Source: Acidobacteriaceae bacterium | GTDB taxonomy: Bacteria > Acidobacteriota > Terriglobia > Terriglobales > Acidobacteriaceae | Reading direction: 5' to 3' | Assembly: GCA_003151985.1 (NCBI GenBank) | Contig: PLZC01000065.1 | Location: forward strand, 1 to 45,168 | DNA: 45,168 nucleotides | Shown here: piece after piece, positions 1 to 45,168 of the stretch | Layout of the letters: each line of letters begins with the position of its first letter | Position numbering within the stretch: the first letter of the stretch is position 1 | The notes under the pieces: generated by a model | Told to the model about the DNA's origin: nothing | Seen by the model: only the letters and a program-made list of their open reading frames with translations | The model's database searches: none | Program-made: the position numbers and the translations under genes

Positions 1-2
1 AC

Positions 3-500
3 TTCTTCCACAGTTCGGCCCTCGATCTGAGCAAGCTCACTCGCATCTGGTGCGCTCTGGTTTTCAGACTCAACCCCGGCATCCTGCGCGTGAACGGCAG
101 AGCCGTTCTGGTCGGCGACGGTCTCAAGGTTGCCAAGGCAGGACGGAAGATGCCCGGAGTCAAGAAGCTTCATCAACAATCCGAGTCAAGTACCAAGCCA
201 GAGTTCATCTTTGGCCACTCCTGCCAGGCAGTCGCCGTGCTTACACAGGCCTTGGCCAGCGTATTTGCCTTGCCCCTGGCCTGCCGCATCCACGAAGGCA
301 CCGTGTTTTCAAACCGCGACAAGCGAACCCTGCTGGACAAGATGATCTTGTTGCTGGACTCCCTGGGACTGTCGGCGCCGTTCTACTTCGTGGCGGACGC
401 CTACTATGCCAACGGCAAGACGGTTCGCGGCCTGCTGGCCAAGGGAAACCACCTCGTCACGCTTCTGAGACGGCGAAGCACCGCAAAAGTCTCTCCAGAC
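3..500 (+). pseudogene. DDE transposase fragment (unassigned family)
   Basis: The plus strand reads open from the window edge in the frame of base 3. The translation has the look of a DDE-type IS transposase: a first acidic site in LVGDGLKVAKAGRKMPGVKK and a second in FVADAYYANGKTVRGLL, followed by GNHLVTLLRR. The 5' end lies outside the window. The transposase-like sequence fades at about 480-500, just before the stop codon of the convergent sugar dehydrogenase (525-527), so the C-terminal catalytic Glu region is missing. The frame stays open to 788, but from 525 on it lies antisense to a well-conserved gene and has no transposase character. I read it as a 3'-truncated IS remnant. The family is not certain (IS4- or IS701-like is possible), and the exact 3' junction cannot be placed without an intact copy. 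Confidence 0.7.
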
Positions 501-524
501 GCTTTGCCGTCTCGACGCAATCGA

Positions 525-1871
525 TCAGCATTTCACAACATTCGCGGACACGATCCCTTTGGTCGCATTACGCGTATCGACGACCAACTGAGCTTTGGCT
601 ACGATCTCGGCGAAATCATATTGCGAGTGGTCAGTAACGATCACCACGCAGTCGAACTCAGGGATTTTCTCCAGCGGGGTGCATGTCATATTCAGCGCGT
701 ACTTTCGTCCACGGCCAACGGTGGGGAAAAACGGATCGTTGTATTCGACAAGTGCCCCGCGCTTTTGCAGCAGCTCGATAATTGTTAGCGATGGCGACTC
801 TCGGAGGTCATCGATGTCGCGCTTGTAGGCTAGCCCAAGCAACAGCACTCGTGAACCGCACAATGGCTTGCCGCGCTGACTCATCGCTTCGATGATGTTC
901 TCGACGACGAAGTAGGGCATGTCAAGGTTAACTTGTCCAGCGAGCTCGATAAACTTTGTGTGGAAGTCAAACTGCTTGGCCTTCCACGCAAGGTAGAACG
1001 GATCGATCGGAATACAGTGGCCGCCCAGACCTGGTCCGGGGTAGAAAGCTTGAAACCCAAATGGTTTAGTCTTGGCGGCATCGATCACTTCAAACAGGTC
1101 GATGCCCATTCGCATACAAAGCTGTTTCAGTTCGTTGACCAGTGCGATGTTCACACAGCGGTAAATGTTCTCCAACAGCTTGGTCATCTCCGCTACTGCA
1201 GGCGAAGAAACGGGGACGCACCGATTGAATATGGTGGCGTACACAGCGCAGGCTAAATCACGTGCTGCGGGTCCGCACCCACCCACGACCTTCGGAATAT
1301 CCCGCCGGGCAACAGTATCGTTGCCTGGGTCTTCCCTTTCCGGCGAGAACGCAACATAGAACCCACGGCTCTCGGCATCCCGCGCTACGCGAAGTCCAGC
1401 AGGATTCCCCGCCTCCAACAGCGGCACAACGACTTCCTCGGTGGTGCCCGGATAGGTTGTGCTTTCCAAAATGATGAGCTGTCCTTCCTGAAGATACGGC
1501 GCGATACTTCTTACAGTGTCGGTGACGTAAGTAAGGTCAGGCTCGTGATATTCATTCAGAGGAGTGGGTACGCAGATGATGACGACATCCATTTTGGCAA
1601 TCTGGCTGTAATCGGCTGTCGCGGCGAACCCGCTGTTCTGCGCCGACTGGATATCAGCGCCGTGGATACGCACGATATACGAACTACCCTGATTAAGCGT
1701 TTTCACTTTATGGGGATCAATGTCGAAGCCTGTGATTGCAAAGCGCTCTTCGCTGAACAGAAGCGCTAGCGGCAAGCCCACGTAGCCCATGCCCACAATG
1801 CCGATACGGCCTTCTCGAGTTTCAAGTCGGCGTATAATTTCGTGCGTGCGATCCAAGACAGTTTCCGTCAT
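525..1871 (-). CDS. wbpA: UDP-N-acetylglucosamine 6-dehydrogenase (WbpA-like)
   Basis: This 448-residue nucleotide-sugar dehydrogenase oxidises C6 of UDP-GlcNAc (or UDP-ManNAc) to the uronic acid with two NAD+, in the cytoplasm. The N-terminal Rossmann motif GMGYVGLPLA is at residues 27-36. The catalytic cysteine is C286 in GPGLGGHCIPIDPFYL, and the central region has KLLENIYRCVNIALVNEL as in the family. The C-terminal domain ends in VVDTRNATKG. Length is normal, so the gene appears intact although an IS fragment abuts its stop. The KPFGF.AFYPGPGLGGHC wording favours the UDP-GlcNAc (WbpA) branch over UDP-glucose dehydrogenase; that substrate call is inference. It supplies an acidic amino sugar to the pathway. 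It is separated from the main run of genes by IS remnants and a gene-poor stretch. Confidence 0.9.
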   Translation of the reverse strand: MTETVLDRTHEIIRRLETREGRIGIVGMGYVGLPLALLFSEERFAITGFDIDPHKVKTLNQGSSYIVRIHGADIQSAQNSGFAATADYSQIAKMDVVIICVPTPLNEYHEPDLTYVTDTVRSIAPYLQEGQLIILESTTYPGTTEEVVVPLLEAGNPAGLRVARDAESRGFYVAFSPEREDPGNDTVARRDIPKVVGGCGPAARDLACAVYATIFNRCVPVSSPAVAEMTKLLENIYRCVNIALVNELKQLCMRMGIDLFEVIDAAKTKPFGFQAFYPGPGLGGHCIPIDPFYLAWKAKQFDFHTKFIELAGQVNLDMPYFVVENIIEAMSQRGKPLCGSRVLLLGLAYKRDIDDLRESPSLTIIELLQKRGALVEYNDPFFPTVGRGRKYALNMTCTPLEKIPEFDCVVIVTDHSQYDFAEIVAKAQLVVDTRNATKGIVSANVVKC

Positions 1872-1948
1872 TGTTCACTCCCAATGTTAGCATTCGTGGA
1901 TTAGTTTGCTACCGGTAAGTCTCGTGCATCCCGACTTGAAGCTATAGC

Positions 1949-2182
1949 TCACCGTACCATCGGCGATAGGCGCAAGAGCCACACGTGCCCTTTCACTCCC
2001 TGGGCCCGCCCCACTTGCGCCACGCTCGCACCGGGTTCGAACGCCAACTCCACGAGACGGCGCTTCTCAGCTAAACCATGCAGCCTACGAGGGCGACGCT
2101 CAGCTAACCCTCCCTGAATGAATCATCACCCATCGTCGCCTTACCCTCGACTACACGCCAGAGGGGAAGACCGCACGCTTAC
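1949..2182 (-). mobile_element. IS66-family terminal remnant with TnpA (OrfA) start
   Basis: Read on the minus strand, 2182-2168 gives GTAAGCGTGCGGTCT, which fits an IS66-type terminal inverted repeat (these start GTAA). About 60 bases further in, the frame ending with TGA at 1951-1949 reads LAEKRRLVELAFEPGASVAQ followed by VGRAQGV. This is the helix-turn-helix start of IS66 OrfA proteins (typically KRRLVELAFEPGASVAQVAR.HGVNAN). The expected continuation NANQVFxWRR is degraded to KGHVWLLRLSP and then stops. No OrfB or OrfC is present. What remains is one end of the element, truncated just upstream of the dehydrogenase gene. Family assignment is by motif recognition only. Confidence 0.6.
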
Positions 2183-2933
2183 GGGTTCTTCGCAACGGAG
2201 GGCGTTGATTGGGTCCGGAGTTCCCGAATCAACGGCAAAACGGTTCTCCAGACTGCAACGTCAGGCTCACGGCCACCTGTGTCCCACGTCTCGTGGCTCA
2301 AATCCCGTTTAGAACCTTTTGTCACGCGTCTGCTGGCTCTGGCTAGCGACCGACCATGAATGCCATGCCCGGCGACCCATCGATCCCGCCATGAACCATA
2401 AAGTCGCCCGGCTCTTAAAGCAGTCCAAGAGAACATTGACACGCCCGGGGTCATTGATGCGTGAACAGCAGGATGCGTGACGGCAGATTGTTGATTGTGG
2501 GCGCGACGGAGCCCTTTGTATACGTCAGGTCCCGGCGCGGACCGTCACGGCCGTCGCAATTTCACCGGTCTACGCCGCGGCGAGTTGCGTCTGGGGGGAG
2601 AGGACTGCACGTCCGGGCGGTGGTGGTCCGGAGAAGCTTGTCGAGGAGGGCCGTGGGGTGCCTGCAGCCTTTCTCCTATCCAGAGTGCAACGGAAACAAC
2701 CGGCTTCGGCAGCCAATTCCGCGACAATTTAGCATGGGATTGCGACGCCTGTTTCTAACAGGTCTACCGAGCCCGGGAATTAGCTTCCCTTGATCAAAAC
2801 GGAGTTGCCGTGGTTTCCTCGATGCCGTGAAGCCCGTCCTCGGCATCTCAAATCCGGAAGGAGTCGATTCCCATTCCACTCCTACGATGGTCGGGAACTG
2901 CGCAGAGATGAGGAACTCCGAACGCCGTGAAAG
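2183..2933. other. Gene-poor stretch, no supported CDS
   Basis: About 750 bases between the IS66 end and the beta-barrel gene. Short open frames exist on both strands (for example 2461-2793 plus and 2179-2454 minus), but they are rich in Arg, Pro and Ser, lack recognisable domains and have no convincing ribosome binding sites. An imperfect hairpin lies just outside the IS end: CGTTGATT at 2203-2210 pairs with AATCAACG at 2227-2234, extended by GGG/CCC with one bulged base. I see no T-run that would make it a standard terminator. The stretch may be decayed coding or IS DNA. Confidence 0.5.
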
Positions 2934-3509
2934 TCAATGAATATGCCTGAAATCGTAGGAAGCGCCGATGATGAAACCATTTGGGTTGAGAGCATGATGA
3001 TTAAAGAATGACGGCCAGAACTGATACTCGTAGTTTCCGCGCACCCAAACATTTCGATAGACACGGTAATCCAGTCCTCCGCCCGGGGCATATACGGTCC
3101 GGCTGTCATGCGTATAATCGGGAACTGATGAACTAAAATCAATACTGCCAAAACCCACCAAGAACTTCGCATATGGATGGAACTTGCGGTAGTGGCGCCA
3201 CGTATAAATCGCCCCGCCGCCGGCGGTATCCATGCGTAGTTTCGGGTCAGAACCCGTGCGGCCGTAGTTGAGGTCGCGCGCCTCCACTTCGAGGCCGAAT
3301 CCATGCAGAAACGATGGCCGTTGGTAGAAGTTCCAGTCTGCCCACACCGTGCCCCCCCCTAGACGGCCACTCCAGTCGGTGTGGTAATTGGAGTAGCCGA
3401 TGCCAACGCTAAGCGGCAAGCCGCCCCCGGTGGCCGTCGGAGTAACTTGAGAAAAGGCGGGAATTGCTGCACCGACAACGAATACTGCCAGAATCATCTT
3501 CAAGTACAT
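2934..3509 (-). CDS. Outer-membrane beta-barrel protein (OmpA/porin-like fold)
   Basis: A 191-residue exported protein. The start at 3509 is chosen because GAGGAGG (3522-3516) sits 6 bases upstream; the frame could open 10 codons earlier but without a ribosome binding site. It starts MYLKMILAVFVVGAAIPAFSQ, a clear signal peptide cleaved after AFS or AFA-like residues. The mature part alternates polar and aromatic residues, as amphipathic strands do (VGIGYSNYHTDW, GLEVEARDLNYG, WVRGNYEYQFW), and ends with IIGASYDFRHIH, resembling a final barrel strand. This fits a small 8-stranded barrel of the OmpA or OprF N-domain type in the outer membrane. Its role is unknown. A run of eight G on the coding strand (plus-strand C at 3352-3359) lies in the reading frame. 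It stands alone between two IS remnants and so may be unrelated to polysaccharide synthesis. Confidence 0.75.
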   Translation of the reverse strand: MYLKMILAVFVVGAAIPAFSQVTPTATGGGLPLSVGIGYSNYHTDWSGRLGGGTVWADWNFYQRPSFLHGFGLEVEARDLNYGRTGSDPKLRMDTAGGGAIYTWRHYRKFHPYAKFLVGFGSIDFSSSVPDYTHDSRTVYAPGGGLDYRVYRNVWVRGNYEYQFWPSFFNHHALNPNGFIIGASYDFRHIH

Positions 3510-3790
3510 TGAGATCCTCCTCTCAGTTCTGATCTTCAATCACCCAATCGACACAATTGGTTACGACACTGCTCGCCGTTCGCTGGAAATGAATCGACCG
3601 TCAAGACTACTTTAGCGCATTCTGATCCAAGTCGGTGAAGCGGAGGCAGGCTCTGCGGGAGCGCAACGAGCCAAGGAATAGCGAGATGGAGACTCATCGA
3701 CTCCGATGAGCGCCGGGAGTGGGCACCGACGCCGCTCCAGTCTTTGCCGTTCAACATCGGATCGATAGATTTCCCCATGCCTCTAAAAAC
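3510..3790. other. Upstream region of the beta-barrel gene with inverted repeat
   Basis: No supported gene. A perfect inverted repeat, CTCATCG (3693-3699) and CGATGAG (3704-3710) with a 4-base centre, lies about 185 bases upstream of the beta-barrel start. It could be an operator or a hairpin in the leader, or a leftover of the adjacent IS3 end. I could not assign a convincing -35/-10 pair. Confidence 0.3.
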
Positions 3791-4180
3791 TCACACCGCA
3801 AGCTGCCGCGCAGCGAAGGTCACCATATTTAGCGCTGCCAGTTGCGCCTCGAACTCGACCGGTGACAGGTAGCCGAGGGCCGTGTGCAGGCGCTTTTGGT
3901 TGTAAATGTTTTCCAGAAACTCGCGGATCGAGGCGCGGCTCTCGGCCAGGTAGCGGTATTCGTTGCGCAGAACCTCTTCGTACTTCAGCATTTCATGAAC
4001 GACTCGCAGGCTGCGTTGTCCCACGGGTTGCCCTCGCGGCTCGTGCTGATGCCGATTCTGCGGGCCTTCAGCTGATCCGTGTCGTCGTTTGTTGCGCAGT
4101 GCCAGCCGCGACCGGGGGCAAGATGATAGAGATAAGGGCCTTCCGCCGGGCGATTGCAAACTCGATGACCCCGCGGTATG
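3791..4180 (-). pseudogene. IS3-family transposase (OrfB) 3' remnant, frameshifted
   Basis: Two minus-strand frames together give the C-terminal part of an IS3 OrfB. The upstream frame has ATNDDTDQLKARRIGIS, then STSREGNPWDNAACESFMK, the region around the catalytic Glu. The downstream frame continues LKYEEVLRNEYRYLAESRAS, then ENIYNQKRLHTALGYLSPVEFEA, and ends at 3791. The join falls at about 3989, where the normal ATGAAAACGCTGAAG reads ATGAAATGCTGAAG, one base short, creating a TGA. Upstream of about 4180 the similarity disappears; the first DDE Asp region is degraded and OrfA is absent. The copy is therefore both 5'-truncated and frameshifted and cannot make transposase. It separates the DegT gene from the beta-barrel gene. 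Confidence 0.8.
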
Positions 4181-4268
4181 GTACGATCCACTCTCTGCCA
4201 AGGCATTCAGCTTTGTCGATGCTTGCGCGCAAATGTTTATCGTCGCCGTCTGTATAGGGCTTCAGTTG

Positions 4269-5456
4269 CTATCTCGTAGCCCTGTGCATCACCTGGCTTA
4301 CTACCTCGCATGTCAGGGCAATCTCTTCCGGCTCAAGAGTAGGGTGAACCAGAAACATAAGGCTCGTCTCACCGAGTTCGCGGGCGACGGGCAACCGGCT
4401 CTTCGGCCTCAACTCGGGGGGAAATGCCTTTTCCAGGTAGATTTCGCTGCAACTGCCTGAAAAGCACGGAACTCCACGCGCAACGATTGTGGCAATAATG
4501 CGATCGCGGTTCCATCCCTCCCGGAGAGCTTCGGGACGGACAAATGCATAGTACTTGTAATAAGAGTGGCTTAGATGTTCTGGAGGCGCAGTCACGCGCA
4601 TCCCGGGCAATTCACTAAAACATGCTGATAATATGGCTGCGTATCTCCGGCGGGTTTCAACCCAGCCGGGGAGCTTTTGCAATTGCAATCGCCCGATGGC
4701 CGACTGAACTTCCGTGAGCCTCCAGTTTGTTCCAAAGGACTCATGCAACCACCGGAACCCAGGAGCGTGTTCCCGATGGTAAACCGCATCGTAGCTCTTC
4801 CCATGATCCTTCAAAGACCACATGGTGTTCCACAACTCGTCTGAGTTAGTGGTCACCATTGCTCCCTCGCCGGCAGTAGTCATAATCTTGTCCTGGCAAA
4901 AGGAAAACGCGGCTACGTCACCGAGCGACCCCACGGGCTGTCCTTTGTAGGTGGCGCCGTGTGCCTGGGCGCAATCTTCTACTACCTTGATGCCCCGCTC
5001 GCGCGCCAGCGCAAGAATGCCGTCCATTTCACAGGGCCATCCCGCCAAGTGCACTGCAACGATTGCTTTGGTACGTGGCGTCAATACTCTGCGAATGGTT
5101 TCGGCAGTAATATCCTGGCTCTGACGATCTACATCCGCGATCACCGGACAGGCGCCAACCATAACCGCACAGCTAGCCGAAGCGATGAAGGTCCGGCTGG
5201 TGGTAATCACTTCGTCGCCTGGACCTACACCCAAAGCCTTCAAGGAACATTCCAGAGCTACGCTGCCGTTGGCTAGTGCAATGGCACGTTTGCAGCCAGT
5301 AAATGCCGCAAATTCCTCCTCGAATTTACGTCCTTCCTGGCCCGTCCAATAATTGACTTTGCCGGAGCGCAAAACTTGTGCGGCTGCTTCGATTTCGTCG
5401 TCCGCAAAAAAAGGCCACGGTGCGTCCAGCGATGCTTCAACGGCTTTCGACCCCAT
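4269..5456 (-). CDS. DegT/DnrJ/EryC1/StrS sugar aminotransferase
   Basis: A 395-residue PLP-dependent nucleotide-sugar aminotransferase of the DegT family, which converts a keto-deoxy sugar to an amino sugar using glutamate or glutamine. Residues visible: GSVALECSLKALGVGPGDEV (cofactor phosphate region), VVEDCAQAHGA with D161 to contact the pyridine nitrogen, and SFCQDKIMTTAGEGA with the Schiff-base lysine K190. The start follows AGGGGA by a few bases. Its gene begins 15 bases after the stop of the HAD gene, so the two are probably co-transcribed after the ATP-grasp gene. FCQDK and the long LKDHGKSYD segment resemble aminotransferases found in lipopolysaccharide loci, but the substrate (C3 or C4 keto sugar) cannot be told. 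Downstream lies an IS3 remnant, so this is the last gene of its run. Confidence 0.9.
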   Translation of the reverse strand: MGSKAVEASLDAPWPFFADDEIEAAAQVLRSGKVNYWTGQEGRKFEEEFAAFTGCKRAIALANGSVALECSLKALGVGPGDEVITTSRTFIASASCAVMVGACPVIADVDRQSQDITAETIRRVLTPRTKAIVAVHLAGWPCEMDGILALARERGIKVVEDCAQAHGATYKGQPVGSLGDVAAFSFCQDKIMTTAGEGAMVTTNSDELWNTMWSLKDHGKSYDAVYHREHAPGFRWLHESFGTNWRLTEVQSAIGRLQLQKLPGWVETRRRYAAILSACFSELPGMRVTAPPEHLSHSYYKYYAFVRPEALREGWNRDRIIATIVARGVPCFSGSCSEIYLEKAFPPELRPKSRLPVARELGETSLMFLVHPTLEPEEIALTCEVVSQVMHRATR

Positions 5457-5471
5457 TGCGTCCCCTGACTC

Positions 5472-6167
5472 TTAGAATTGTGTTTTGTAAAGTTCAGATA
5501 CCAAATCTGGAACCGGCTCCAGATTCGACACCTCGAACCGCGCCAGATCAGACGAGCATCCCTGGTGTTCATGCAGACCCGCCGGACGGCGCACTCGGAT
5601 TCCATTCCAGCCAAGTGTACGGGGCGCAAGGAAATCTTTCGACGGATTGTCCGCCACGTAGACAAATCGACCGCTGCACGTCCCTGATTGGGACTCCAGG
5701 TGTCGATAACCTCTGACGTGCGGCTTAGAGAATTCGATCCCCCATTCGCCGGTTACAACAGTCGTGTCAAAGCGGTCCCGCAGCCCTAAAGCGTCGATCT
5801 TCGCCCACTGCGATACCGGGTTCCCATCAGTTAGAAGACCGAGATAAACCCTGTCTTGCAATCGCGCCAGGCATTCAACTGCGTCAGGCAATAGCTTGAT
5901 CTGCGGCGCATGTTCACGGTAGATCCGCACCATCGTGGAAACCGTTCCGGCATCGCGCCCAACGCCCAGCCGGTCAAGTGCTGCGTCAAAGATGTCCCCG
6001 CGCCGCCCTTGGTCGAACAGTGCTTGAGCCTGCTCCTGAACTCCTTCCAAACCCAGCCGTTCGGCACACCATTCTCCGACAACACGAAACCCGCTGCGGA
6101 CATAATCCCGTTCCAGATAGAGAGTGTCGTCCAAATCGAATACTACGCAAACGTTCTTCTTATCCAT
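5472..6167 (-). CDS. HAD-superfamily hydrolase
   Basis: A 231-residue haloacid-dehalogenase-type phosphatase. Motif I is FDLDDTLY with nucleophile D11 and acid/base D13. A helical cap follows (residues about 20-90). Motif II is LGLLTDG, motif III the lysine in EFSKPH, and motif IV VYVADNPSKDF. All catalytic positions are present, so the enzyme should be active, probably on a small phosphorylated metabolite. It overlaps the end of the upstream ATP-grasp gene by 8 bases and is followed 15 bases later by a sugar aminotransferase, which ties it to the same pathway. A sugar-phosphate or acyl-phosphate substrate is plausible, but the family is too broad to choose. Confidence 0.85.
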   Translation of the reverse strand: MDKKNVCVVFDLDDTLYLERDYVRSGFRVVGEWCAERLGLEGVQEQAQALFDQGRRGDIFDAALDRLGVGRDAGTVSTMVRIYREHAPQIKLLPDAVECLARLQDRVYLGLLTDGNPVSQWAKIDALGLRDRFDTTVVTGEWGIEFSKPHVRGYRHLESQSGTCSGRFVYVADNPSKDFLAPRTLGWNGIRVRRPAGLHEHQGCSSDLARFEVSNLEPVPDLVSELYKTQF

Positions 6168-7167
6168 GCGAGGAATGCGCTCCAGGAATGAAAACGGCGT
6201 CGTCGTAACGAAGCATCAGAAGCCCATCTTGCCATTCAGCGGTCTCTGTACCGGGTCTCCCCAGCAACGGTTCAAGAAGCCACAACGGAAACTTTGCCCC
6301 GGCGCGATTGGCAAGCGGAAATCCACCACCAAACCGCGCATTGATTTCAATAATGGTGATGGTTCCATCTGCATCCACAAAGCATTGGACGTTGAGCGCG
6401 CCGCGTGCTCCGGGAAGCCTCTCCGCAATTGTGGTTGCCAGTTGCATCAGCCTTTCGTCCCTGACTGTAATTCCTTTGCTGACCTCGCCTCCACGCGTCT
6501 CAAGCCGCCTGTGCGGCACGGCGCAGACACATCGCCCATCTTGAACGAATACATTGACTGTGTATTCATCGCCGCGGGCAATCTCCTGTACAATCAAGCC
6601 CTGCCGACCCTCGGCAATTTCCCTGAGAGCCACAAGGGATTTGACAACGGCTATGCCAGCTGATGCGCTCCCAAGCCTCGGCTTCACAATGAGTGGGAAT
6701 TTCCACTGCACCGGGCTTCGGAGCACCTCATCGGGGTTGCCTTGACGGGGTGTTGGGAAACCGTTTTCCACCAGCCATCGGTGCGTTTCAACTTTGTCGC
6801 ACGCAATTCTGACGGTCTCCGGGTCGGAAACCGCAACCGTGATGCCATGCTCAAGGAATCGTTGCCGATTCGCCGCATACACTGGGAGTTCGGTGTCGAT
6901 TGTCGGCACGATCAGGCAGACATCTTCTTCAATCGCGATCCTCAGCACCTCATCAATGAATCCAGGATCGCAACAACGCCCCACGGCAAAGCACTTATCC
7001 ACTAGATAAGCTGCCGGCGCCATTTCAGGTGCCGCATCGACACCCAACACACGGCCGTCTACCCCTAAGTCGCTCAGAGCCTGTCGAAAACTCTCAATCA
7101 ACTGTGACCGGCGCCCTACCGAGGACACTAACACCGTGACCGTTTCTGACCGTGTCTTCTGTATCAT
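6160..7167 (-). CDS. ATP-grasp ligase (carbamoyl-phosphate-synthase-like)
   Basis: A 335-residue ATP-grasp protein. The N-terminal pre-ATP-grasp Rossmann-like part has VLVSSVGRRSQLIESFRQA. The central domain has CDKVETHRWLVENGFPTPR, then FPLIVKPRLGSASAGIAVV (the ATP-binding loop and Lys), then VQEIARGDEYTVNVFV. The metal-binding end is TIIEINARFGGGFPLANRAG, with E and N ligands. Proteins of this shape join a carboxylate to an amine or thiol through an acyl-phosphate. Location next to a DegT aminotransferase and a HAD phosphatase suggests amidation of an amino sugar, but this is inference. It overlaps the HAD gene by 8 bases. The start is given as the ATG at 7167 with GGGA directly before it, which is unusually close, so a slightly later start is possible. 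Confidence 0.85.
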   Translation of the reverse strand: MIQKTRSETVTVLVSSVGRRSQLIESFRQALSDLGVDGRVLGVDAAPEMAPAAYLVDKCFAVGRCCDPGFIDEVLRIAIEEDVCLIVPTIDTELPVYAANRQRFLEHGITVAVSDPETVRIACDKVETHRWLVENGFPTPRQGNPDEVLRSPVQWKFPLIVKPRLGSASAGIAVVKSLVALREIAEGRQGLIVQEIARGDEYTVNVFVQDGRCVCAVPHRRLETRGGEVSKGITVRDERLMQLATTIAERLPGARGALNVQCFVDADGTITIIEINARFGGGFPLANRAGAKFPLWLLEPLLGRPGTETAEWQDGLLMLRYDDAVFIPGAHSSHG

Positions 7168-7299
7168 TCCCTGCGTCCCGCCATCGGCTGGATTCAGCCG
7201 TATCGCCAGTCCCTTTGCAGCAGCTCTATTTCTTACTGGAAAGGAACTCCGGCATCGTTGAATGGCCTTGGCTCTATACGCCTGACCAGTGAATGACCT

Positions 7300-7515
7300 T
7301 CAAAGGGTCATCCAGAGAATGCGAAGGTCGAGAAACAAGTTTACGTGATCGACCAGGCATCAACAGTAAACTTCTCCTCCCAAGCTATCAAATCTCGTCC
7401 GCAAACCTGCGCTCATCCGGTAATGCCGGACATCGCGTCATGCCAGTGTGCCTACTCGGGCGTGTGATACGTCTTAGCTGCAGTCAGGATTCTCGGACGT
7501 TGCCCTTCGCGGTAG
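7300..7515 (-). pseudogene. Decayed C-terminus of a polyprenyl-phosphate sugar transferase
   Basis: No long open frame exists here, but minus-strand translation shows the tail of a bacterial sugar transferase (WcaJ/WbaP type) broken by stops. From about 7515 downward it reads RPRILTAAKTYHTPE, stop, AHWHDAMSGITG, stop, AQVCGRDLIAWEEKFTVDAW, followed by a frame change to VDHVNLFLDLRILWMTL, ending at TGA 7302-7300. The intact fusion gene at 8490-10334 has the matching segments: RPLLMEYLPRYSAEQ, QRHDVMPGITGWAQINGRN, WAEKFTLDTWYVDHWSLSLD. At least two stop codons and one frameshift make it non-functional. It lies between the FkbM methyltransferase and the ATP-grasp gene and marks an old second priming transferase. 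Confidence 0.8.
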
Positions 7516-7559
7516 CTCTTTCCAAGTCCTCCTGCAACATCTCTGTTTCCTAACCGAGG

Positions 7560-8396
7560 TCATCCAGATATAGCGGCCAAAAGAGCTTCATGCTTGACCC
7601 GATGAAGGCAAAATACGTTAGCCGTTCTGAGGGAAGAGATGTCGCTAACGCGAAGACCATCGGAGTTGAAAACGCAATAGCCAAACGAAAAGAGGTATTT
7701 CAGTACGCGAAGAGCCGTTGCCCCTTCCCTCCATATCTCGACTATGAGAATCGGCAATGCTTGACGCAAAGTATGATCCATTCCTTGCAACACTATCAAT
7801 TCCGCCCCCTCTACATCGATTTTCACGAGCACGGGAGTGAATCGTTCGGTTTCGCAAAAGTAATCGATCGAAACTGTCTCTACTTGCACCTTCTTTGTGT
7901 GAGCGGTAACGCCTGCTGCTCTGCTGTTCCGTTCAAGTGTCGTCAAATCCGAGAGCAACGAGTTGTTCTGGCCAGTGAGATCCTCCACGAGGAACTCGGC
8001 GCGGCCGCAGATGTTGGACGCGGCTTTCTTAACAATCGTTACGTTCGCGTACCTAGCGACATTCGCGGCGAGGTAGGGCAGGTTTTCCTCTCCGGGCTCG
8101 AAGGCCACGACGCGTCCAGACTCCCCAACGATGTGCGCAAACAACGCGGTTAAATAGCCAATGTTCGCACCAATGTCCATGACAGTCTGTCCGGCCCCCA
8201 AGACTCTTTGGACAAACCGCAATGTGTCCTCCTCTCTCTTACTTCCGTAGAACCAATAGCCCTTATGTTTGAACACGTGAACTCGCATCGGCGACCCGGT
8301 TAGACCATGGCGAATCGTCACATTGAAGTTTCCAAAGACTCGCAGAGCCGGGATGAGTATCCGCCGCAGTGTTAGGTTGGATGCAAAATTGACCAT
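7560..8396 (-). CDS. FkbM-family SAM-dependent methyltransferase
   Basis: A 278-residue class I methyltransferase of the FkbM type, which methylates hydroxyls of sugars or other small molecules with S-adenosylmethionine. Motif I is VMDIGANIGYLTALF, followed by VVAFEPGEENLPYLAANV. The FkbM signature KIDVEGAELIVLQGM is near residues 205-220. I chose the ATG at 8396, preceded by AGAGG (8407-8403) at 6 bases. A TTG at 8447 would add 17 residues but lacks a site. In this locus it probably O-methylates a sugar of the repeat unit or chain end. It follows the GT4/sugar-transferase fusion gene after 93 bases. The C-terminus (LRTANVFCLHR) fits the family, so the gene appears whole. Confidence 0.88.
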   Translation of the reverse strand: MVNFASNLTLRRILIPALRVFGNFNVTIRHGLTGSPMRVHVFKHKGYWFYGSKREEDTLRFVQRVLGAGQTVMDIGANIGYLTALFAHIVGESGRVVAFEPGEENLPYLAANVARYANVTIVKKAASNICGRAEFLVEDLTGQNNSLLSDLTTLERNSRAAGVTAHTKKVQVETVSIDYFCETERFTPVLVKIDVEGAELIVLQGMDHTLRQALPILIVEIWREGATALRVLKYLFSFGYCVFNSDGLRVSDISSLRTANVFCLHRVKHEALLAAISG

Positions 8397-8489
8397 AAAT
8401 AACCTCTGTACACTATCGAAATGAGATTGCGCCGTTCGAAGCCGCAAGGTGCCAGCTAATTGATCGACTCATGTTGACGGCCACCGCTG

Positions 8490-10334
8490 CTAGGTTCCGT
8501 GGAATTCGGGCATAGTGGCATGGCCGGCTCGCGAGATTCCATCCCGCCGCAGCACACGCCAAGCCGTAATGACCAGGATTTTAATGTCCAGCGACAGTGA
8601 CCAGTGATCGACATACCACGTGTCTAGGGTGAATTTCTCTGCCCACGTCAACGCGTTTCGTCCGTTGATCTGTGCCCACCCAGTAATGCCCGGCATCACG
8701 TCATGCCGCTGCGCCTGTTCCGCCGAGTAGCGAGGCAAATACTCCATCAGAAGAGGTCTTGGACCCACCAGGCTCAGGTCACCACGAAGTACATTCCACA
8801 ACTGCGGCAACTCGTCCAGACTTGTAGCTCGCAGCACTCGTCCAACCCGAGTCAGCCGGACTGCATCGGGCAGCAGCTTCCCACTCGCATCGCGCCGCTC
8901 CGACATAGTGCGAAACTTCAATAGCCGGAACGGCTTTGCAAACCGGCCAGGCCTCTGCTGCCGGAACAGGACAGGGAATCCCATAGACAACCCGACAAGC
9001 GCGCTTACCCCTATGAATACAGGCGACAGAAGGATGAGTCCGCAAAGTGCGGCGCCGCGATCGAACGCTGTCTTGATCCAGAACCGCCATCCGCTCTGCC
9101 GATGGCGCAAGCCCGGCGACGGATCGGCGGCCGCCTTGAAAACACGGTCAAACTTTTCGACGCCACCGGAGATGGATAGTTCGCGGTCATGGAACGCTCT
9201 ACCGTTGTGGCCCATGGCGGCAAGCCGCTCAGGGCCGGCGTCAGCGAGTTCCTTCACCGCATCAGCAATGCTTTGTGGATTGCCCGGTTCACAGAGAACG
9301 CCGGACTGTGACTGCTTCACCAGATCGGCAGCATCGCCGCGGACCCCCATCAGGATGGGCTTTCCCGCGGCTAGGTAGGCCTGAGTCTTCGATGGGATGG
9401 TAATGCGGAACAATGGATCGTCTTTCAAGTGCACCAGTAAAACGTCTGCGCCGGCAAGGATCCCGCCCATGGCGTGCATCGGCTGTCGAGGCATGAACCT
9501 AACATTCTCGAGTTGCATTTCCTCAGCCATTCTCTCCAGCTTGGCCCGCTCCACGCCGCCACCCACGAAAAGAAACTCCGCAGTTGGCGCTGTTCGCCGG
9601 CAGATTTGCGCTGCCTGAAGCACACTCTCGAGCCCCTGGGCTGTACCCATCGTCCCGGCGAAGAGAATGCTGAACTTATCCGCGCTACCGGCCCGGCGCG
9701 CTCCAGGGTCATAATCAAACTTGAATACCGTCTCGTCGCACCAGTTGTAAATCACGTCGATCTTGTCCGGCGGAACTCCGCGTCTGGCCAATGTATCCTT
9801 GAAGCCGGGGGAGAGTACCGTGATGTGGCTAGCGCGGCGATAGACGAACTTGCACAAACTTCCCAACAAGCCAAGAACCGCTGGATTCGACATCATCCCT
9901 GAAGCGGCGACCGTGTCAGGCCAGAGATCCTGAATATCGTAAACGAAGGGTGTCCTCCGAAAGAATCCAATCACTGCCGCAGCAACTCCGACTGTAATCG
10001 GCGGATGGTAGACATACATCACGTCGGGCTTCTTGATCAAAGCTGTGCAGATGACTGCTGCCGAAATTGCAAAACTCACATAGTTCAGGGCTCGATGAAG
10101 ACCGGAATTGTTGTGACTTGGGTAAAGCGCAACGCGCAGCACATTGATACCGTCGATCTTCTCGCGTGCCCAAGGGCGTATCCGGTAGCCCGGATAAACC
10201 TTCCCCCCGGGATAGTTAGGAAAGCCGGTGAGCACTTCAACTTCATGGCCGCGTGCAACCAGTTCTCGGGCGAACAACATCCCTTTGAAGGTCGGCTCCG
10301 GCTCAAACCACTGCGTCAAAATGAGAATTTTCAT
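8490..10334 (-). CDS. Fused GT4 glycosyltransferase and polyprenyl-phosphate sugar transferase
   Basis: A 614-residue two-domain protein. Residues 1 to about 400 are a GT-B glycosyltransferase of family 4, WcaI-like: QWFEPEPTFKGMLFARELVARGHEV at the start, VYDIQDLWPD, the acceptor-binding core, and ILFAGTMGTAQGLESVLQAA in the nucleotide domain. From about 418 a bacterial sugar transferase follows: one membrane hairpin (ALCGLILLSPVFIGVSALVG), FRLLKFRTM, then DELPQLWNVLRGDLSLVGPRP and MPGITGWAQINGRN. The second half is the enzyme that starts repeat-unit synthesis by moving a sugar phosphate to undecaprenyl phosphate at the inner membrane. The first half would add a following sugar, so one polypeptide may perform the first two steps. 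No stop or frameshift separates them. This is the only intact priming transferase in the window. Confidence 0.92.
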   Translation of the reverse strand: MKILILTQWFEPEPTFKGMLFARELVARGHEVEVLTGFPNYPGGKVYPGYRIRPWAREKIDGINVLRVALYPSHNNSGLHRALNYVSFAISAAVICTALIKKPDVMYVYHPPITVGVAAAVIGFFRRTPFVYDIQDLWPDTVAASGMMSNPAVLGLLGSLCKFVYRRASHITVLSPGFKDTLARRGVPPDKIDVIYNWCDETVFKFDYDPGARRAGSADKFSILFAGTMGTAQGLESVLQAAQICRRTAPTAEFLFVGGGVERAKLERMAEEMQLENVRFMPRQPMHAMGGILAGADVLLVHLKDDPLFRITIPSKTQAYLAAGKPILMGVRGDAADLVKQSQSGVLCEPGNPQSIADAVKELADAGPERLAAMGHNGRAFHDRELSISGGVEKFDRVFKAAADPSPGLRHRQSGWRFWIKTAFDRGAALCGLILLSPVFIGVSALVGLSMGFPVLFRQQRPGRFAKPFRLLKFRTMSERRDASGKLLPDAVRLTRVGRVLRATSLDELPQLWNVLRGDLSLVGPRPLLMEYLPRYSAEQAQRHDVMPGITGWAQINGRNALTWAEKFTLDTWYVDHWSLSLDIKILVITAWRVLRRDGISRAGHATMPEFHGT

Positions 10335-10396
10335 GCGCTAAGAGGAGATCCTAATGTTACAAAGCTGGGTTCGAGCTTCGTGCCTTGCTACGAGTC

Positions 10397-11518
10397 TCAT
10401 TGCTTATGCCACACTAATCGGTTTATATAATGCACATAGCTGTGAATGATCCGTACAACCTTTTCAGACACATTGGGAATGTTGTAATCCGAAACGATTC
10501 GGAGCGCTCGGTGCTCACCGGTTGGCTGTGCCTCCAGAACCTTCAGCGCGTCCAGAACGCACTCCGGGTGAAGCCCGGTCATCATCACCGCCCCTTCTTC
10601 CATTCCTTCGGGGCGCTCGTGTGCTTCGCGGATGTTCAGCGCCCGAAAGTTGAGAATCGACGATTCTTCTGTGATGGTTCCGCTGTCTGAAAGCGTTGCC
10701 TTCGCCTTCATCATTAAATGAACGTAATCGGACAGGCTCATAGCCTTCACTAAGTGGATGTTTTCAGAGAAGGTCACGCTCTCTGCGTCAATCCGCTTCT
10801 GTGTCCGCGGATGCACGGAGACAATGACGGGCAGTTTGTATTCTGAGGCTATGGCTTCCAGGACTTTGACGAGGTTTTGAAACTGGATGGGGGAGTCGAT
10901 GTTCTCCTCCCGGTGCGCGCTCAACATGAAATAACCATCTTCAGTCAATCCCAGCCGTGTCAGAGCGTCGGACCGATCAATCTTCTGGCGATAGTATGAC
11001 AGTACTTCGTACATTGGACTGCCTGTCTTGATGATTCGATCCGGCGCGATCCCCTCGCGCAGCAAGTATGCGCGGGATATGTCGCTGTACGGCAGATTGA
11101 TGTCGCTGATATGGTCGACAATCTTCCGGTTGATCTCCTCTGGAACACGCTCATCAAAACAGCGATTTCCGGCTTCCATGTGAAAGACCGGGATTTTCAA
11201 TCGCTTGGCCGCCAACGCAGCGAGGCAACTATTCGTGTCGCCCAGTATCAGCACCGCGTCCGGCTGAACCTCGGAGAGCAGCTCACTCGATTTTGAGATC
11301 ACGAGCCCTATCGTCTCGGCCGCATTCTTTCCCGCCACCTGGAGAAAATAGTCGGGCCGGCGAATCTCCAGATCCTCGAAGAATACCTGGTTCAGCTCAT
11401 AGTCATAGTTCTGACCGGTGTGAATGAGTACGTGTTCCGTGTAACGGTCCAATGCTGCAATCACCCGAGACAAACGAATGATTTCCGGCCGAGTGCCCAA
11501 AATCGTTGCGACCTTCAT
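10397..11518 (-). CDS. capG: UDP-N-acetyl-L-fucosamine synthase, WecB-like 2-epimerase (CapG/WbjD/FnlC)
   Basis: A 373-residue non-hydrolysing UDP-GlcNAc 2-epimerase family protein. The start is TILGTRPEIIRLSRVI; further motifs are HTGQNYDYELNQVFFEDL, GDTNSCLAA, FHMEAGNRCFDERVPEEINR, SAHREENID, and DSGTITEESSILNF. Its place directly after capE and capF identifies the substrate: it inverts C2 of UDP-2-acetamido-2,6-dideoxy-L-talose to give UDP-L-FucNAc, the third step of the pathway known from Staphylococcus aureus Cap5E/F/G and Pseudomonas WbjB/C/D. The start codon overlaps the capF stop by 4 bases (ATGA), showing translational coupling. Length is normal. General WecB (UDP-ManNAc) activity remains possible, and with the dehydrogenase at 525-1871 would give UDP-ManNAcA. 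Confidence 0.9.
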   Translation of the reverse strand: MKVATILGTRPEIIRLSRVIAALDRYTEHVLIHTGQNYDYELNQVFFEDLEIRRPDYFLQVAGKNAAETIGLVISKSSELLSEVQPDAVLILGDTNSCLAALAAKRLKIPVFHMEAGNRCFDERVPEEINRKIVDHISDINLPYSDISRAYLLREGIAPDRIIKTGSPMYEVLSYYRQKIDRSDALTRLGLTEDGYFMLSAHREENIDSPIQFQNLVKVLEAIASEYKLPVIVSVHPRTQKRIDAESVTFSENIHLVKAMSLSDYVHLMMKAKATLSDSGTITEESSILNFRALNIREAHERPEGMEEGAVMMTGLHPECVLDALKVLEAQPTGEHRALRIVSDYNIPNVSEKVVRIIHSYVHYINRLVWHKQ

Positions 11519-12666
11519 GCTTTGCCCACCAGCACAGACTTGGTTTGAACCTCGGAATCGACGGGAAGGTAGTAGGTATCCGGGCGATTCGGATCGAATA
11601 TCTCACTCGACCAGAACAGGGTCACCATTTCTCCCGTGCCTACGTTGGTGATCGAGTGCGTGAATCCGGGCGGAATGTCGATCACCTGGTACGCATTGCC
11701 CGTCACGGGATATTCTTCGATCAGACCACCTTCAACGGCTCTCATCCGGATCAAGCCGTCACCTTGCACTACGAAGAATTTCTCTGTCTTGGTGTGGTGA
11801 TAGTGGTTCCCCCGCGTCACCCCAGGCTTGGTTCTGGAGACGAAGATCTGTCCAAAGTGCTTCGCTTTGATGAATTCCGCCAGGCTGCCGCGGGCGTCGG
11901 ACTTTATCTCCAGGTTGTGCCGTCGCGCAGCCGGCGGAACATACGATAGATATGTCGCATAGAGCGCCCGGTTGAACCAATCTGTAAAATCCGGAAGAAC
12001 CAGTGTGCTCCTCATCTCATGAAACGCCTGAATTCTGCCTGCGAGATCGCCGAGCTGAATAGAGTAGACCGGAATCTCCGCGCCCGTCTCGGCTTCACTC
12101 TTCCTCCCATCTATCTCCGTCAAGAATGCCGCCACAACATCGTCCACGTAGCTCAGTTCCACCTTCCGCGCAGGGTCCGAGACGGCGATGGGCAGGTCGT
12201 TCGCAATGTTGTGGCAAAAGGTTGCTGTCACTGAGTTGTAATTGGCCCGGCACCATTTGCCGAACAGATTCTTCAGGCGGTAGATCCGGACACAGGCTCC
12301 GGTCTCCGAGGCAAATTGCCGCAGCGCGTCCTCCGCCTTCGCTTTGCTCACTCCGTAGGGATTGTCCAATTCGGCCTGGATCGAGGAACTGAAGACGATC
12401 TTCGGAGAGTGCCTGCCTTCCCGCAGGATCTGACACACATACTCCGACAGCCCTGCATTCCCCGTCTCAAAGTCGATCGGATTATGCGGCCGATTGACGC
12501 CGGCCAGATGGAAGATCACGTCGGCCTCAAGCAGCGAGTTCCTTAGGTCCTCGGCCGAATCCCCTTGATCAAAGATCGTGGTCTCGCAGTCCTTGCGCTC
12601 AAGCAGATGAACCGCCAGATTGCGGCCCAGGAACCCCCGTCCGCCTGTGATGAGAATCCTCGTCAC
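11515..12666 (-). CDS. capF: Bifunctional 3-epimerase/4-reductase CapF (WbjC/FnlB)
   Basis: A 383-residue CapF-type enzyme, the second step of UDP-L-FucNAc synthesis. The N-terminal SDR domain has ILITGGRGFLGRNLAVHLL, FHLAGVNRPHN, and NPYGVSKAKAEDALR with the YxxxK pair. The C-terminal cupin domain has FGQIFVSRTKPGVTRGNHYH and HTKTEKFFVVQGDG with histidine metal ligands, then IPPGFTHSITNVG. The start is taken as GTG at 12666-12664, whose last two bases overlap the capE stop (GTGA). The longer frame from 12705 reads inside capE. SDR plus cupin is the diagnostic CapF arrangement. Flanked by capE and capG, it leaves little doubt about the pathway. Confidence 0.92.
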   Translation of the reverse strand: MTRILITGGRGFLGRNLAVHLLERKDCETTIFDQGDSAEDLRNSLLEADVIFHLAGVNRPHNPIDFETGNAGLSEYVCQILREGRHSPKIVFSSSIQAELDNPYGVSKAKAEDALRQFASETGACVRIYRLKNLFGKWCRANYNSVTATFCHNIANDLPIAVSDPARKVELSYVDDVVAAFLTEIDGRKSEAETGAEIPVYSIQLGDLAGRIQAFHEMRSTLVLPDFTDWFNRALYATYLSYVPPAARRHNLEIKSDARGSLAEFIKAKHFGQIFVSRTKPGVTRGNHYHHTKTEKFFVVQGDGLIRMRAVEGGLIEEYPVTGNAYQVIDIPPGFTHSITNVGTGEMVTLFWSSEIFDPNRPDTYYLPVDSEVQTKSVLVGKA

Positions 12667-13700
12667 GCCAGCACCGCCTTGCCCTTCATGACATCCTGCA
12701 CACACTGCAGCTTCAGCAGCAAGTTCATCATCGCCTCCACATCCAGCAACTCCGTGTTGTGGGAATTGTAGTCAATGGCTTTGGAAACCTCGGTTCTTCC
12801 CTTGCTAAAAAAGCTCGAATAGTTTAGATCCCGCGCATCGACCGGCACCCGGTAGTAATCGCCAAGGTCTTCGGCTTGGGCCATCTCTTCGCGGTTCAAG
12901 AGCGTTTCATAGAGTTTCTCGCCGTGCCGCGTACCGATGACCCGAACCTCATTCTCCGCATTCAGAAGCCGCAGCAGTCCTTGCGCCAGAGTACCGATGG
13001 TTGCCGACGGAGCTTTTTGTACAAAAATGTCCCCAGGCGCGCCGTGCGAGAATGCGTAGAGTACAAGGTCCACCGCTCCCTCAATGGTCATCATGAAGCG
13101 AGTCATATTCGGATCAGTCACGGTTAGTGGATCTCCAGCCAAAATCTGATTCAAGAATAGCGGAATCACCGATCCTCGGGAGGCCATGACGTTTCCATAA
13201 CGTGTCCCGCAGAAGATTGTAGATGTTTCCCCGAACATTCGTGCCTTCGCCACCATGCACTTCTCCATCAACGCCTTCGACATTCCCATTGCGTTGACCG
13301 GATACACGGCTTTGTCAGTGCTCAGCACGATCACTTTTTTGACGCCGAAAGCAAGCGCCGCCTTCATGACATTCTCAGCGCCAAACGTGTTTGTCAGTAC
13401 AGCTTCGACTGGAAAGAACTCACACGACGGGACCTGTTTCAGCGCCGCCGCATGAAACACGAAGTCCACGCCATGCATTGCCTGATGAACGCTGTCGTAA
13501 TTACGCACATCGCCGATGTAAAACTTCACCGCAGCGTTCTTCAGCCGCCCCCGCATGTCGTCTTGCTTCTTCTCATCCCGGCTGAAAATACGAATCTCAC
13601 CAAAGCCAACCTTGGCAGCTGTATCGACCACGGCATTACCAAACGTGCCCGTGCCGCCGGTAATTAGAAGGGTCTTTCCCGCAAATATACTTAAGTCCAT
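12663..13700 (-). CDS. capE: UDP-GlcNAc 4,6-dehydratase/5-epimerase CapE (WbjB/FnlA)
   Basis: A 345-residue SDR enzyme that starts UDP-L-FucNAc synthesis by 4,6-dehydration and C5 epimerisation of UDP-GlcNAc. Visible: LLITGGTGTFGNAVVDTA (NADP binding), IFSRDEKKQDDMRGRL, YIGDVRNYDSV, VFHAAALKQVPSCEFFPVEA, LSTDKAVYPVNAMGMSKALM with catalytic residues, GTRYGNVMASRGSVIPLF and GTRHGEKLYETLL. These match CapE closely. The frame is open back to 13799, but family proteins start shortly before the glycine motif. I chose ATG at 13700; a GTG four codons upstream with GGAG before it is an equally good alternative. It overlaps capF by 4 bases and is first of the capEFG set. It differs from the larger membrane dehydratase at 40904-42922, so the locus carries two 4,6-dehydratases. 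Confidence 0.93.
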   Translation of the reverse strand: MDLSIFAGKTLLITGGTGTFGNAVVDTAAKVGFGEIRIFSRDEKKQDDMRGRLKNAAVKFYIGDVRNYDSVHQAMHGVDFVFHAAALKQVPSCEFFPVEAVLTNTFGAENVMKAALAFGVKKVIVLSTDKAVYPVNAMGMSKALMEKCMVAKARMFGETSTIFCGTRYGNVMASRGSVIPLFLNQILAGDPLTVTDPNMTRFMMTIEGAVDLVLYAFSHGAPGDIFVQKAPSATIGTLAQGLLRLLNAENEVRVIGTRHGEKLYETLLNREEMAQAEDLGDYYRVPVDARDLNYSSFFSKGRTEVSKAIDYNSHNTELLDVEAMMNLLLKLQCVQDVMKGKAVLA

Positions 13701-13962
13701 CTCTTCATCCACGCTTTCTCCCGGGTAAGCCATTGCAAGTAATCCCCGGGCGGTATTGCTCCGCTCACATTTCGGAACTGGTCTAATAATCTCACTCAAT
13801 GGCTGCGGAATATCCCTCAGGAGCTAACCAGGATTCTATGCGATTTTTACGCCACACTTAAAGCTGGGCCATTTCAAGACCTATTGCATGAGACCGCTTC
13901 GAAGTCCACCGAGGCGATAGGAGATCTATCTCGTCGACGCAGGCATTCCGCAGCCACGCGGA

Positions 13963-16680
13963 TCACTTCCCTAGCGTGATCGCCGTCAGCTTCACACTCC
14001 CTGGTCCTGACGCCTTCACCGCCAACCTGTTTTCTCCCGCCCTCAGCGCTGGTGCACGATTGGCAGGCACAGTCCGAAGCAGAACCCCGTTCCGGTCGAA
14101 GAGTCGAATCGGCCCTTCTCCCCAATATTCGGCGTAATCTCCCGTCTCCATCTCTCCGGGAATCGCGATCTTCACCGAGCCTGCCGAAATCTCAATGTCC
14201 TTCAACACACTGCTCCGCTCCTCGAGTGCCTCTACCAGACGGATCCGGCAACGTACGCCGCTGCCCTTTGCGTAACGCATCCAACGTAGGTTGAGAGCAA
14301 CCACGTTCCCGTAATTGAACCCGTACATGGCCGCCTTAAACGAATAGTTCGAAGGGGCCGGCCGGAACTCGGCCAGCATCCTGCTTGTCCCGGGCTCGGG
14401 CAGGATGACCGTCTTGAGACCCCGAAAGTCCAAATCGATGTAGTAGTCGCGATAGGTTTTTCCGCCAGCTTCCAGTTGAACATTCAGCACGGAACTTTCG
14501 CCAGAAGCCTGCGCAGACCCCTCGACTTCCAGTTGCACTGCCAGTGCGCGGTGCCTTGTCAGGTCGAGCGCCCTGCCCGGCGTCCGGTCACTTGGCCCAA
14601 CCATGAAAACGCTGTCTGTATCCTGCACCGCCTTGCTCAACTCGACGCGCTGCACAAGCGCGCCGGGCATCGCATCCTGAGCGCCCGGCGGTCGGATTTC
14701 AACCGGCGGTTGGCCCCGCAGCAACGGAATATTCACCGGATCGCCGGTAGAGGCTAGTTCCGGCACTACTTGGAACCGGAACTTCAGCGGCTGCACTTCG
14801 AATTGGTTCTCTAACGTGATCTCTCCCGGTATAACCATCCGTTTCGCGTCGTACCGAATTGGGTGAAACTCTCCCCGCCCCGTCATGTGCCACTCGCCCT
14901 GCGCCAACTGTTCGCGCACTGCCTTTGGCACCGCGCCGCTCAACCGCAATTGCTCATACTCGCCGAGCAGTTTCAGCATTACCTCGGTACGGCCGTTCGC
15001 GTGTAGGGCACTCAAACTCGTTTCAAGAGACAACGCCGAGTCCAGCGCCAGCATTCGCGCCGCGTAGTATTCCAGTTCGTCGGGGGTGGTTGCAGGGTGA
15101 TCCGGTGCATCTTGGAGGAATCCCACCCAGCCCAGCTCTGCCGGCAGAAAATTGTCATGGTAGAAATGCCAAGAATCAGCAATTTTATGATAATCAAAAT
15201 ACTGTTTCACCCCCACCGCAGCAAAGTCATCGCAGGTGCCGCGGGAGAAAATATGCCACGTCCAGTGCGTTGTGCCCGAACCCTGCACTAGCAGGTCGCG
15301 CTTCGACCGCTCCAATATCTGCGACTGCTGCACACCTACCCAGTACCAGGACGGCCCGTCCGCACTATTCAATTCCCCACCGTCCAAATAGATCATGTCG
15401 AAGCCTACGCGGTTGATCACTCCGGCCACGCGATCCGAAATGGCGCCTGCGAGCGGCGATCGCAGATCCGCCAGATATGCGCCGTCCCGCTCTGCCAGAT
15501 GTAGGATTTTCGCGCCGGTCTTATGCAGCACGGCCTTCGTTCCCGTGAACCCGCGCTCGCACTGGAGAAACTTCGCGCCGTTGATTCGGCTACAGCGAAT
15601 GATCTCATCGTCGATCACAATGTCGGAGGGGCCTGCTGCCATCGGAGAACCTGCCAAGGCCAACGTCGCTACAGCTTCCGTCGCCGTTTCGCTCACATCC
15701 GTCGCGAGGGTGGCTTGGCCGTCCTTGAGCAACCCAGGATTCGGTTTCGGTCTCACCAGTGGATCGTCCTTCCTCACGAAGCTAGTCAGCATGTGCATGC
15801 CGACTTTAAGTCCTGCCGCGTGGCACTTGTCAATCACTGATTTGAGGCTAGCCTCGCCACGGGAAAAGCTCTTAAGATTAATTGGATACGACCCAAGCGA
15901 CGCCGACCAAGTGTCAGAGTATATGAGGATGTAACGGAATCCGCCCATCTTCGCATAGCGAATCGTCTCGTCCGCGTTGGCTTCGGTAAGGTCGGTAAAG
16001 AGATAGCTTGTGCGTGCGTCCATCGAAAGCTTGGCCCAGGTTCCGTCAATCGTCGAGGAGGGAAGCTGAAAATCATGTTCCACTTTTTGCACGATCTCCA
16101 GGAACCGCGGCGTGGGCACGGCGATTAGCGCAATGCGTTGACCCTCCATGGAGAATTCGGGGTAAACAGACGCCGACATCACCGAGCCCGCAATCTCGGG
16201 ATCCACCCGCTCGCCCAGCCCCATGAGGCAGACGGCGAAATCGCCGTCCCACTGCACGCCAAGCACTCTGCCTGTATTTGCCAAGGCAGTGCTGAGTTGC
16301 ATCAGACGGACTTCTTCGATGCCATCTCCTTGAACTCCCGCCAACTCGACCATGATGTAATCTTCCAACGCGGTGATGCGATAGTCCGCAGAGACACCCG
16401 AAATCCCAAAGGTGACATGAAACAGGCCGGCACGCTGCTCAACGGCCGAGGTTGGGAATCGCTGGCCACCTTTTCTGACTGTCGCGAAGGGTAGTCTCGT
16501 CGGACGCAATTGTTCCTTCCCATTCTGCTTCTCGATAAGGCTGCTTATCACGCCATCTGACCCGATCACGAGTCTGGCTACGGAGGTCTCGAACACGAAG
16601 TTTTCCGCCCGCGCGACATTCGCCGCCGCAAAAGCTAGAGCCAACGCCAGAATCAGCCTCGTGCCGGCAACTCTTCCCAT
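13963..16680 (-). CDS. Secreted glycoside-hydrolase-like protein, unassigned
   Basis: A 905-residue exported protein of unrecognised family. A signal peptide is clear (MGRVAGTRLILALALAFAAA, cleavage after A25). Residues about 26-205 look like a beta-sandwich as in GH31/36-type N-domains. About 225-560 looks like a TIM barrel: GGFRYILIYSDTW, KSVIDKCHAAGLKVGMHMLT, then GFDMIYLDGGELNSADG, where D433 and E436 are candidate catalytic or sugar-binding acids. Inserted at about 345-395 is a small beta domain (DIVIDDEIIRCSRINGAKFL, CERGFTGTKAVLHKTGA) resembling modules seen in many surface and phage proteins. The C-terminal half appears all-beta. GAGGA lies 7 bases before the ATG. Placed between glycosyltransferase and FucNAc genes, it may trim, release or degrade the polymer in the periplasm or outside, but activity is unproven. 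Confidence 0.7.
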   Translation of the reverse strand: MGRVAGTRLILALALAFAAANVARAENFVFETSVARLVIGSDGVISSLIEKQNGKEQLRPTRLPFATVRKGGQRFPTSAVEQRAGLFHVTFGISGVSADYRITALEDYIMVELAGVQGDGIEEVRLMQLSTALANTGRVLGVQWDGDFAVCLMGLGERVDPEIAGSVMSASVYPEFSMEGQRIALIAVPTPRFLEIVQKVEHDFQLPSSTIDGTWAKLSMDARTSYLFTDLTEANADETIRYAKMGGFRYILIYSDTWSASLGSYPINLKSFSRGEASLKSVIDKCHAAGLKVGMHMLTSFVRKDDPLVRPKPNPGLLKDGQATLATDVSETATEAVATLALAGSPMAAGPSDIVIDDEIIRCSRINGAKFLQCERGFTGTKAVLHKTGAKILHLAERDGAYLADLRSPLAGAISDRVAGVINRVGFDMIYLDGGELNSADGPSWYWVGVQQSQILERSKRDLLVQGSGTTHWTWHIFSRGTCDDFAAVGVKQYFDYHKIADSWHFYHDNFLPAELGWVGFLQDAPDHPATTPDELEYYAARMLALDSALSLETSLSALHANGRTEVMLKLLGEYEQLRLSGAVPKAVREQLAQGEWHMTGRGEFHPIRYDAKRMVIPGEITLENQFEVQPLKFRFQVVPELASTGDPVNIPLLRGQPPVEIRPPGAQDAMPGALVQRVELSKAVQDTDSVFMVGPSDRTPGRALDLTRHRALAVQLEVEGSAQASGESSVLNVQLEAGGKTYRDYYIDLDFRGLKTVILPEPGTSRMLAEFRPAPSNYSFKAAMYGFNYGNVVALNLRWMRYAKGSGVRCRIRLVEALEERSSVLKDIEISAGSVKIAIPGEMETGDYAEYWGEGPIRLFDRNGVLLRTVPANRAPALRAGENRLAVKASGPGSVKLTAITLGK

Positions 16681-16779
16681 AGAGCATCCTCACTATCACA
16701 AATGGACGTTTTAAGTCCCGGAGCCAAACTAATAGCCTTTACTGAAACTCAGGAACCGGGTGCGATTTACGGGTCACTT

Positions 16780-16799
16780 GATGTTTTCTGAAAAACATC
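16780..16799. repeat. Perfect 8-bp inverted repeat between transcription blocks
   Basis: GATGTTTT (16780-16787), loop CTGA, AAAACATC (16792-16799). It lies 43 bases downstream of the stop of the glycosyltransferase gene at 16843 and about 100 bases upstream of the secreted hydrolase-like gene. On the minus strand it is not followed by a T-run, so it is not a standard intrinsic terminator. It could be an operator, an mRNA-stabilising hairpin or a weak terminator. Confidence 0.4.
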
Positions 16800-16842
16800 A
16801 CTTCCACCACAGGCATGAGTCTCTGAAGCCGTGGGGTGCCCG

Positions 16843-18081
16843 CTACTGCCGAGAAACCGATGCATCCCGAAAGAGCCTGCGGTTCGCCTCTATAATCTCT
16901 GGCGCGGACGTAACTGTTTCCCCGTACTGTTTGGCGCTGGCTGCGAGCGCGGCATACGACTCCTCATCGGCATCAACGCACTGCTGAATCACAGAGCGAA
17001 ATCGTTCCGTCTCCTGCAGCGGAATGGCCCAACCCGCGCCACGCTTCTCCAGATCGCGCCACGGTGTTTGATCGCTGATCAGAACCGGGCAACCAGCGAG
17101 GAGCGCTTCACAGATCACGTGCCCGAAGTTCTCGCCGAGAGTAGGAAACAGAAACAGATCGTGCTCGGTGAACACCCGGCCAATCTTCTCGTGTTCGATC
17201 TGCCCCTGATACTCCACGCGTACATTCGCCGGCAGCGCAGAAATCAACTTCTGGCACTCGCTCCAGTAGCCCGCGTCTTCTGCCGGACCGTAAATATCGA
17301 ACAAAACGTCGCCCAAAATTCCGTCCAGCATCTTCAGCGCGCTCGAAAGGTTCTTCATTCGCGAAATCCGCGAAACGAATATGACGCGCAACTCCCCCGC
17401 CTTCTTACATCGCCGTTGTCCAACCGACGATGCTGGGGCTATAATGCCCTGCGCCGTGGCTATCACAGCCGCGACGTCGATGCTCGACAGCTTTGAATAA
17501 CATTGGCGAATATCGACAGCCTCGAACTCGCTGGACGCATGCCAGATGATGCCATTATGGAGCCCAAGCCATTGAGAAAGCCTAATATACACGAGCTTTC
17601 TTCTCTTTTTCAGCGCTAGCGCTCCGGGCGAAAACTCACCACGCGGAGCAAGTACAACCTGCCGCGGCCGGCATAGTCCCAGCCAGTACATGAACATAGG
17701 TAAAATAGAGAAGCACCGCGAAAAGTAGCTGTTGAGGTAGAGAACAGTATTCTGATCCAAAGAACGAAGTAAGCCAAAGGTGCCGAGTAGTCCCAGCCAC
17801 CCAGGGCGCAGGTACATCACATCCGCAAGGCCAACCCGCACCCATTGATTCTCTTTAATACCGCGATACGGCGCCTCGTCTCCAAGATCGCGGTCCAGTG
17901 TAACGATCTGGAATTGGATTTCATTGCCCAGCGCCGCCACCAGGTTCTCAATGCTGCGGATGGGGCCGCCAGCCTTGTACCCCGGCAGATAGGTACCTAC
18001 GCAAACGAGTACGCGCTTTCGTTCACCGTCACCGTCTCCCGGCGCCACATTCTCCTCGATAGGCTTTATCAGCACTGACAT
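16843..18081 (-). CDS. Family 4 glycosyltransferase (GT-B)
   Basis: A 412-residue retaining glycosyltransferase of family GT4. Motifs: GTYLPGYKAGGPIRSIENLV (acceptor-domain glycine loop), VVLAPRGEFSPGALALK, the donor-domain start RVIFVSRISRMKNLSSAL, and the EX7E-type element PTLGENFGHVICEALLAG followed by CPVLISDQTPW. PRGE-containing proteins of this type add sugars in O-antigen and EPS clusters. AAGGAG precedes the ATG at good distance. The enzyme is cytoplasmic or membrane-associated and should add one sugar of the repeat unit; donor and linkage cannot be read. It lies between the AsnB-like gene and the secreted hydrolase-like gene. Confidence 0.9.
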   Translation of the reverse strand: MSVLIKPIEENVAPGDGDGERKRVLVCVGTYLPGYKAGGPIRSIENLVAALGNEIQFQIVTLDRDLGDEAPYRGIKENQWVRVGLADVMYLRPGWLGLLGTFGLLRSLDQNTVLYLNSYFSRCFSILPMFMYWLGLCRPRQVVLAPRGEFSPGALALKKRRKLVYIRLSQWLGLHNGIIWHASSEFEAVDIRQCYSKLSSIDVAAVIATAQGIIAPASSVGQRRCKKAGELRVIFVSRISRMKNLSSALKMLDGILGDVLFDIYGPAEDAGYWSECQKLISALPANVRVEYQGQIEHEKIGRVFTEHDLFLFPTLGENFGHVICEALLAGCPVLISDQTPWRDLEKRGAGWAIPLQETERFRSVIQQCVDADEESYAALAASAKQYGETVTSAPEIIEANRRLFRDASVSRQ

Positions 18082-18365
18082 GAATGCTCACTCCTTTCCA
18101 CTGTACACTCGATGAAATCGCCCGGTACAGGAGCTTGTATACATGCCAGAGCATTTTCTTTTGTAGAGCGTTCGCTCCCAAGACGCACATCAAGAACGTC
18201 GTTGAAGAAACTGGGCCATCGTCGGGATTCTTTCGAGAGGTACGATCCTAATAGATATTGGGCATCCTCCACAGGTTATGGGTGTGAATCAGATCGGCCG
18301 AACCGGGCGGACATCCTTCTCCGATCCCCGGAGCGACTCATACAGGTGCGGGGCTGCAGCGTGAA

Positions 18366-20182
18366 TCACTCGCGTCCTATCATTGCCCCGATTACCGTCT
18401 TGGCCCAGCGCCGCGCCCAAGGCGTCCCGGGAGCTGCGAGAAGAGGCAGACCGGCCCAGCCCTGTTGGTCAGTAGCCGCGGAGAGCCACTTAGCCATCGG
18501 CACACCGAACCCCAACTTAGGACGATTTATAACATTTTGCGGCAACGGCCTTAACGGTGAACGCGCTAGCATCCTTTTGCCAGCTCCGCCAGCGAAGCCC
18601 GTAAGAAACGGTTTCAGTGTGTCCAATAATGTGGCATCCACCAGCGGTGTACGCAATTCCAGGGAATGCTGCATACTGGCCCAATCGCTGTCGCGAAGCA
18701 GTTGGTTCCGCAGATAGAGCGTCGAATCTAGCAGGCAAACCCCGGCTGCCCCATTCGTGGCCCGGTCTTAGTCATGCCTGGCGGCGAGCCGCCCAGCCGC
18801 GCCAATCCTTCCCGCGCCCTCTCGACCCCCATCAGTGTTGGTAGCTCCTCGGGCAGGAATAGGCCACGTTTTAGGAAATACGTTCCCTCCAGAGAGCCCA
18901 TGAATTTCGGTACGCCATTGAACTTGGGCTGTGCGCGGCTCTTAGCGAGATAGGCGCAAAGCGCCTTCAGCAATGAGCAAGCACCGGGAATGGCCGCAAT
19001 CGCCCTCTCCAGCATCGCGTCACGGGGAATCTGGCGGACATGGGAATAACCGTAAAAGAGTTCGTCGCCACCCACCCCCGACAGCACGACCTTGTAGCCA
19101 CGCTCGGCCGCCGCCTTGCTGGCGAACCAAGTGTTGACGCCATCGATGGAGGGTTGGTCCATGGCATCAAGAATGCGCTGGGTATCCCGCTCGAATTCGG
19201 CACGGGATACTCGGTGCACATGGTGTGGCAAACCATAATGCGCGGCTATGGCGGCGGCAACGGGCACCTCATCTTCATGCAAAGAGGAAAATTCGTCAAA
19301 TCCTACGGTAATGCCCTCCACCTTCGCGCCCAATCCAGCTGCCACGCCGGCAACCGCTCCCGAATCTATACCTCCGGACAAGAACACGCTCACCGGAACG
19401 TCGGCCACCAAATGCGCGCGCACAGAATCCGTCACTGCCTGCCGCACAACGTCTTGCAATTCTGGGGCGGATTGCTTGCGAACTTCCCCCTGCCAGTTGG
19501 CACGGATGTCATTCCAGCTCACCGGCGTCTCCGGCTTACCGGCGCGCACCCACAACGAGCACCCGGCAGGCAAGGCGAAGACATCACGGTAAAGTGTCCA
19601 TGGCTCCGGCACGCTACCCCAAAGGTAAAATCCCGCCACTCCGGCCGGCTCGCATGTCGTCGAAACCAGCCCAGAAGCCAGTAGCGCCTTGACCTGCGAA
19701 GCAAAGAGCAGGCCGCTCTTTATTGGTGCGTAATAGAGCGGCTTGATGCCGTAGGGGTCGCGAGCGAGAAACAACTCACGGGAACGAGCATTCCATATAG
19801 CGAAGGCAAACATACCACGCAACCTCGGCAACATGCGTTCACCCTCCCGGGCAAACAACGCCAGCAAAACTTCGGTATCGGATGTTGTGCGGAAAACGAC
19901 ACCGTTGGCTTGCAGTTCGCGACGAAGTTCGCAAAAGTTGTAGATCTCTCCATTGAAAACAATGCTGTAGTTTCCGTCGATCGTGATCATCGGCTGGTTG
20001 GAACGTGCATCTAGGTCGAGAATGGCCAGGCGCCGGTGACCCAAAGCAACACCTTTCCCTGTCCAGACACCCTCAGCATCGGGGCCGCGTGGGCGCATGC
20101 GGCTTGTCATGCGCCGAACGGAGTCAAGAGACGATGCTTCGATAACATCCGTCTTTGAGATAAACCCTGCTACTCCGCACAT
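18366..20182 (-). pseudogene. AsnB-like asparagine synthetase/amidotransferase with one frameshift
   Basis: A glutamine-dependent asparagine-synthetase homologue split over two frames. The start is set at 20182 so that the nucleophile Cys is residue 2 (MCGVAGFISKTD); a longer frame from 20248 would bury it. The glutaminase domain shows MRPRGPDAEG, VFNGEIYNFCELR and RDPYGIKPLYY. The synthetase domain has VSVFLSGGIDSGAVAG and VVLSGVGGDELFYGY. The first frame stops at 18728. In the next frame the protein goes on with LYLRNQLLRDSDWASMQHSL, ELRTPLVDATLL and RPKLGFGVPMAKWLS, ending at 18366. The shift lies between about 18731 and 18790, in a stretch of short G runs. Such proteins in EPS loci amidate sugar uronic acids or make other amide bonds. 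It may be a real pseudogene, a recent mutation or a sequencing error, since both halves are well conserved. Confidence 0.85.
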
Positions 20183-20465
20183 GTTCGCCTCGATTTTTGA
20201 CCCAATACGTATTACGATGGGACCGCCCATTCTATTTGGGCGCGGCAACCTGCAAAGCCTGAGGTGCGGCTTTTTCTGAGCAATTAATGGTTATCCACAA
20301 GCGGAGCGGCCAGCTCCCGAGCGGAAATTTCCTCGCGGACATCCCTATTTCAGGGAGCACATATTAGCAGGTGGACGCCAAATAGAATGTTTGCGCTCGC
20401 TGGCCAAGAAACCCTGGCATAGGAACCGTCTTGGGTTTAGCAACATGAAACGAGAAGAAGCCCTA

Positions 20466-21680
20466 CTAGAAAAGCGAACCAGGGCCGAGACGCGACTGCT
20501 CACCCACCGTGGCCTCAATATACAAGGGCAGTAACCGCTCGCGGCTGTAATCGCGGCGTATCTGATCGTGCAGTTGCGCCGGAGCATGCTCCGGCAGCTT
20601 GCATGCCAGATATTGACGAAGTAACTCAGCGATGTCCTCGGCGTCTGCTGATCGAGCCAGCCAAGACGATTCAAACTTACGAATGACTTCCGGAATCGCT
20701 CCCACCGGTGTCGCCAATACCGGACGCCCCGCCGACAGCGCCTCCAGGGCAATCAACCCGAAGCACTCCAGTTCTGCCGTCGGCAACACAAAAGCGTCGC
20801 ACGCGGCATAAGCCAGCGGCAGCTCCCGATCCTCCAGCCGCCCCAAAAAAGTCACCGAGCCGCTCAGCCCGAGATTCCTCGCCTGCTCCTCCAACCTTTC
20901 CCGCAGCGGCCCGCTTCCCCCCATCATGAGGTGAAACTTGTATCCTTCGCCATGCAGCCGATGGCTTACGTTGAGCAAGCGGTCCAAACCCATTCGCGAA
21001 GCCAGCCGCCGTAGCGTAAACAAGATCGGGATGTCCGTTGGCCATCCCAATTGCGCTTTCGCTCGCTCTCGATCCTCTACTGGAACGAACCGCGAAGTGT
21101 CCACCCACCCCGGTATTAACTGCACCTTCCCGGCAATCCCTTTTCCATGCATTTTGCCAATGCAGTCGATGGTGTATTGCGATAGTGCCGTAACTGAACG
21201 CGACCGGCGCAGGCACTCCGCCTCGATCCGATTGATTATCGCCAAACCTATTGGAGCCGTCATTCTGCGCAGGAAGCTTGAGTTCCTCCACTCGATGGCC
21301 ATTTCCATTCTTGCCGGGGAATGAATCGTGTAGCAGAAATGGACTGAATCGCCGTAGAAATCGAGTGCCGCCAGGCCTTGCAGTGGAACATGTCCATGGA
21401 TCGCGTCCACTTGTGGCAAGTGCCGCGCAAGTACAGCACTGATGGCCTTCTGATGGGCAGACCCGCGGGCAGGATTCCAAGGCGCAACCTTCGCCGGGGT
21501 ATACCGTAGAAGATGGATCCCATCTCTTAGTTCGTATTCGGGTAGCGAAGGCGCTCCGTGCGCCAGCACCCAAACCTCTTCCCCACGACGCAGAAGTTCT
21601 TCCGCCTCATCGGACGCTATCTTCGACGACCCACCGGGCATGTCGCTAAAATGCCCGATCGCGGTGATCAGAACTTTCAT
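20466..21680 (-). CDS. Family 4 glycosyltransferase (GT-B)
   Basis: A 404-residue GT4 glycosyltransferase. The start is VLITAIGHFSDMPGGSSKIA, with GRGEEVWVLAHG-like sequence after it. The acceptor domain has IHGHVPLQGLAALDFYGDSV and YTIHSPARMEMAIEW. The donor domain has ILFTLRRLASRMGLDRLL, LMMGGSGPLRERLEEQA, VTFLGRLEDRELPLAYAACD and PTAELECFGLIALEALSAG, the last being the nucleotide-sugar EX7E region. The start codon overlaps the polymerase stop by 4 bases (ATGA), so the two genes are coupled. It should add one sugar of the repeat unit at the inner membrane face. Confidence 0.9.
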   Translation of the reverse strand: MKVLITAIGHFSDMPGGSSKIASDEAEELLRRGEEVWVLAHGAPSLPEYELRDGIHLLRYTPAKVAPWNPARGSAHQKAISAVLARHLPQVDAIHGHVPLQGLAALDFYGDSVHFCYTIHSPARMEMAIEWRNSSFLRRMTAPIGLAIINRIEAECLRRSRSVTALSQYTIDCIGKMHGKGIAGKVQLIPGWVDTSRFVPVEDRERAKAQLGWPTDIPILFTLRRLASRMGLDRLLNVSHRLHGEGYKFHLMMGGSGPLRERLEEQARNLGLSGSVTFLGRLEDRELPLAYAACDAFVLPTAELECFGLIALEALSAGRPVLATPVGAIPEVIRKFESSWLARSADAEDIAELLRQYLACKLPEHAPAQLHDQIRRDYSRERLLPLYIEATVGEQSRLGPGSLF

Positions 21681-23188
21681 AACGAACCTATTAGACGCGA
21701 GTATTTCCCAATATGCGGAGAGGAGACTGGTCGTCCATAGACTACATATGACAGCGCTAACAATGTGATGCCATTCTGCACGATTGATCCCACGTGCGCC
21801 ACAACGTCGCTCTCTAGATTAAGCAATGTCATCAGCATCATAATATAAACAAACAATCCTTTCTCCGACAGGCCGCCGCTGACCCAGTTCATGAATAGCT
21901 GGGAGCATATCCCGTAGACGAGCATTCCGATTACAACCCCAATAGTTCCATACATCGAATACAGATCTCCGATTTGCGTCGGCGCTGACGATGTAGAGCC
22001 ACCGCGGCCAAGCGCAAGACTAAGCCGCACGCCCTTATCGAAAACTGGTTTATCCTTCCATAAGAATCTAGGCACCAGCGGATACAGGGGCGCAAGCCAT
22101 ATTTTCTCATTACCATTCAACAGGGAAGGAGCGGGGAGGCCGATTACGTCGTGGACGGAAGTGAGAAGCGAGAGACGGCCGGTCGCTTGGTCAACGACAT
22201 CTCCACCCACTTCGCTCCGTGAGAAAGGAGTCTCAGCAACGTCGGCAATCGACTTCCCAAGCACCGCTGCCTGTCCTGCTATGGTATTTACCTGAGCGGC
22301 ATATCCGGATTGCAAATTAGTCCGGTACGCACCCACGAACGGAAAAATCGGGAGGAGTAGCAGGGGTATCAAGAACGCAATTCGAGGAATTCGACCTCTC
22401 GTTAGCGAATATACGAGAACCAGGAGTAGAAGCGGGAACAAAGTCCCGCTCTTCATGGCAGATATCAAGCCAAAACCTACTAACGACACAAATGAGAGCC
22501 AGAATACAGCCTTTATGAGCGGCTTGTCGGATCGCTTGCCAAGCACTTCGATTGCAGAGACTACCAATGCTCCCTGCAGGAGGCTCGAGCAAAACGTCAA
22601 CCATCCCATGAACGGAAGTGAAGATTCATGAAATCCCGCTTTGTCCGAGGTGTTTAGGTACAATGACAAGCCAAGTTTCCAACTCAGCACATTCCCCAGA
22701 AGGCCCAGAACGAACATAGCAGCGCCTATGAGCGCCACCCGACTGGGTGTATCCCGCACCTGCGGAACAAATCGCATTCTGACTTCTCTCTTGAACGCCA
22801 GGCTTCCGATCCAGAAAGCGGCAAACCCAATCAGAATCAAAGACATCGCATGAACATAAACGGAGTCCATTACCTCATCGCCTGCTGCGAACCTCCAAGC
22901 CGGCAGGCAGACAAACTCAAGCAGAGCCTCGAGCGTTAGTAAAATCGGAAGGCTGTACCATGCCGACCCGCTTAGACTTTGCAGACCCAAATATCCTATG
23001 GCGAGTAAGACAAACCATCCTGCCACCGCGCCAAATGCGACCGATTCCCCCCCTCCCCCCCCCAGTAGAGAATAGGTACCCCATATCCCCAGGGGAACGC
23101 CGGCAGCCAGCATTGCCATGGGAACCCATCCATAAGTGTCCCCCCTGTCGACGCCAAGGTTGATTTGCGTTCGAATATCTGTCCTCAT
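21677..23188 (-). CDS. O-antigen/EPS polymerase (Wzy-like) membrane protein
   Basis: A 503-residue integral membrane protein with about ten to twelve hydrophobic segments, e.g. WVPMAMLAAGVPLGIWGTYS, LFPLLLLVLVYSL, IAFLIPLLLLPIFPFVGAY, TIGVVIGMLVYGICSQLF. A large loop after the segment ending GAYRTN (about residues 290-400, including YPLVPRFLWKDKP) fits the periplasmic loop of Wzy polymerases, and the PR.LW.DKP motif is common in oligosaccharide repeat-unit polymerases. It would join lipid-linked repeat units in the periplasm. Start: AAGGA 4 bases before ATG. Near the N-terminus (about residues 42-46, five Gly) the coding strand carries a long, once-interrupted G tract. It sits between a methyltransferase and a GT4. 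Wzy proteins are poorly conserved, so the call rests on topology and context. Confidence 0.8.
   Translation of the reverse strand: MRTDIRTQINLGVDRGDTYGWVPMAMLAAGVPLGIWGTYSLLGGGGGESVAFGAVAGWFVLLAIGYLGLQSLSGSAWYSLPILLTLEALLEFVCLPAWRFAAGDEVMDSVYVHAMSLILIGFAAFWIGSLAFKREVRMRFVPQVRDTPSRVALIGAAMFVLGLLGNVLSWKLGLSLYLNTSDKAGFHESSLPFMGWLTFCSSLLQGALVVSAIEVLGKRSDKPLIKAVFWLSFVSLVGFGLISAMKSGTLFPLLLLVLVYSLTRGRIPRIAFLIPLLLLPIFPFVGAYRTNLQSGYAAQVNTIAGQAAVLGKSIADVAETPFSRSEVGGDVVDQATGRLSLLTSVHDVIGLPAPSLLNGNEKIWLAPLYPLVPRFLWKDKPVFDKGVRLSLALGRGGSTSSAPTQIGDLYSMYGTIGVVIGMLVYGICSQLFMNWVSGGLSEKGLFVYIMMLMTLLNLESDVVAHVGSIVQNGITLLALSYVVYGRPVSSPHIGKYSRLIGSL
23047..23063 (-). repeat. G9-A-G7 tract inside the polymerase gene
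   Basis: On the plus strand C7 (23047-23053), T, C9 (23055-23063); on the coding strand nine G, one A, seven G. It encodes five consecutive glycines about 45 codons into the Wzy-like protein. Gain or loss of one G would shift the frame and truncate the polymerase near its start. Such tracts are classical slipped-strand hot spots, but variation cannot be shown from one sequence. Confidence 0.85.
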
Positions 23189-23273
23189 GGTTCCTTTCGG
23201 TAGACTGCCTGCCGGATTTAGAAAAGTAAATTGATTCCTCTAGTGATAACCATGCTACATGGCTAGCTGCGAT

Positions 23274-23978
23274 CTACTTGGCGCTCGCTTGACCAAGAAG
23301 CACGGTCCTCAGCACCGCTTCCTCTCGCAACCCGAAACTCCATAGCTCCTTGGCCGGCCTGGAGAATGGAGGTCGATCGAGATAGACACCGGAACCGTAA
23401 TAGCCGCGCACATCGGGCCCATGTGGCTTATCGCGGTTGAACGATCGTGGATTGGTCGGAACGTCCTCGGAAACAAGTATCCAGCGAAACGTCCCGATGT
23501 TAGCAAGAACCTTGGCAATTTCATCGTTGGACAGATGCTGGAGAACCTGGCGAATCAAGCACAAATCGGCCGCGGGCAATGGATCGCTGGTGATATCCGC
23601 ACACTGAAAGCTGACCCGGGGATCGTGCACGGTGCTTTTGTGATGTTCAATCAATTCCGGGACTACGTCGACGCCCGTGTAGCGTACGCCGGTGGCCTCT
23701 ACAATCTGCCGCCCGACAACAAAGTCGCCACAACCTAGATCGACCACACTCTGCACCTGATGGTCCCGAATGAATTCGACAACGGCCGCACAGTATTGTT
23801 CTGAGACGGGACCACTCGATCCTCCCCCAGAAGTGAATGGTGCCCCGTTATTGCCCCAAGCTCTGGTGCGATAAATCTTCTTGAATGTCTCTGCCACGGA
23901 CAGGCTGCTGTATGTCCTGTGCAGTTGCGGCAAGATCCACAAACGTAATCGCAGATGCCTTAACCATTTACGAAGCAT
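23274..23978 (-). CDS. Class I SAM-dependent methyltransferase
   Basis: A 234-residue methyltransferase. Motif I is VVDLGCGDFVVGRQIVEATG, then YTGVDVVPELIEHHKS (acidic loop contacting the ribose), CADITSDPLPAADLCLIRQV and LQHLSNDEIAKVLANI. The fold and order are those of small-molecule methyltransferases. It probably O-methylates a sugar of the repeat unit; the exact acceptor is unknown. The N-terminal 40 residues are basic and partly hydrophobic (WLRHLRLRLWILPQLHR), perhaps a membrane contact. AAGGAG lies 11 bases before the ATG. Neighbours are the polymerase (85 bases downstream) and a GT2 upstream. Confidence 0.85.
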   Translation of the reverse strand: MLRKWLRHLRLRLWILPQLHRTYSSLSVAETFKKIYRTRAWGNNGAPFTSGGGSSGPVSEQYCAAVVEFIRDHQVQSVVDLGCGDFVVGRQIVEATGVRYTGVDVVPELIEHHKSTVHDPRVSFQCADITSDPLPAADLCLIRQVLQHLSNDEIAKVLANIGTFRWILVSEDVPTNPRSFNRDKPHGPDVRGYYGSGVYLDRPPFSRPAKELWSFGLREEAVLRTVLLGQASAK

Positions 23979-24015
23979 TTTTGTATAGTCTCCTTTTTCG
24001 GGGTCTCTCGTATTG

Positions 24016-24219
24016 TCATGCAGAATAGCGCAGTATCAGCTGGAGCATGCGTCGGAAAGCGCGCAATGGCCACAGGTCGAACTCATTCATCGATTCGTGG
24101 CTAGGCTCAATTATGTCGCGCCGTCGTTTCACGATTGCATAGATCAGCCACTTTGTAGTCTCGGAAGCTGATCTCACCTTGAATCCAAACCACCGCAGTC
24201 TTCCCGTGGTCGTCATCAT
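24016..24219 (-). CDS. Small open frame, hypothetical (67 aa)
   Basis: It opens 16 bases after the GT2 stop and ends 37 bases before the methyltransferase start. The sequence is basic and partly hydrophobic (WFGFKVRSASETTKWLIYAI, WPLRAFRRMLQLILRYSA). No domain is recognised and no good ribosome binding site is seen. It could be a small membrane-associated protein, the decayed tail of a lost gene, or chance. Reported because it fills an otherwise empty 256-base gap. Confidence 0.25.
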   Translation of the reverse strand: MMTTTGRLRWFGFKVRSASETTKWLIYAIVKRRRDIIEPSHESMNEFDLWPLRAFRRMLQLILRYSA

Positions 24220-24234
24220 TGGAAGAGATTGAAT

Positions 24235-25314
24235 TTAATTGACGTTTGGCGCGCAAATTCTGAGGTATGAAGCGTAAGATTTGAACTGTCTTTGCAGAGG
24301 GCGTTGTTTAAACCGCGTGAGGAGTCGCCTGACCGCATAAATAGTGAGAAGTGCGCCGTGCGCAAACGGTAGATTTTCGCACGCCCAACTTGCAGCGCTT
24401 AAAACAGATGCCCTAATCCATAATCCGTGGTCGCAGCGCAGGACATGTGCCGCTTCTTGGCTGTCGTGCCAGCGTCGATCTACGATGGAATGAAATCCAT
24501 TTGTCATGAATATCCTATGGATGAATCGTTTTGTGAGTACTGTCCTCGCATGAGCTCGTGCCGAGATAGGAACTCTCTCGTCTTTGGTTTGGTTCTCGAT
24601 CATTTTCATCCAACCGGGGGATGTAAACACATTGGGGGTTAAGCTAAGGCTGCCTGGATGACTGACTAAGATCGCGCCGGGTTCAGTTGAGACTATAATC
24701 GGGAAGTTTGCAGCTATGCGTAATAGATAATCGTAGTCGGAGGGTGCACCAGTTTCTTCGTCTAGCACACCGGCCTTGTGTATGACCTCCTGTCGAAAAA
24801 CGATGCCGGTCCAGTCAGGGTGCATGTTGTCTAGCATCGATAGGAAGCCCTCAGGTGGTTGATACAAGCCTGGCTTCCACTTGAGCAGCGGCGCTCCTGT
24901 AATTTTGCCAGCTTCATTCATCCGCAAAGTGGTTGTCGCTGACATTATGGCCTCCGGGTAATTCTTGAAGCCCTCGAGTGCGGTTTCATAGAACCGTGGC
25001 AGTAGTATGTCGTCGTCTGAAAGAAGAGAGAAGAATGGCGTTTCAACACTTTCCATCGCTTGTATGAAGTTCTTATGCGCGCCCATGTTCGTAGCATGGC
25101 AGAAGTACTTGACACGCCGATCGACGCTTGACAGTCGTCGAACAGTTTCCTGAGTATCATCTCCAGAAGCGTTATCATATACGCACACCTGCAAGTGTGG
25201 GTAGGTCTGGCCGAGCGCGCTTCTAATCGCGCGTTCTAGAAGCGTTGCACGCTTGTATGTAGGGATCAGCGTAGTAATAATCGGCGACTCAGCCATGCAT
25301 TCGATGTTTGTCAT
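24235..25314 (-). CDS. Family 2 glycosyltransferase (GT-A)
   Basis: A 359-residue inverting glycosyltransferase of family GT2. The nucleotide-binding start is ITTLIPTYKRATLLERAIRS, then ALGQTYPHLQVCVYDNASGD, and the metal-binding DXD-type motif is FFSLLSDDDILLPRFY. GAPSDYDYLLRIAANFP follows in the acceptor part. ATG at 25314 is chosen because GAGGAGG lies just upstream (spacing is short, 3 bases). The frame is open back to 25383, but that part lies inside the flippase gene. An alternative ATG six codons further in has no site. It should add one sugar at the cytoplasmic face of the membrane. Confidence 0.88.
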   Translation of the reverse strand: MTNIECMAESPIITTLIPTYKRATLLERAIRSALGQTYPHLQVCVYDNASGDDTQETVRRLSSVDRRVKYFCHATNMGAHKNFIQAMESVETPFFSLLSDDDILLPRFYETALEGFKNYPEAIMSATTTLRMNEAGKITGAPLLKWKPGLYQPPEGFLSMLDNMHPDWTGIVFRQEVIHKAGVLDEETGAPSDYDYLLRIAANFPIIVSTEPGAILVSHPGSLSLTPNVFTSPGWMKMIENQTKDERVPISARAHARTVLTKRFIHRIFMTNGFHSIVDRRWHDSQEAAHVLRCDHGLWIRASVLSAASWACENLPFAHGALLTIYAVRRLLTRFKQRPLQRQFKSYASYLRICAPNVN

Positions 25315-25340
25315 GTGCCTCCTCGGCAGGATTTGTGGCC

Positions 25341-26870
25341 TTATAGCACTTCCGGCAGGGCCGGTTGTAACGCCAGACGGCACCGGCGCAGATAGCGGGC
25401 GATTTGATGACGCGCCAAGGGGGCGGCGGACGTAGCCGCAATCAGCACACAGATGAAAGTTGTCAGCAGTACGCTGAGCTCGCCAAGTTTACCCAGTTCG
25501 CGCGGCATCGCCCAGCGGCACAGGAGGGCGGTGGCGGCGGCGGCAGCCAAGGGAGCCGCTACGTCATGGCCGTACCATTGCCACATGTCGGCGGGAAGCA
25601 GCCGCCGGTGCATCAAAGGAATGTCGAAGATCAGATAACCCACATTTAGCGCCACCCATGCCCATGCGGCGCCAATGGCGCCATACGCCGGAACGACTAG
25701 CAGGATGGCTGGGACGATGAGACTGACCGCAACGATATTGACTGTCATCGCCAGTGAAGTCCAGCCGTGGGCAAGTTGCATCCAGTAAGGAATAACCATG
25801 AACGTGTAGAGCATCGTTCCCAGCGCTAGAACGGCCACCAGTGGCGTCACCTTTTGGGCCAGTGCCGGGTTCCTGGTCCACAACCGCAGAACTCTGTAGC
25901 CAAAGAGCATCAGCACCAGAGCCGCCGATCCAGTCAGAACGGTCACAATCTGAGCGGCCTGATGGTAGACCGTGCGCAATGCGGCATTGTTGCCGGCCGT
26001 CGCCAACGCCGTAAAGCGCGGGTATACAGCGGTGCAGATTGGAGCCGCCAACGAGGTCAGAGAAGAAGCCACCACTCCCGCCAAAGCATAGTATCCGAAG
26101 GCTTCCAAAGTCAGCATACGCGAGAGCAGTATCTTATCGACCTGGGTCAGCAGCAGCGCCAACAATGTGATCGCCACCATGCCTGCCGCGAAACGCCATA
26201 TATTCATCAAGGCCGGCACCGAAAAGCGCGCCGGCCGTGGAGCCCGTGGCAGCGCGCGGTAAACGATGCCGGCAAACAGAATAACGGTGATGATCGAGAT
26301 CAATGCTTGCCAGAGGAAGTAGGCTTTGATGGTGGGAGAGACCCAGGCCAGCAGCGCGACCGCGCCCAAGCCGCGCAGCGTGGCCGTAATGCTGATAACT
26401 ATGTTTTGCGATACCTGGAGTTGCAGGCCGACGCTGCTGCTTACGTAGATGTCCTGCATAAAGCGCAGGGCGGTGACCAGGCCCATTATAGCGAAGGCGC
26501 GGGCCACATCCTCCACCGGCAGATGATTTGCCCTAACCCAATGGGAGGCCATCCATCCCGATGCGGCCCAGATGCCAAGTGTGATCGCTCCGGCAACGGC
26601 GATACCGATCAGTTCAATGCTGCGCAGCAGATCCCGGATCGACTGAGCGTTGTGCGCGCCCGCGGTAAAACGAGCCATCTCCCGGCCCAGAGCTGGCTTC
26701 ATACCCATGTCGAGCAATACCAGCCAGGCTTGCAGAAGGGCATAAATGCCGATCAGGCCATAAGCCTCCATGCCGAGGTACTTGATGTACAGCGGAACAA
26801 AGGCCAGGTTCATCAGCGCAAGCCAGATTTGCCCGAAGTAGTTGGCGACGACGTTCTTCTTCAGAGACAT
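25341..26870 (-). CDS. Wzx-like flippase / MATE-MOP polysaccharide transporter
   Basis: A 509-residue polytopic protein with about 12 to 14 hydrophobic segments. The start VVANYFGQIWLALMNLAFVP, then LYIKYLGMEAYGLIGIYALL, is the classic opening of the polysaccharide-transport (MOP) family. Later parts include LLTQVDKILLSRMLTLEAFG, YYALAGVVASSLTSL, and GAIGAAWAWVALNVGYLIFD. It would flip undecaprenyl-linked repeat units across the inner membrane, before the Wzy-like polymerase at 21677-23188. No strong ribosome binding site precedes the start. The C-terminal 40 residues are Arg/Ala rich and end at 25341, 26 bases before the GT2 start. Confidence 0.9.
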   Translation of the reverse strand: MSLKKNVVANYFGQIWLALMNLAFVPLYIKYLGMEAYGLIGIYALLQAWLVLLDMGMKPALGREMARFTAGAHNAQSIRDLLRSIELIGIAVAGAITLGIWAASGWMASHWVRANHLPVEDVARAFAIMGLVTALRFMQDIYVSSSVGLQLQVSQNIVISITATLRGLGAVALLAWVSPTIKAYFLWQALISIITVILFAGIVYRALPRAPRPARFSVPALMNIWRFAAGMVAITLLALLLTQVDKILLSRMLTLEAFGYYALAGVVASSLTSLAAPICTAVYPRFTALATAGNNAALRTVYHQAAQIVTVLTGSAALVLMLFGYRVLRLWTRNPALAQKVTPLVAVLALGTMLYTFMVIPYWMQLAHGWTSLAMTVNIVAVSLIVPAILLVVPAYGAIGAAWAWVALNVGYLIFDIPLMHRRLLPADMWQWYGHDVAAPLAAAAATALLCRWAMPRELGKLGELSVLLTTFICVLIAATSAAPLARHQIARYLRRCRLALQPALPEVL

Positions 26871-26898
26871 GGCGGTGACTCGTAGTCGTAGGTTTGGA

Positions 26899-27648
26899 TC
26901 ACGCCACTCGCCTCAAGTACCCATCCGGTGCGACGCTGATCAGCAGCTTATGGTCAATCTGCTTGTCGATCTCGAATTCGGGATGACTCTTGAGGTATTC
27001 TCGCACAGCAGTTTTGGGATTGTTGCCCGGGCCCCAGGGGCGGTCGGGAAACATCCCGGCGGGCACGTCTTCGATCCCCGTATCGGACACTACGCAGTAG
27101 CTATCCACCGAAGTGAGCGGAGCGTACGCTTGCAGTTCGGCCAGAACGTGGTCATGGGTATGGTTGCTGTCAAGACACACTAGCACGCTTTGCTTTCCTT
27201 CCGCCTTGGCCTGCACCTTCTCGATGAACTCAGGCGCGATACTGGATCCCTGGATCATCGAGATGCGCTTGAACAGGGGGTGGGCCTCAATCGCTTCGCG
27301 GTTATGGGCACGGATGTCGATATCCACCCCCAACACTTCTGCGTCTTGCGGGCCGCCGCAGGCGGCGTTCAATTCAAGCATGGAGGCAGAAAAAATCAGC
27401 GATCCCCCGTGGGCTATGCCGGTTTCGATGATTAGGTTCGGCTTGATTGACCAGATTAGTTCCTGCATTGCAATGAGATCTTGCGGGTATTGGATAATAG
27501 GACGACCCAACCACTCGAAGTGATAGGAATACTTTCGGGCATTGGCCAGATTGAACCAAGTACGACCAACTGCAGCTAGATCGTTGTCTTGCCCCTGCCC
27601 GGCAATTTCTTGGGCGGATTCTGCTTTGAATTTTTGATATTCGTTCAT
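26899..27648 (-). CDS. CmcI/cephalosporin-hydroxylase-family methyltransferase
   Basis: A 249-residue protein of the family named after CmcI of cephamycin synthesis; many members are sugar O-methyltransferases. Visible: WLGRPIIQYPQDLIAMQELI, LIIETGIAHGGSLIFSASML (SAM-binding loop), EVLGVDIDIRAHN, VLVCLDSNHTHDHVLAELQA with the metal-binding Asp/His group, SYCVVSDTGIED, and NPKTAVREYLKSHPEFEID. GGAG lies 8 bases before the ATG, and the start overlaps the stop of the acyltransferase stub by 4 bases (ATGA). In polysaccharide loci this family likely methylates a sugar hydroxyl; hydroxylation is a less likely alternative. Confidence 0.88.
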   Translation of the reverse strand: MNEYQKFKAESAQEIAGQGQDNDLAAVGRTWFNLANARKYSYHFEWLGRPIIQYPQDLIAMQELIWSIKPNLIIETGIAHGGSLIFSASMLELNAACGGPQDAEVLGVDIDIRAHNREAIEAHPLFKRISMIQGSSIAPEFIEKVQAKAEGKQSVLVCLDSNHTHDHVLAELQAYAPLTSVDSYCVVSDTGIEDVPAGMFPDRPWGPGNNPKTAVREYLKSHPEFEIDKQIDHKLLISVAPDGYLRRVA

Positions 27649-27890
27649 GCTGTTTTCTCCACATACTTTTCGTTGTTAGTTACTCGCCCATCGCGGTGGA
27701 TCCGGGCAGGATTTCCAAATGCGATAACGCCGGAAGGTAGGTCGCGCGTTACCACGGCTCCAAGTCCGGCGATCGTGCCGCTTCCGATTCTGATGCGGGG
27801 CAAGACAATGGCGTTCGCCACAATCATGACATCAGTCTCTAAAGTAGTCGTCGAAACTATCGCGTAACGCACGCATAGATGATGTTGCAA
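27645..27890 (-). CDS. Hexapeptide acyltransferase stub, N-terminally truncated
   Basis: An 81-residue frame containing only the last part of a left-handed beta-helix acyltransferase: VMIVANAIVLPRIRIGSGTI, AGLGAVVTRDLPSGVIAFGN, PARIHRDG. Full-length sugar acetyltransferases of this type have about 180 to 220 residues and carry the catalytic His in an earlier coil, which is missing here. The 5' part is replaced by the end of the methyltransferase gene at 27857, which it overlaps by 34 bases. The stop still overlaps the next start by 4 bases (ATGA), so the frame may be translated. Best reading: a deletion fused the tail of an old acyltransferase gene to the methyltransferase gene; it is probably inactive. 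Confidence 0.6.
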   Translation of the reverse strand: MQHHLCVRYAIVSTTTLETDVMIVANAIVLPRIRIGSGTIAGLGAVVTRDLPSGVIAFGNPARIHRDGRVTNNEKYVEKTA

Positions 27891-28639
27891 TCCTCAGGAT
27901 GCTGCTTGCCGAGTTCGTAGGACGCGCGGCAGAACGCAGCCTTCCAATCTTTTTTAGGCCCACCAATCCGCCCCCATCCGAATCCACCCTCATCCCACAG
28001 ACCGTTTTTCAGAAACCAGTCCATCTGGGGAGTTGAAAGAATCTTGTAGAAAATCCCACCCGTCTTCACTGTGTGCAGTCCAGCCGCTTCGATATCACGA
28101 CAAAGCGTTTGCAGGGTGTACGATCGCCTATGTCCCGCAATGTTCAGGTCGAACGGCGACAATTCCTCACAGCTTTCTAGCGACCCCATAAGCACCGCCA
28201 GTTTTCGATTAATCGCCACGGCATTCGGGACATGAACAATCATTACGCCATCTTCAGCCAGAAAAAATGCAGCTTTGCGCAATAATGCGACGGGATCGAT
28301 TACATGTTCCAGCACTTCGAGCATTAACACGGTTGAAAACTTTTCGGTCAAATCGAGGTCTTCAATAAGGCACTCATGGAATTCGGCTAGGGGCAACCGC
28401 TTCCTGGCCTCAGCCAAGTGCTCGCCGTTTGCATCCACCCCAACAACCCGCGTTACCCTCCGTGCGAACATCTCGGTCATCAATCCATCACCACACGCCA
28501 GATCGAGCAGCGATTGCCCATGAATATTCTCCGAGCAGGATTCGACTTTATATTCCGCAAGGAATCTGTTGTACTCGCTGTGAAACGCCGTTCGCGACCA
28601 TGCGAACGACTCCTGAAGTTGCTTCTCGCTATTCCCCAT
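27857..28639 (-). CDS. Class I SAM-dependent methyltransferase
   Basis: A 260-residue methyltransferase, UbiG/UbiE-like. Motif I is LLDLACGDGLMTEMFARRV, then VVGVDANGEHLAEARKRL, and VLMLEVLEHVIDPVALLRKA. ATG at 28639 is preceded by GGGAG at 5 bases; an upstream ATG at 28666 has no site. It overlaps the end of the upstream fusion gene by 11 bases. The C-terminal 90 residues (AGHRRSYTLQTLCRDIEAAG, then WKAAFCRASYELGKQHPEDC) resemble sugar or lipid methyltransferases in LPS clusters. The acceptor is unknown. Its 3' end runs into the acyltransferase stub. Confidence 0.87.
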   Translation of the reverse strand: MGNSEKQLQESFAWSRTAFHSEYNRFLAEYKVESCSENIHGQSLLDLACGDGLMTEMFARRVTRVVGVDANGEHLAEARKRLPLAEFHECLIEDLDLTEKFSTVLMLEVLEHVIDPVALLRKAAFFLAEDGVMIVHVPNAVAINRKLAVLMGSLESCEELSPFDLNIAGHRRSYTLQTLCRDIEAAGLHTVKTGGIFYKILSTPQMDWFLKNGLWDEGGFGWGRIGGPKKDWKAAFCRASYELGKQHPEDCNIIYACVTR

Positions 28640-29888
28640 TTGCTCCCTTTCCGGTACTTGCCGCAATTATTTTCTGCAGTTCCAGTTTTAAATTCGCCTC
28701 AGGTTGCCATCCCAAAACAGTGCGCGCGCGCGTTGAATCCATCACGATGTTTGGCGCATATTCTTCGATCTCTTGGTGGATGATCCTGCTTCGAGAGCCC
28801 ATGTGCTCAGTGATGATTTCTGCGACTTCCGTCGTCGAGACGCCGTATCCGCCGCCAATATTATAGACAGCACTAAAGCTACTTCCGAGTATCAGGGTAA
28901 GTGCCGATACTGCGTCGTCGATGTGGGTCAAATCCAAAATAGGCAGACTGTTCAAGTACCTATGCGTGACGATTGTATCTCCACGCCTGGCCAGATCTAT
29001 GAAGCGGTGAATAAATCTTGGCTTATCGCTCCCCACCCCAAACAATGGGGCAAAACGCACAATACCATAATCAAAATCCGGGTAACTGAGCTTCTCCTGC
29101 TCCAGCATTCGCTCGCAAAGCCATTTGGCTATTCCGTATTGACCTTTTGGATTGGCCGGAATGGATTCGTTCGCCAACAAAGACTGACTGCGATAGCCCG
29201 AATAAATCTCCCAACTCGAAACAAATAGAATCTTGACCCGCTGCAATCTGCAGGCGTCGATTACGTTCTTCAGAGCTACCACCATAGGCCCCATGGCGGC
29301 ATTGCTGTTGTAAATGCGAGGAGAAGCCAAGTGGACCAACTGGCTGACCTGATGTTTTTTCAGGAGCAAGCTCAGCTCTGCCGATCCTTTCGTAAGGTCT
29401 GCCTCACTCCTGCTAGGCGCAACCATAGTACGAGATTTTTTCAAGCGTTCAATTAGCCGCTTGCCTATAAACCCCGAACCACCTGTTATCAGTACGCACT
29501 TACGATCTTCAGGAGCAGAAAATAATGCGGGACCAATCTGCTGCGAGATCGCATCTTCGATGACGGACAAAACCTCGGGCTTTATCTCTTGTTCTCCGGT
29601 GGCGCGAATGACTTCCCTGACGGCATCGCCAAACGACAACTTAAGATGTAAGGCCAAGGCACCAGCGGCAACAGCATTACTGCGCGACATCCCGTAATCG
29701 CAGCAAACCACAACCCGCTTGCCCTGCCGGAGAAACTCTACAGCATCCTCAACCACAGCCAGAACGTCTTCGCGACGATTCCCTTGCTTATCGACCATAT
29801 TGCGAACATCCACAACTTCGATTCCAGAACGGTTTCCAAGCTGGTCCCAGGCTGCTGTGCCTAAATTTTGAGTGATCCACTTTATCAT
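28629..29888 (-). CDS. Fusion: dual-specificity-phosphatase-like domain + NAD-dependent sugar epimerase
   Basis: A 419-residue protein with two parts. Residues 1 to about 120 resemble a dual-specificity phosphatase: conserved aspartates near D27-D33, then GKRVVVCCDYGMSRSNAVAA, which contains a CX5R loop (C63, R69) followed by Ser, as in HCxxGxxRS phosphatases, and helix AGALALHLKLSFGDAVREV. From about 130 an extended SDR starts: CVLITGGSGFIGKRLIERL, LVHLASPRIYN, VSSWEIYSG, QYGIAKWLCERM with YxxxK, and AVYNIGGGYGVSTTEVAEII. The SDR part is a nucleotide-sugar epimerase, dehydratase or reductase. AAGGAG lies 8 bases before the ATG. The His normally preceding the catalytic Cys is another Cys (C62), so phosphatase activity is uncertain. 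The fusion is in one frame with no internal stop. Confidence 0.85.
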   Translation of the reverse strand: MIKWITQNLGTAAWDQLGNRSGIEVVDVRNMVDKQGNRREDVLAVVEDAVEFLRQGKRVVVCCDYGMSRSNAVAAGALALHLKLSFGDAVREVIRATGEQEIKPEVLSVIEDAISQQIGPALFSAPEDRKCVLITGGSGFIGKRLIERLKKSRTMVAPSRSEADLTKGSAELSLLLKKHQVSQLVHLASPRIYNSNAAMGPMVVALKNVIDACRLQRVKILFVSSWEIYSGYRSQSLLANESIPANPKGQYGIAKWLCERMLEQEKLSYPDFDYGIVRFAPLFGVGSDKPRFIHRFIDLARRGDTIVTHRYLNSLPILDLTHIDDAVSALTLILGSSFSAVYNIGGGYGVSTTEVAEIITEHMGSRSRIIHQEIEEYAPNIVMDSTRARTVLGWQPEANLKLELQKIIAASTGKGANGE

Positions 29889-30087
29889 CCAATTAGCTCC
29901 TTCAGCACTGCGACTTTGTCAAACCCTCAGATAGTACAGGCAGTAACCTTTTGGGAGTTGAAACACCGGCACGTATCCCGCCAACTTCAATCAAGATATT
30001 TGCAGATCTGTGTAAAAAGCTACAGGAACTGCTGCGTGTTGGAGCAAGCAAAGCATCCGGGCCGCAAGGCAGCGGCTTGTTATTTGG

Positions 30088-31164
30088 TTATTTGAGTTGA
30101 GCGTCGGGCACATAGGTCTCGGTCAAACTGCGCAAGTACCATCCTGATCTGATTGTTGTGGGCGTCGGCAGCTTGCCTGCGATCAAAAAGTTCAACATCA
30201 TGTTAATCTCATTAAATCCAGCCAATGCTCTCAGGTAAGTTGAGGCAGAGAAACGCGGGTTGATCTCGAATGGGAGAAGGACACCATCGCGAACGCGCCC
30301 TTGAACATTAATGGGCCCACGGCTGCCAATCGCGGACGCAATTTTTTCAGCCTGGCGGCAAATGTCAGGATATTCGCCGATATGCCCTTGTGAATAGCCG
30401 CTCGATACGACACCGCCGCGACCACGGTAGGACAACGAGAGCTTGGCGTCCAAAGCGCGTCTCAATGCAATCGATCCCGCAATGCGCCCATCCGGCAAGG
30501 ATAGGACGCCAACGGTAAACTCACCCTCGTCGACATCGACATACTCTTGCGCGATGGGCACGCGTCCACTGCGACGGATGAACTCGGCATAGATCAGTGC
30601 CTCATCAACAGTGACCGCATAGAACACACCGGCACTTCCGCCCGATCCAGTAGCGGGTTTGACAATACACGGAAGACCCACATATTCAAGGTCTGCCGGC
30701 TGACTTAATGCTATGGTACGCGGAATAGAAATGCCCAATGCAGCCAGCCGCTTGAAAGTTTCTTCCTTATCGGCACACAGGCCTACAACCGATGGATCAT
30801 TCCCTACCAGACGGATTCCAGCTTGAGCCAGCGTGTCTGAAGCCCTGCCCAAAAGCGTCATTGGCTCCTCTCCGCCCGGAATGAGCCAGGTTGCACGGGC
30901 CGTGTGACAAGCCTCAATGACATTCTGCACGTAGTTCTGGCGGCTTATAAGATATGTCCCGGCAAACCCTGATTCATAAAGCCCAAATGCGGTTGCCGAT
31001 ACATCACATCCGTACACTTGGTAACCGCCGCACAATCGCATGCACTTACAGATCTCCGTGCCTAGAGATGCGCCGCCAATTCCAGCGATCATCACCCTAG
31101 CGGCACCTTTCGTGGACGGACTTCCAGGTAACATGGAGCCTTGCAGAAGATGAGAGTTTATCAT
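30088..31164 (-). CDS. ATP-grasp ligase
   Basis: A 358-residue ATP-grasp protein. N-terminal domain: VMIAGIGGASLGTEICKCMR, then YQVYGCDVSATAFGLYESGF, and WLIPGGEEPMTLLGRASDTL. ATP-grasp core: CADKEETFKRLAALGISIPR, LPCIVKPATGSGGSAGVFYA, AQEYVDVDEGEFTVGVLSLP and PFEINPRFSASTYLRALAGF with metal-binding E and N. It lies 7 bases after the DegT aminotransferase gene, in the same order as the other pair in this window (6160-7167 with 4269-5456). It may form an amide between the new sugar amine and a small acid, or act on a carrier; inference only. The N-terminal 20 residues are poorly conserved in look, so a later start is possible. Confidence 0.85.
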   Translation of the reverse strand: MINSHLLQGSMLPGSPSTKGAARVMIAGIGGASLGTEICKCMRLCGGYQVYGCDVSATAFGLYESGFAGTYLISRQNYVQNVIEACHTARATWLIPGGEEPMTLLGRASDTLAQAGIRLVGNDPSVVGLCADKEETFKRLAALGISIPRTIALSQPADLEYVGLPCIVKPATGSGGSAGVFYAVTVDEALIYAEFIRRSGRVPIAQEYVDVDEGEFTVGVLSLPDGRIAGSIALRRALDAKLSLSYRGRGGVVSSGYSQGHIGEYPDICRQAEKIASAIGSRGPINVQGRVRDGVLLPFEINPRFSASTYLRALAGFNEINMMLNFLIAGKLPTPTTIRSGWYLRSLTETYVPDAQLK

Positions 31165-31171
31165 TTGAAGT

Positions 31172-32284
31172 TTACGCCCCCTTTAAGCTCCACACCAAAA
31201 TTTCAGCGACACGGTCTTGTTCTGTCAAAGTCATGTCGTTATAGCTGGGTAGGTTGATCGCACGGCCCGGAATCTCCCAGGCATGGCGGTTCTGCGTTTG
31301 GTCTTCGAACATTGGGAGGCTGGACAGCGGGTTAAAGAACACCCTTGCATCAACATTCTCAGCCTTAAACGCCTGTTGAAGTTTTTCGCGGGTCACTCCA
31401 GTTCCCGCGTCAAATACCACCGTGGGCATCCAGGCACCATTGACGGTGCCTACTGGTTCCGGATTCATCCTCACTCCCGGCAACTGCCCAAGTTGCGCAC
31501 GGTAGTACTGCAGGATTTCCCTCTTGCGACCGACGAGATCGTCAATCCGTTCTATCTGTGCACAACCCATCGCGGCTTGGATGTTTGACATCTTGTATTT
31601 GAAGCCGACTACATCTGGCCAGAATTGCTTGGTCTGGCCGCGTACCCGTCCATGGTTGGAAAGCGTCAGAGCGGTTTCGTACAGGGTGGCATCGTTGGTG
31701 ACGAACATCCCGCCCTCTCCCGTAGTCATGGTTTTCGAGCCGTGGAAGGAGAAACTGCCGAACCTGCCCATGCTGCCGGCGCGCTGACCGCGGTAGACTG
31801 AGCCGATGGCCTCGGCGGCGTCTTCAATCACCGGAATGTTATGCTTCTTCCCGATGGCCTGCAGGCGATCCATGTCGCAGAGATTGCCGTATAGATGCAC
31901 GGCAACAATGGCCTTGGTGCGGGGCGTGATGGCCCTCTCGGCCAACTCCGGATCGATGCACCAGGTATCGGGCAGGACGTCCACAAAGACCGGCTTGGCC
32001 CCCAGGTGAACAACCGGCGCGGCGGTGGCGATCCAGTTCGTATCCGCCAGGATGACCTCATCCCCCGGGCCAACGCCCAGCGCGGCCATCCCGATGTGAA
32101 GCGCGCCGGTGCAACTGGAGGTGGCGATGGCGTACTCCACGCCCAAGTGCGCCTTGAATGCCTCTTCAAAGCGCGCAATGTATTCGTAGCAGCGTTCGCC
32201 CCAACCGTTGCGCGCGGCATCCGTTGCGTACTCCACCTCCAGCTCGGTGATCGATGGCTTGGTGTAGAAGATGCGGGGTTTCAC
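31172..32284 (-). CDS. DegT/DnrJ/EryC1/StrS sugar aminotransferase
   Basis: A 370-residue PLP aminotransferase. The GTG at 32284 overlaps the upstream methyltransferase stop as GTGA; the longer frame to 32353 is antisense-free but lies inside that gene. Motifs: ATSSCTGALHIGMAALGVGP, ILADTNWIATAAPVVHLGAK, PVIEDAAEAIGSVYRG with D155, and FSFHGSKTMTTGEGG with Schiff-base K184. This is closest in look to perosamine/4-amino-4,6-dideoxyhexose synthases. The lysine shows it is a normal aminotransferase and not an RfbH-type 3-dehydrase, which has His there. Context (rfbF, rfbG, epimerase and C-methyltransferase upstream) suggests amination at C4 of a CDP-linked keto-deoxy sugar. Confidence 0.9.
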   Translation of the reverse strand: MKPRIFYTKPSITELEVEYATDAARNGWGERCYEYIARFEEAFKAHLGVEYAIATSSCTGALHIGMAALGVGPGDEVILADTNWIATAAPVVHLGAKPVFVDVLPDTWCIDPELAERAITPRTKAIVAVHLYGNLCDMDRLQAIGKKHNIPVIEDAAEAIGSVYRGQRAGSMGRFGSFSFHGSKTMTTGEGGMFVTNDATLYETALTLSNHGRVRGQTKQFWPDVVGFKYKMSNIQAAMGCAQIERIDDLVGRKREILQYYRAQLGQLPGVRMNPEPVGTVNGAWMPTVVFDAGTGVTREKLQQAFKAENVDARVFFNPLSSLPMFEDQTQNRHAWEIPGRAINLPSYNDMTLTEQDRVAEILVWSLKGA

Positions 32285-33507
32285 TCCACCTCCAAATGTG
32301 GAACCGCGGTGACAAACCGTCCGCCCCAGGCCCTGACGTAATCCAGTTGGCACATGATTTCCGCCTTCAGATTCCAGGGCAGAATCACGACATAGTCCGG
32401 CTTGAAGTTCTTGAGTTGAAGCTCATCGACGATGGGGATGCGGCTGCCCGGCATGAACTTGCCCTGCTTGGCCGGGTTGCGATCCGCCACCAATGCAATC
32501 AGATCGGGCCGTATCCCGGCATAGTTCATCAAGGTGTTGCCTTTGGCCGCGGCCCCGTAGGCAGCGACAGTCTGGCCCTGGCGCCTGGCCTCCAGCAAAA
32601 ATGCAAGAAAATCGTTTTTGACCTTGTCGGTCCTGGCTTGGAATCCGGCGTAGTAGGGCGCGGCGGTCATGCCAGCCTGGGATTCGCAATCCAGGAGTGC
32701 ATCTACTCTGGCCCCGCGCGGGCGTTGGCCGGTGTCGCTGCGCTGGGCAAAGACACGCAGGCTTCCGCCATGGGTAGGGTGTTCTTCCACATCGAAGACC
32801 GTGAGCCCGTTGGCGGCGAAGATGCCGGCAACCGCCGTCAGCGACAGGTAGGAGAAGTGCTCGTGGTAGATGGTGTCGAATTGGTTGCCGGCGATGAGCT
32901 GGAGCAGATGCGGAAACTCGAATGTCGCCACACCCTGAGGCTTCAACAGCACGGCAAAGCCGGCAACGAAGTCATTGATCTCCGGCACATGGGCCAGCAC
33001 GTTGTTGGCTACAGTCAAATCGGCCTGTTTGCCTCGAGCGGCCAGTTCCCGGGCCAGGCGAACGCCGAAAAACTCCTGCACCATCGGGATGCCCTTGGCG
33101 CGGGCGGCGGCGGCGGTGTTGGCGGTCGGTTCCACTCCCGTGCAGGGGATATGGCGGGCTTGGACATACTGCAACAGGCAGCCGTCGTTGGCTGCAACCT
33201 CCACGACATGGCTGCCGGCATCCAGCCCGAAGCGCTCGGCCATGGCGGCGACATAGCGCTCGCAGTGCGCCAGCCAACTGCTGGAGAAGCCGCTGAAGTA
33301 GGCGTAGTCGGCGTCAAAAAGCTCGTGCGCCTGGGCAAAATCCTCGGTCTGCGCCAGCCAGCAGCGCTCACAGACCAGCACCCGTAACGGAAACCACTTT
33401 TCCGGCGCCTTCAGCGTCTGCGCGGTCAGATAGGCGTTGGAAGGCGGCGCGCTGCCCAGATCCACCAGCGGTAGCGCGAGTGCGAACCCGCAATGGCGGC
33501 AATTCAT
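32281..33507 (-). CDS. Deoxysugar C-methyltransferase (NovU/TylC3 type)
   Basis: A 408-residue three-part methyltransferase that adds a methyl branch on carbon of a 4-keto-6-deoxy nucleotide sugar. The N-terminal zinc module has MNCRHCGF and VCERCW (four Cys). The SAM domain has HVVEVAANDGCLLQYVQARH, GVEPTANTAAAARAKGI, NNVLAHVPEINDFVAGF and FDTIYHEHFSYLSLTAV. The C-terminal domain has TVAAYGAAAKGNTLMNYAGI, as in the family. Order and length match the NovU/TylCIII/EryBIII group, where the methyl goes to C3. Overlaps by 4 bases with the epimerase gene before (ATGA) and with the aminotransferase gene after (GTGA). Its product would be a branched, CDP-activated sugar. Confidence 0.92.
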   Translation of the reverse strand: MNCRHCGFALALPLVDLGSAPPSNAYLTAQTLKAPEKWFPLRVLVCERCWLAQTEDFAQAHELFDADYAYFSGFSSSWLAHCERYVAAMAERFGLDAGSHVVEVAANDGCLLQYVQARHIPCTGVEPTANTAAAARAKGIPMVQEFFGVRLARELAARGKQADLTVANNVLAHVPEINDFVAGFAVLLKPQGVATFEFPHLLQLIAGNQFDTIYHEHFSYLSLTAVAGIFAANGLTVFDVEEHPTHGGSLRVFAQRSDTGQRPRGARVDALLDCESQAGMTAAPYYAGFQARTDKVKNDFLAFLLEARRQGQTVAAYGAAAKGNTLMNYAGIRPDLIALVADRNPAKQGKFMPGSRIPIVDELQLKNFKPDYVVILPWNLKAEIMCQLDYVRAWGGRFVTAVPHLEVE

Positions 33508-34067
33508 AGGACAATCCCGGTAAATTCATTCGTCAAGAGAGGATGAGCCGCATCGCGAGGCGACCGCTCGATCACTGTCTCGGGCCAGCGAATGTCGAGC
33601 CGACTGTCGAGCGCGTTCAGGCCGCCTTCGGCCTCCGGATGATAAGGAGCGGTATGAAGATAGAGCATCTCGCAGTCTTCCGTCAGGGTTTGAAAGCCGT
33701 GGGCAAAGCCCTCCGGTATCAGCAGAGTTCTGTGGTTGACGGCGCTGAGAATCTCCGCGTGCCACTGTAGAAATGTTGGCGAGCCTGAGCGCAGATCGAC
33801 GGCCACATCGAAGACCTCGCCGCGCAGGCAGCTCACGATCTTGGTTTCTGCATGGGGCGGATACTGAAAGTGAAGGCCGCGCACGGCGCCACTCTTGGCG
33901 GTCAGGGTGCGGTTGATCTGCGCAATGCCTCTGCCCAGAAGCAGCGGCTGTAGTTCTTCCCCGCAGAAGATCCGCTCCAGGTAGCCGCGCTGGTCGCCGA
34001 TCGGATGGCGCTGAATCAGCTTCAGCCCCTGGAGCGGTGTGTCGAGAAGGTCGAAGCGGAGACTCAT
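33504..34067 (-). CDS. dTDP/CDP-4-keto-6-deoxysugar 3,5-epimerase (RmlC-like)
   Basis: A 187-residue cupin of the RmlC family. Visible: LIQRHPIGDQRGYLERIFCG, the catalytic His in AVRGLHFQYPPHAETKIVSC, LRGEVFDVAVDLRSGSPTF, IPEGFAHGFQTLTEDCEMLY and LHTAPYHPEAEGGLNALD with the Tyr region. It epimerises C3 and/or C5 of a 4-keto-6-deoxyhexose. Since it is coupled to rfbG (ATGA overlap at 34064-34067) and to the C-methyltransferase (33504-33507), the substrate is probably CDP-linked, not dTDP-linked as in rhamnose synthesis. No rmlA, rmlB or rmlD is present in the window. Confidence 0.92.
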   Translation of the reverse strand: MSLRFDLLDTPLQGLKLIQRHPIGDQRGYLERIFCGEELQPLLLGRGIAQINRTLTAKSGAVRGLHFQYPPHAETKIVSCLRGEVFDVAVDLRSGSPTFLQWHAEILSAVNHRTLLIPEGFAHGFQTLTEDCEMLYLHTAPYHPEAEGGLNALDSRLDIRWPETVIERSPRDAAHPLLTNEFTGIVL

Positions 34068-35167
34068 CGCTGGCCCGCCGCTTCGTAGGCGTCGATTTGC
34101 TCAAGGCTGAAAGCGGCCATCTCCGCGCCACCGGCCCAGGCCTTATACCAGGCGACGGTTTGCGCCAGCGCCTGATCCAGCGGCCAGCGCGGTCTCCATC
34201 CAAGCTCACTGCGGGCGAGCGTACTGTCAAGGCGGAGCGAGCCAGCCTCGTGTGCGTTCTGGGGCGAGGACGCGCACTCCACGCGCGCGCCCTCGCCCCA
34301 GAGCCGCGCTGTGGTCTCGGCAATCTCGCCCACGGTGGCATCGCCGCCGGCATCTGGTCCGAAATTCCAAGCCTTGGCAAATTTAGCGCCATCCGGGGCA
34401 AAAAGGCGCTGGGCCAGTTGCAGATAGCCGGCGAGCGGCTCCAAAACATGCTGCCAGGGCCGCACCGCACTCGGGAAGCGAAGGTGTACACATTCACCCT
34501 TAACGAAGGCTCTCACACAGTCTGGAATCAAGCGGTCGGTAGCCCAATCGCCGCCGCCGATCACATTGCCTGCCCGAACTGTAGCCACGCTGGCTGGGTG
34601 ACCGTTTTGTCCCGTAAAGAAACTCGCGCGATAACTGGCCGCAACAATCTCGGCCCCCGCTTTGCTGGCGCTGTAGGGATCGTGGCCGCCGAGCGGATCG
34701 ATCTCGCGATACGGATACGCCCCTTCACAGTTTTCATACACCTTGTCGGTGGTGATGAGGACCAGTGCGCGTACCGTGGGGACGGCGCGCACCGCCTCCA
34801 GCACATTCGCCGTTCCCATGACATTGGTGGTCAGAGTGCCCAGCGGGTCGCGATAGCTCGCCAGCACCAAGGGTTGAGCAGCAAGATGGAAGACGATCTC
34901 CGGCTTCGCATTGTTGAGCGCCACCTTCAGCCGCGCAAGATCGGCCAGATCGGCACGTGTATCCGTCGCAAGCGCTGTGCCAATACCGGCGGATTCAAAA
35001 AGACTGGGCTCGGTCGGCGGATTGAGTGCATAGCCATGTACCGTGGCGCCAAGCCGATGCAGCCAAAGCGCCAACCAGCCGCCCTTGAAGCCGGTGTGGC
35101 CAGTGACTAAGATACGCTTGCTAGCATAGAATCCGCCGAAAACGGCTTGTGGCGCAATAACGCTCAC
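34064..35167 (-). CDS. rfbG: CDP-glucose 4,6-dehydratase
   Basis: A 367-residue extended SDR enzyme making CDP-4-keto-6-deoxyglucose from CDP-glucose. Motifs: RILVTGHTGFKGGWLALWLH, FHLAAQPLVLASYRDPLGTL, ITTDKVYENCEGAYPYREID, DPYSASKAGAEIVAASYRAS with YxxxK, and NVIGGGDWATDRLIPDCVRA. HTGFKGGWL is diagnostic for this enzyme. The GTG start at 35167 overlaps the rfbF stop as GTGA; the longer frame to 35200 reads inside rfbF. It directly follows its partner rfbF. Length is normal. Confidence 0.95.
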   Translation of the reverse strand: MSVIAPQAVFGGFYASKRILVTGHTGFKGGWLALWLHRLGATVHGYALNPPTEPSLFESAGIGTALATDTRADLADLARLKVALNNAKPEIVFHLAAQPLVLASYRDPLGTLTTNVMGTANVLEAVRAVPTVRALVLITTDKVYENCEGAYPYREIDPLGGHDPYSASKAGAEIVAASYRASFFTGQNGHPASVATVRAGNVIGGGDWATDRLIPDCVRAFVKGECVHLRFPSAVRPWQHVLEPLAGYLQLAQRLFAPDGAKFAKAWNFGPDAGGDATVGEIAETTARLWGEGARVECASSPQNAHEAGSLRLDSTLARSELGWRPRWPLDQALAQTVAWYKAWAGGAEMAAFSLEQIDAYEAAGQR

Positions 35168-35934
35168 CAAATTCTCCAAGGCGCCTCGCCAGAGACCCAA
35201 AGCTCTTCAAGCTGATTCTTGTCGCGCAAAGTGTCCATGGGCCGCCAAAAACCGTGATGTTCAAACGCCATGAGCTCGCCTTGGTTGGCCAGTTCCATGA
35301 GCGGCCCGCCTTCCCAACTGGAGTCGTCGCCCTCAATCAGTTCAAGACACTTGGGCGAGAGCACGAAAAAGCCCCCATTGATCAGGCCGCCATCGCCGGC
35401 AGGCTTTTCGATGAAGTTGGTCACCCGGGCGTCTGTGGTATGCAAGGCGCCGTAACGGCCAGGGGGTTGCACGGCCGCAATAGTGGCCAGCTTGCCGTGC
35501 TTGCGATGGAAGGCAATTTCCTCGGTGATATTGATGTCGGCAACCCCATCGCCATAGGTGAAACAAAAGCTTTGTTCATCGCAAATGTAGGGTGCGACGC
35601 GCTTGAGACGACCGCCGGTCAGCGTAGCATCCCCGGTATCGACCAACGTCACCTTCCAAGGCTCGGCGTGCCGCTCTAAAACGTGCATTGTGTTGTTGGC
35701 GATGTCGAAGGTGACATCCGACATGTGCAAGAAGTAGTTGGCGAAGTACTCCTTGATGACATAGCCTTTGTAACCACAGCAGATAACAAACTCGTTCACG
35801 TCATGGGAGGAGTAGAGCTTCATGATATGCCAGAGAATCGGCTTACCGCCAATCTCGATCATAGGCTTAGGCTTGATGTTGGTTTCTTCGGAAATGCGGG
35901 TTCCGAGACCGCCAGCGAGGATAACTGCTTTCAT
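35164..35934 (-). CDS. rfbF: Glucose-1-phosphate cytidylyltransferase
   Basis: A 256-residue nucleotidyltransferase making CDP-glucose from CTP and glucose-1-phosphate. The start MKAVILAGGLGTRISEETNI, then KPKPMIEIGGKPILWHIMK, is typical. HDVNEFVICCGYKGYVIKEY, FCFTYGDGVADINITEEIAF and INGGFFVLSPKCLELIEGDD follow. These match RfbF more closely than RmlA or GalU. It is the first gene of the CDP-sugar module and is coupled to rfbG. The ATG has only a weak upstream site. A 138-base gap separates it from the Wzz-like gene, so a separate promoter could lie there, but I could not identify one. Confidence 0.95.
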   Translation of the reverse strand: MKAVILAGGLGTRISEETNIKPKPMIEIGGKPILWHIMKLYSSHDVNEFVICCGYKGYVIKEYFANYFLHMSDVTFDIANNTMHVLERHAEPWKVTLVDTGDATLTGGRLKRVAPYICDEQSFCFTYGDGVADINITEEIAFHRKHGKLATIAAVQPPGRYGALHTTDARVTNFIEKPAGDGGLINGGFFVLSPKCLELIEGDDSSWEGGPLMELANQGELMAFEHHGFWRPMDTLRDKNQLEELWVSGEAPWRIW

Positions 35935-36072
35935 TTCAGAACAACGCTTTCCTTTTCAAGGCGATATACTCGTTTTACGTTCGTTTCGATCTGGTCCTTG
36001 AAAATCGCAGGCAGATGGGACGTACTATGAGACACGTTCTATGATTATCCCTCGTGAGGAGTCTACGACGAG

Positions 36073-37149
36073 TTACCGATGCTTCTCTGGTCCATGTAAC
36101 CGCGCGTGAATCCAGCTCATTCCAGGCAGACTCCAAAACCACTGTTGAGAGTTCAGCGTAGTGCCGGCAATCTCTGTCACCAGTTTCTTCCGTTCATCCT
36201 GTGCATCCATCCCATCCCAGAAAGAGGTAGCAAGCACTAAAATGCATGCCACGAAGAGAGAGAGCATGGCACCCAACATCACGATCGCTCGCCGGGCTGG
36301 ACCAGACTTGCGCTGCGGCAGATTGGCCACATCCAGAACGCGTACCGTGGGAATCTCCTTTGCCTCTTGAACCCTAGCTGTTTCATACTGCCTGGTCAGT
36401 GCATCCCAGACTACTTCCTCGACACGCACTCTTCGCTCCAAGTCAAAATATGTGAGGCCAAGACCAGGCAATTCGCTGACAGAAGGGTAGGGAGAATCGT
36501 TCACATCGAGCTTATGGTCTTCAGTCGATCCCATCATCATGTTTATTTGTCGCTGGAGCTCTGCAATGCGTGCGTGCGCAGCCCGAATCCTTACATTGTC
36601 TTCCGAAAAGCTCTGCCGCAGTCCGGCGAGTTCGCAGCGGGCAGCTACCAACTGGTCTTGCAGCTTAAGCCCTGACTCCACCATTGCTTTTCCTTGGGAA
36701 GGAACATCGATCGTTTTGTTTTTCGTAGAAAACTGACTAAGGGCTTTAGCGGAATCATCCAGGTCCTTCTTAATCTCCTTTAGGCGCTCTTCCAGAAAGA
36801 TTCGCTCTCGTCGAGCGGCGGAAGTGCTGTTGTTGGTCACGACGCGATCCAGTTCTGCAACGTATCCCTGTGCTATGTTCGAAGCGAGCACCGGATTCTT
36901 GGCAGTAACACTGACCGAAATGATACCGGTCTTTGTATTTTCTACAATGTGGCTATCAGCCGCCAGGTGTTTTCTGGCGTCCTCGACAAAGTGAACCTTA
37001 TAGTAACGAACGAGATCGAAACGCCTCACCAGACTCTCCTGAACTGCCCGACTTCCCAAGATACCGCTGAATAGCGCGCCCGGGGTCTTCATTCCCAGCG
37101 CTGCGCTGCCAACACTAGCAGCAGGACCAGCAGATGAAAGCAAGCTCAT
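36073..37149 (-). pseudogene. Wzz/GumC-like chain-length protein, N-terminally truncated
   Basis: A 358-residue frame matching the polysaccharide co-polymerase (Wzz) family without its start. Sequence from residue 1 (LLSSAG, then ALGMKTPGALFSGILGSRAV) corresponds to an internal periplasmic part of family members. The first transmembrane helix and following strand are absent, and an in-frame TGA lies about 36 bases upstream of the ATG. A coiled-coil stretch (about 105-205), a second family block (LPGLGLTYFDLERRVRVEEV), the proline-rich LDVANLPQRKSGPARR and one membrane helix (288-310) remain. There is no ribosome binding site at the ATG. Upstream 37150-37322 does not encode a membrane helix in any minus frame that I could see. 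Likely inactive, or anchored only by the C-terminal helix. Confidence 0.75.
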
Positions 37150-37322
37150 CAGGTTGGAATTGGTAGGGAGGGTAGAACGTCTTCAAGTTCATCTTCGGAC
37201 TCGCTTTCAATTCAACATCGGCTATATCTGGATTGCGGGGACTTAATGAGTTTTCAAGCCACTTCGATTATCAAAGCCTCCGCCAGCTTCAACCACATGC
37301 TGTTGATTCTGTCTATCGAAAC

Positions 37323-38336
37323 TCAATACATGGCGGCATAGATAGAGGCTGAGGCCGCGGAACTCAGGATGGTCTGGCTATTGGTAAGGATCGCCTTGAT
37401 CTTACTCGTCGGTACATACAGTACGTCCGTCGGCTGTAGTTGCACATCTGTTCTTTGCCCGTGCAGCATTTTGTTGAACGGCAGTGCTATGTCGACCTCT
37501 GTGCCATCGGCATTCCGGCGAAGCAGGTAGATTGTACCGGTCGACGCCGCTATCGTTGTCCCATTGGCCAATGAGATAGCTTGCCGCACGTCGAGCTTGC
37601 CTTCTTCCTGCATCACATACCCGCCTGGACGAGTCACTGCGCCCAGCACGTAGACGATGCCTGCCCGCTTTACCTGCACTGTATCCCCGGGATAGACGAG
37701 TACATTCTCAATTGTCTGTGGATCTGAGCCTTTCGAATAGTGCACCAATACCGGTTCGGCAGGTTTGCTGTTGGAGATGATCTGAACTTCATTCCCTGCA
37801 AGCAATGCAGGCCCTCCTGCAAGCGCCAAGACCTCAACCAGCTTGTGCGGAACCAGCAGGGGATACTTTCCGGGGCTGGTCACTTCGCCGATGATGGTTA
37901 CTTCAGGCGCAGTGTATTCGATGACCGTGAGCGTAACCTGGGGATCGTTCAGAAAATGTTCGTCCAAGAGCCTTTTCTTAATCTGCGCTCTTGCGTCAGC
38001 AGCCGTTTCGCCTGCAACGTGAACTGTTCCTAGAATGGGTACGATTATGTCGCCTAGGTCGTCAATGCGGAAGGTACCTGCGAAGTCAGAGTCTTCGAGA
38101 ACATTCAAGCTCAGCAGAAACCCGGGGGCTAACTTCAACTTTACGAAATCTTCTGGCACCATCCTCAGATCGGGGTTAGACACTGCAGCAGGAACATCAG
38201 CGCGGTTTCGGGTAGTCGAGTAGTTCGGCATCTGCTGCATGTTGACCTGGGCAACGCCTGCTTCCGGAAGCGAAACGAGCAAAACAGCCGCAGTAAAAGA
38301 TGCGTAAAGAAGAATACGCTTCAGCCTATGCATCAT
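37323..38336 (-). CDS. wza: Polysaccharide export protein (Wza/GumB-like)
   Basis: A 337-residue exported protein that forms or contributes to the outer-membrane/periplasmic export channel. GGAGGAG lies a few bases before the ATG at 38336; the frame opens 15 codons earlier inside wzc. The signal peptide is MMHRLKRILLYASFTAAVLL, ending near AGVAQ. The Poly_export domain has KLKLAPGFLLSLNVLEDSDF, FRIDDLGDIIVPILGTVHVA and DARAQIKKRLLDEHF. Two SLBB domains follow (VTIIGEVTSPGKYPLLVPHK, and VYVLGAVTRPGGYVMQEEGK). The signal peptide has no lipobox cysteine, while Wza and GumB are usually lipoproteins. The last 25 residues are Ala/Ser rich, perhaps a barrel-forming helix. It overlaps the end of wzc by 11 bases. 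Confidence 0.92.
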   Translation of the reverse strand: MMHRLKRILLYASFTAAVLLVSLPEAGVAQVNMQQMPNYSTTRNRADVPAAVSNPDLRMVPEDFVKLKLAPGFLLSLNVLEDSDFAGTFRIDDLGDIIVPILGTVHVAGETAADARAQIKKRLLDEHFLNDPQVTLTVIEYTAPEVTIIGEVTSPGKYPLLVPHKLVEVLALAGGPALLAGNEVQIISNSKPAEPVLVHYSKGSDPQTIENVLVYPGDTVQVKRAGIVYVLGAVTRPGGYVMQEEGKLDVRQAISLANGTTIAASTGTIYLLRRNADGTEVDIALPFNKMLHGQRTDVQLQPTDVLYVPTSKIKAILTNSQTILSSAASASIYAAMY

Positions 38337-40695
38337 TTGATTTCTCCTCCCCGTATTGCGAGCCATAGGCATCATACTCATATCCGTAGTCGTATCCGCC
38401 GATACTTCTGCTCATTCGATTCACCACGAAACCAATCACCGGCATCCCATTGCGCTCAATTAAGTGAGTCGCGCGGTTGAGATACGGCCTGGTGACAGCA
38501 CCTGCCTGAGCCACCCATAGAACAGCGTCTACTTTCGACGATATTGAAACAGCATCAGTCACCAGAAGCGCGGGGGGACTATCGACGAACACGATGTCGT
38601 AATCGGAACGGAGTTGTTCGAGGAGGTCATCGAAAGTGGTTGACCCGAGAATCTCCGATGGCATTGGGGGGCGCGGACCTGCCGGCAGGATATCCAGCGT
38701 CGGCACGTACACTCCGCGAAGAATCGCCTGATCACTCGCACAGGAACCGGCCAGCACATTGCTAAGCCCGAGTTCGCCAGGGAAATCCATTTTATGCTTC
38801 AACTTCGGTCGACGCATGTCAGCTTCGATGAGAATGACCCTCTTGTTATGCTGCGCGAAGGCGACGGCCAGGTTCGCGCTTACGGTAGTTTTGCCCTCAC
38901 CCGGGATGCAGCTGGTAACCAGGATAACTTTGGGTCCCCCGCCAGCACGAGAGAGCATGATCGAGGTGCGCAACCCGCGGAAGGCTTCCGCGGCGGCCGT
39001 ATCAGGGTGTTCCAACATCCAAACTGGCAGTGGGCCGGGAGCCTCCTCAGAGACCACAGTGTGCTTTTCCTTCAGCCGCTGTGCGGCGTTCGCCAGTCGT
39101 ACGCTATAAGTCCGACCCTTCTCCTCAAAGCTGGGGATCACGCCAATCACCGGCCTTCCAGTGATCTGCTCCACTTCCAAGGGATCACTCACTGTCCTAT
39201 CAAAACCATCGGCGGCGAACGCTGTGGAAAGCCCAAAGAACACCCCCAAAAGCATTCCCATTGTAAGGTTAGCCAGACGCCTCGGGCGGATGGGAATGGA
39301 TTGCGAGCGAGCGGGATCGACGATTGTGATATTCGTGGCCTTGAGCCCCGCAGAAACATTTGCTTCCTGCAGCTTGGTGAAGAGGTCTTCATAGAGCTTT
39401 TTGCGCGAGTATGCTTCCTGGCTCAGTACAGCAAATTGAACGGTCTTCTCATTAAGCTTGCTTGCCTCCGACTGCTGCTCGTCGAACCGCCGGTGAAGCT
39501 CACGCTCAGTCTGTTGCGCCAACTGAAAATCAGCTTGCGCACGCCGGCTGATCTGCTGCAGTTCATGCCGGATCTGCTCATCCACTGCACGCAATTGGGT
39601 TTGCACCTCCTTGAGGTGACGGTTGTTCGCCCCAAACGTAGTCGACACTTCGGCTAGATTGATGTTCAATTGATCTTGTTGCTGCTGTAGCTGTTGGAGG
39701 TTCGACACTCCACCGCCTTGCGTGAGCACCATCGATTTGCTTTGCACCGCCAAAGGATCATTCCCGAGCCCAAGAATCACATCGCCATTGCCGGTTCGCA
39801 CAAGGCGGTAAATCGCCTCCTTTTCGATCCGATTCGCCTCAGCTGCGGTCAGCTCGGCATTCAACGCATCGAGCTTCTGGATTACGACACTATGGATCTG
39901 GCCCTCGCCCGTGGAATCGCTCCCTGAACCCGTCGGCATCAGGTTCAAGCTGAGTATCCCGCTCTCTTTTTCAAAATCGGTGAGCTTCTTCTCTGAATCT
40001 TCGACGTTCGTCTTGAGCTCCGACAACTGCTTCGTCAACCAATCCGAGGCCTCGCTCGTCGCATTGTAGTGAGATTGGAGGTACTGATTCTTGTAGCTGT
40101 CGATAATCGCGTTCGCAATCTGCGCTGCCTGTTGCGGGTCGTGACTCTCGTAGGCAACCTGTATCAATCGTGTTCCGCGAATCGGATTCACTTTCAAATT
40201 AGCTTTGAAAATGCGTAACAACCGCGTCCGAGTCCCAGGCGATTCTTCAAGCGGCAATCCCTTCTCCGTATCCGGGCCCTCTTTGGCTGCGAAGGTTGGC
40301 TGCGAGGCAAGTCCGAGACGCTGAATCACTGCAAGAGCCAGTGAGTCGCCCTGGAGGATTGTGGTCTCGGTCTGCTGGTCAACCAGAAGGCCGGCGTCCC
40401 CCGAGCCTGCCTGCTGAGACAATATGTCCGCCAATCCCAAATCCATGGAGCCGCCGCTGCTCTTGGTCAACTCAATCGTTGCAGTTGCCTCATACACTGG
40501 TTTCGTCATAACAGTAATAACCATCGCCAACAACAAACAGATCAGAATGGTGCCAATGATCCATTTAAACCGTCTGGTCACGGTTCGCAATAGACCGTGC
40601 AGCCCACGTAGCTGGACGAATTGTTGCAGGTCATGTGGCTGCAGCATTCCAGCTAGTTTTTCGTTTGTTCCGCTGTGAGCTTCGTCGTTATTCAC
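38326..40695 (-). CDS. wzc: Wzc-like tyrosine autokinase with Wzz domain
   Basis: A 789-residue inner-membrane protein controlling chain length and export. Wzz part: first helix about 44-63 (WIIGTILICLLLAMVITVMT), a large periplasmic coiled-coil region to about 470, second helix about 475-495. The BY-kinase domain has Walker A SCIPGEGKTT (595-604), Walker A' ILIEADMRRP (621-630), Walker B IVFVDSPP (701-708), and a C-terminal tyrosine cluster of six Tyr between 768 and 781 (GGYDYGYEYDAYGSQY), where autophosphorylation occurs in this family. The start is GTG at 40695 with AAGGA 6 bases upstream. It overlaps wza by 11 bases. All motifs are intact. Confidence 0.95.
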   Translation of the reverse strand: MNNDEAHSGTNEKLAGMLQPHDLQQFVQLRGLHGLLRTVTRRFKWIIGTILICLLLAMVITVMTKPVYEATATIELTKSSGGSMDLGLADILSQQAGSGDAGLLVDQQTETTILQGDSLALAVIQRLGLASQPTFAAKEGPDTEKGLPLEESPGTRTRLLRIFKANLKVNPIRGTRLIQVAYESHDPQQAAQIANAIIDSYKNQYLQSHYNATSEASDWLTKQLSELKTNVEDSEKKLTDFEKESGILSLNLMPTGSGSDSTGEGQIHSVVIQKLDALNAELTAAEANRIEKEAIYRLVRTGNGDVILGLGNDPLAVQSKSMVLTQGGGVSNLQQLQQQQDQLNINLAEVSTTFGANNRHLKEVQTQLRAVDEQIRHELQQISRRAQADFQLAQQTERELHRRFDEQQSEASKLNEKTVQFAVLSQEAYSRKKLYEDLFTKLQEANVSAGLKATNITIVDPARSQSIPIRPRRLANLTMGMLLGVFFGLSTAFAADGFDRTVSDPLEVEQITGRPVIGVIPSFEEKGRTYSVRLANAAQRLKEKHTVVSEEAPGPLPVWMLEHPDTAAAEAFRGLRTSIMLSRAGGGPKVILVTSCIPGEGKTTVSANLAVAFAQHNKRVILIEADMRRPKLKHKMDFPGELGLSNVLAGSCASDQAILRGVYVPTLDILPAGPRPPMPSEILGSTTFDDLLEQLRSDYDIVFVDSPPALLVTDAVSISSKVDAVLWVAQAGAVTRPYLNRATHLIERNGMPVIGFVVNRMSRSIGGYDYGYEYDAYGSQYGEEKSNDA

Positions 40696-40891
40696 GCTTT
40701 GTCCTTATGAGTTCGGCGATCGATTCGCCTGGAGATGCATTCGCAGCCTGTGAAGGATGAGAATAGTGCTGTTCGCTACCCTTGCCACCTAATTTGGAGA
40801 AGGGCCGAATCGGGTGGTCTTCCTTCGATGGTGCATCGATAACGGGTGCACCGAATTCTGAATTTCGCACGGCCAGACTCAGGTCACGCAC
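40688..40891 (-). CDS. Small open frame before wzc, hypothetical (67 aa)
   Basis: This GTG-started frame fills the gap between the dehydratase stop (40904) and the wzc start, and its TAA overlaps the wzc GTG by 8 bases. The peptide is polar with a conserved-looking end (GESIAELIRTKRE) and no signal or membrane helix. The coupling to wzc is the main argument for it. No domain is recognised and no upstream site is obvious, so it may be chance. Confidence 0.3.
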   Translation of the reverse strand: MRDLSLAVRNSEFGAPVIDAPSKEDHPIRPFSKLGGKGSEQHYSHPSQAANASPGESIAELIRTKRE

Positions 40892-40903
40892 GGCGCATTG
40901 AAT

Positions 40904-42922
40904 TTATCGCTGCCGCGCGATGGAATGGTCAGCTGATTCAGGGAGTGGAGACAGGGGGAGCGTGACTAGGTTGCGGTCTCCACGGGCGGAGACCTCGACC
41001 GCGACAGGCCTGGGGCGGGTTGAGTTGCTTTGCGATGCGGCTTTCAGAAGCTGCTCGCTGGGAGTATAGTCTGGAATCAAGTTCTTGAATAGTTTTACGA
41101 GACAATGCACATCGCGATAGTCAACGATCTTCTCCAATTCCTGCAAATGCATCCTAAGTGTAGCGATATCCGGGCCAGAAGGGCTCGTATACCTTCTAAT
41201 TTTGGCATGCAAAGTTGGCAGCAAAGACTCGTTTCGGAGATTCAATTCCTCAAACAACTTCTCCCCTGGGCGCACGCCGGTAAACTGAATCTCGATGTCG
41301 CTTTCAGGCTTCAACCCCGATAACAGAATAAGGTTTATAGCAAGATCCACAATTTTGACAGGTTCGCCCATGTCGAGGAGGAACAGATCTCCGCCTTTAC
41401 CGAGGGAGAACGCTTGCAGCACAAGTTGGGCCGCCTCAGGGATAGTCATGAAATAGCGGCGCATTTCCGGATGGGTCACGGTCACGGGACCGCCCGCGGC
41501 AATCTGCTCTTTGAAGATTGGAACGACGCTCCCGTTGCTGCCGAGCACATTCCCGAATCGCACTGCGACAAACCTCGTATCACTCTCAATCTGCAGAGCA
41601 CGAATCACTAACTCGGCAATTCGCTTTGTGGCGCCCATCATGCTAGTAGGGCGAACCGCTTTATCGGTTGAAATCATCACAAAATCTTCCACTCCGTACT
41701 TGATGGCGGCAAGCGCGGTCTGCCAAGTCCCAAAGATATTGTTTTCGACTGCGGCAAACACATGCGTTTCCATCAGTGGAACGTGCTTATAAGCCGCTGC
41801 ATGATAGAGAATTGAAGGTCGATAGTGTTCCATCACGCGCTGCAGGTGTTCAGGGTGGGTAATATCCCCGATCTCGGGATGAAATGCAAGGCCCGGGAAG
41901 CTCAAACGCAATTCACTATCAATCTGGAACAGCGGAGTCTCCGCTTGGTCGAATCCGATTAGAGCTAAGGGATCGAAACGTGCAATCTGCCGGCAGAGCT
42001 CCGACCCGATCGAGCCCGCAGCACCGGTCACCATAACAACTCTTCCTTGGATGCGCTCCCTCACGGGAGATTGGTCCAGATGCACGGATTGTCTGCCCAA
42101 AAGATCCTCAACGGCAACTTCCCGGATCTGTCCACCTAGGTTCTTGCCTTGGATCAGATTTCCCAAACTTGGCACCATCTTGTATTCAACGTCGGCCTCG
42201 GCGGCTAAATTCAGAATGCGGACCAATTGAGGTCCTGTCGCGGAGGGGATGGCAATCAGCACACTCTCGGCGGCGTACTTCTTGGCCAACTTCCCGAGGG
42301 CTTCCCCTGTTCCCAACACCCGCTTCCCGTCCAGCATCAGCCCAACTTTGCTCGGATCGTCATCGATGAGGCCGACGACGTCGCACATCAAGGTGCGATT
42401 TTGCCGAAGCTCCCACAGCATTTGCAGCCCCGCGGCTCCGGCACCGTAGATGAGTGTTCTCGTGCCTTCGCCCCGTGCCCGACGGTTATTCTTGGCCGTT
42501 GCAGCTGCGCGAATAACCAGCCTGCCCCCCAAGATCAGAAAGCAGGAAATGATCCACTCCAGAATATAGACGGAACGCGGGATGCCCCATGGGCCGAGCA
42601 GAAGAAGAATGGCCAATCCGCCCAAAACTGAGCCCGCCGAATTGGCCACAGCAATCCGCGCCGCATCATAAATTGAGGTGTGTTGCCAATACCCCTGGTT
42701 TACCCCGCCAACAGCAAATGCGATCGCCTTTGCCGCTACCCAGATGCACAAAGCTATCCAAAGAGGATGAAGGTAATTGGCAGGCATTGCGCCGTCAAAT
42801 CGCAGCTCAAATGCGAGGAATGCAGAAAAAGCAAGCGTGACTGAATTCCTTAAAAATGCAAATAGCCGCCATCGTAAGCGTTCTACCGTGGAGCGTCGTG
42901 CAGGGAGTGATATGGGAGACAT
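40904..42922 (-). CDS. UDP-GlcNAc 4,6-dehydratase, membrane type (WbpM/CapD/PglF)
   Basis: A 672-residue protein with an N-terminal membrane part of four helices (residues about 25-140) and two Rossmann domains. The first has LIYGAGAAGLQMLWELRQN (157-176). The catalytic SDR domain has VMVTGAAGSIGSELCRQIAR (297-316), YHAAAYKHVPLMETHVFAAV, STDKAVRPTSMMGATKRIAE and FGNVLGSNGSVVPIFKEQ. The catalytic Tyr is replaced by Met (MGATK), normal for the WbpM group, where D421 and K422 act. It makes UDP-2-acetamido-2,6-dideoxy-4-keto-glucose, precursor of QuiNAc, bacillosamine and related sugars. AGGAG lies 7 bases before the ATG. First structural gene after the regulators. Confidence 0.93.
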   Translation of the reverse strand: MSPISLPARRSTVERLRWRLFAFLRNSVTLAFSAFLAFELRFDGAMPANYLHPLWIALCIWVAAKAIAFAVGGVNQGYWQHTSIYDAARIAVANSAGSVLGGLAILLLLGPWGIPRSVYILEWIISCFLILGGRLVIRAAATAKNNRRARGEGTRTLIYGAGAAGLQMLWELRQNRTLMCDVVGLIDDDPSKVGLMLDGKRVLGTGEALGKLAKKYAAESVLIAIPSATGPQLVRILNLAAEADVEYKMVPSLGNLIQGKNLGGQIREVAVEDLLGRQSVHLDQSPVRERIQGRVVMVTGAAGSIGSELCRQIARFDPLALIGFDQAETPLFQIDSELRLSFPGLAFHPEIGDITHPEHLQRVMEHYRPSILYHAAAYKHVPLMETHVFAAVENNIFGTWQTALAAIKYGVEDFVMISTDKAVRPTSMMGATKRIAELVIRALQIESDTRFVAVRFGNVLGSNGSVVPIFKEQIAAGGPVTVTHPEMRRYFMTIPEAAQLVLQAFSLGKGGDLFLLDMGEPVKIVDLAINLILLSGLKPESDIEIQFTGVRPGEKLFEELNLRNESLLPTLHAKIRRYTSPSGPDIATLRMHLQELEKIVDYRDVHCLVKLFKNLIPDYTPSEQLLKAASQSNSTRPRPVAVEVSARGDRNLVTLPLSPLPESADHSIARQR

Positions 42923-43170
42923 ATATTTCTCCTGGTTCTGATTCCTGATGCTTCTGTTGCGATGATTGAGCGGTTGAACGTGTTCTTACGAGTAGCGCCT
43001 AATTCACGGCAGCCAACATAACACGGTCCGTGAGTACGAAGTGTTGGGCCTCACGTGCAGATCGCAAGATCCTCGGTTCCAATGGCACGGTTTGCTCGAA
43101 GGCCAAAGAGTGACCTTTGAGGTTCGGATTGCATGCGCGATTGATCTCTGGACTGCGGACCGCATGCAAA

Positions 43171-43812
43171 TCAAGTTGAAGGGTGCGCAATTAGCATTGA
43201 GGAAGCCAGACGCCTTGGACTCAGCACATCTAGCCAGAACCTGCTATATGCGCGGACCGCATCATGGCTGTCAGGGTGGGACGGGATGCTTCCGTCAGTC
43301 AGCATTGCGAGCTGCGGGTGCATCAGCACCATCGCCATTAATGACGACGCCAGCAGGGCCGGTTCCACTTGAAGGACTTGCCCCTTCTCAATACTCATTG
43401 CCAAATAATCACAAATCTCAGAAAGGAGGGGCGAGAGAAGTTCGCGGCAGTGAGCTTCCGCATTTCCCTGCAACTCAAGGAATGCAACTGCGATCAACCT
43501 TAGCACTTCCGGCCTGTAGTTGACCGTATCTGTAAGCAGCTCAAGAATCTTTGGCAAGACCATTTCCGGAGTGTCGCCTGATCTAATTCCATCGAGCAGA
43601 TTCCAGCCAGGCTTTAACGCTGCCGACTGCGAGTGGAGCGCCGACCAGAAGATGTCCTCCTTATGATCGAAATGCCGAAACAGCGTGTTTTCGCTCACCT
43701 CGGCCAAACGCGCGATCTCGCGCGTACTCGTTCTGTGATATCCCTGGCGCGCAAAGAGCTGAGCCGCCGCCGCAACAATCTTCTCTGTCCGCACTGCTTT
43801 TCGAAGAGGCAT
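43171..43812 (-). CDS. TetR/AcrR-family transcriptional regulator
   Basis: A 213-residue regulator. The DNA-binding domain lies at residues about 8-55: EKIVAAAAQLFARQGYHRTS, TREIARLAEVSENTLFRHFD, HKEDIFWSAL, a full TetR helix-turn-helix. The remaining all-helical part (LLTDTVNYRPEVLRLIAVAF, then LLASSLMAMVLMHPQLAML) is the ligand and dimer domain; the ligand is unknown. AGGA sits a few bases before the ATG. A palindrome over its predicted promoter suggests that it represses itself. It lies between the antiterminator and the first structural gene, so it may control the locus, but the 248-base gap before 42922 would allow a separate promoter. Confidence 0.92.
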   Translation of the reverse strand: MPLRKAVRTEKIVAAAAQLFARQGYHRTSTREIARLAEVSENTLFRHFDHKEDIFWSALHSQSAALKPGWNLLDGIRSGDTPEMVLPKILELLTDTVNYRPEVLRLIAVAFLELQGNAEAHCRELLSPLLSEICDYLAMSIEKGQVLQVEPALLASSLMAMVLMHPQLAMLTDGSIPSHPDSHDAVRAYSRFWLDVLSPRRLASSMLIAHPST

Positions 43813-43843
43813 AGATTCCTATCCCCCGCCAGACGTTGAGCAC

Positions 43844-43872
43844 ATCATAAATTAACGGTTTTTCAACGGAAA
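43844..43872 (-). promoter_or_regulatory. Predicted promoter of the TetR gene
   Basis: On the minus strand: -35 TTTCCG (43872-43867), 17-base spacer, -10 TATGAT (43849-43844), about 32 bases before the ATG. The -10 is five of six to consensus, the -35 only three of six. The -35 lies within a cluster of inverted repeats, which supports regulation here. Confidence 0.4.
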
Positions 43873-43894
43873 CCGATTTCAGGCCAAATCGGTT
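43856..43894. promoter_or_regulatory. Probable TetR-family operator (inverted repeats)
   Basis: Main palindrome AACCGATTT (43871-43879), 6-base centre, AAATCGGTT (43886-43894), with perfect 9-base arms. A second, overlapping repeat pairs CGGTTT (43856-43861) with AAACCG (43870-43875), sharing the middle half-site. TetR proteins bind such palindromes as dimers, and this one covers the predicted -35 of the regulator's own gene. It lies 44 to 82 bases upstream of the start. Binding is inferred. Confidence 0.6.
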
Positions 43895-43959
43895 GACAAG
43901 AAGAGCCACGAGCCTATCCGGGTGCGTTATTGCCTCGCATTGTTCAGCGGCGCGACGCC

Positions 43960-44535
43960 TCAGGCGTAGCTCAATACAGATTCCAGAACATCCGCATCGA
44001 CCTCTACCGCTGCATGCTGGTTGATTAGATTGAGGGTTAGGACGAACCGCAGGCTGCTGCTCTTCCTGACAAGAGTGCCCTCAACGCCCTGCATTACGCC
44101 AGTCTTAATACGCACCCTCTCGCCGACAACGATTTCCCTGTACGGCTCAACTTTCCTGTCGCCAAGGCCCGAGCGCAAAAACTCCACTTCCTCATCCGCC
44201 AGAGGAGCAGGCTGGCGACTTCTGCCAACAATATGCAATACGCCAGGGGATTGGAGAACCTTCGCCCGCTCCCATTGGTCGATGTGTACGAAAAGATAAG
44301 ACGGGAACAAGGGCAGGGTCGTGTTAATGCGCTGGCGGTTCTTCCACACCCGGACGGTCTCATATGTAGGAAGGAACGACTCAATGTTTCTCAAGTCCAG
44401 ATGCTTTACAGCCGATTTTTCGTTCTGGGGGACAACGTAGACGGCATACCACTTGCGTTCGGACGTCATTGCAGGCACTTCATGCTCGCGACGGACTTCG
44501 CCGCCGAATTGAAGATTATCAATAGGGGAACTCAT
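43960..44535 (-). CDS. NusG-paralogue antiterminator (RfaH/UpxY/LoaP-like)
   Basis: A 191-residue specialised NusG homologue. The NGN domain runs from about 27 to 125: KWYAVYVVPQNEKSAVKHLD, IESFLPTYETVRVWKNRQR, TLPLFPSYLFVHIDQWERA, GVLHIVGRSRQPAPLADEEV. The KOW domain follows: IVVGERVRIKTGVMQGVEGT with LVRKSSSLRFVLTLNLINQH. Housekeeping NusG sits with secE and ribosomal genes; a stand-alone copy at the head of a long polysaccharide locus fits the RfaH/UpxY role of keeping RNA polymerase going through the operon. The ATG at 44535 has GAGG 6 bases upstream; a second Met 22 codons in (44469) is an alternative that starts nearer the NGN domain. The gap to the TetR gene is 147 bases. Confidence 0.9.
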   Translation of the reverse strand: MSSPIDNLQFGGEVRREHEVPAMTSERKWYAVYVVPQNEKSAVKHLDLRNIESFLPTYETVRVWKNRQRINTTLPLFPSYLFVHIDQWERAKVLQSPGVLHIVGRSRQPAPLADEEVEFLRSGLGDRKVEPYREIVVGERVRIKTGVMQGVEGTLVRKSSSLRFVLTLNLINQHAAVEVDADVLESVLSYA

Positions 44536-44724
44536 GCGCAGCCTCGCGTTCGGCCGCTACTTAATGACACTGTCCGCCACTCGCAGTTTGCGGCCCTCAT
44601 CGTCTCAAATTTCGTTGAAGCTTTCGTCATCCTCGCGAACTCCCCGAACCACCTGGAACTAACGCACTACAGCCCGACGCACGGCGAAACCTGACTTCGA
44701 TCTGTGCAGGCGCGAGTTCTAAAC

Positions 44725-44760
44725 GCCCGGCGGGAGGTTAGTTTTGCAACTCCCGGGGGC
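44725..44760. terminator. GC-rich hairpin in the leader, possible attenuator
   Basis: CGGGAG (44731-44736) pairs with CTCCCG (44750-44755) and, after an internal loop, GCCC pairs with GGGC. On the minus strand it is followed by GTTTAG, a weak T-run; on the plus strand by ATTTT. It could act as an inefficient terminator or pause in the leader, overcome by an antiterminator, or as the 3' end of a plus-strand transcript. Confidence 0.35.
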
Positions 44761-44789
44761 ATTTTGCGCAAGGCTTCGCCGTGCTGACT

Positions 44790-44805
44790 TAGCAACGATC
44801 TGCTA
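44790..44805. repeat. Small inverted repeat with GGTAGC-like sequence
   Basis: TAGCA (44790-44794), 6-base loop, TGCTA (44801-44805). On the minus strand the surrounding bases are AGGTAGCAGATC, sharing GGTAGC with the ops core that recruits RfaH. The match is short and may be chance. Confidence 0.25.
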
Positions 44806-44858
44806 CCTAAACCCTTCGCTTGACGATCGAGACTCAAGGAAAGTGACGTGTTCTTATT

Positions 44859-44888
44859 ACTGTATCAAGCGTGAGCACTCACTGCCAA
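44859..44888 (-). promoter_or_regulatory. Predicted promoter of the polysaccharide locus
   Basis: On the minus strand: -35 TTGGCA (44888-44883), 18-base spacer, -10 TACAGT (44864-44859). A near-palindrome, GTGAGTGCTCAC on the minus strand (44882-44871), fills much of the spacer and could bind a regulator. It lies about 324 bases before the antiterminator start. The -10 is weak (four of six). Confidence 0.3.
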
Positions 44889-45050
44889 GCGGTGAAGCTC
44901 AGTCCCCAATCCGGCGGTAATCGTCGAGTATGTCTCATTTCGTGTGGAGTGGTCAGCGAAATTGGTTGTGAAATGAGGTATTTGGAAAGTATTTGTCGTG
45001 GTTTTTGTGGGAGAGGTATTTGCACCCGGCGGGTGCGCTGGCCGGGTAAA

Positions 45051-45168
45051 ATGGAAGTGAAGAAACCCCGCAAGCCTTCCTCGACTGAATCTCCTTTGTT
45101 GATCTCCATCGACCCTGAGCCGATCCCTGAAACACTCACCGCCATGGGCGGCGTGCCGCTGCTGGTGC
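45051..45168 (+). CDS. Probable transposase, N-terminal part (runs off window)
   Basis: An ATG at 45051 opens a plus-strand frame to the window end (39 codons). The peptide (MEVKKPRKPSSTESPLLISI, ending LTAMGGVPLLV) resembles the opening of IS1380-like or related DDE transposases, which often have LTA.GGLPLL about 25-40 residues in. A perfect inverted repeat, GCACCC (45022-45027) and GGGTGC (45031-45036), precedes it. No catalytic motif lies within the window, so the call is tentative. It differs in wording from the transposase fragment at the left edge. Confidence 0.45.
   Translation, partial: MEVKKPRKPSSTESPLLISIDPEPIPETLTAMGGVPLLV

Follow-up and report, generated by a model that had tools for sequence, protein, structure and literature searches.

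A DSP-fold phosphatase domain fused to a sugar SDR within a mobile cassette of sugar-nucleotide and proposed acylation genes

Why should a phosphatase-like domain be joined to a sugar-modifying enzyme in a single polypeptide? The question is raised by one frame in a stretch of 45,168 nucleotides from an Acidobacteriaceae bacterium (contig PLZC01000065.1), which is here called the window. A first-pass annotation had read this frame as a phosphatase-like domain followed by an SDR, and had offered two interpretations: a two-step catalyst acting on sugars, or regulation linked to a Wzc tyrosine kinase of the same locus. Is the fusion real? Does its first half have a phosphatase fold? On what would it act? 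The frame and its two parts are as follows:

28629-29888, minus strand: DSP::SDR fusion, 419 aa, ATG start, one open frame
29529-29888, minus strand: DSP-fold phosphatase domain, residues 1-120, with the loop C63-x5-R69-S70 and the candidate general acid D33
28632-29501, minus strand: extended SDR of the nucleotide-sugar epimerase/dehydratase type, residues ~130-419, with Y251xxxK255

The fusion of a DSP-fold domain with an SDR at 28629-29888 is real, as is confirmed by its relatives. One genome scan, with a pattern requiring C63, found 18 full-length relatives distributed over ten phyla, which are 38-46% identical to the window fusion over their full length; since all of them are likewise fused (18/18), the arrangement is neither an assembly nor a frame artefact. 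Among the members are Gallionella L035 and Oscillatoria L041, and cultured carriers include Oscillatoria sp. HE19RPO and Rhodanobacter sp. PCA2. The single frame that had been annotated thus stands, and the details that had been noted in it can all be read in the window protein: a CX5R loop from C63 to R69 followed by Ser (C63-D-Y-G-M-S-R69-S70), a Cys (C62) where His usually precedes the catalytic Cys, and an SDR part with its own glycine motif (TGGSGFIG) and YxxxK. A literature search over titles and abstract openings, with few subscription journals covered, returned no paper on such a fusion or its cassette.

The phosphatase call was initially marginal on sequence alone, because the window protein scores 20.7 bits against DSPc, below the Pfam gathering score of 33.5 (E 0.003 for the whole protein, 4e-4 for residues 1-120); for the same reason we name the domain DSP-fold and do not place it in the curated family PF00782. 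Several results nevertheless indicate that the call exceeds chance: DSPc is matched at E 0.1 or better by all 19 family members (best 5.7e-6), a PDB profile search finds ShufPTP at 1.4e-5, and the fold predicted for these residues (pLDDT 90.9) is of DSP type over its whole length. Foldseek matches the predicted domain to Tk-PTP (9e-5), VIA aligns 120 of 120 residues with 2hcm (Z 14.6, rmsd 2.2), and the 50 VIA rows listed are all DSP-type entries (Z 12.4-14.6, 114-120 residues aligned). The structure prediction that the first-pass annotation had proposed as a check therefore yields a phosphatase fold, and it is well supported by the model that residues 1-120 form a complete DSP fold.

Is this domain a working phosphatase? 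D27, R29, D33, G36, N37, S68, R69, S70 and N71, all lying outside the scan pattern, are invariant in the 19 family members. The conservation expected of the loop thus holds for R69, while C63, also present in 19/19, was demanded by the pattern and provides no independent test. D33 lies about 30 residues ahead of the Cys, aligns with residue 63 of Tk-PTP and is a candidate for the general acid. The residue just ahead of the catalytic Cys is Cys in 18 of 19 members, and the domain is short, with 120 residues against 133-179 in the listed chains (MBP fusions excepted); both features would suit a catalytically dead scaffold or phosphate-binding domain, holding CDP or a phospho-ligand for the SDR. 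Such a pseudophosphatase is improbable in our view, as the loop Arg and Ser and D33 have been kept in 19/19 over deep divergence (C63 too, pattern-fixed as it is), L040 alone carries the usual His, and the corresponding neighbour in other loci belongs to an ordinary, presumably active phosphatase family.

The SDR half matches the Epimerase family of Pfam far over the cut-off (E 5e-24), and its Foldseek matches are MoeE5 and GalE (both ~2e-19). Its reaction cannot be named, since no NCBIfam equivalog cut-off is reached (the best, galE, gives 58.6 bits against 262.3). Among the 19 fused rows K255 is kept throughout and Y251 in 17, the Tyr being replaced by R in L031 and by L in L039, so that SDR chemistry may not be essential.

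As far as sequence searches extend, the fusion appears rare but widely scattered, and all known members carry the ascertainment of positions 59-67 by the scan. With the DSP part as a single-sequence query, genome samples of the phylum (396), family (200) and order (397), which overlap and each contain the window's own genome, returned the window plus weak matches only; of the latter, L005 reads as an ordinary DSP and the frames of L002-L004 look like chance. Plasmids (E 0.01) and phages (E 1) gave no match, scans of viruses with five queries were likewise empty, and E. coli DNA gave no match to the Pseudomonas gene. The Pseudomonas fusion matched 739 plasmid records by tblastn, five with 80% coverage; the 10 rows listed start at residue 50 or later and were rejected as ordinary SDR or neighbouring genes. 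Profile searches returned a single match, a known member, in 229 genomes from the class of the Pseudomonas host, known members only in 89 Pseudomonas and 84 Gallionella-family genomes, and a known member with three weak matches covering only positions 41-96 in 117 cyanobacterial-phylum genomes; the family is therefore sporadic. A defence-system reading was dropped, PADLOC assigning 0 families to the fusion and to the ATP-grasp beside it.

On what, then, would the phosphatase half act? The surrounding genes, with a further module elsewhere in the window, are as follows:

26899-27648, minus strand: CmcI / rhamnosyl O-methyltransferase family, in both cassette versions
27693-27881, minus strand: probable remnant, last ~63 aa of a NeuD/PglB/VioB-family sugar acetyltransferase (TIGR03570, match in Peteryoungia L084)
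27857-28642, minus strand: SAM methyltransferase (Methyltransf_23) of the same module, its start overlapping the DSP::SDR end
29889-30087, minus strand: gap of 199 nt between ATP-grasp and DSP::SDR
30088-31164, minus strand: ATP-grasp ligase, proposed to be N-acylating (NF009402.0 (PRK12767), 302.6 bits against a cut-off of 218)
31172-32353, minus strand: DegT sugar aminotransferase
32281-33507, minus strand: C-methyltransferase (Methyltransf_13/14)
33504-34067, minus strand: dTDP-4-dehydrorhamnose 3,5-epimerase-like
34064-35200, minus strand: CDP-glucose 4,6-dehydratase (TIGR02622)
35164-35934, minus strand: glucose-1-phosphate cytidylyltransferase (TIGR02623)
4269-7167, minus strand: module of a second ATP-grasp (6160-7167), a HAD hydrolase (5472-6167) and a DegT (4269-5456)

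The fusion gene sits in a mobile cassette with sugar-nucleotide and acylation genes. An ATP-grasp gene lies directly upstream of it in 18/18 relatives, overlapping it by 4 nt in every case (starts as chosen) as against the 199-nt gap in the window. These neighbours suggest that the substrate of the phosphatase half is a sugar intermediate rather than a protein, met during the assembly of an unusual acyl group on an amino sugar. The alternative, a regulatory phosphatase tethered to the SDR and directed at Wzc or another tyrosine-phosphorylated polysaccharide enzyme, would agree with the fold, which is that of protein phosphatases, with a Wzz/GNVR/AAA_31 protein of Wzc architecture at 38326-40695, and with an LMW-PTP near the ATP-grasp in L075, which could be an ordinary Wzb-type enzyme. 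We give it little credence, because the ATP-grasp linkage extends to all 18 loci, that of a Methanomicrobiales archaeon included, because a comparable position next to other ATP-grasps is filled by metal-dependent and HAD phosphatases, and because DSP::SDR is not found in the acetyltransferase version of the cassette. The window's Wzc also had no match around the 18 loci (tblastn, E 1e-10), which is weak evidence, as the flanks reached at most 8 kb and the window Wzc lies ~8.4 kb away. Of the two interpretations offered at first, the Wzc-linked regulation is thus not supported, while a two-step catalyst acting on sugars would fit the neighbourhood. The evidence for fold and module is good; what the substrate and the chemistry would be is our inference.

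The other cassette version is seen in Peteryoungia L084, where the order is RfbF-RfbG-epimerase-CMT-DegT (74%), one NeuD/PglD-type acetyltransferase ORF (TIGR03570, E 3e-52) and CmcI (68%). In the 25 kb covered there, tblastn at E 1e-4 finds no counterpart of the ATP-grasp, DSP::SDR and methyltransferase genes of the window, and the acetyltransferase occupies the slot of these three genes. Between methyltransferase and CmcI in the window, 27693-27881 shows 54% identity over 63 aa to the Peteryoungia gene (E 6e-13) and covers positions 143-202 of 202 of TIGR03570 (E 4.3e-12, under the model's full-length cut-off), with no Pfam match at 0.01; it is probably a remnant of a NeuD/PglD-type acetyltransferase. 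Judged by gene position only, an ATP-grasp gene thus stands in place of a sugar acetyltransferase. A similar swap is found between acyltransferase-QdtA-DegT in Aminobacter L087 and ATP-grasp-HAD-QdtA-DegT in Methylorubrum L082.

Do other sugar ATP-grasps also have a phosphatase nearby? Of 24 such loci, hand-picked, partly redundant and without a properly matched control, 17 have one no more than three genes away, of the PHP, calcineurin-like, HAD or LMW-PTP type: 12 of 16 in a first set and 5 of 8 in a second, around relatives of the window's second ATP-grasp. The first set consisted of nine non-window matches (L021-L029), one non-seed match (L072), five loci (L009, L010, L073, L074, L075) chosen among 86 plasmid records, with L010 representing 74 Sinorhizobium records and with Rhizobium, Acetoanaerobium and a second Escherichia record left out, and L007, found via its SDR, whose ATP-grasp is not matched by blastp to that of the window at 1e-3; its near copy L006 has a cut ligase and was not counted. 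The second set comprised 8 annotated non-Sinorhizobium matches (L076-L083) chosen among 40 listed of 138 records. No phosphatase stands within three genes in seven of the 24 (L007, L021, L026, L074, L080, L081, L083), which may mean that not every ligation requires one; the PLSDB gene tables are incomplete, so an absent phosphatase may also be unannotated. In six DegT-anchored control loci a phosphatase lay within three genes once (HAD in L089) and an acyltransferase was present in five (L084-L088), a small, unmatched and only indicative sample chosen from 16 listed of 936 records, in which L084 had been picked for its 74% DegT and so is no random control. An alkaline-phosphatase-family gene is the fourth gene out in L086. 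The SDR partners beside other ATP-grasps were considered as orthologues of the fused SDR and rejected: in a tree of 11 of the 19 fused rows, six partners and nine controls, with long branches and unsure placement, the fused rows form one clade (100/100) and the partners are scattered outside it. Such ATP-grasp loci are therefore analogues, not shown orthologues.

Taken together, we favour, at slightly better than even confidence, the reading that DSP::SDR serves as one of the enzymes in an exchangeable module that N-acylates a CDP-linked 4-amino-4,6-dideoxy-3-C-methyl sugar. Judging from the gene families, RfbF, RfbG, the epimerase, the C-methyltransferase and DegT would build the CDP-4-amino sugar. 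The 4-amino group would then be acylated by the ATP-grasp with a phosphorylated carboxylic acid such as 3-phosphoglycerate, and the DSP domain, whose fold and residues are in place, would remove the phosphate via the C63 thiolate, R69 and D33. Least certain is the last step, in which the fused SDR might oxidise, reduce or epimerise a carbinol, either of the exposed acyl group or of the sugar, and a hydroxyl might be capped by the methyltransferase. The product would be a kansosamine-type amino sugar with a decorated hydroxy-acyl group, kansosamine being a 3-C-methyl, 2-O-methyl, 4-acylamino sugar; the simpler cassette version would yield an N-acetyl sugar.

The same cassette linkage could also be explained if the DSP were a small-molecule phosphatase elsewhere in the same pathway, acting for instance on a sugar phosphate or on the acid that has yet to be ligated, with the ATP-grasp using an unphosphorylated acid or amino acid. 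The seven loci without a nearby phosphatase are in keeping with this, as are five of the 17 loci with one, all of a single similar arrangement (L023, L024, L025, L028, L029) in which a NeuB-like gene, named by eye, parts the HAD from the ligase, and the HAD may be a nonulosonate phosphatase. Glucose-1-phosphate, however, needs its phosphate for the RfbF step, and the phosphatase tracks the ATP-grasp over sugar types, from CDP (window) to dTDP-type operons (L082, L075) and a nonulosonate-like one (L072, by eye); we hold this explanation to be unlikely, though deserving of some weight. Dephosphorylation after ligation, the reading we prefer, can be extended, tentatively and a little short of even confidence, to a general two-part chemistry in which ATP-grasp N-acylation of nucleotide amino sugars loads a phospho-acid that is then dephosphorylated. 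One slot would then be served by five or more unrelated phosphatase folds (DSP, LMW-PTP, HAD, PHP, calcineurin-like), DSP::SDR would be the version that unites dephosphorylation and redox chemistry in one protein, and a displaced acetyltransferase gene would have left its scar in the window. If so, a PTP-type phosphatase gains a biosynthetic job in surface-glycan chemistry, there is a reason why sugar ATP-grasp ligases often adjoin a phosphatase, and phosphorylated hydroxy acids are predicted as acyl donors for a poorly characterised ligase family. A swappable module, acetyltransferase versus ATP-grasp with phosphatase, would also aid the reading of bacterial amino sugars.

How does the fusion compare with known systems? 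Tk-PTP, ShufPTP and the human DUSPs (PF00782), the nearest by sequence and by Foldseek, share the whole-domain fold and the CX5RS loop, whereas the window domain has Cys for His, is compact at 120 residues, falls under the Pfam cut-off and is fused to an SDR. PTPMT1 (3rgo; 3rgq with PI(5)P) likewise combines a DSP fold with a small-molecule ligand (profile 8.5e-4, Z 12.6), but its substrate is a phospholipid and it has no SDR. In Neisseria, PglB2, an ATP-grasp, is responsible for a 4-glyceramido sugar, the acetamido form being due to the acetyltransferase PglB, and pglB2 and ORF8 entered together as one inserted fragment (PMC11130364); the role of PglB2 in the glyceramido sugar is worded as 'proposed' elsewhere (PMC6959607). 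PglB2/ORF8 (GATDH) resembles the window module, by gene position only and not by compared sequences, in that an ATP-grasp replaces a 4-amino-sugar acetyltransferase and arrives with a second ORF; it differs in its UDP sugar and in a ligase fused to a phosphoglycosyltransferase, and the account of PglB2 mentions no DSP or SDR fusion (PMC11130364). The LOS cluster of Mycobacterium kansasii has a glucose-1-phosphate cytidylyltransferase, an NAD-dependent epimerase/dehydratase, a rhamnose epimerase and a methyltransferase, and the LOS glycolipid bears N-acyl kansosamine (PMC4403928). That these genes serve kansosamine is a link drawn here and not by that paper, in whose Table 1 no ATP-grasp, phosphatase or aminotransferase appears; the likeness to the window is one of listed gene families, not of compared sequences. 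The NeuD/PglD/VioB acetyltransferases (TIGR03570), finally, hold the cassette slot in Peteryoungia and have probably left a remnant in the window, but they are encoded by a single gene and have another fold, built of hexapeptide repeats.

The protein studied here, DSP::SDR, joins a dual-specificity phosphatase (DSP) fold to an extended SDR sugar enzyme; most probably it belongs to a module that acylates an amino sugar. It is encoded by a single ORF:

28629-29888, minus strand: DSP::SDR, 419 aa

The extended SDR occupies residues ~130-410 (Pfam Epimerase, E 5e-24) and has MoeE5 and GalE as its nearest folds; its reaction cannot be named because the protein falls under every NCBIfam equivalog cut-off. 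Residues 1-120 match DSPc weakly (20.7 bits; cut-off 33.5). An AlphaFold2 model of these residues (pLDDT 90.9) matched DSP structures along its entire length, the best being Tk-PTP 5z5a by Foldseek (E 9e-5) and 2hcm by VIA (Z 14.6, rmsd 2.2, 120/120 residues). As modeled, the phosphatase fold is secure, and these full-length matches, together with the single ORF, bear out the first-pass annotation, which had proposed a phosphatase-like domain fused to an SDR. No description of such a fusion was found in the literature searched.

The fusion is real and recurrent. Searched on its own against overlapping draws of genomes (396 from the phylum, 200 from the family, 397 from the order), the sequence gave weak matches only and no relative; one of these matches was an ordinary DSP. 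Scanning genome contigs with a degenerate loop pattern, in which C63, Y65 and G66 were fixed and positions 59-62, 64 and 67 restricted, yielded 18 loci, all encoding the full fusion (405-418 aa; 38-46% identity to the window protein). Their record titles place them in ten phyla, with metagenome bins in the majority: Bacteroidota, Thermodesulfobacteriota, Myxococcota, Methanobacteriota (a Methanomicrobiales archaeon), Chloroflexota, Pseudomonadota, Cyanobacteriota, Sumerlaeota, Planctomycetota and Lentisphaerota. Invariant in all 19 sequences are W4, G10, T11, D27, R29, D33, G36, N37, C63, D64, Y65, G66, S68, R69, S70 and N71, of which the pattern positions are no independent evidence because the scan imposed them, while the others count. 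C62 is present in 18 of the 19 (His in the relative L040). In the SDR part, K255 is found in 19/19 and Y251 in 17/19; the catalytic Tyr of YxxxK is Arg in the L031 fusion (2426-3658) and Leu in that of L039 (2287-3516), both of which retain the Lys. The family is rare. Each of 18 genomes searched (that of the window among them, that of L045 left out) has one copy, and no second carrier was found in draws of 229, 117, 89 and 84 genomes around carriers, each including a known carrier; the 117-genome draw gave three weak, partial DSP matches besides.

Homologues of window genes, counted when aligned over 60% of their length within up to 8 kb of flanking sequence (less on several short contigs), occur near the 18 loci as follows: RfbF 11, RfbG 10, 3,5-epimerase 13, C-methyltransferase 12, DegT 15, ATP-grasp 16 (plus two truncated by contig ends), methyltransferase 13, CmcI 13 and Wzx 10, some matches being distant (DegT 28-35% in L038; RfbG 31% in L034 and L042). 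The ATP-grasp gene lies directly upstream of DSP::SDR in all 18 relatives, with a 4-nt overlap for the starts as chosen, whereas 199 nt separate the two in the window. At the Pseudomonas viridiflava locus (L047), a hexapeptide-repeat protein (10024-10653, plus strand) stands in place of the CmcI of other cassettes. Two ORFs in the window's polysaccharide locus, of 905 aa (13963-16680, minus strand) and 503 aa (21677-23188, minus strand), have no Pfam match at E 1e-5.

The history of the window gene was considered against eight loci treated as a group (L035, L038, L039, L041, L043, L045, L046 and L047). For nine cassette genes, window-to-group identity is close to that within the group (ATP-grasp, 65% versus 64%; methyltransferase and CmcI, three points lower for the window), whereas for DSP::SDR it is 42% versus 55%; the window gene (28629-30087, minus strand, gap included) has diverged from the nearest cassettes far more than its neighbors have. 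This divergence and the 199-nt gap may reflect either an exchange of the DSP::SDR gene after the module had arrived or fast evolution. In the ATP-grasp tree, the window and the group form a nine-row clade (support 100/98.9), and in the full DSP::SDR tree the window lies outside the group. A topology that unites it with all eight survives the AU test (p-AU 0.139); the values for seven (0.031) and for L035, L039 and L043 (0.003) concern sets defined after the tree was seen. However, a tree of the SDR part (11 fused rows) pairs the window with the archaeal L032 (98/89), beside L041, L046 and L047 of the group (98/93), which argues against exchange. The trees do not decide between the two explanations, and since the genome is a draft (468 contigs, 73% complete), an assembly fault is possible.

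A plasmid of Peteryoungia desertarenae (L084) carries the same cassette (RfbF 73%, RfbG 53%, epimerase 59%, C-methyltransferase 54%, DegT 74%, CmcI 68%). Its DegT-to-CmcI interval holds a lone 218-aa ORF (13103-13759; missing from the PLSDB gene table), and tblastn at 1e-4 over 25 kb of the locus matched none of ATP-grasp, DSP::SDR and methyltransferase. The ORF is a sugar acetyltransferase of the NeuD/PglB/VioB family (TIGR03570, E 3e-52, above cut-off; PglD_N, Hexapep). The window has a counterpart between methyltransferase and CmcI:

27693-27881, minus strand: NeuD/PglD-type sugar acetyltransferase, probable remnant (C-terminal end)

Over its 63 aa it shares 54% identity with the C-terminal end of the plasmid enzyme (E 6e-13), and it matches positions 143-202 of 202 of TIGR03570 (E 4.3e-12; 46 bits, under the whole-protein cut-off); Pfam at 0.01 left the fragment unmatched. 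In the other 18 loci this slot gave no match at 0.01, and the matches in L034, L042, L039 and L045 sit outside it. On the simplest reading, an N-acetyltransferase was displaced by ATP-grasp, DSP::SDR and methyltransferase jointly, which would make these three the acylation module. CmcI is in both versions of the cassette and therefore would act for the sugar rather than the acyl group. The plasmid also has two adjoining divergent sets of RfbF-RfbG-C-methyltransferase-epimerase genes (4359-7874, minus strand; 8408-12004, plus strand).

The window has another ATP-grasp, here beside a HAD gene:

4269-7167, minus strand: second ATP-grasp module (ATP-grasp, HAD hydrolase, DegT aminotransferase)

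The ligase gene (6160-7167) overlaps the HAD gene by 8 nt, DegT follows, and a sugar transferase (8490-10334) accompanies the module; Priestia (L073) has the same set (ligase 33%, HAD 33%, sugar transferase 49% identity). A first, hand-picked set of 16 sugar ATP-grasp loci, none of them from the DSP family, includes 12 with a phosphatase no more than three genes away: PHP (L010, L072), calcineurin-like (L009, L022), HAD adjacent to the ATP-grasp (L027, L073) or beyond a gene named by eye as NeuB-like (L023, L024, L025, L028, L029), and LMW-PTP (L075). None lies within that distance in L007, L021, L026 and L074. In eight chosen loci around relatives of the second ATP-grasp, an annotated HAD is within three genes in five (L076, L077, L078, L079, L082) and absent from that range in L080, L081 and L083, a metallophosphoesterase past an opposite-strand gene in L083 being left out of the count. 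Both sets combined give 17/24, against 1/6 in a small control of DegT loci, where an acyltransferase is found in 5/6. The same exchange recurs where a sugar operon has a QdtA-type gene: ATP-grasp-HAD-QdtA-DegT in L082 versus acyltransferase-QdtA-DegT in L087. PHP phosphatase, ATP-grasp and SDR are consecutive in Sinorhizobium (L010, 5276-7946) and in one genome that came from searching Bacteroidota (L072, 4159-6683), and Tritonibacter (L007, 4859-7980) has ATP-grasp and SDR without phosphatase, adjoining pseI.

The ATP-grasp reaction alone leaves a phosphate-free product, and the recurring phosphatase therefore suggests that the acid used is phosphorylated. The sugar itself fits a kansosamine-type CDP pathway. 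The first enzymes of the Mycobacterium kansasii LOS cluster bear like names; the paper does not assign them to kansosamine, however, and its list contains no aminotransferase (PMC4403928). From the donor onward we infer the steps: the hydroxyl freed by the phosphatase would be the substrate of both the fused SDR and the methyltransferase, and 3-phosphoglycerate is the first candidate donor, given the precedent of Neisseria PglB2. This ATP-grasp is reported to give a 4-glyceramido sugar instead of an acetamido one (PMC11130364; PMC6959607). Genes for a HAD hydrolase and for a formyl transferase are also listed at pgl loci of Neisseria oralis (PMC6959607, S2 Fig legend).
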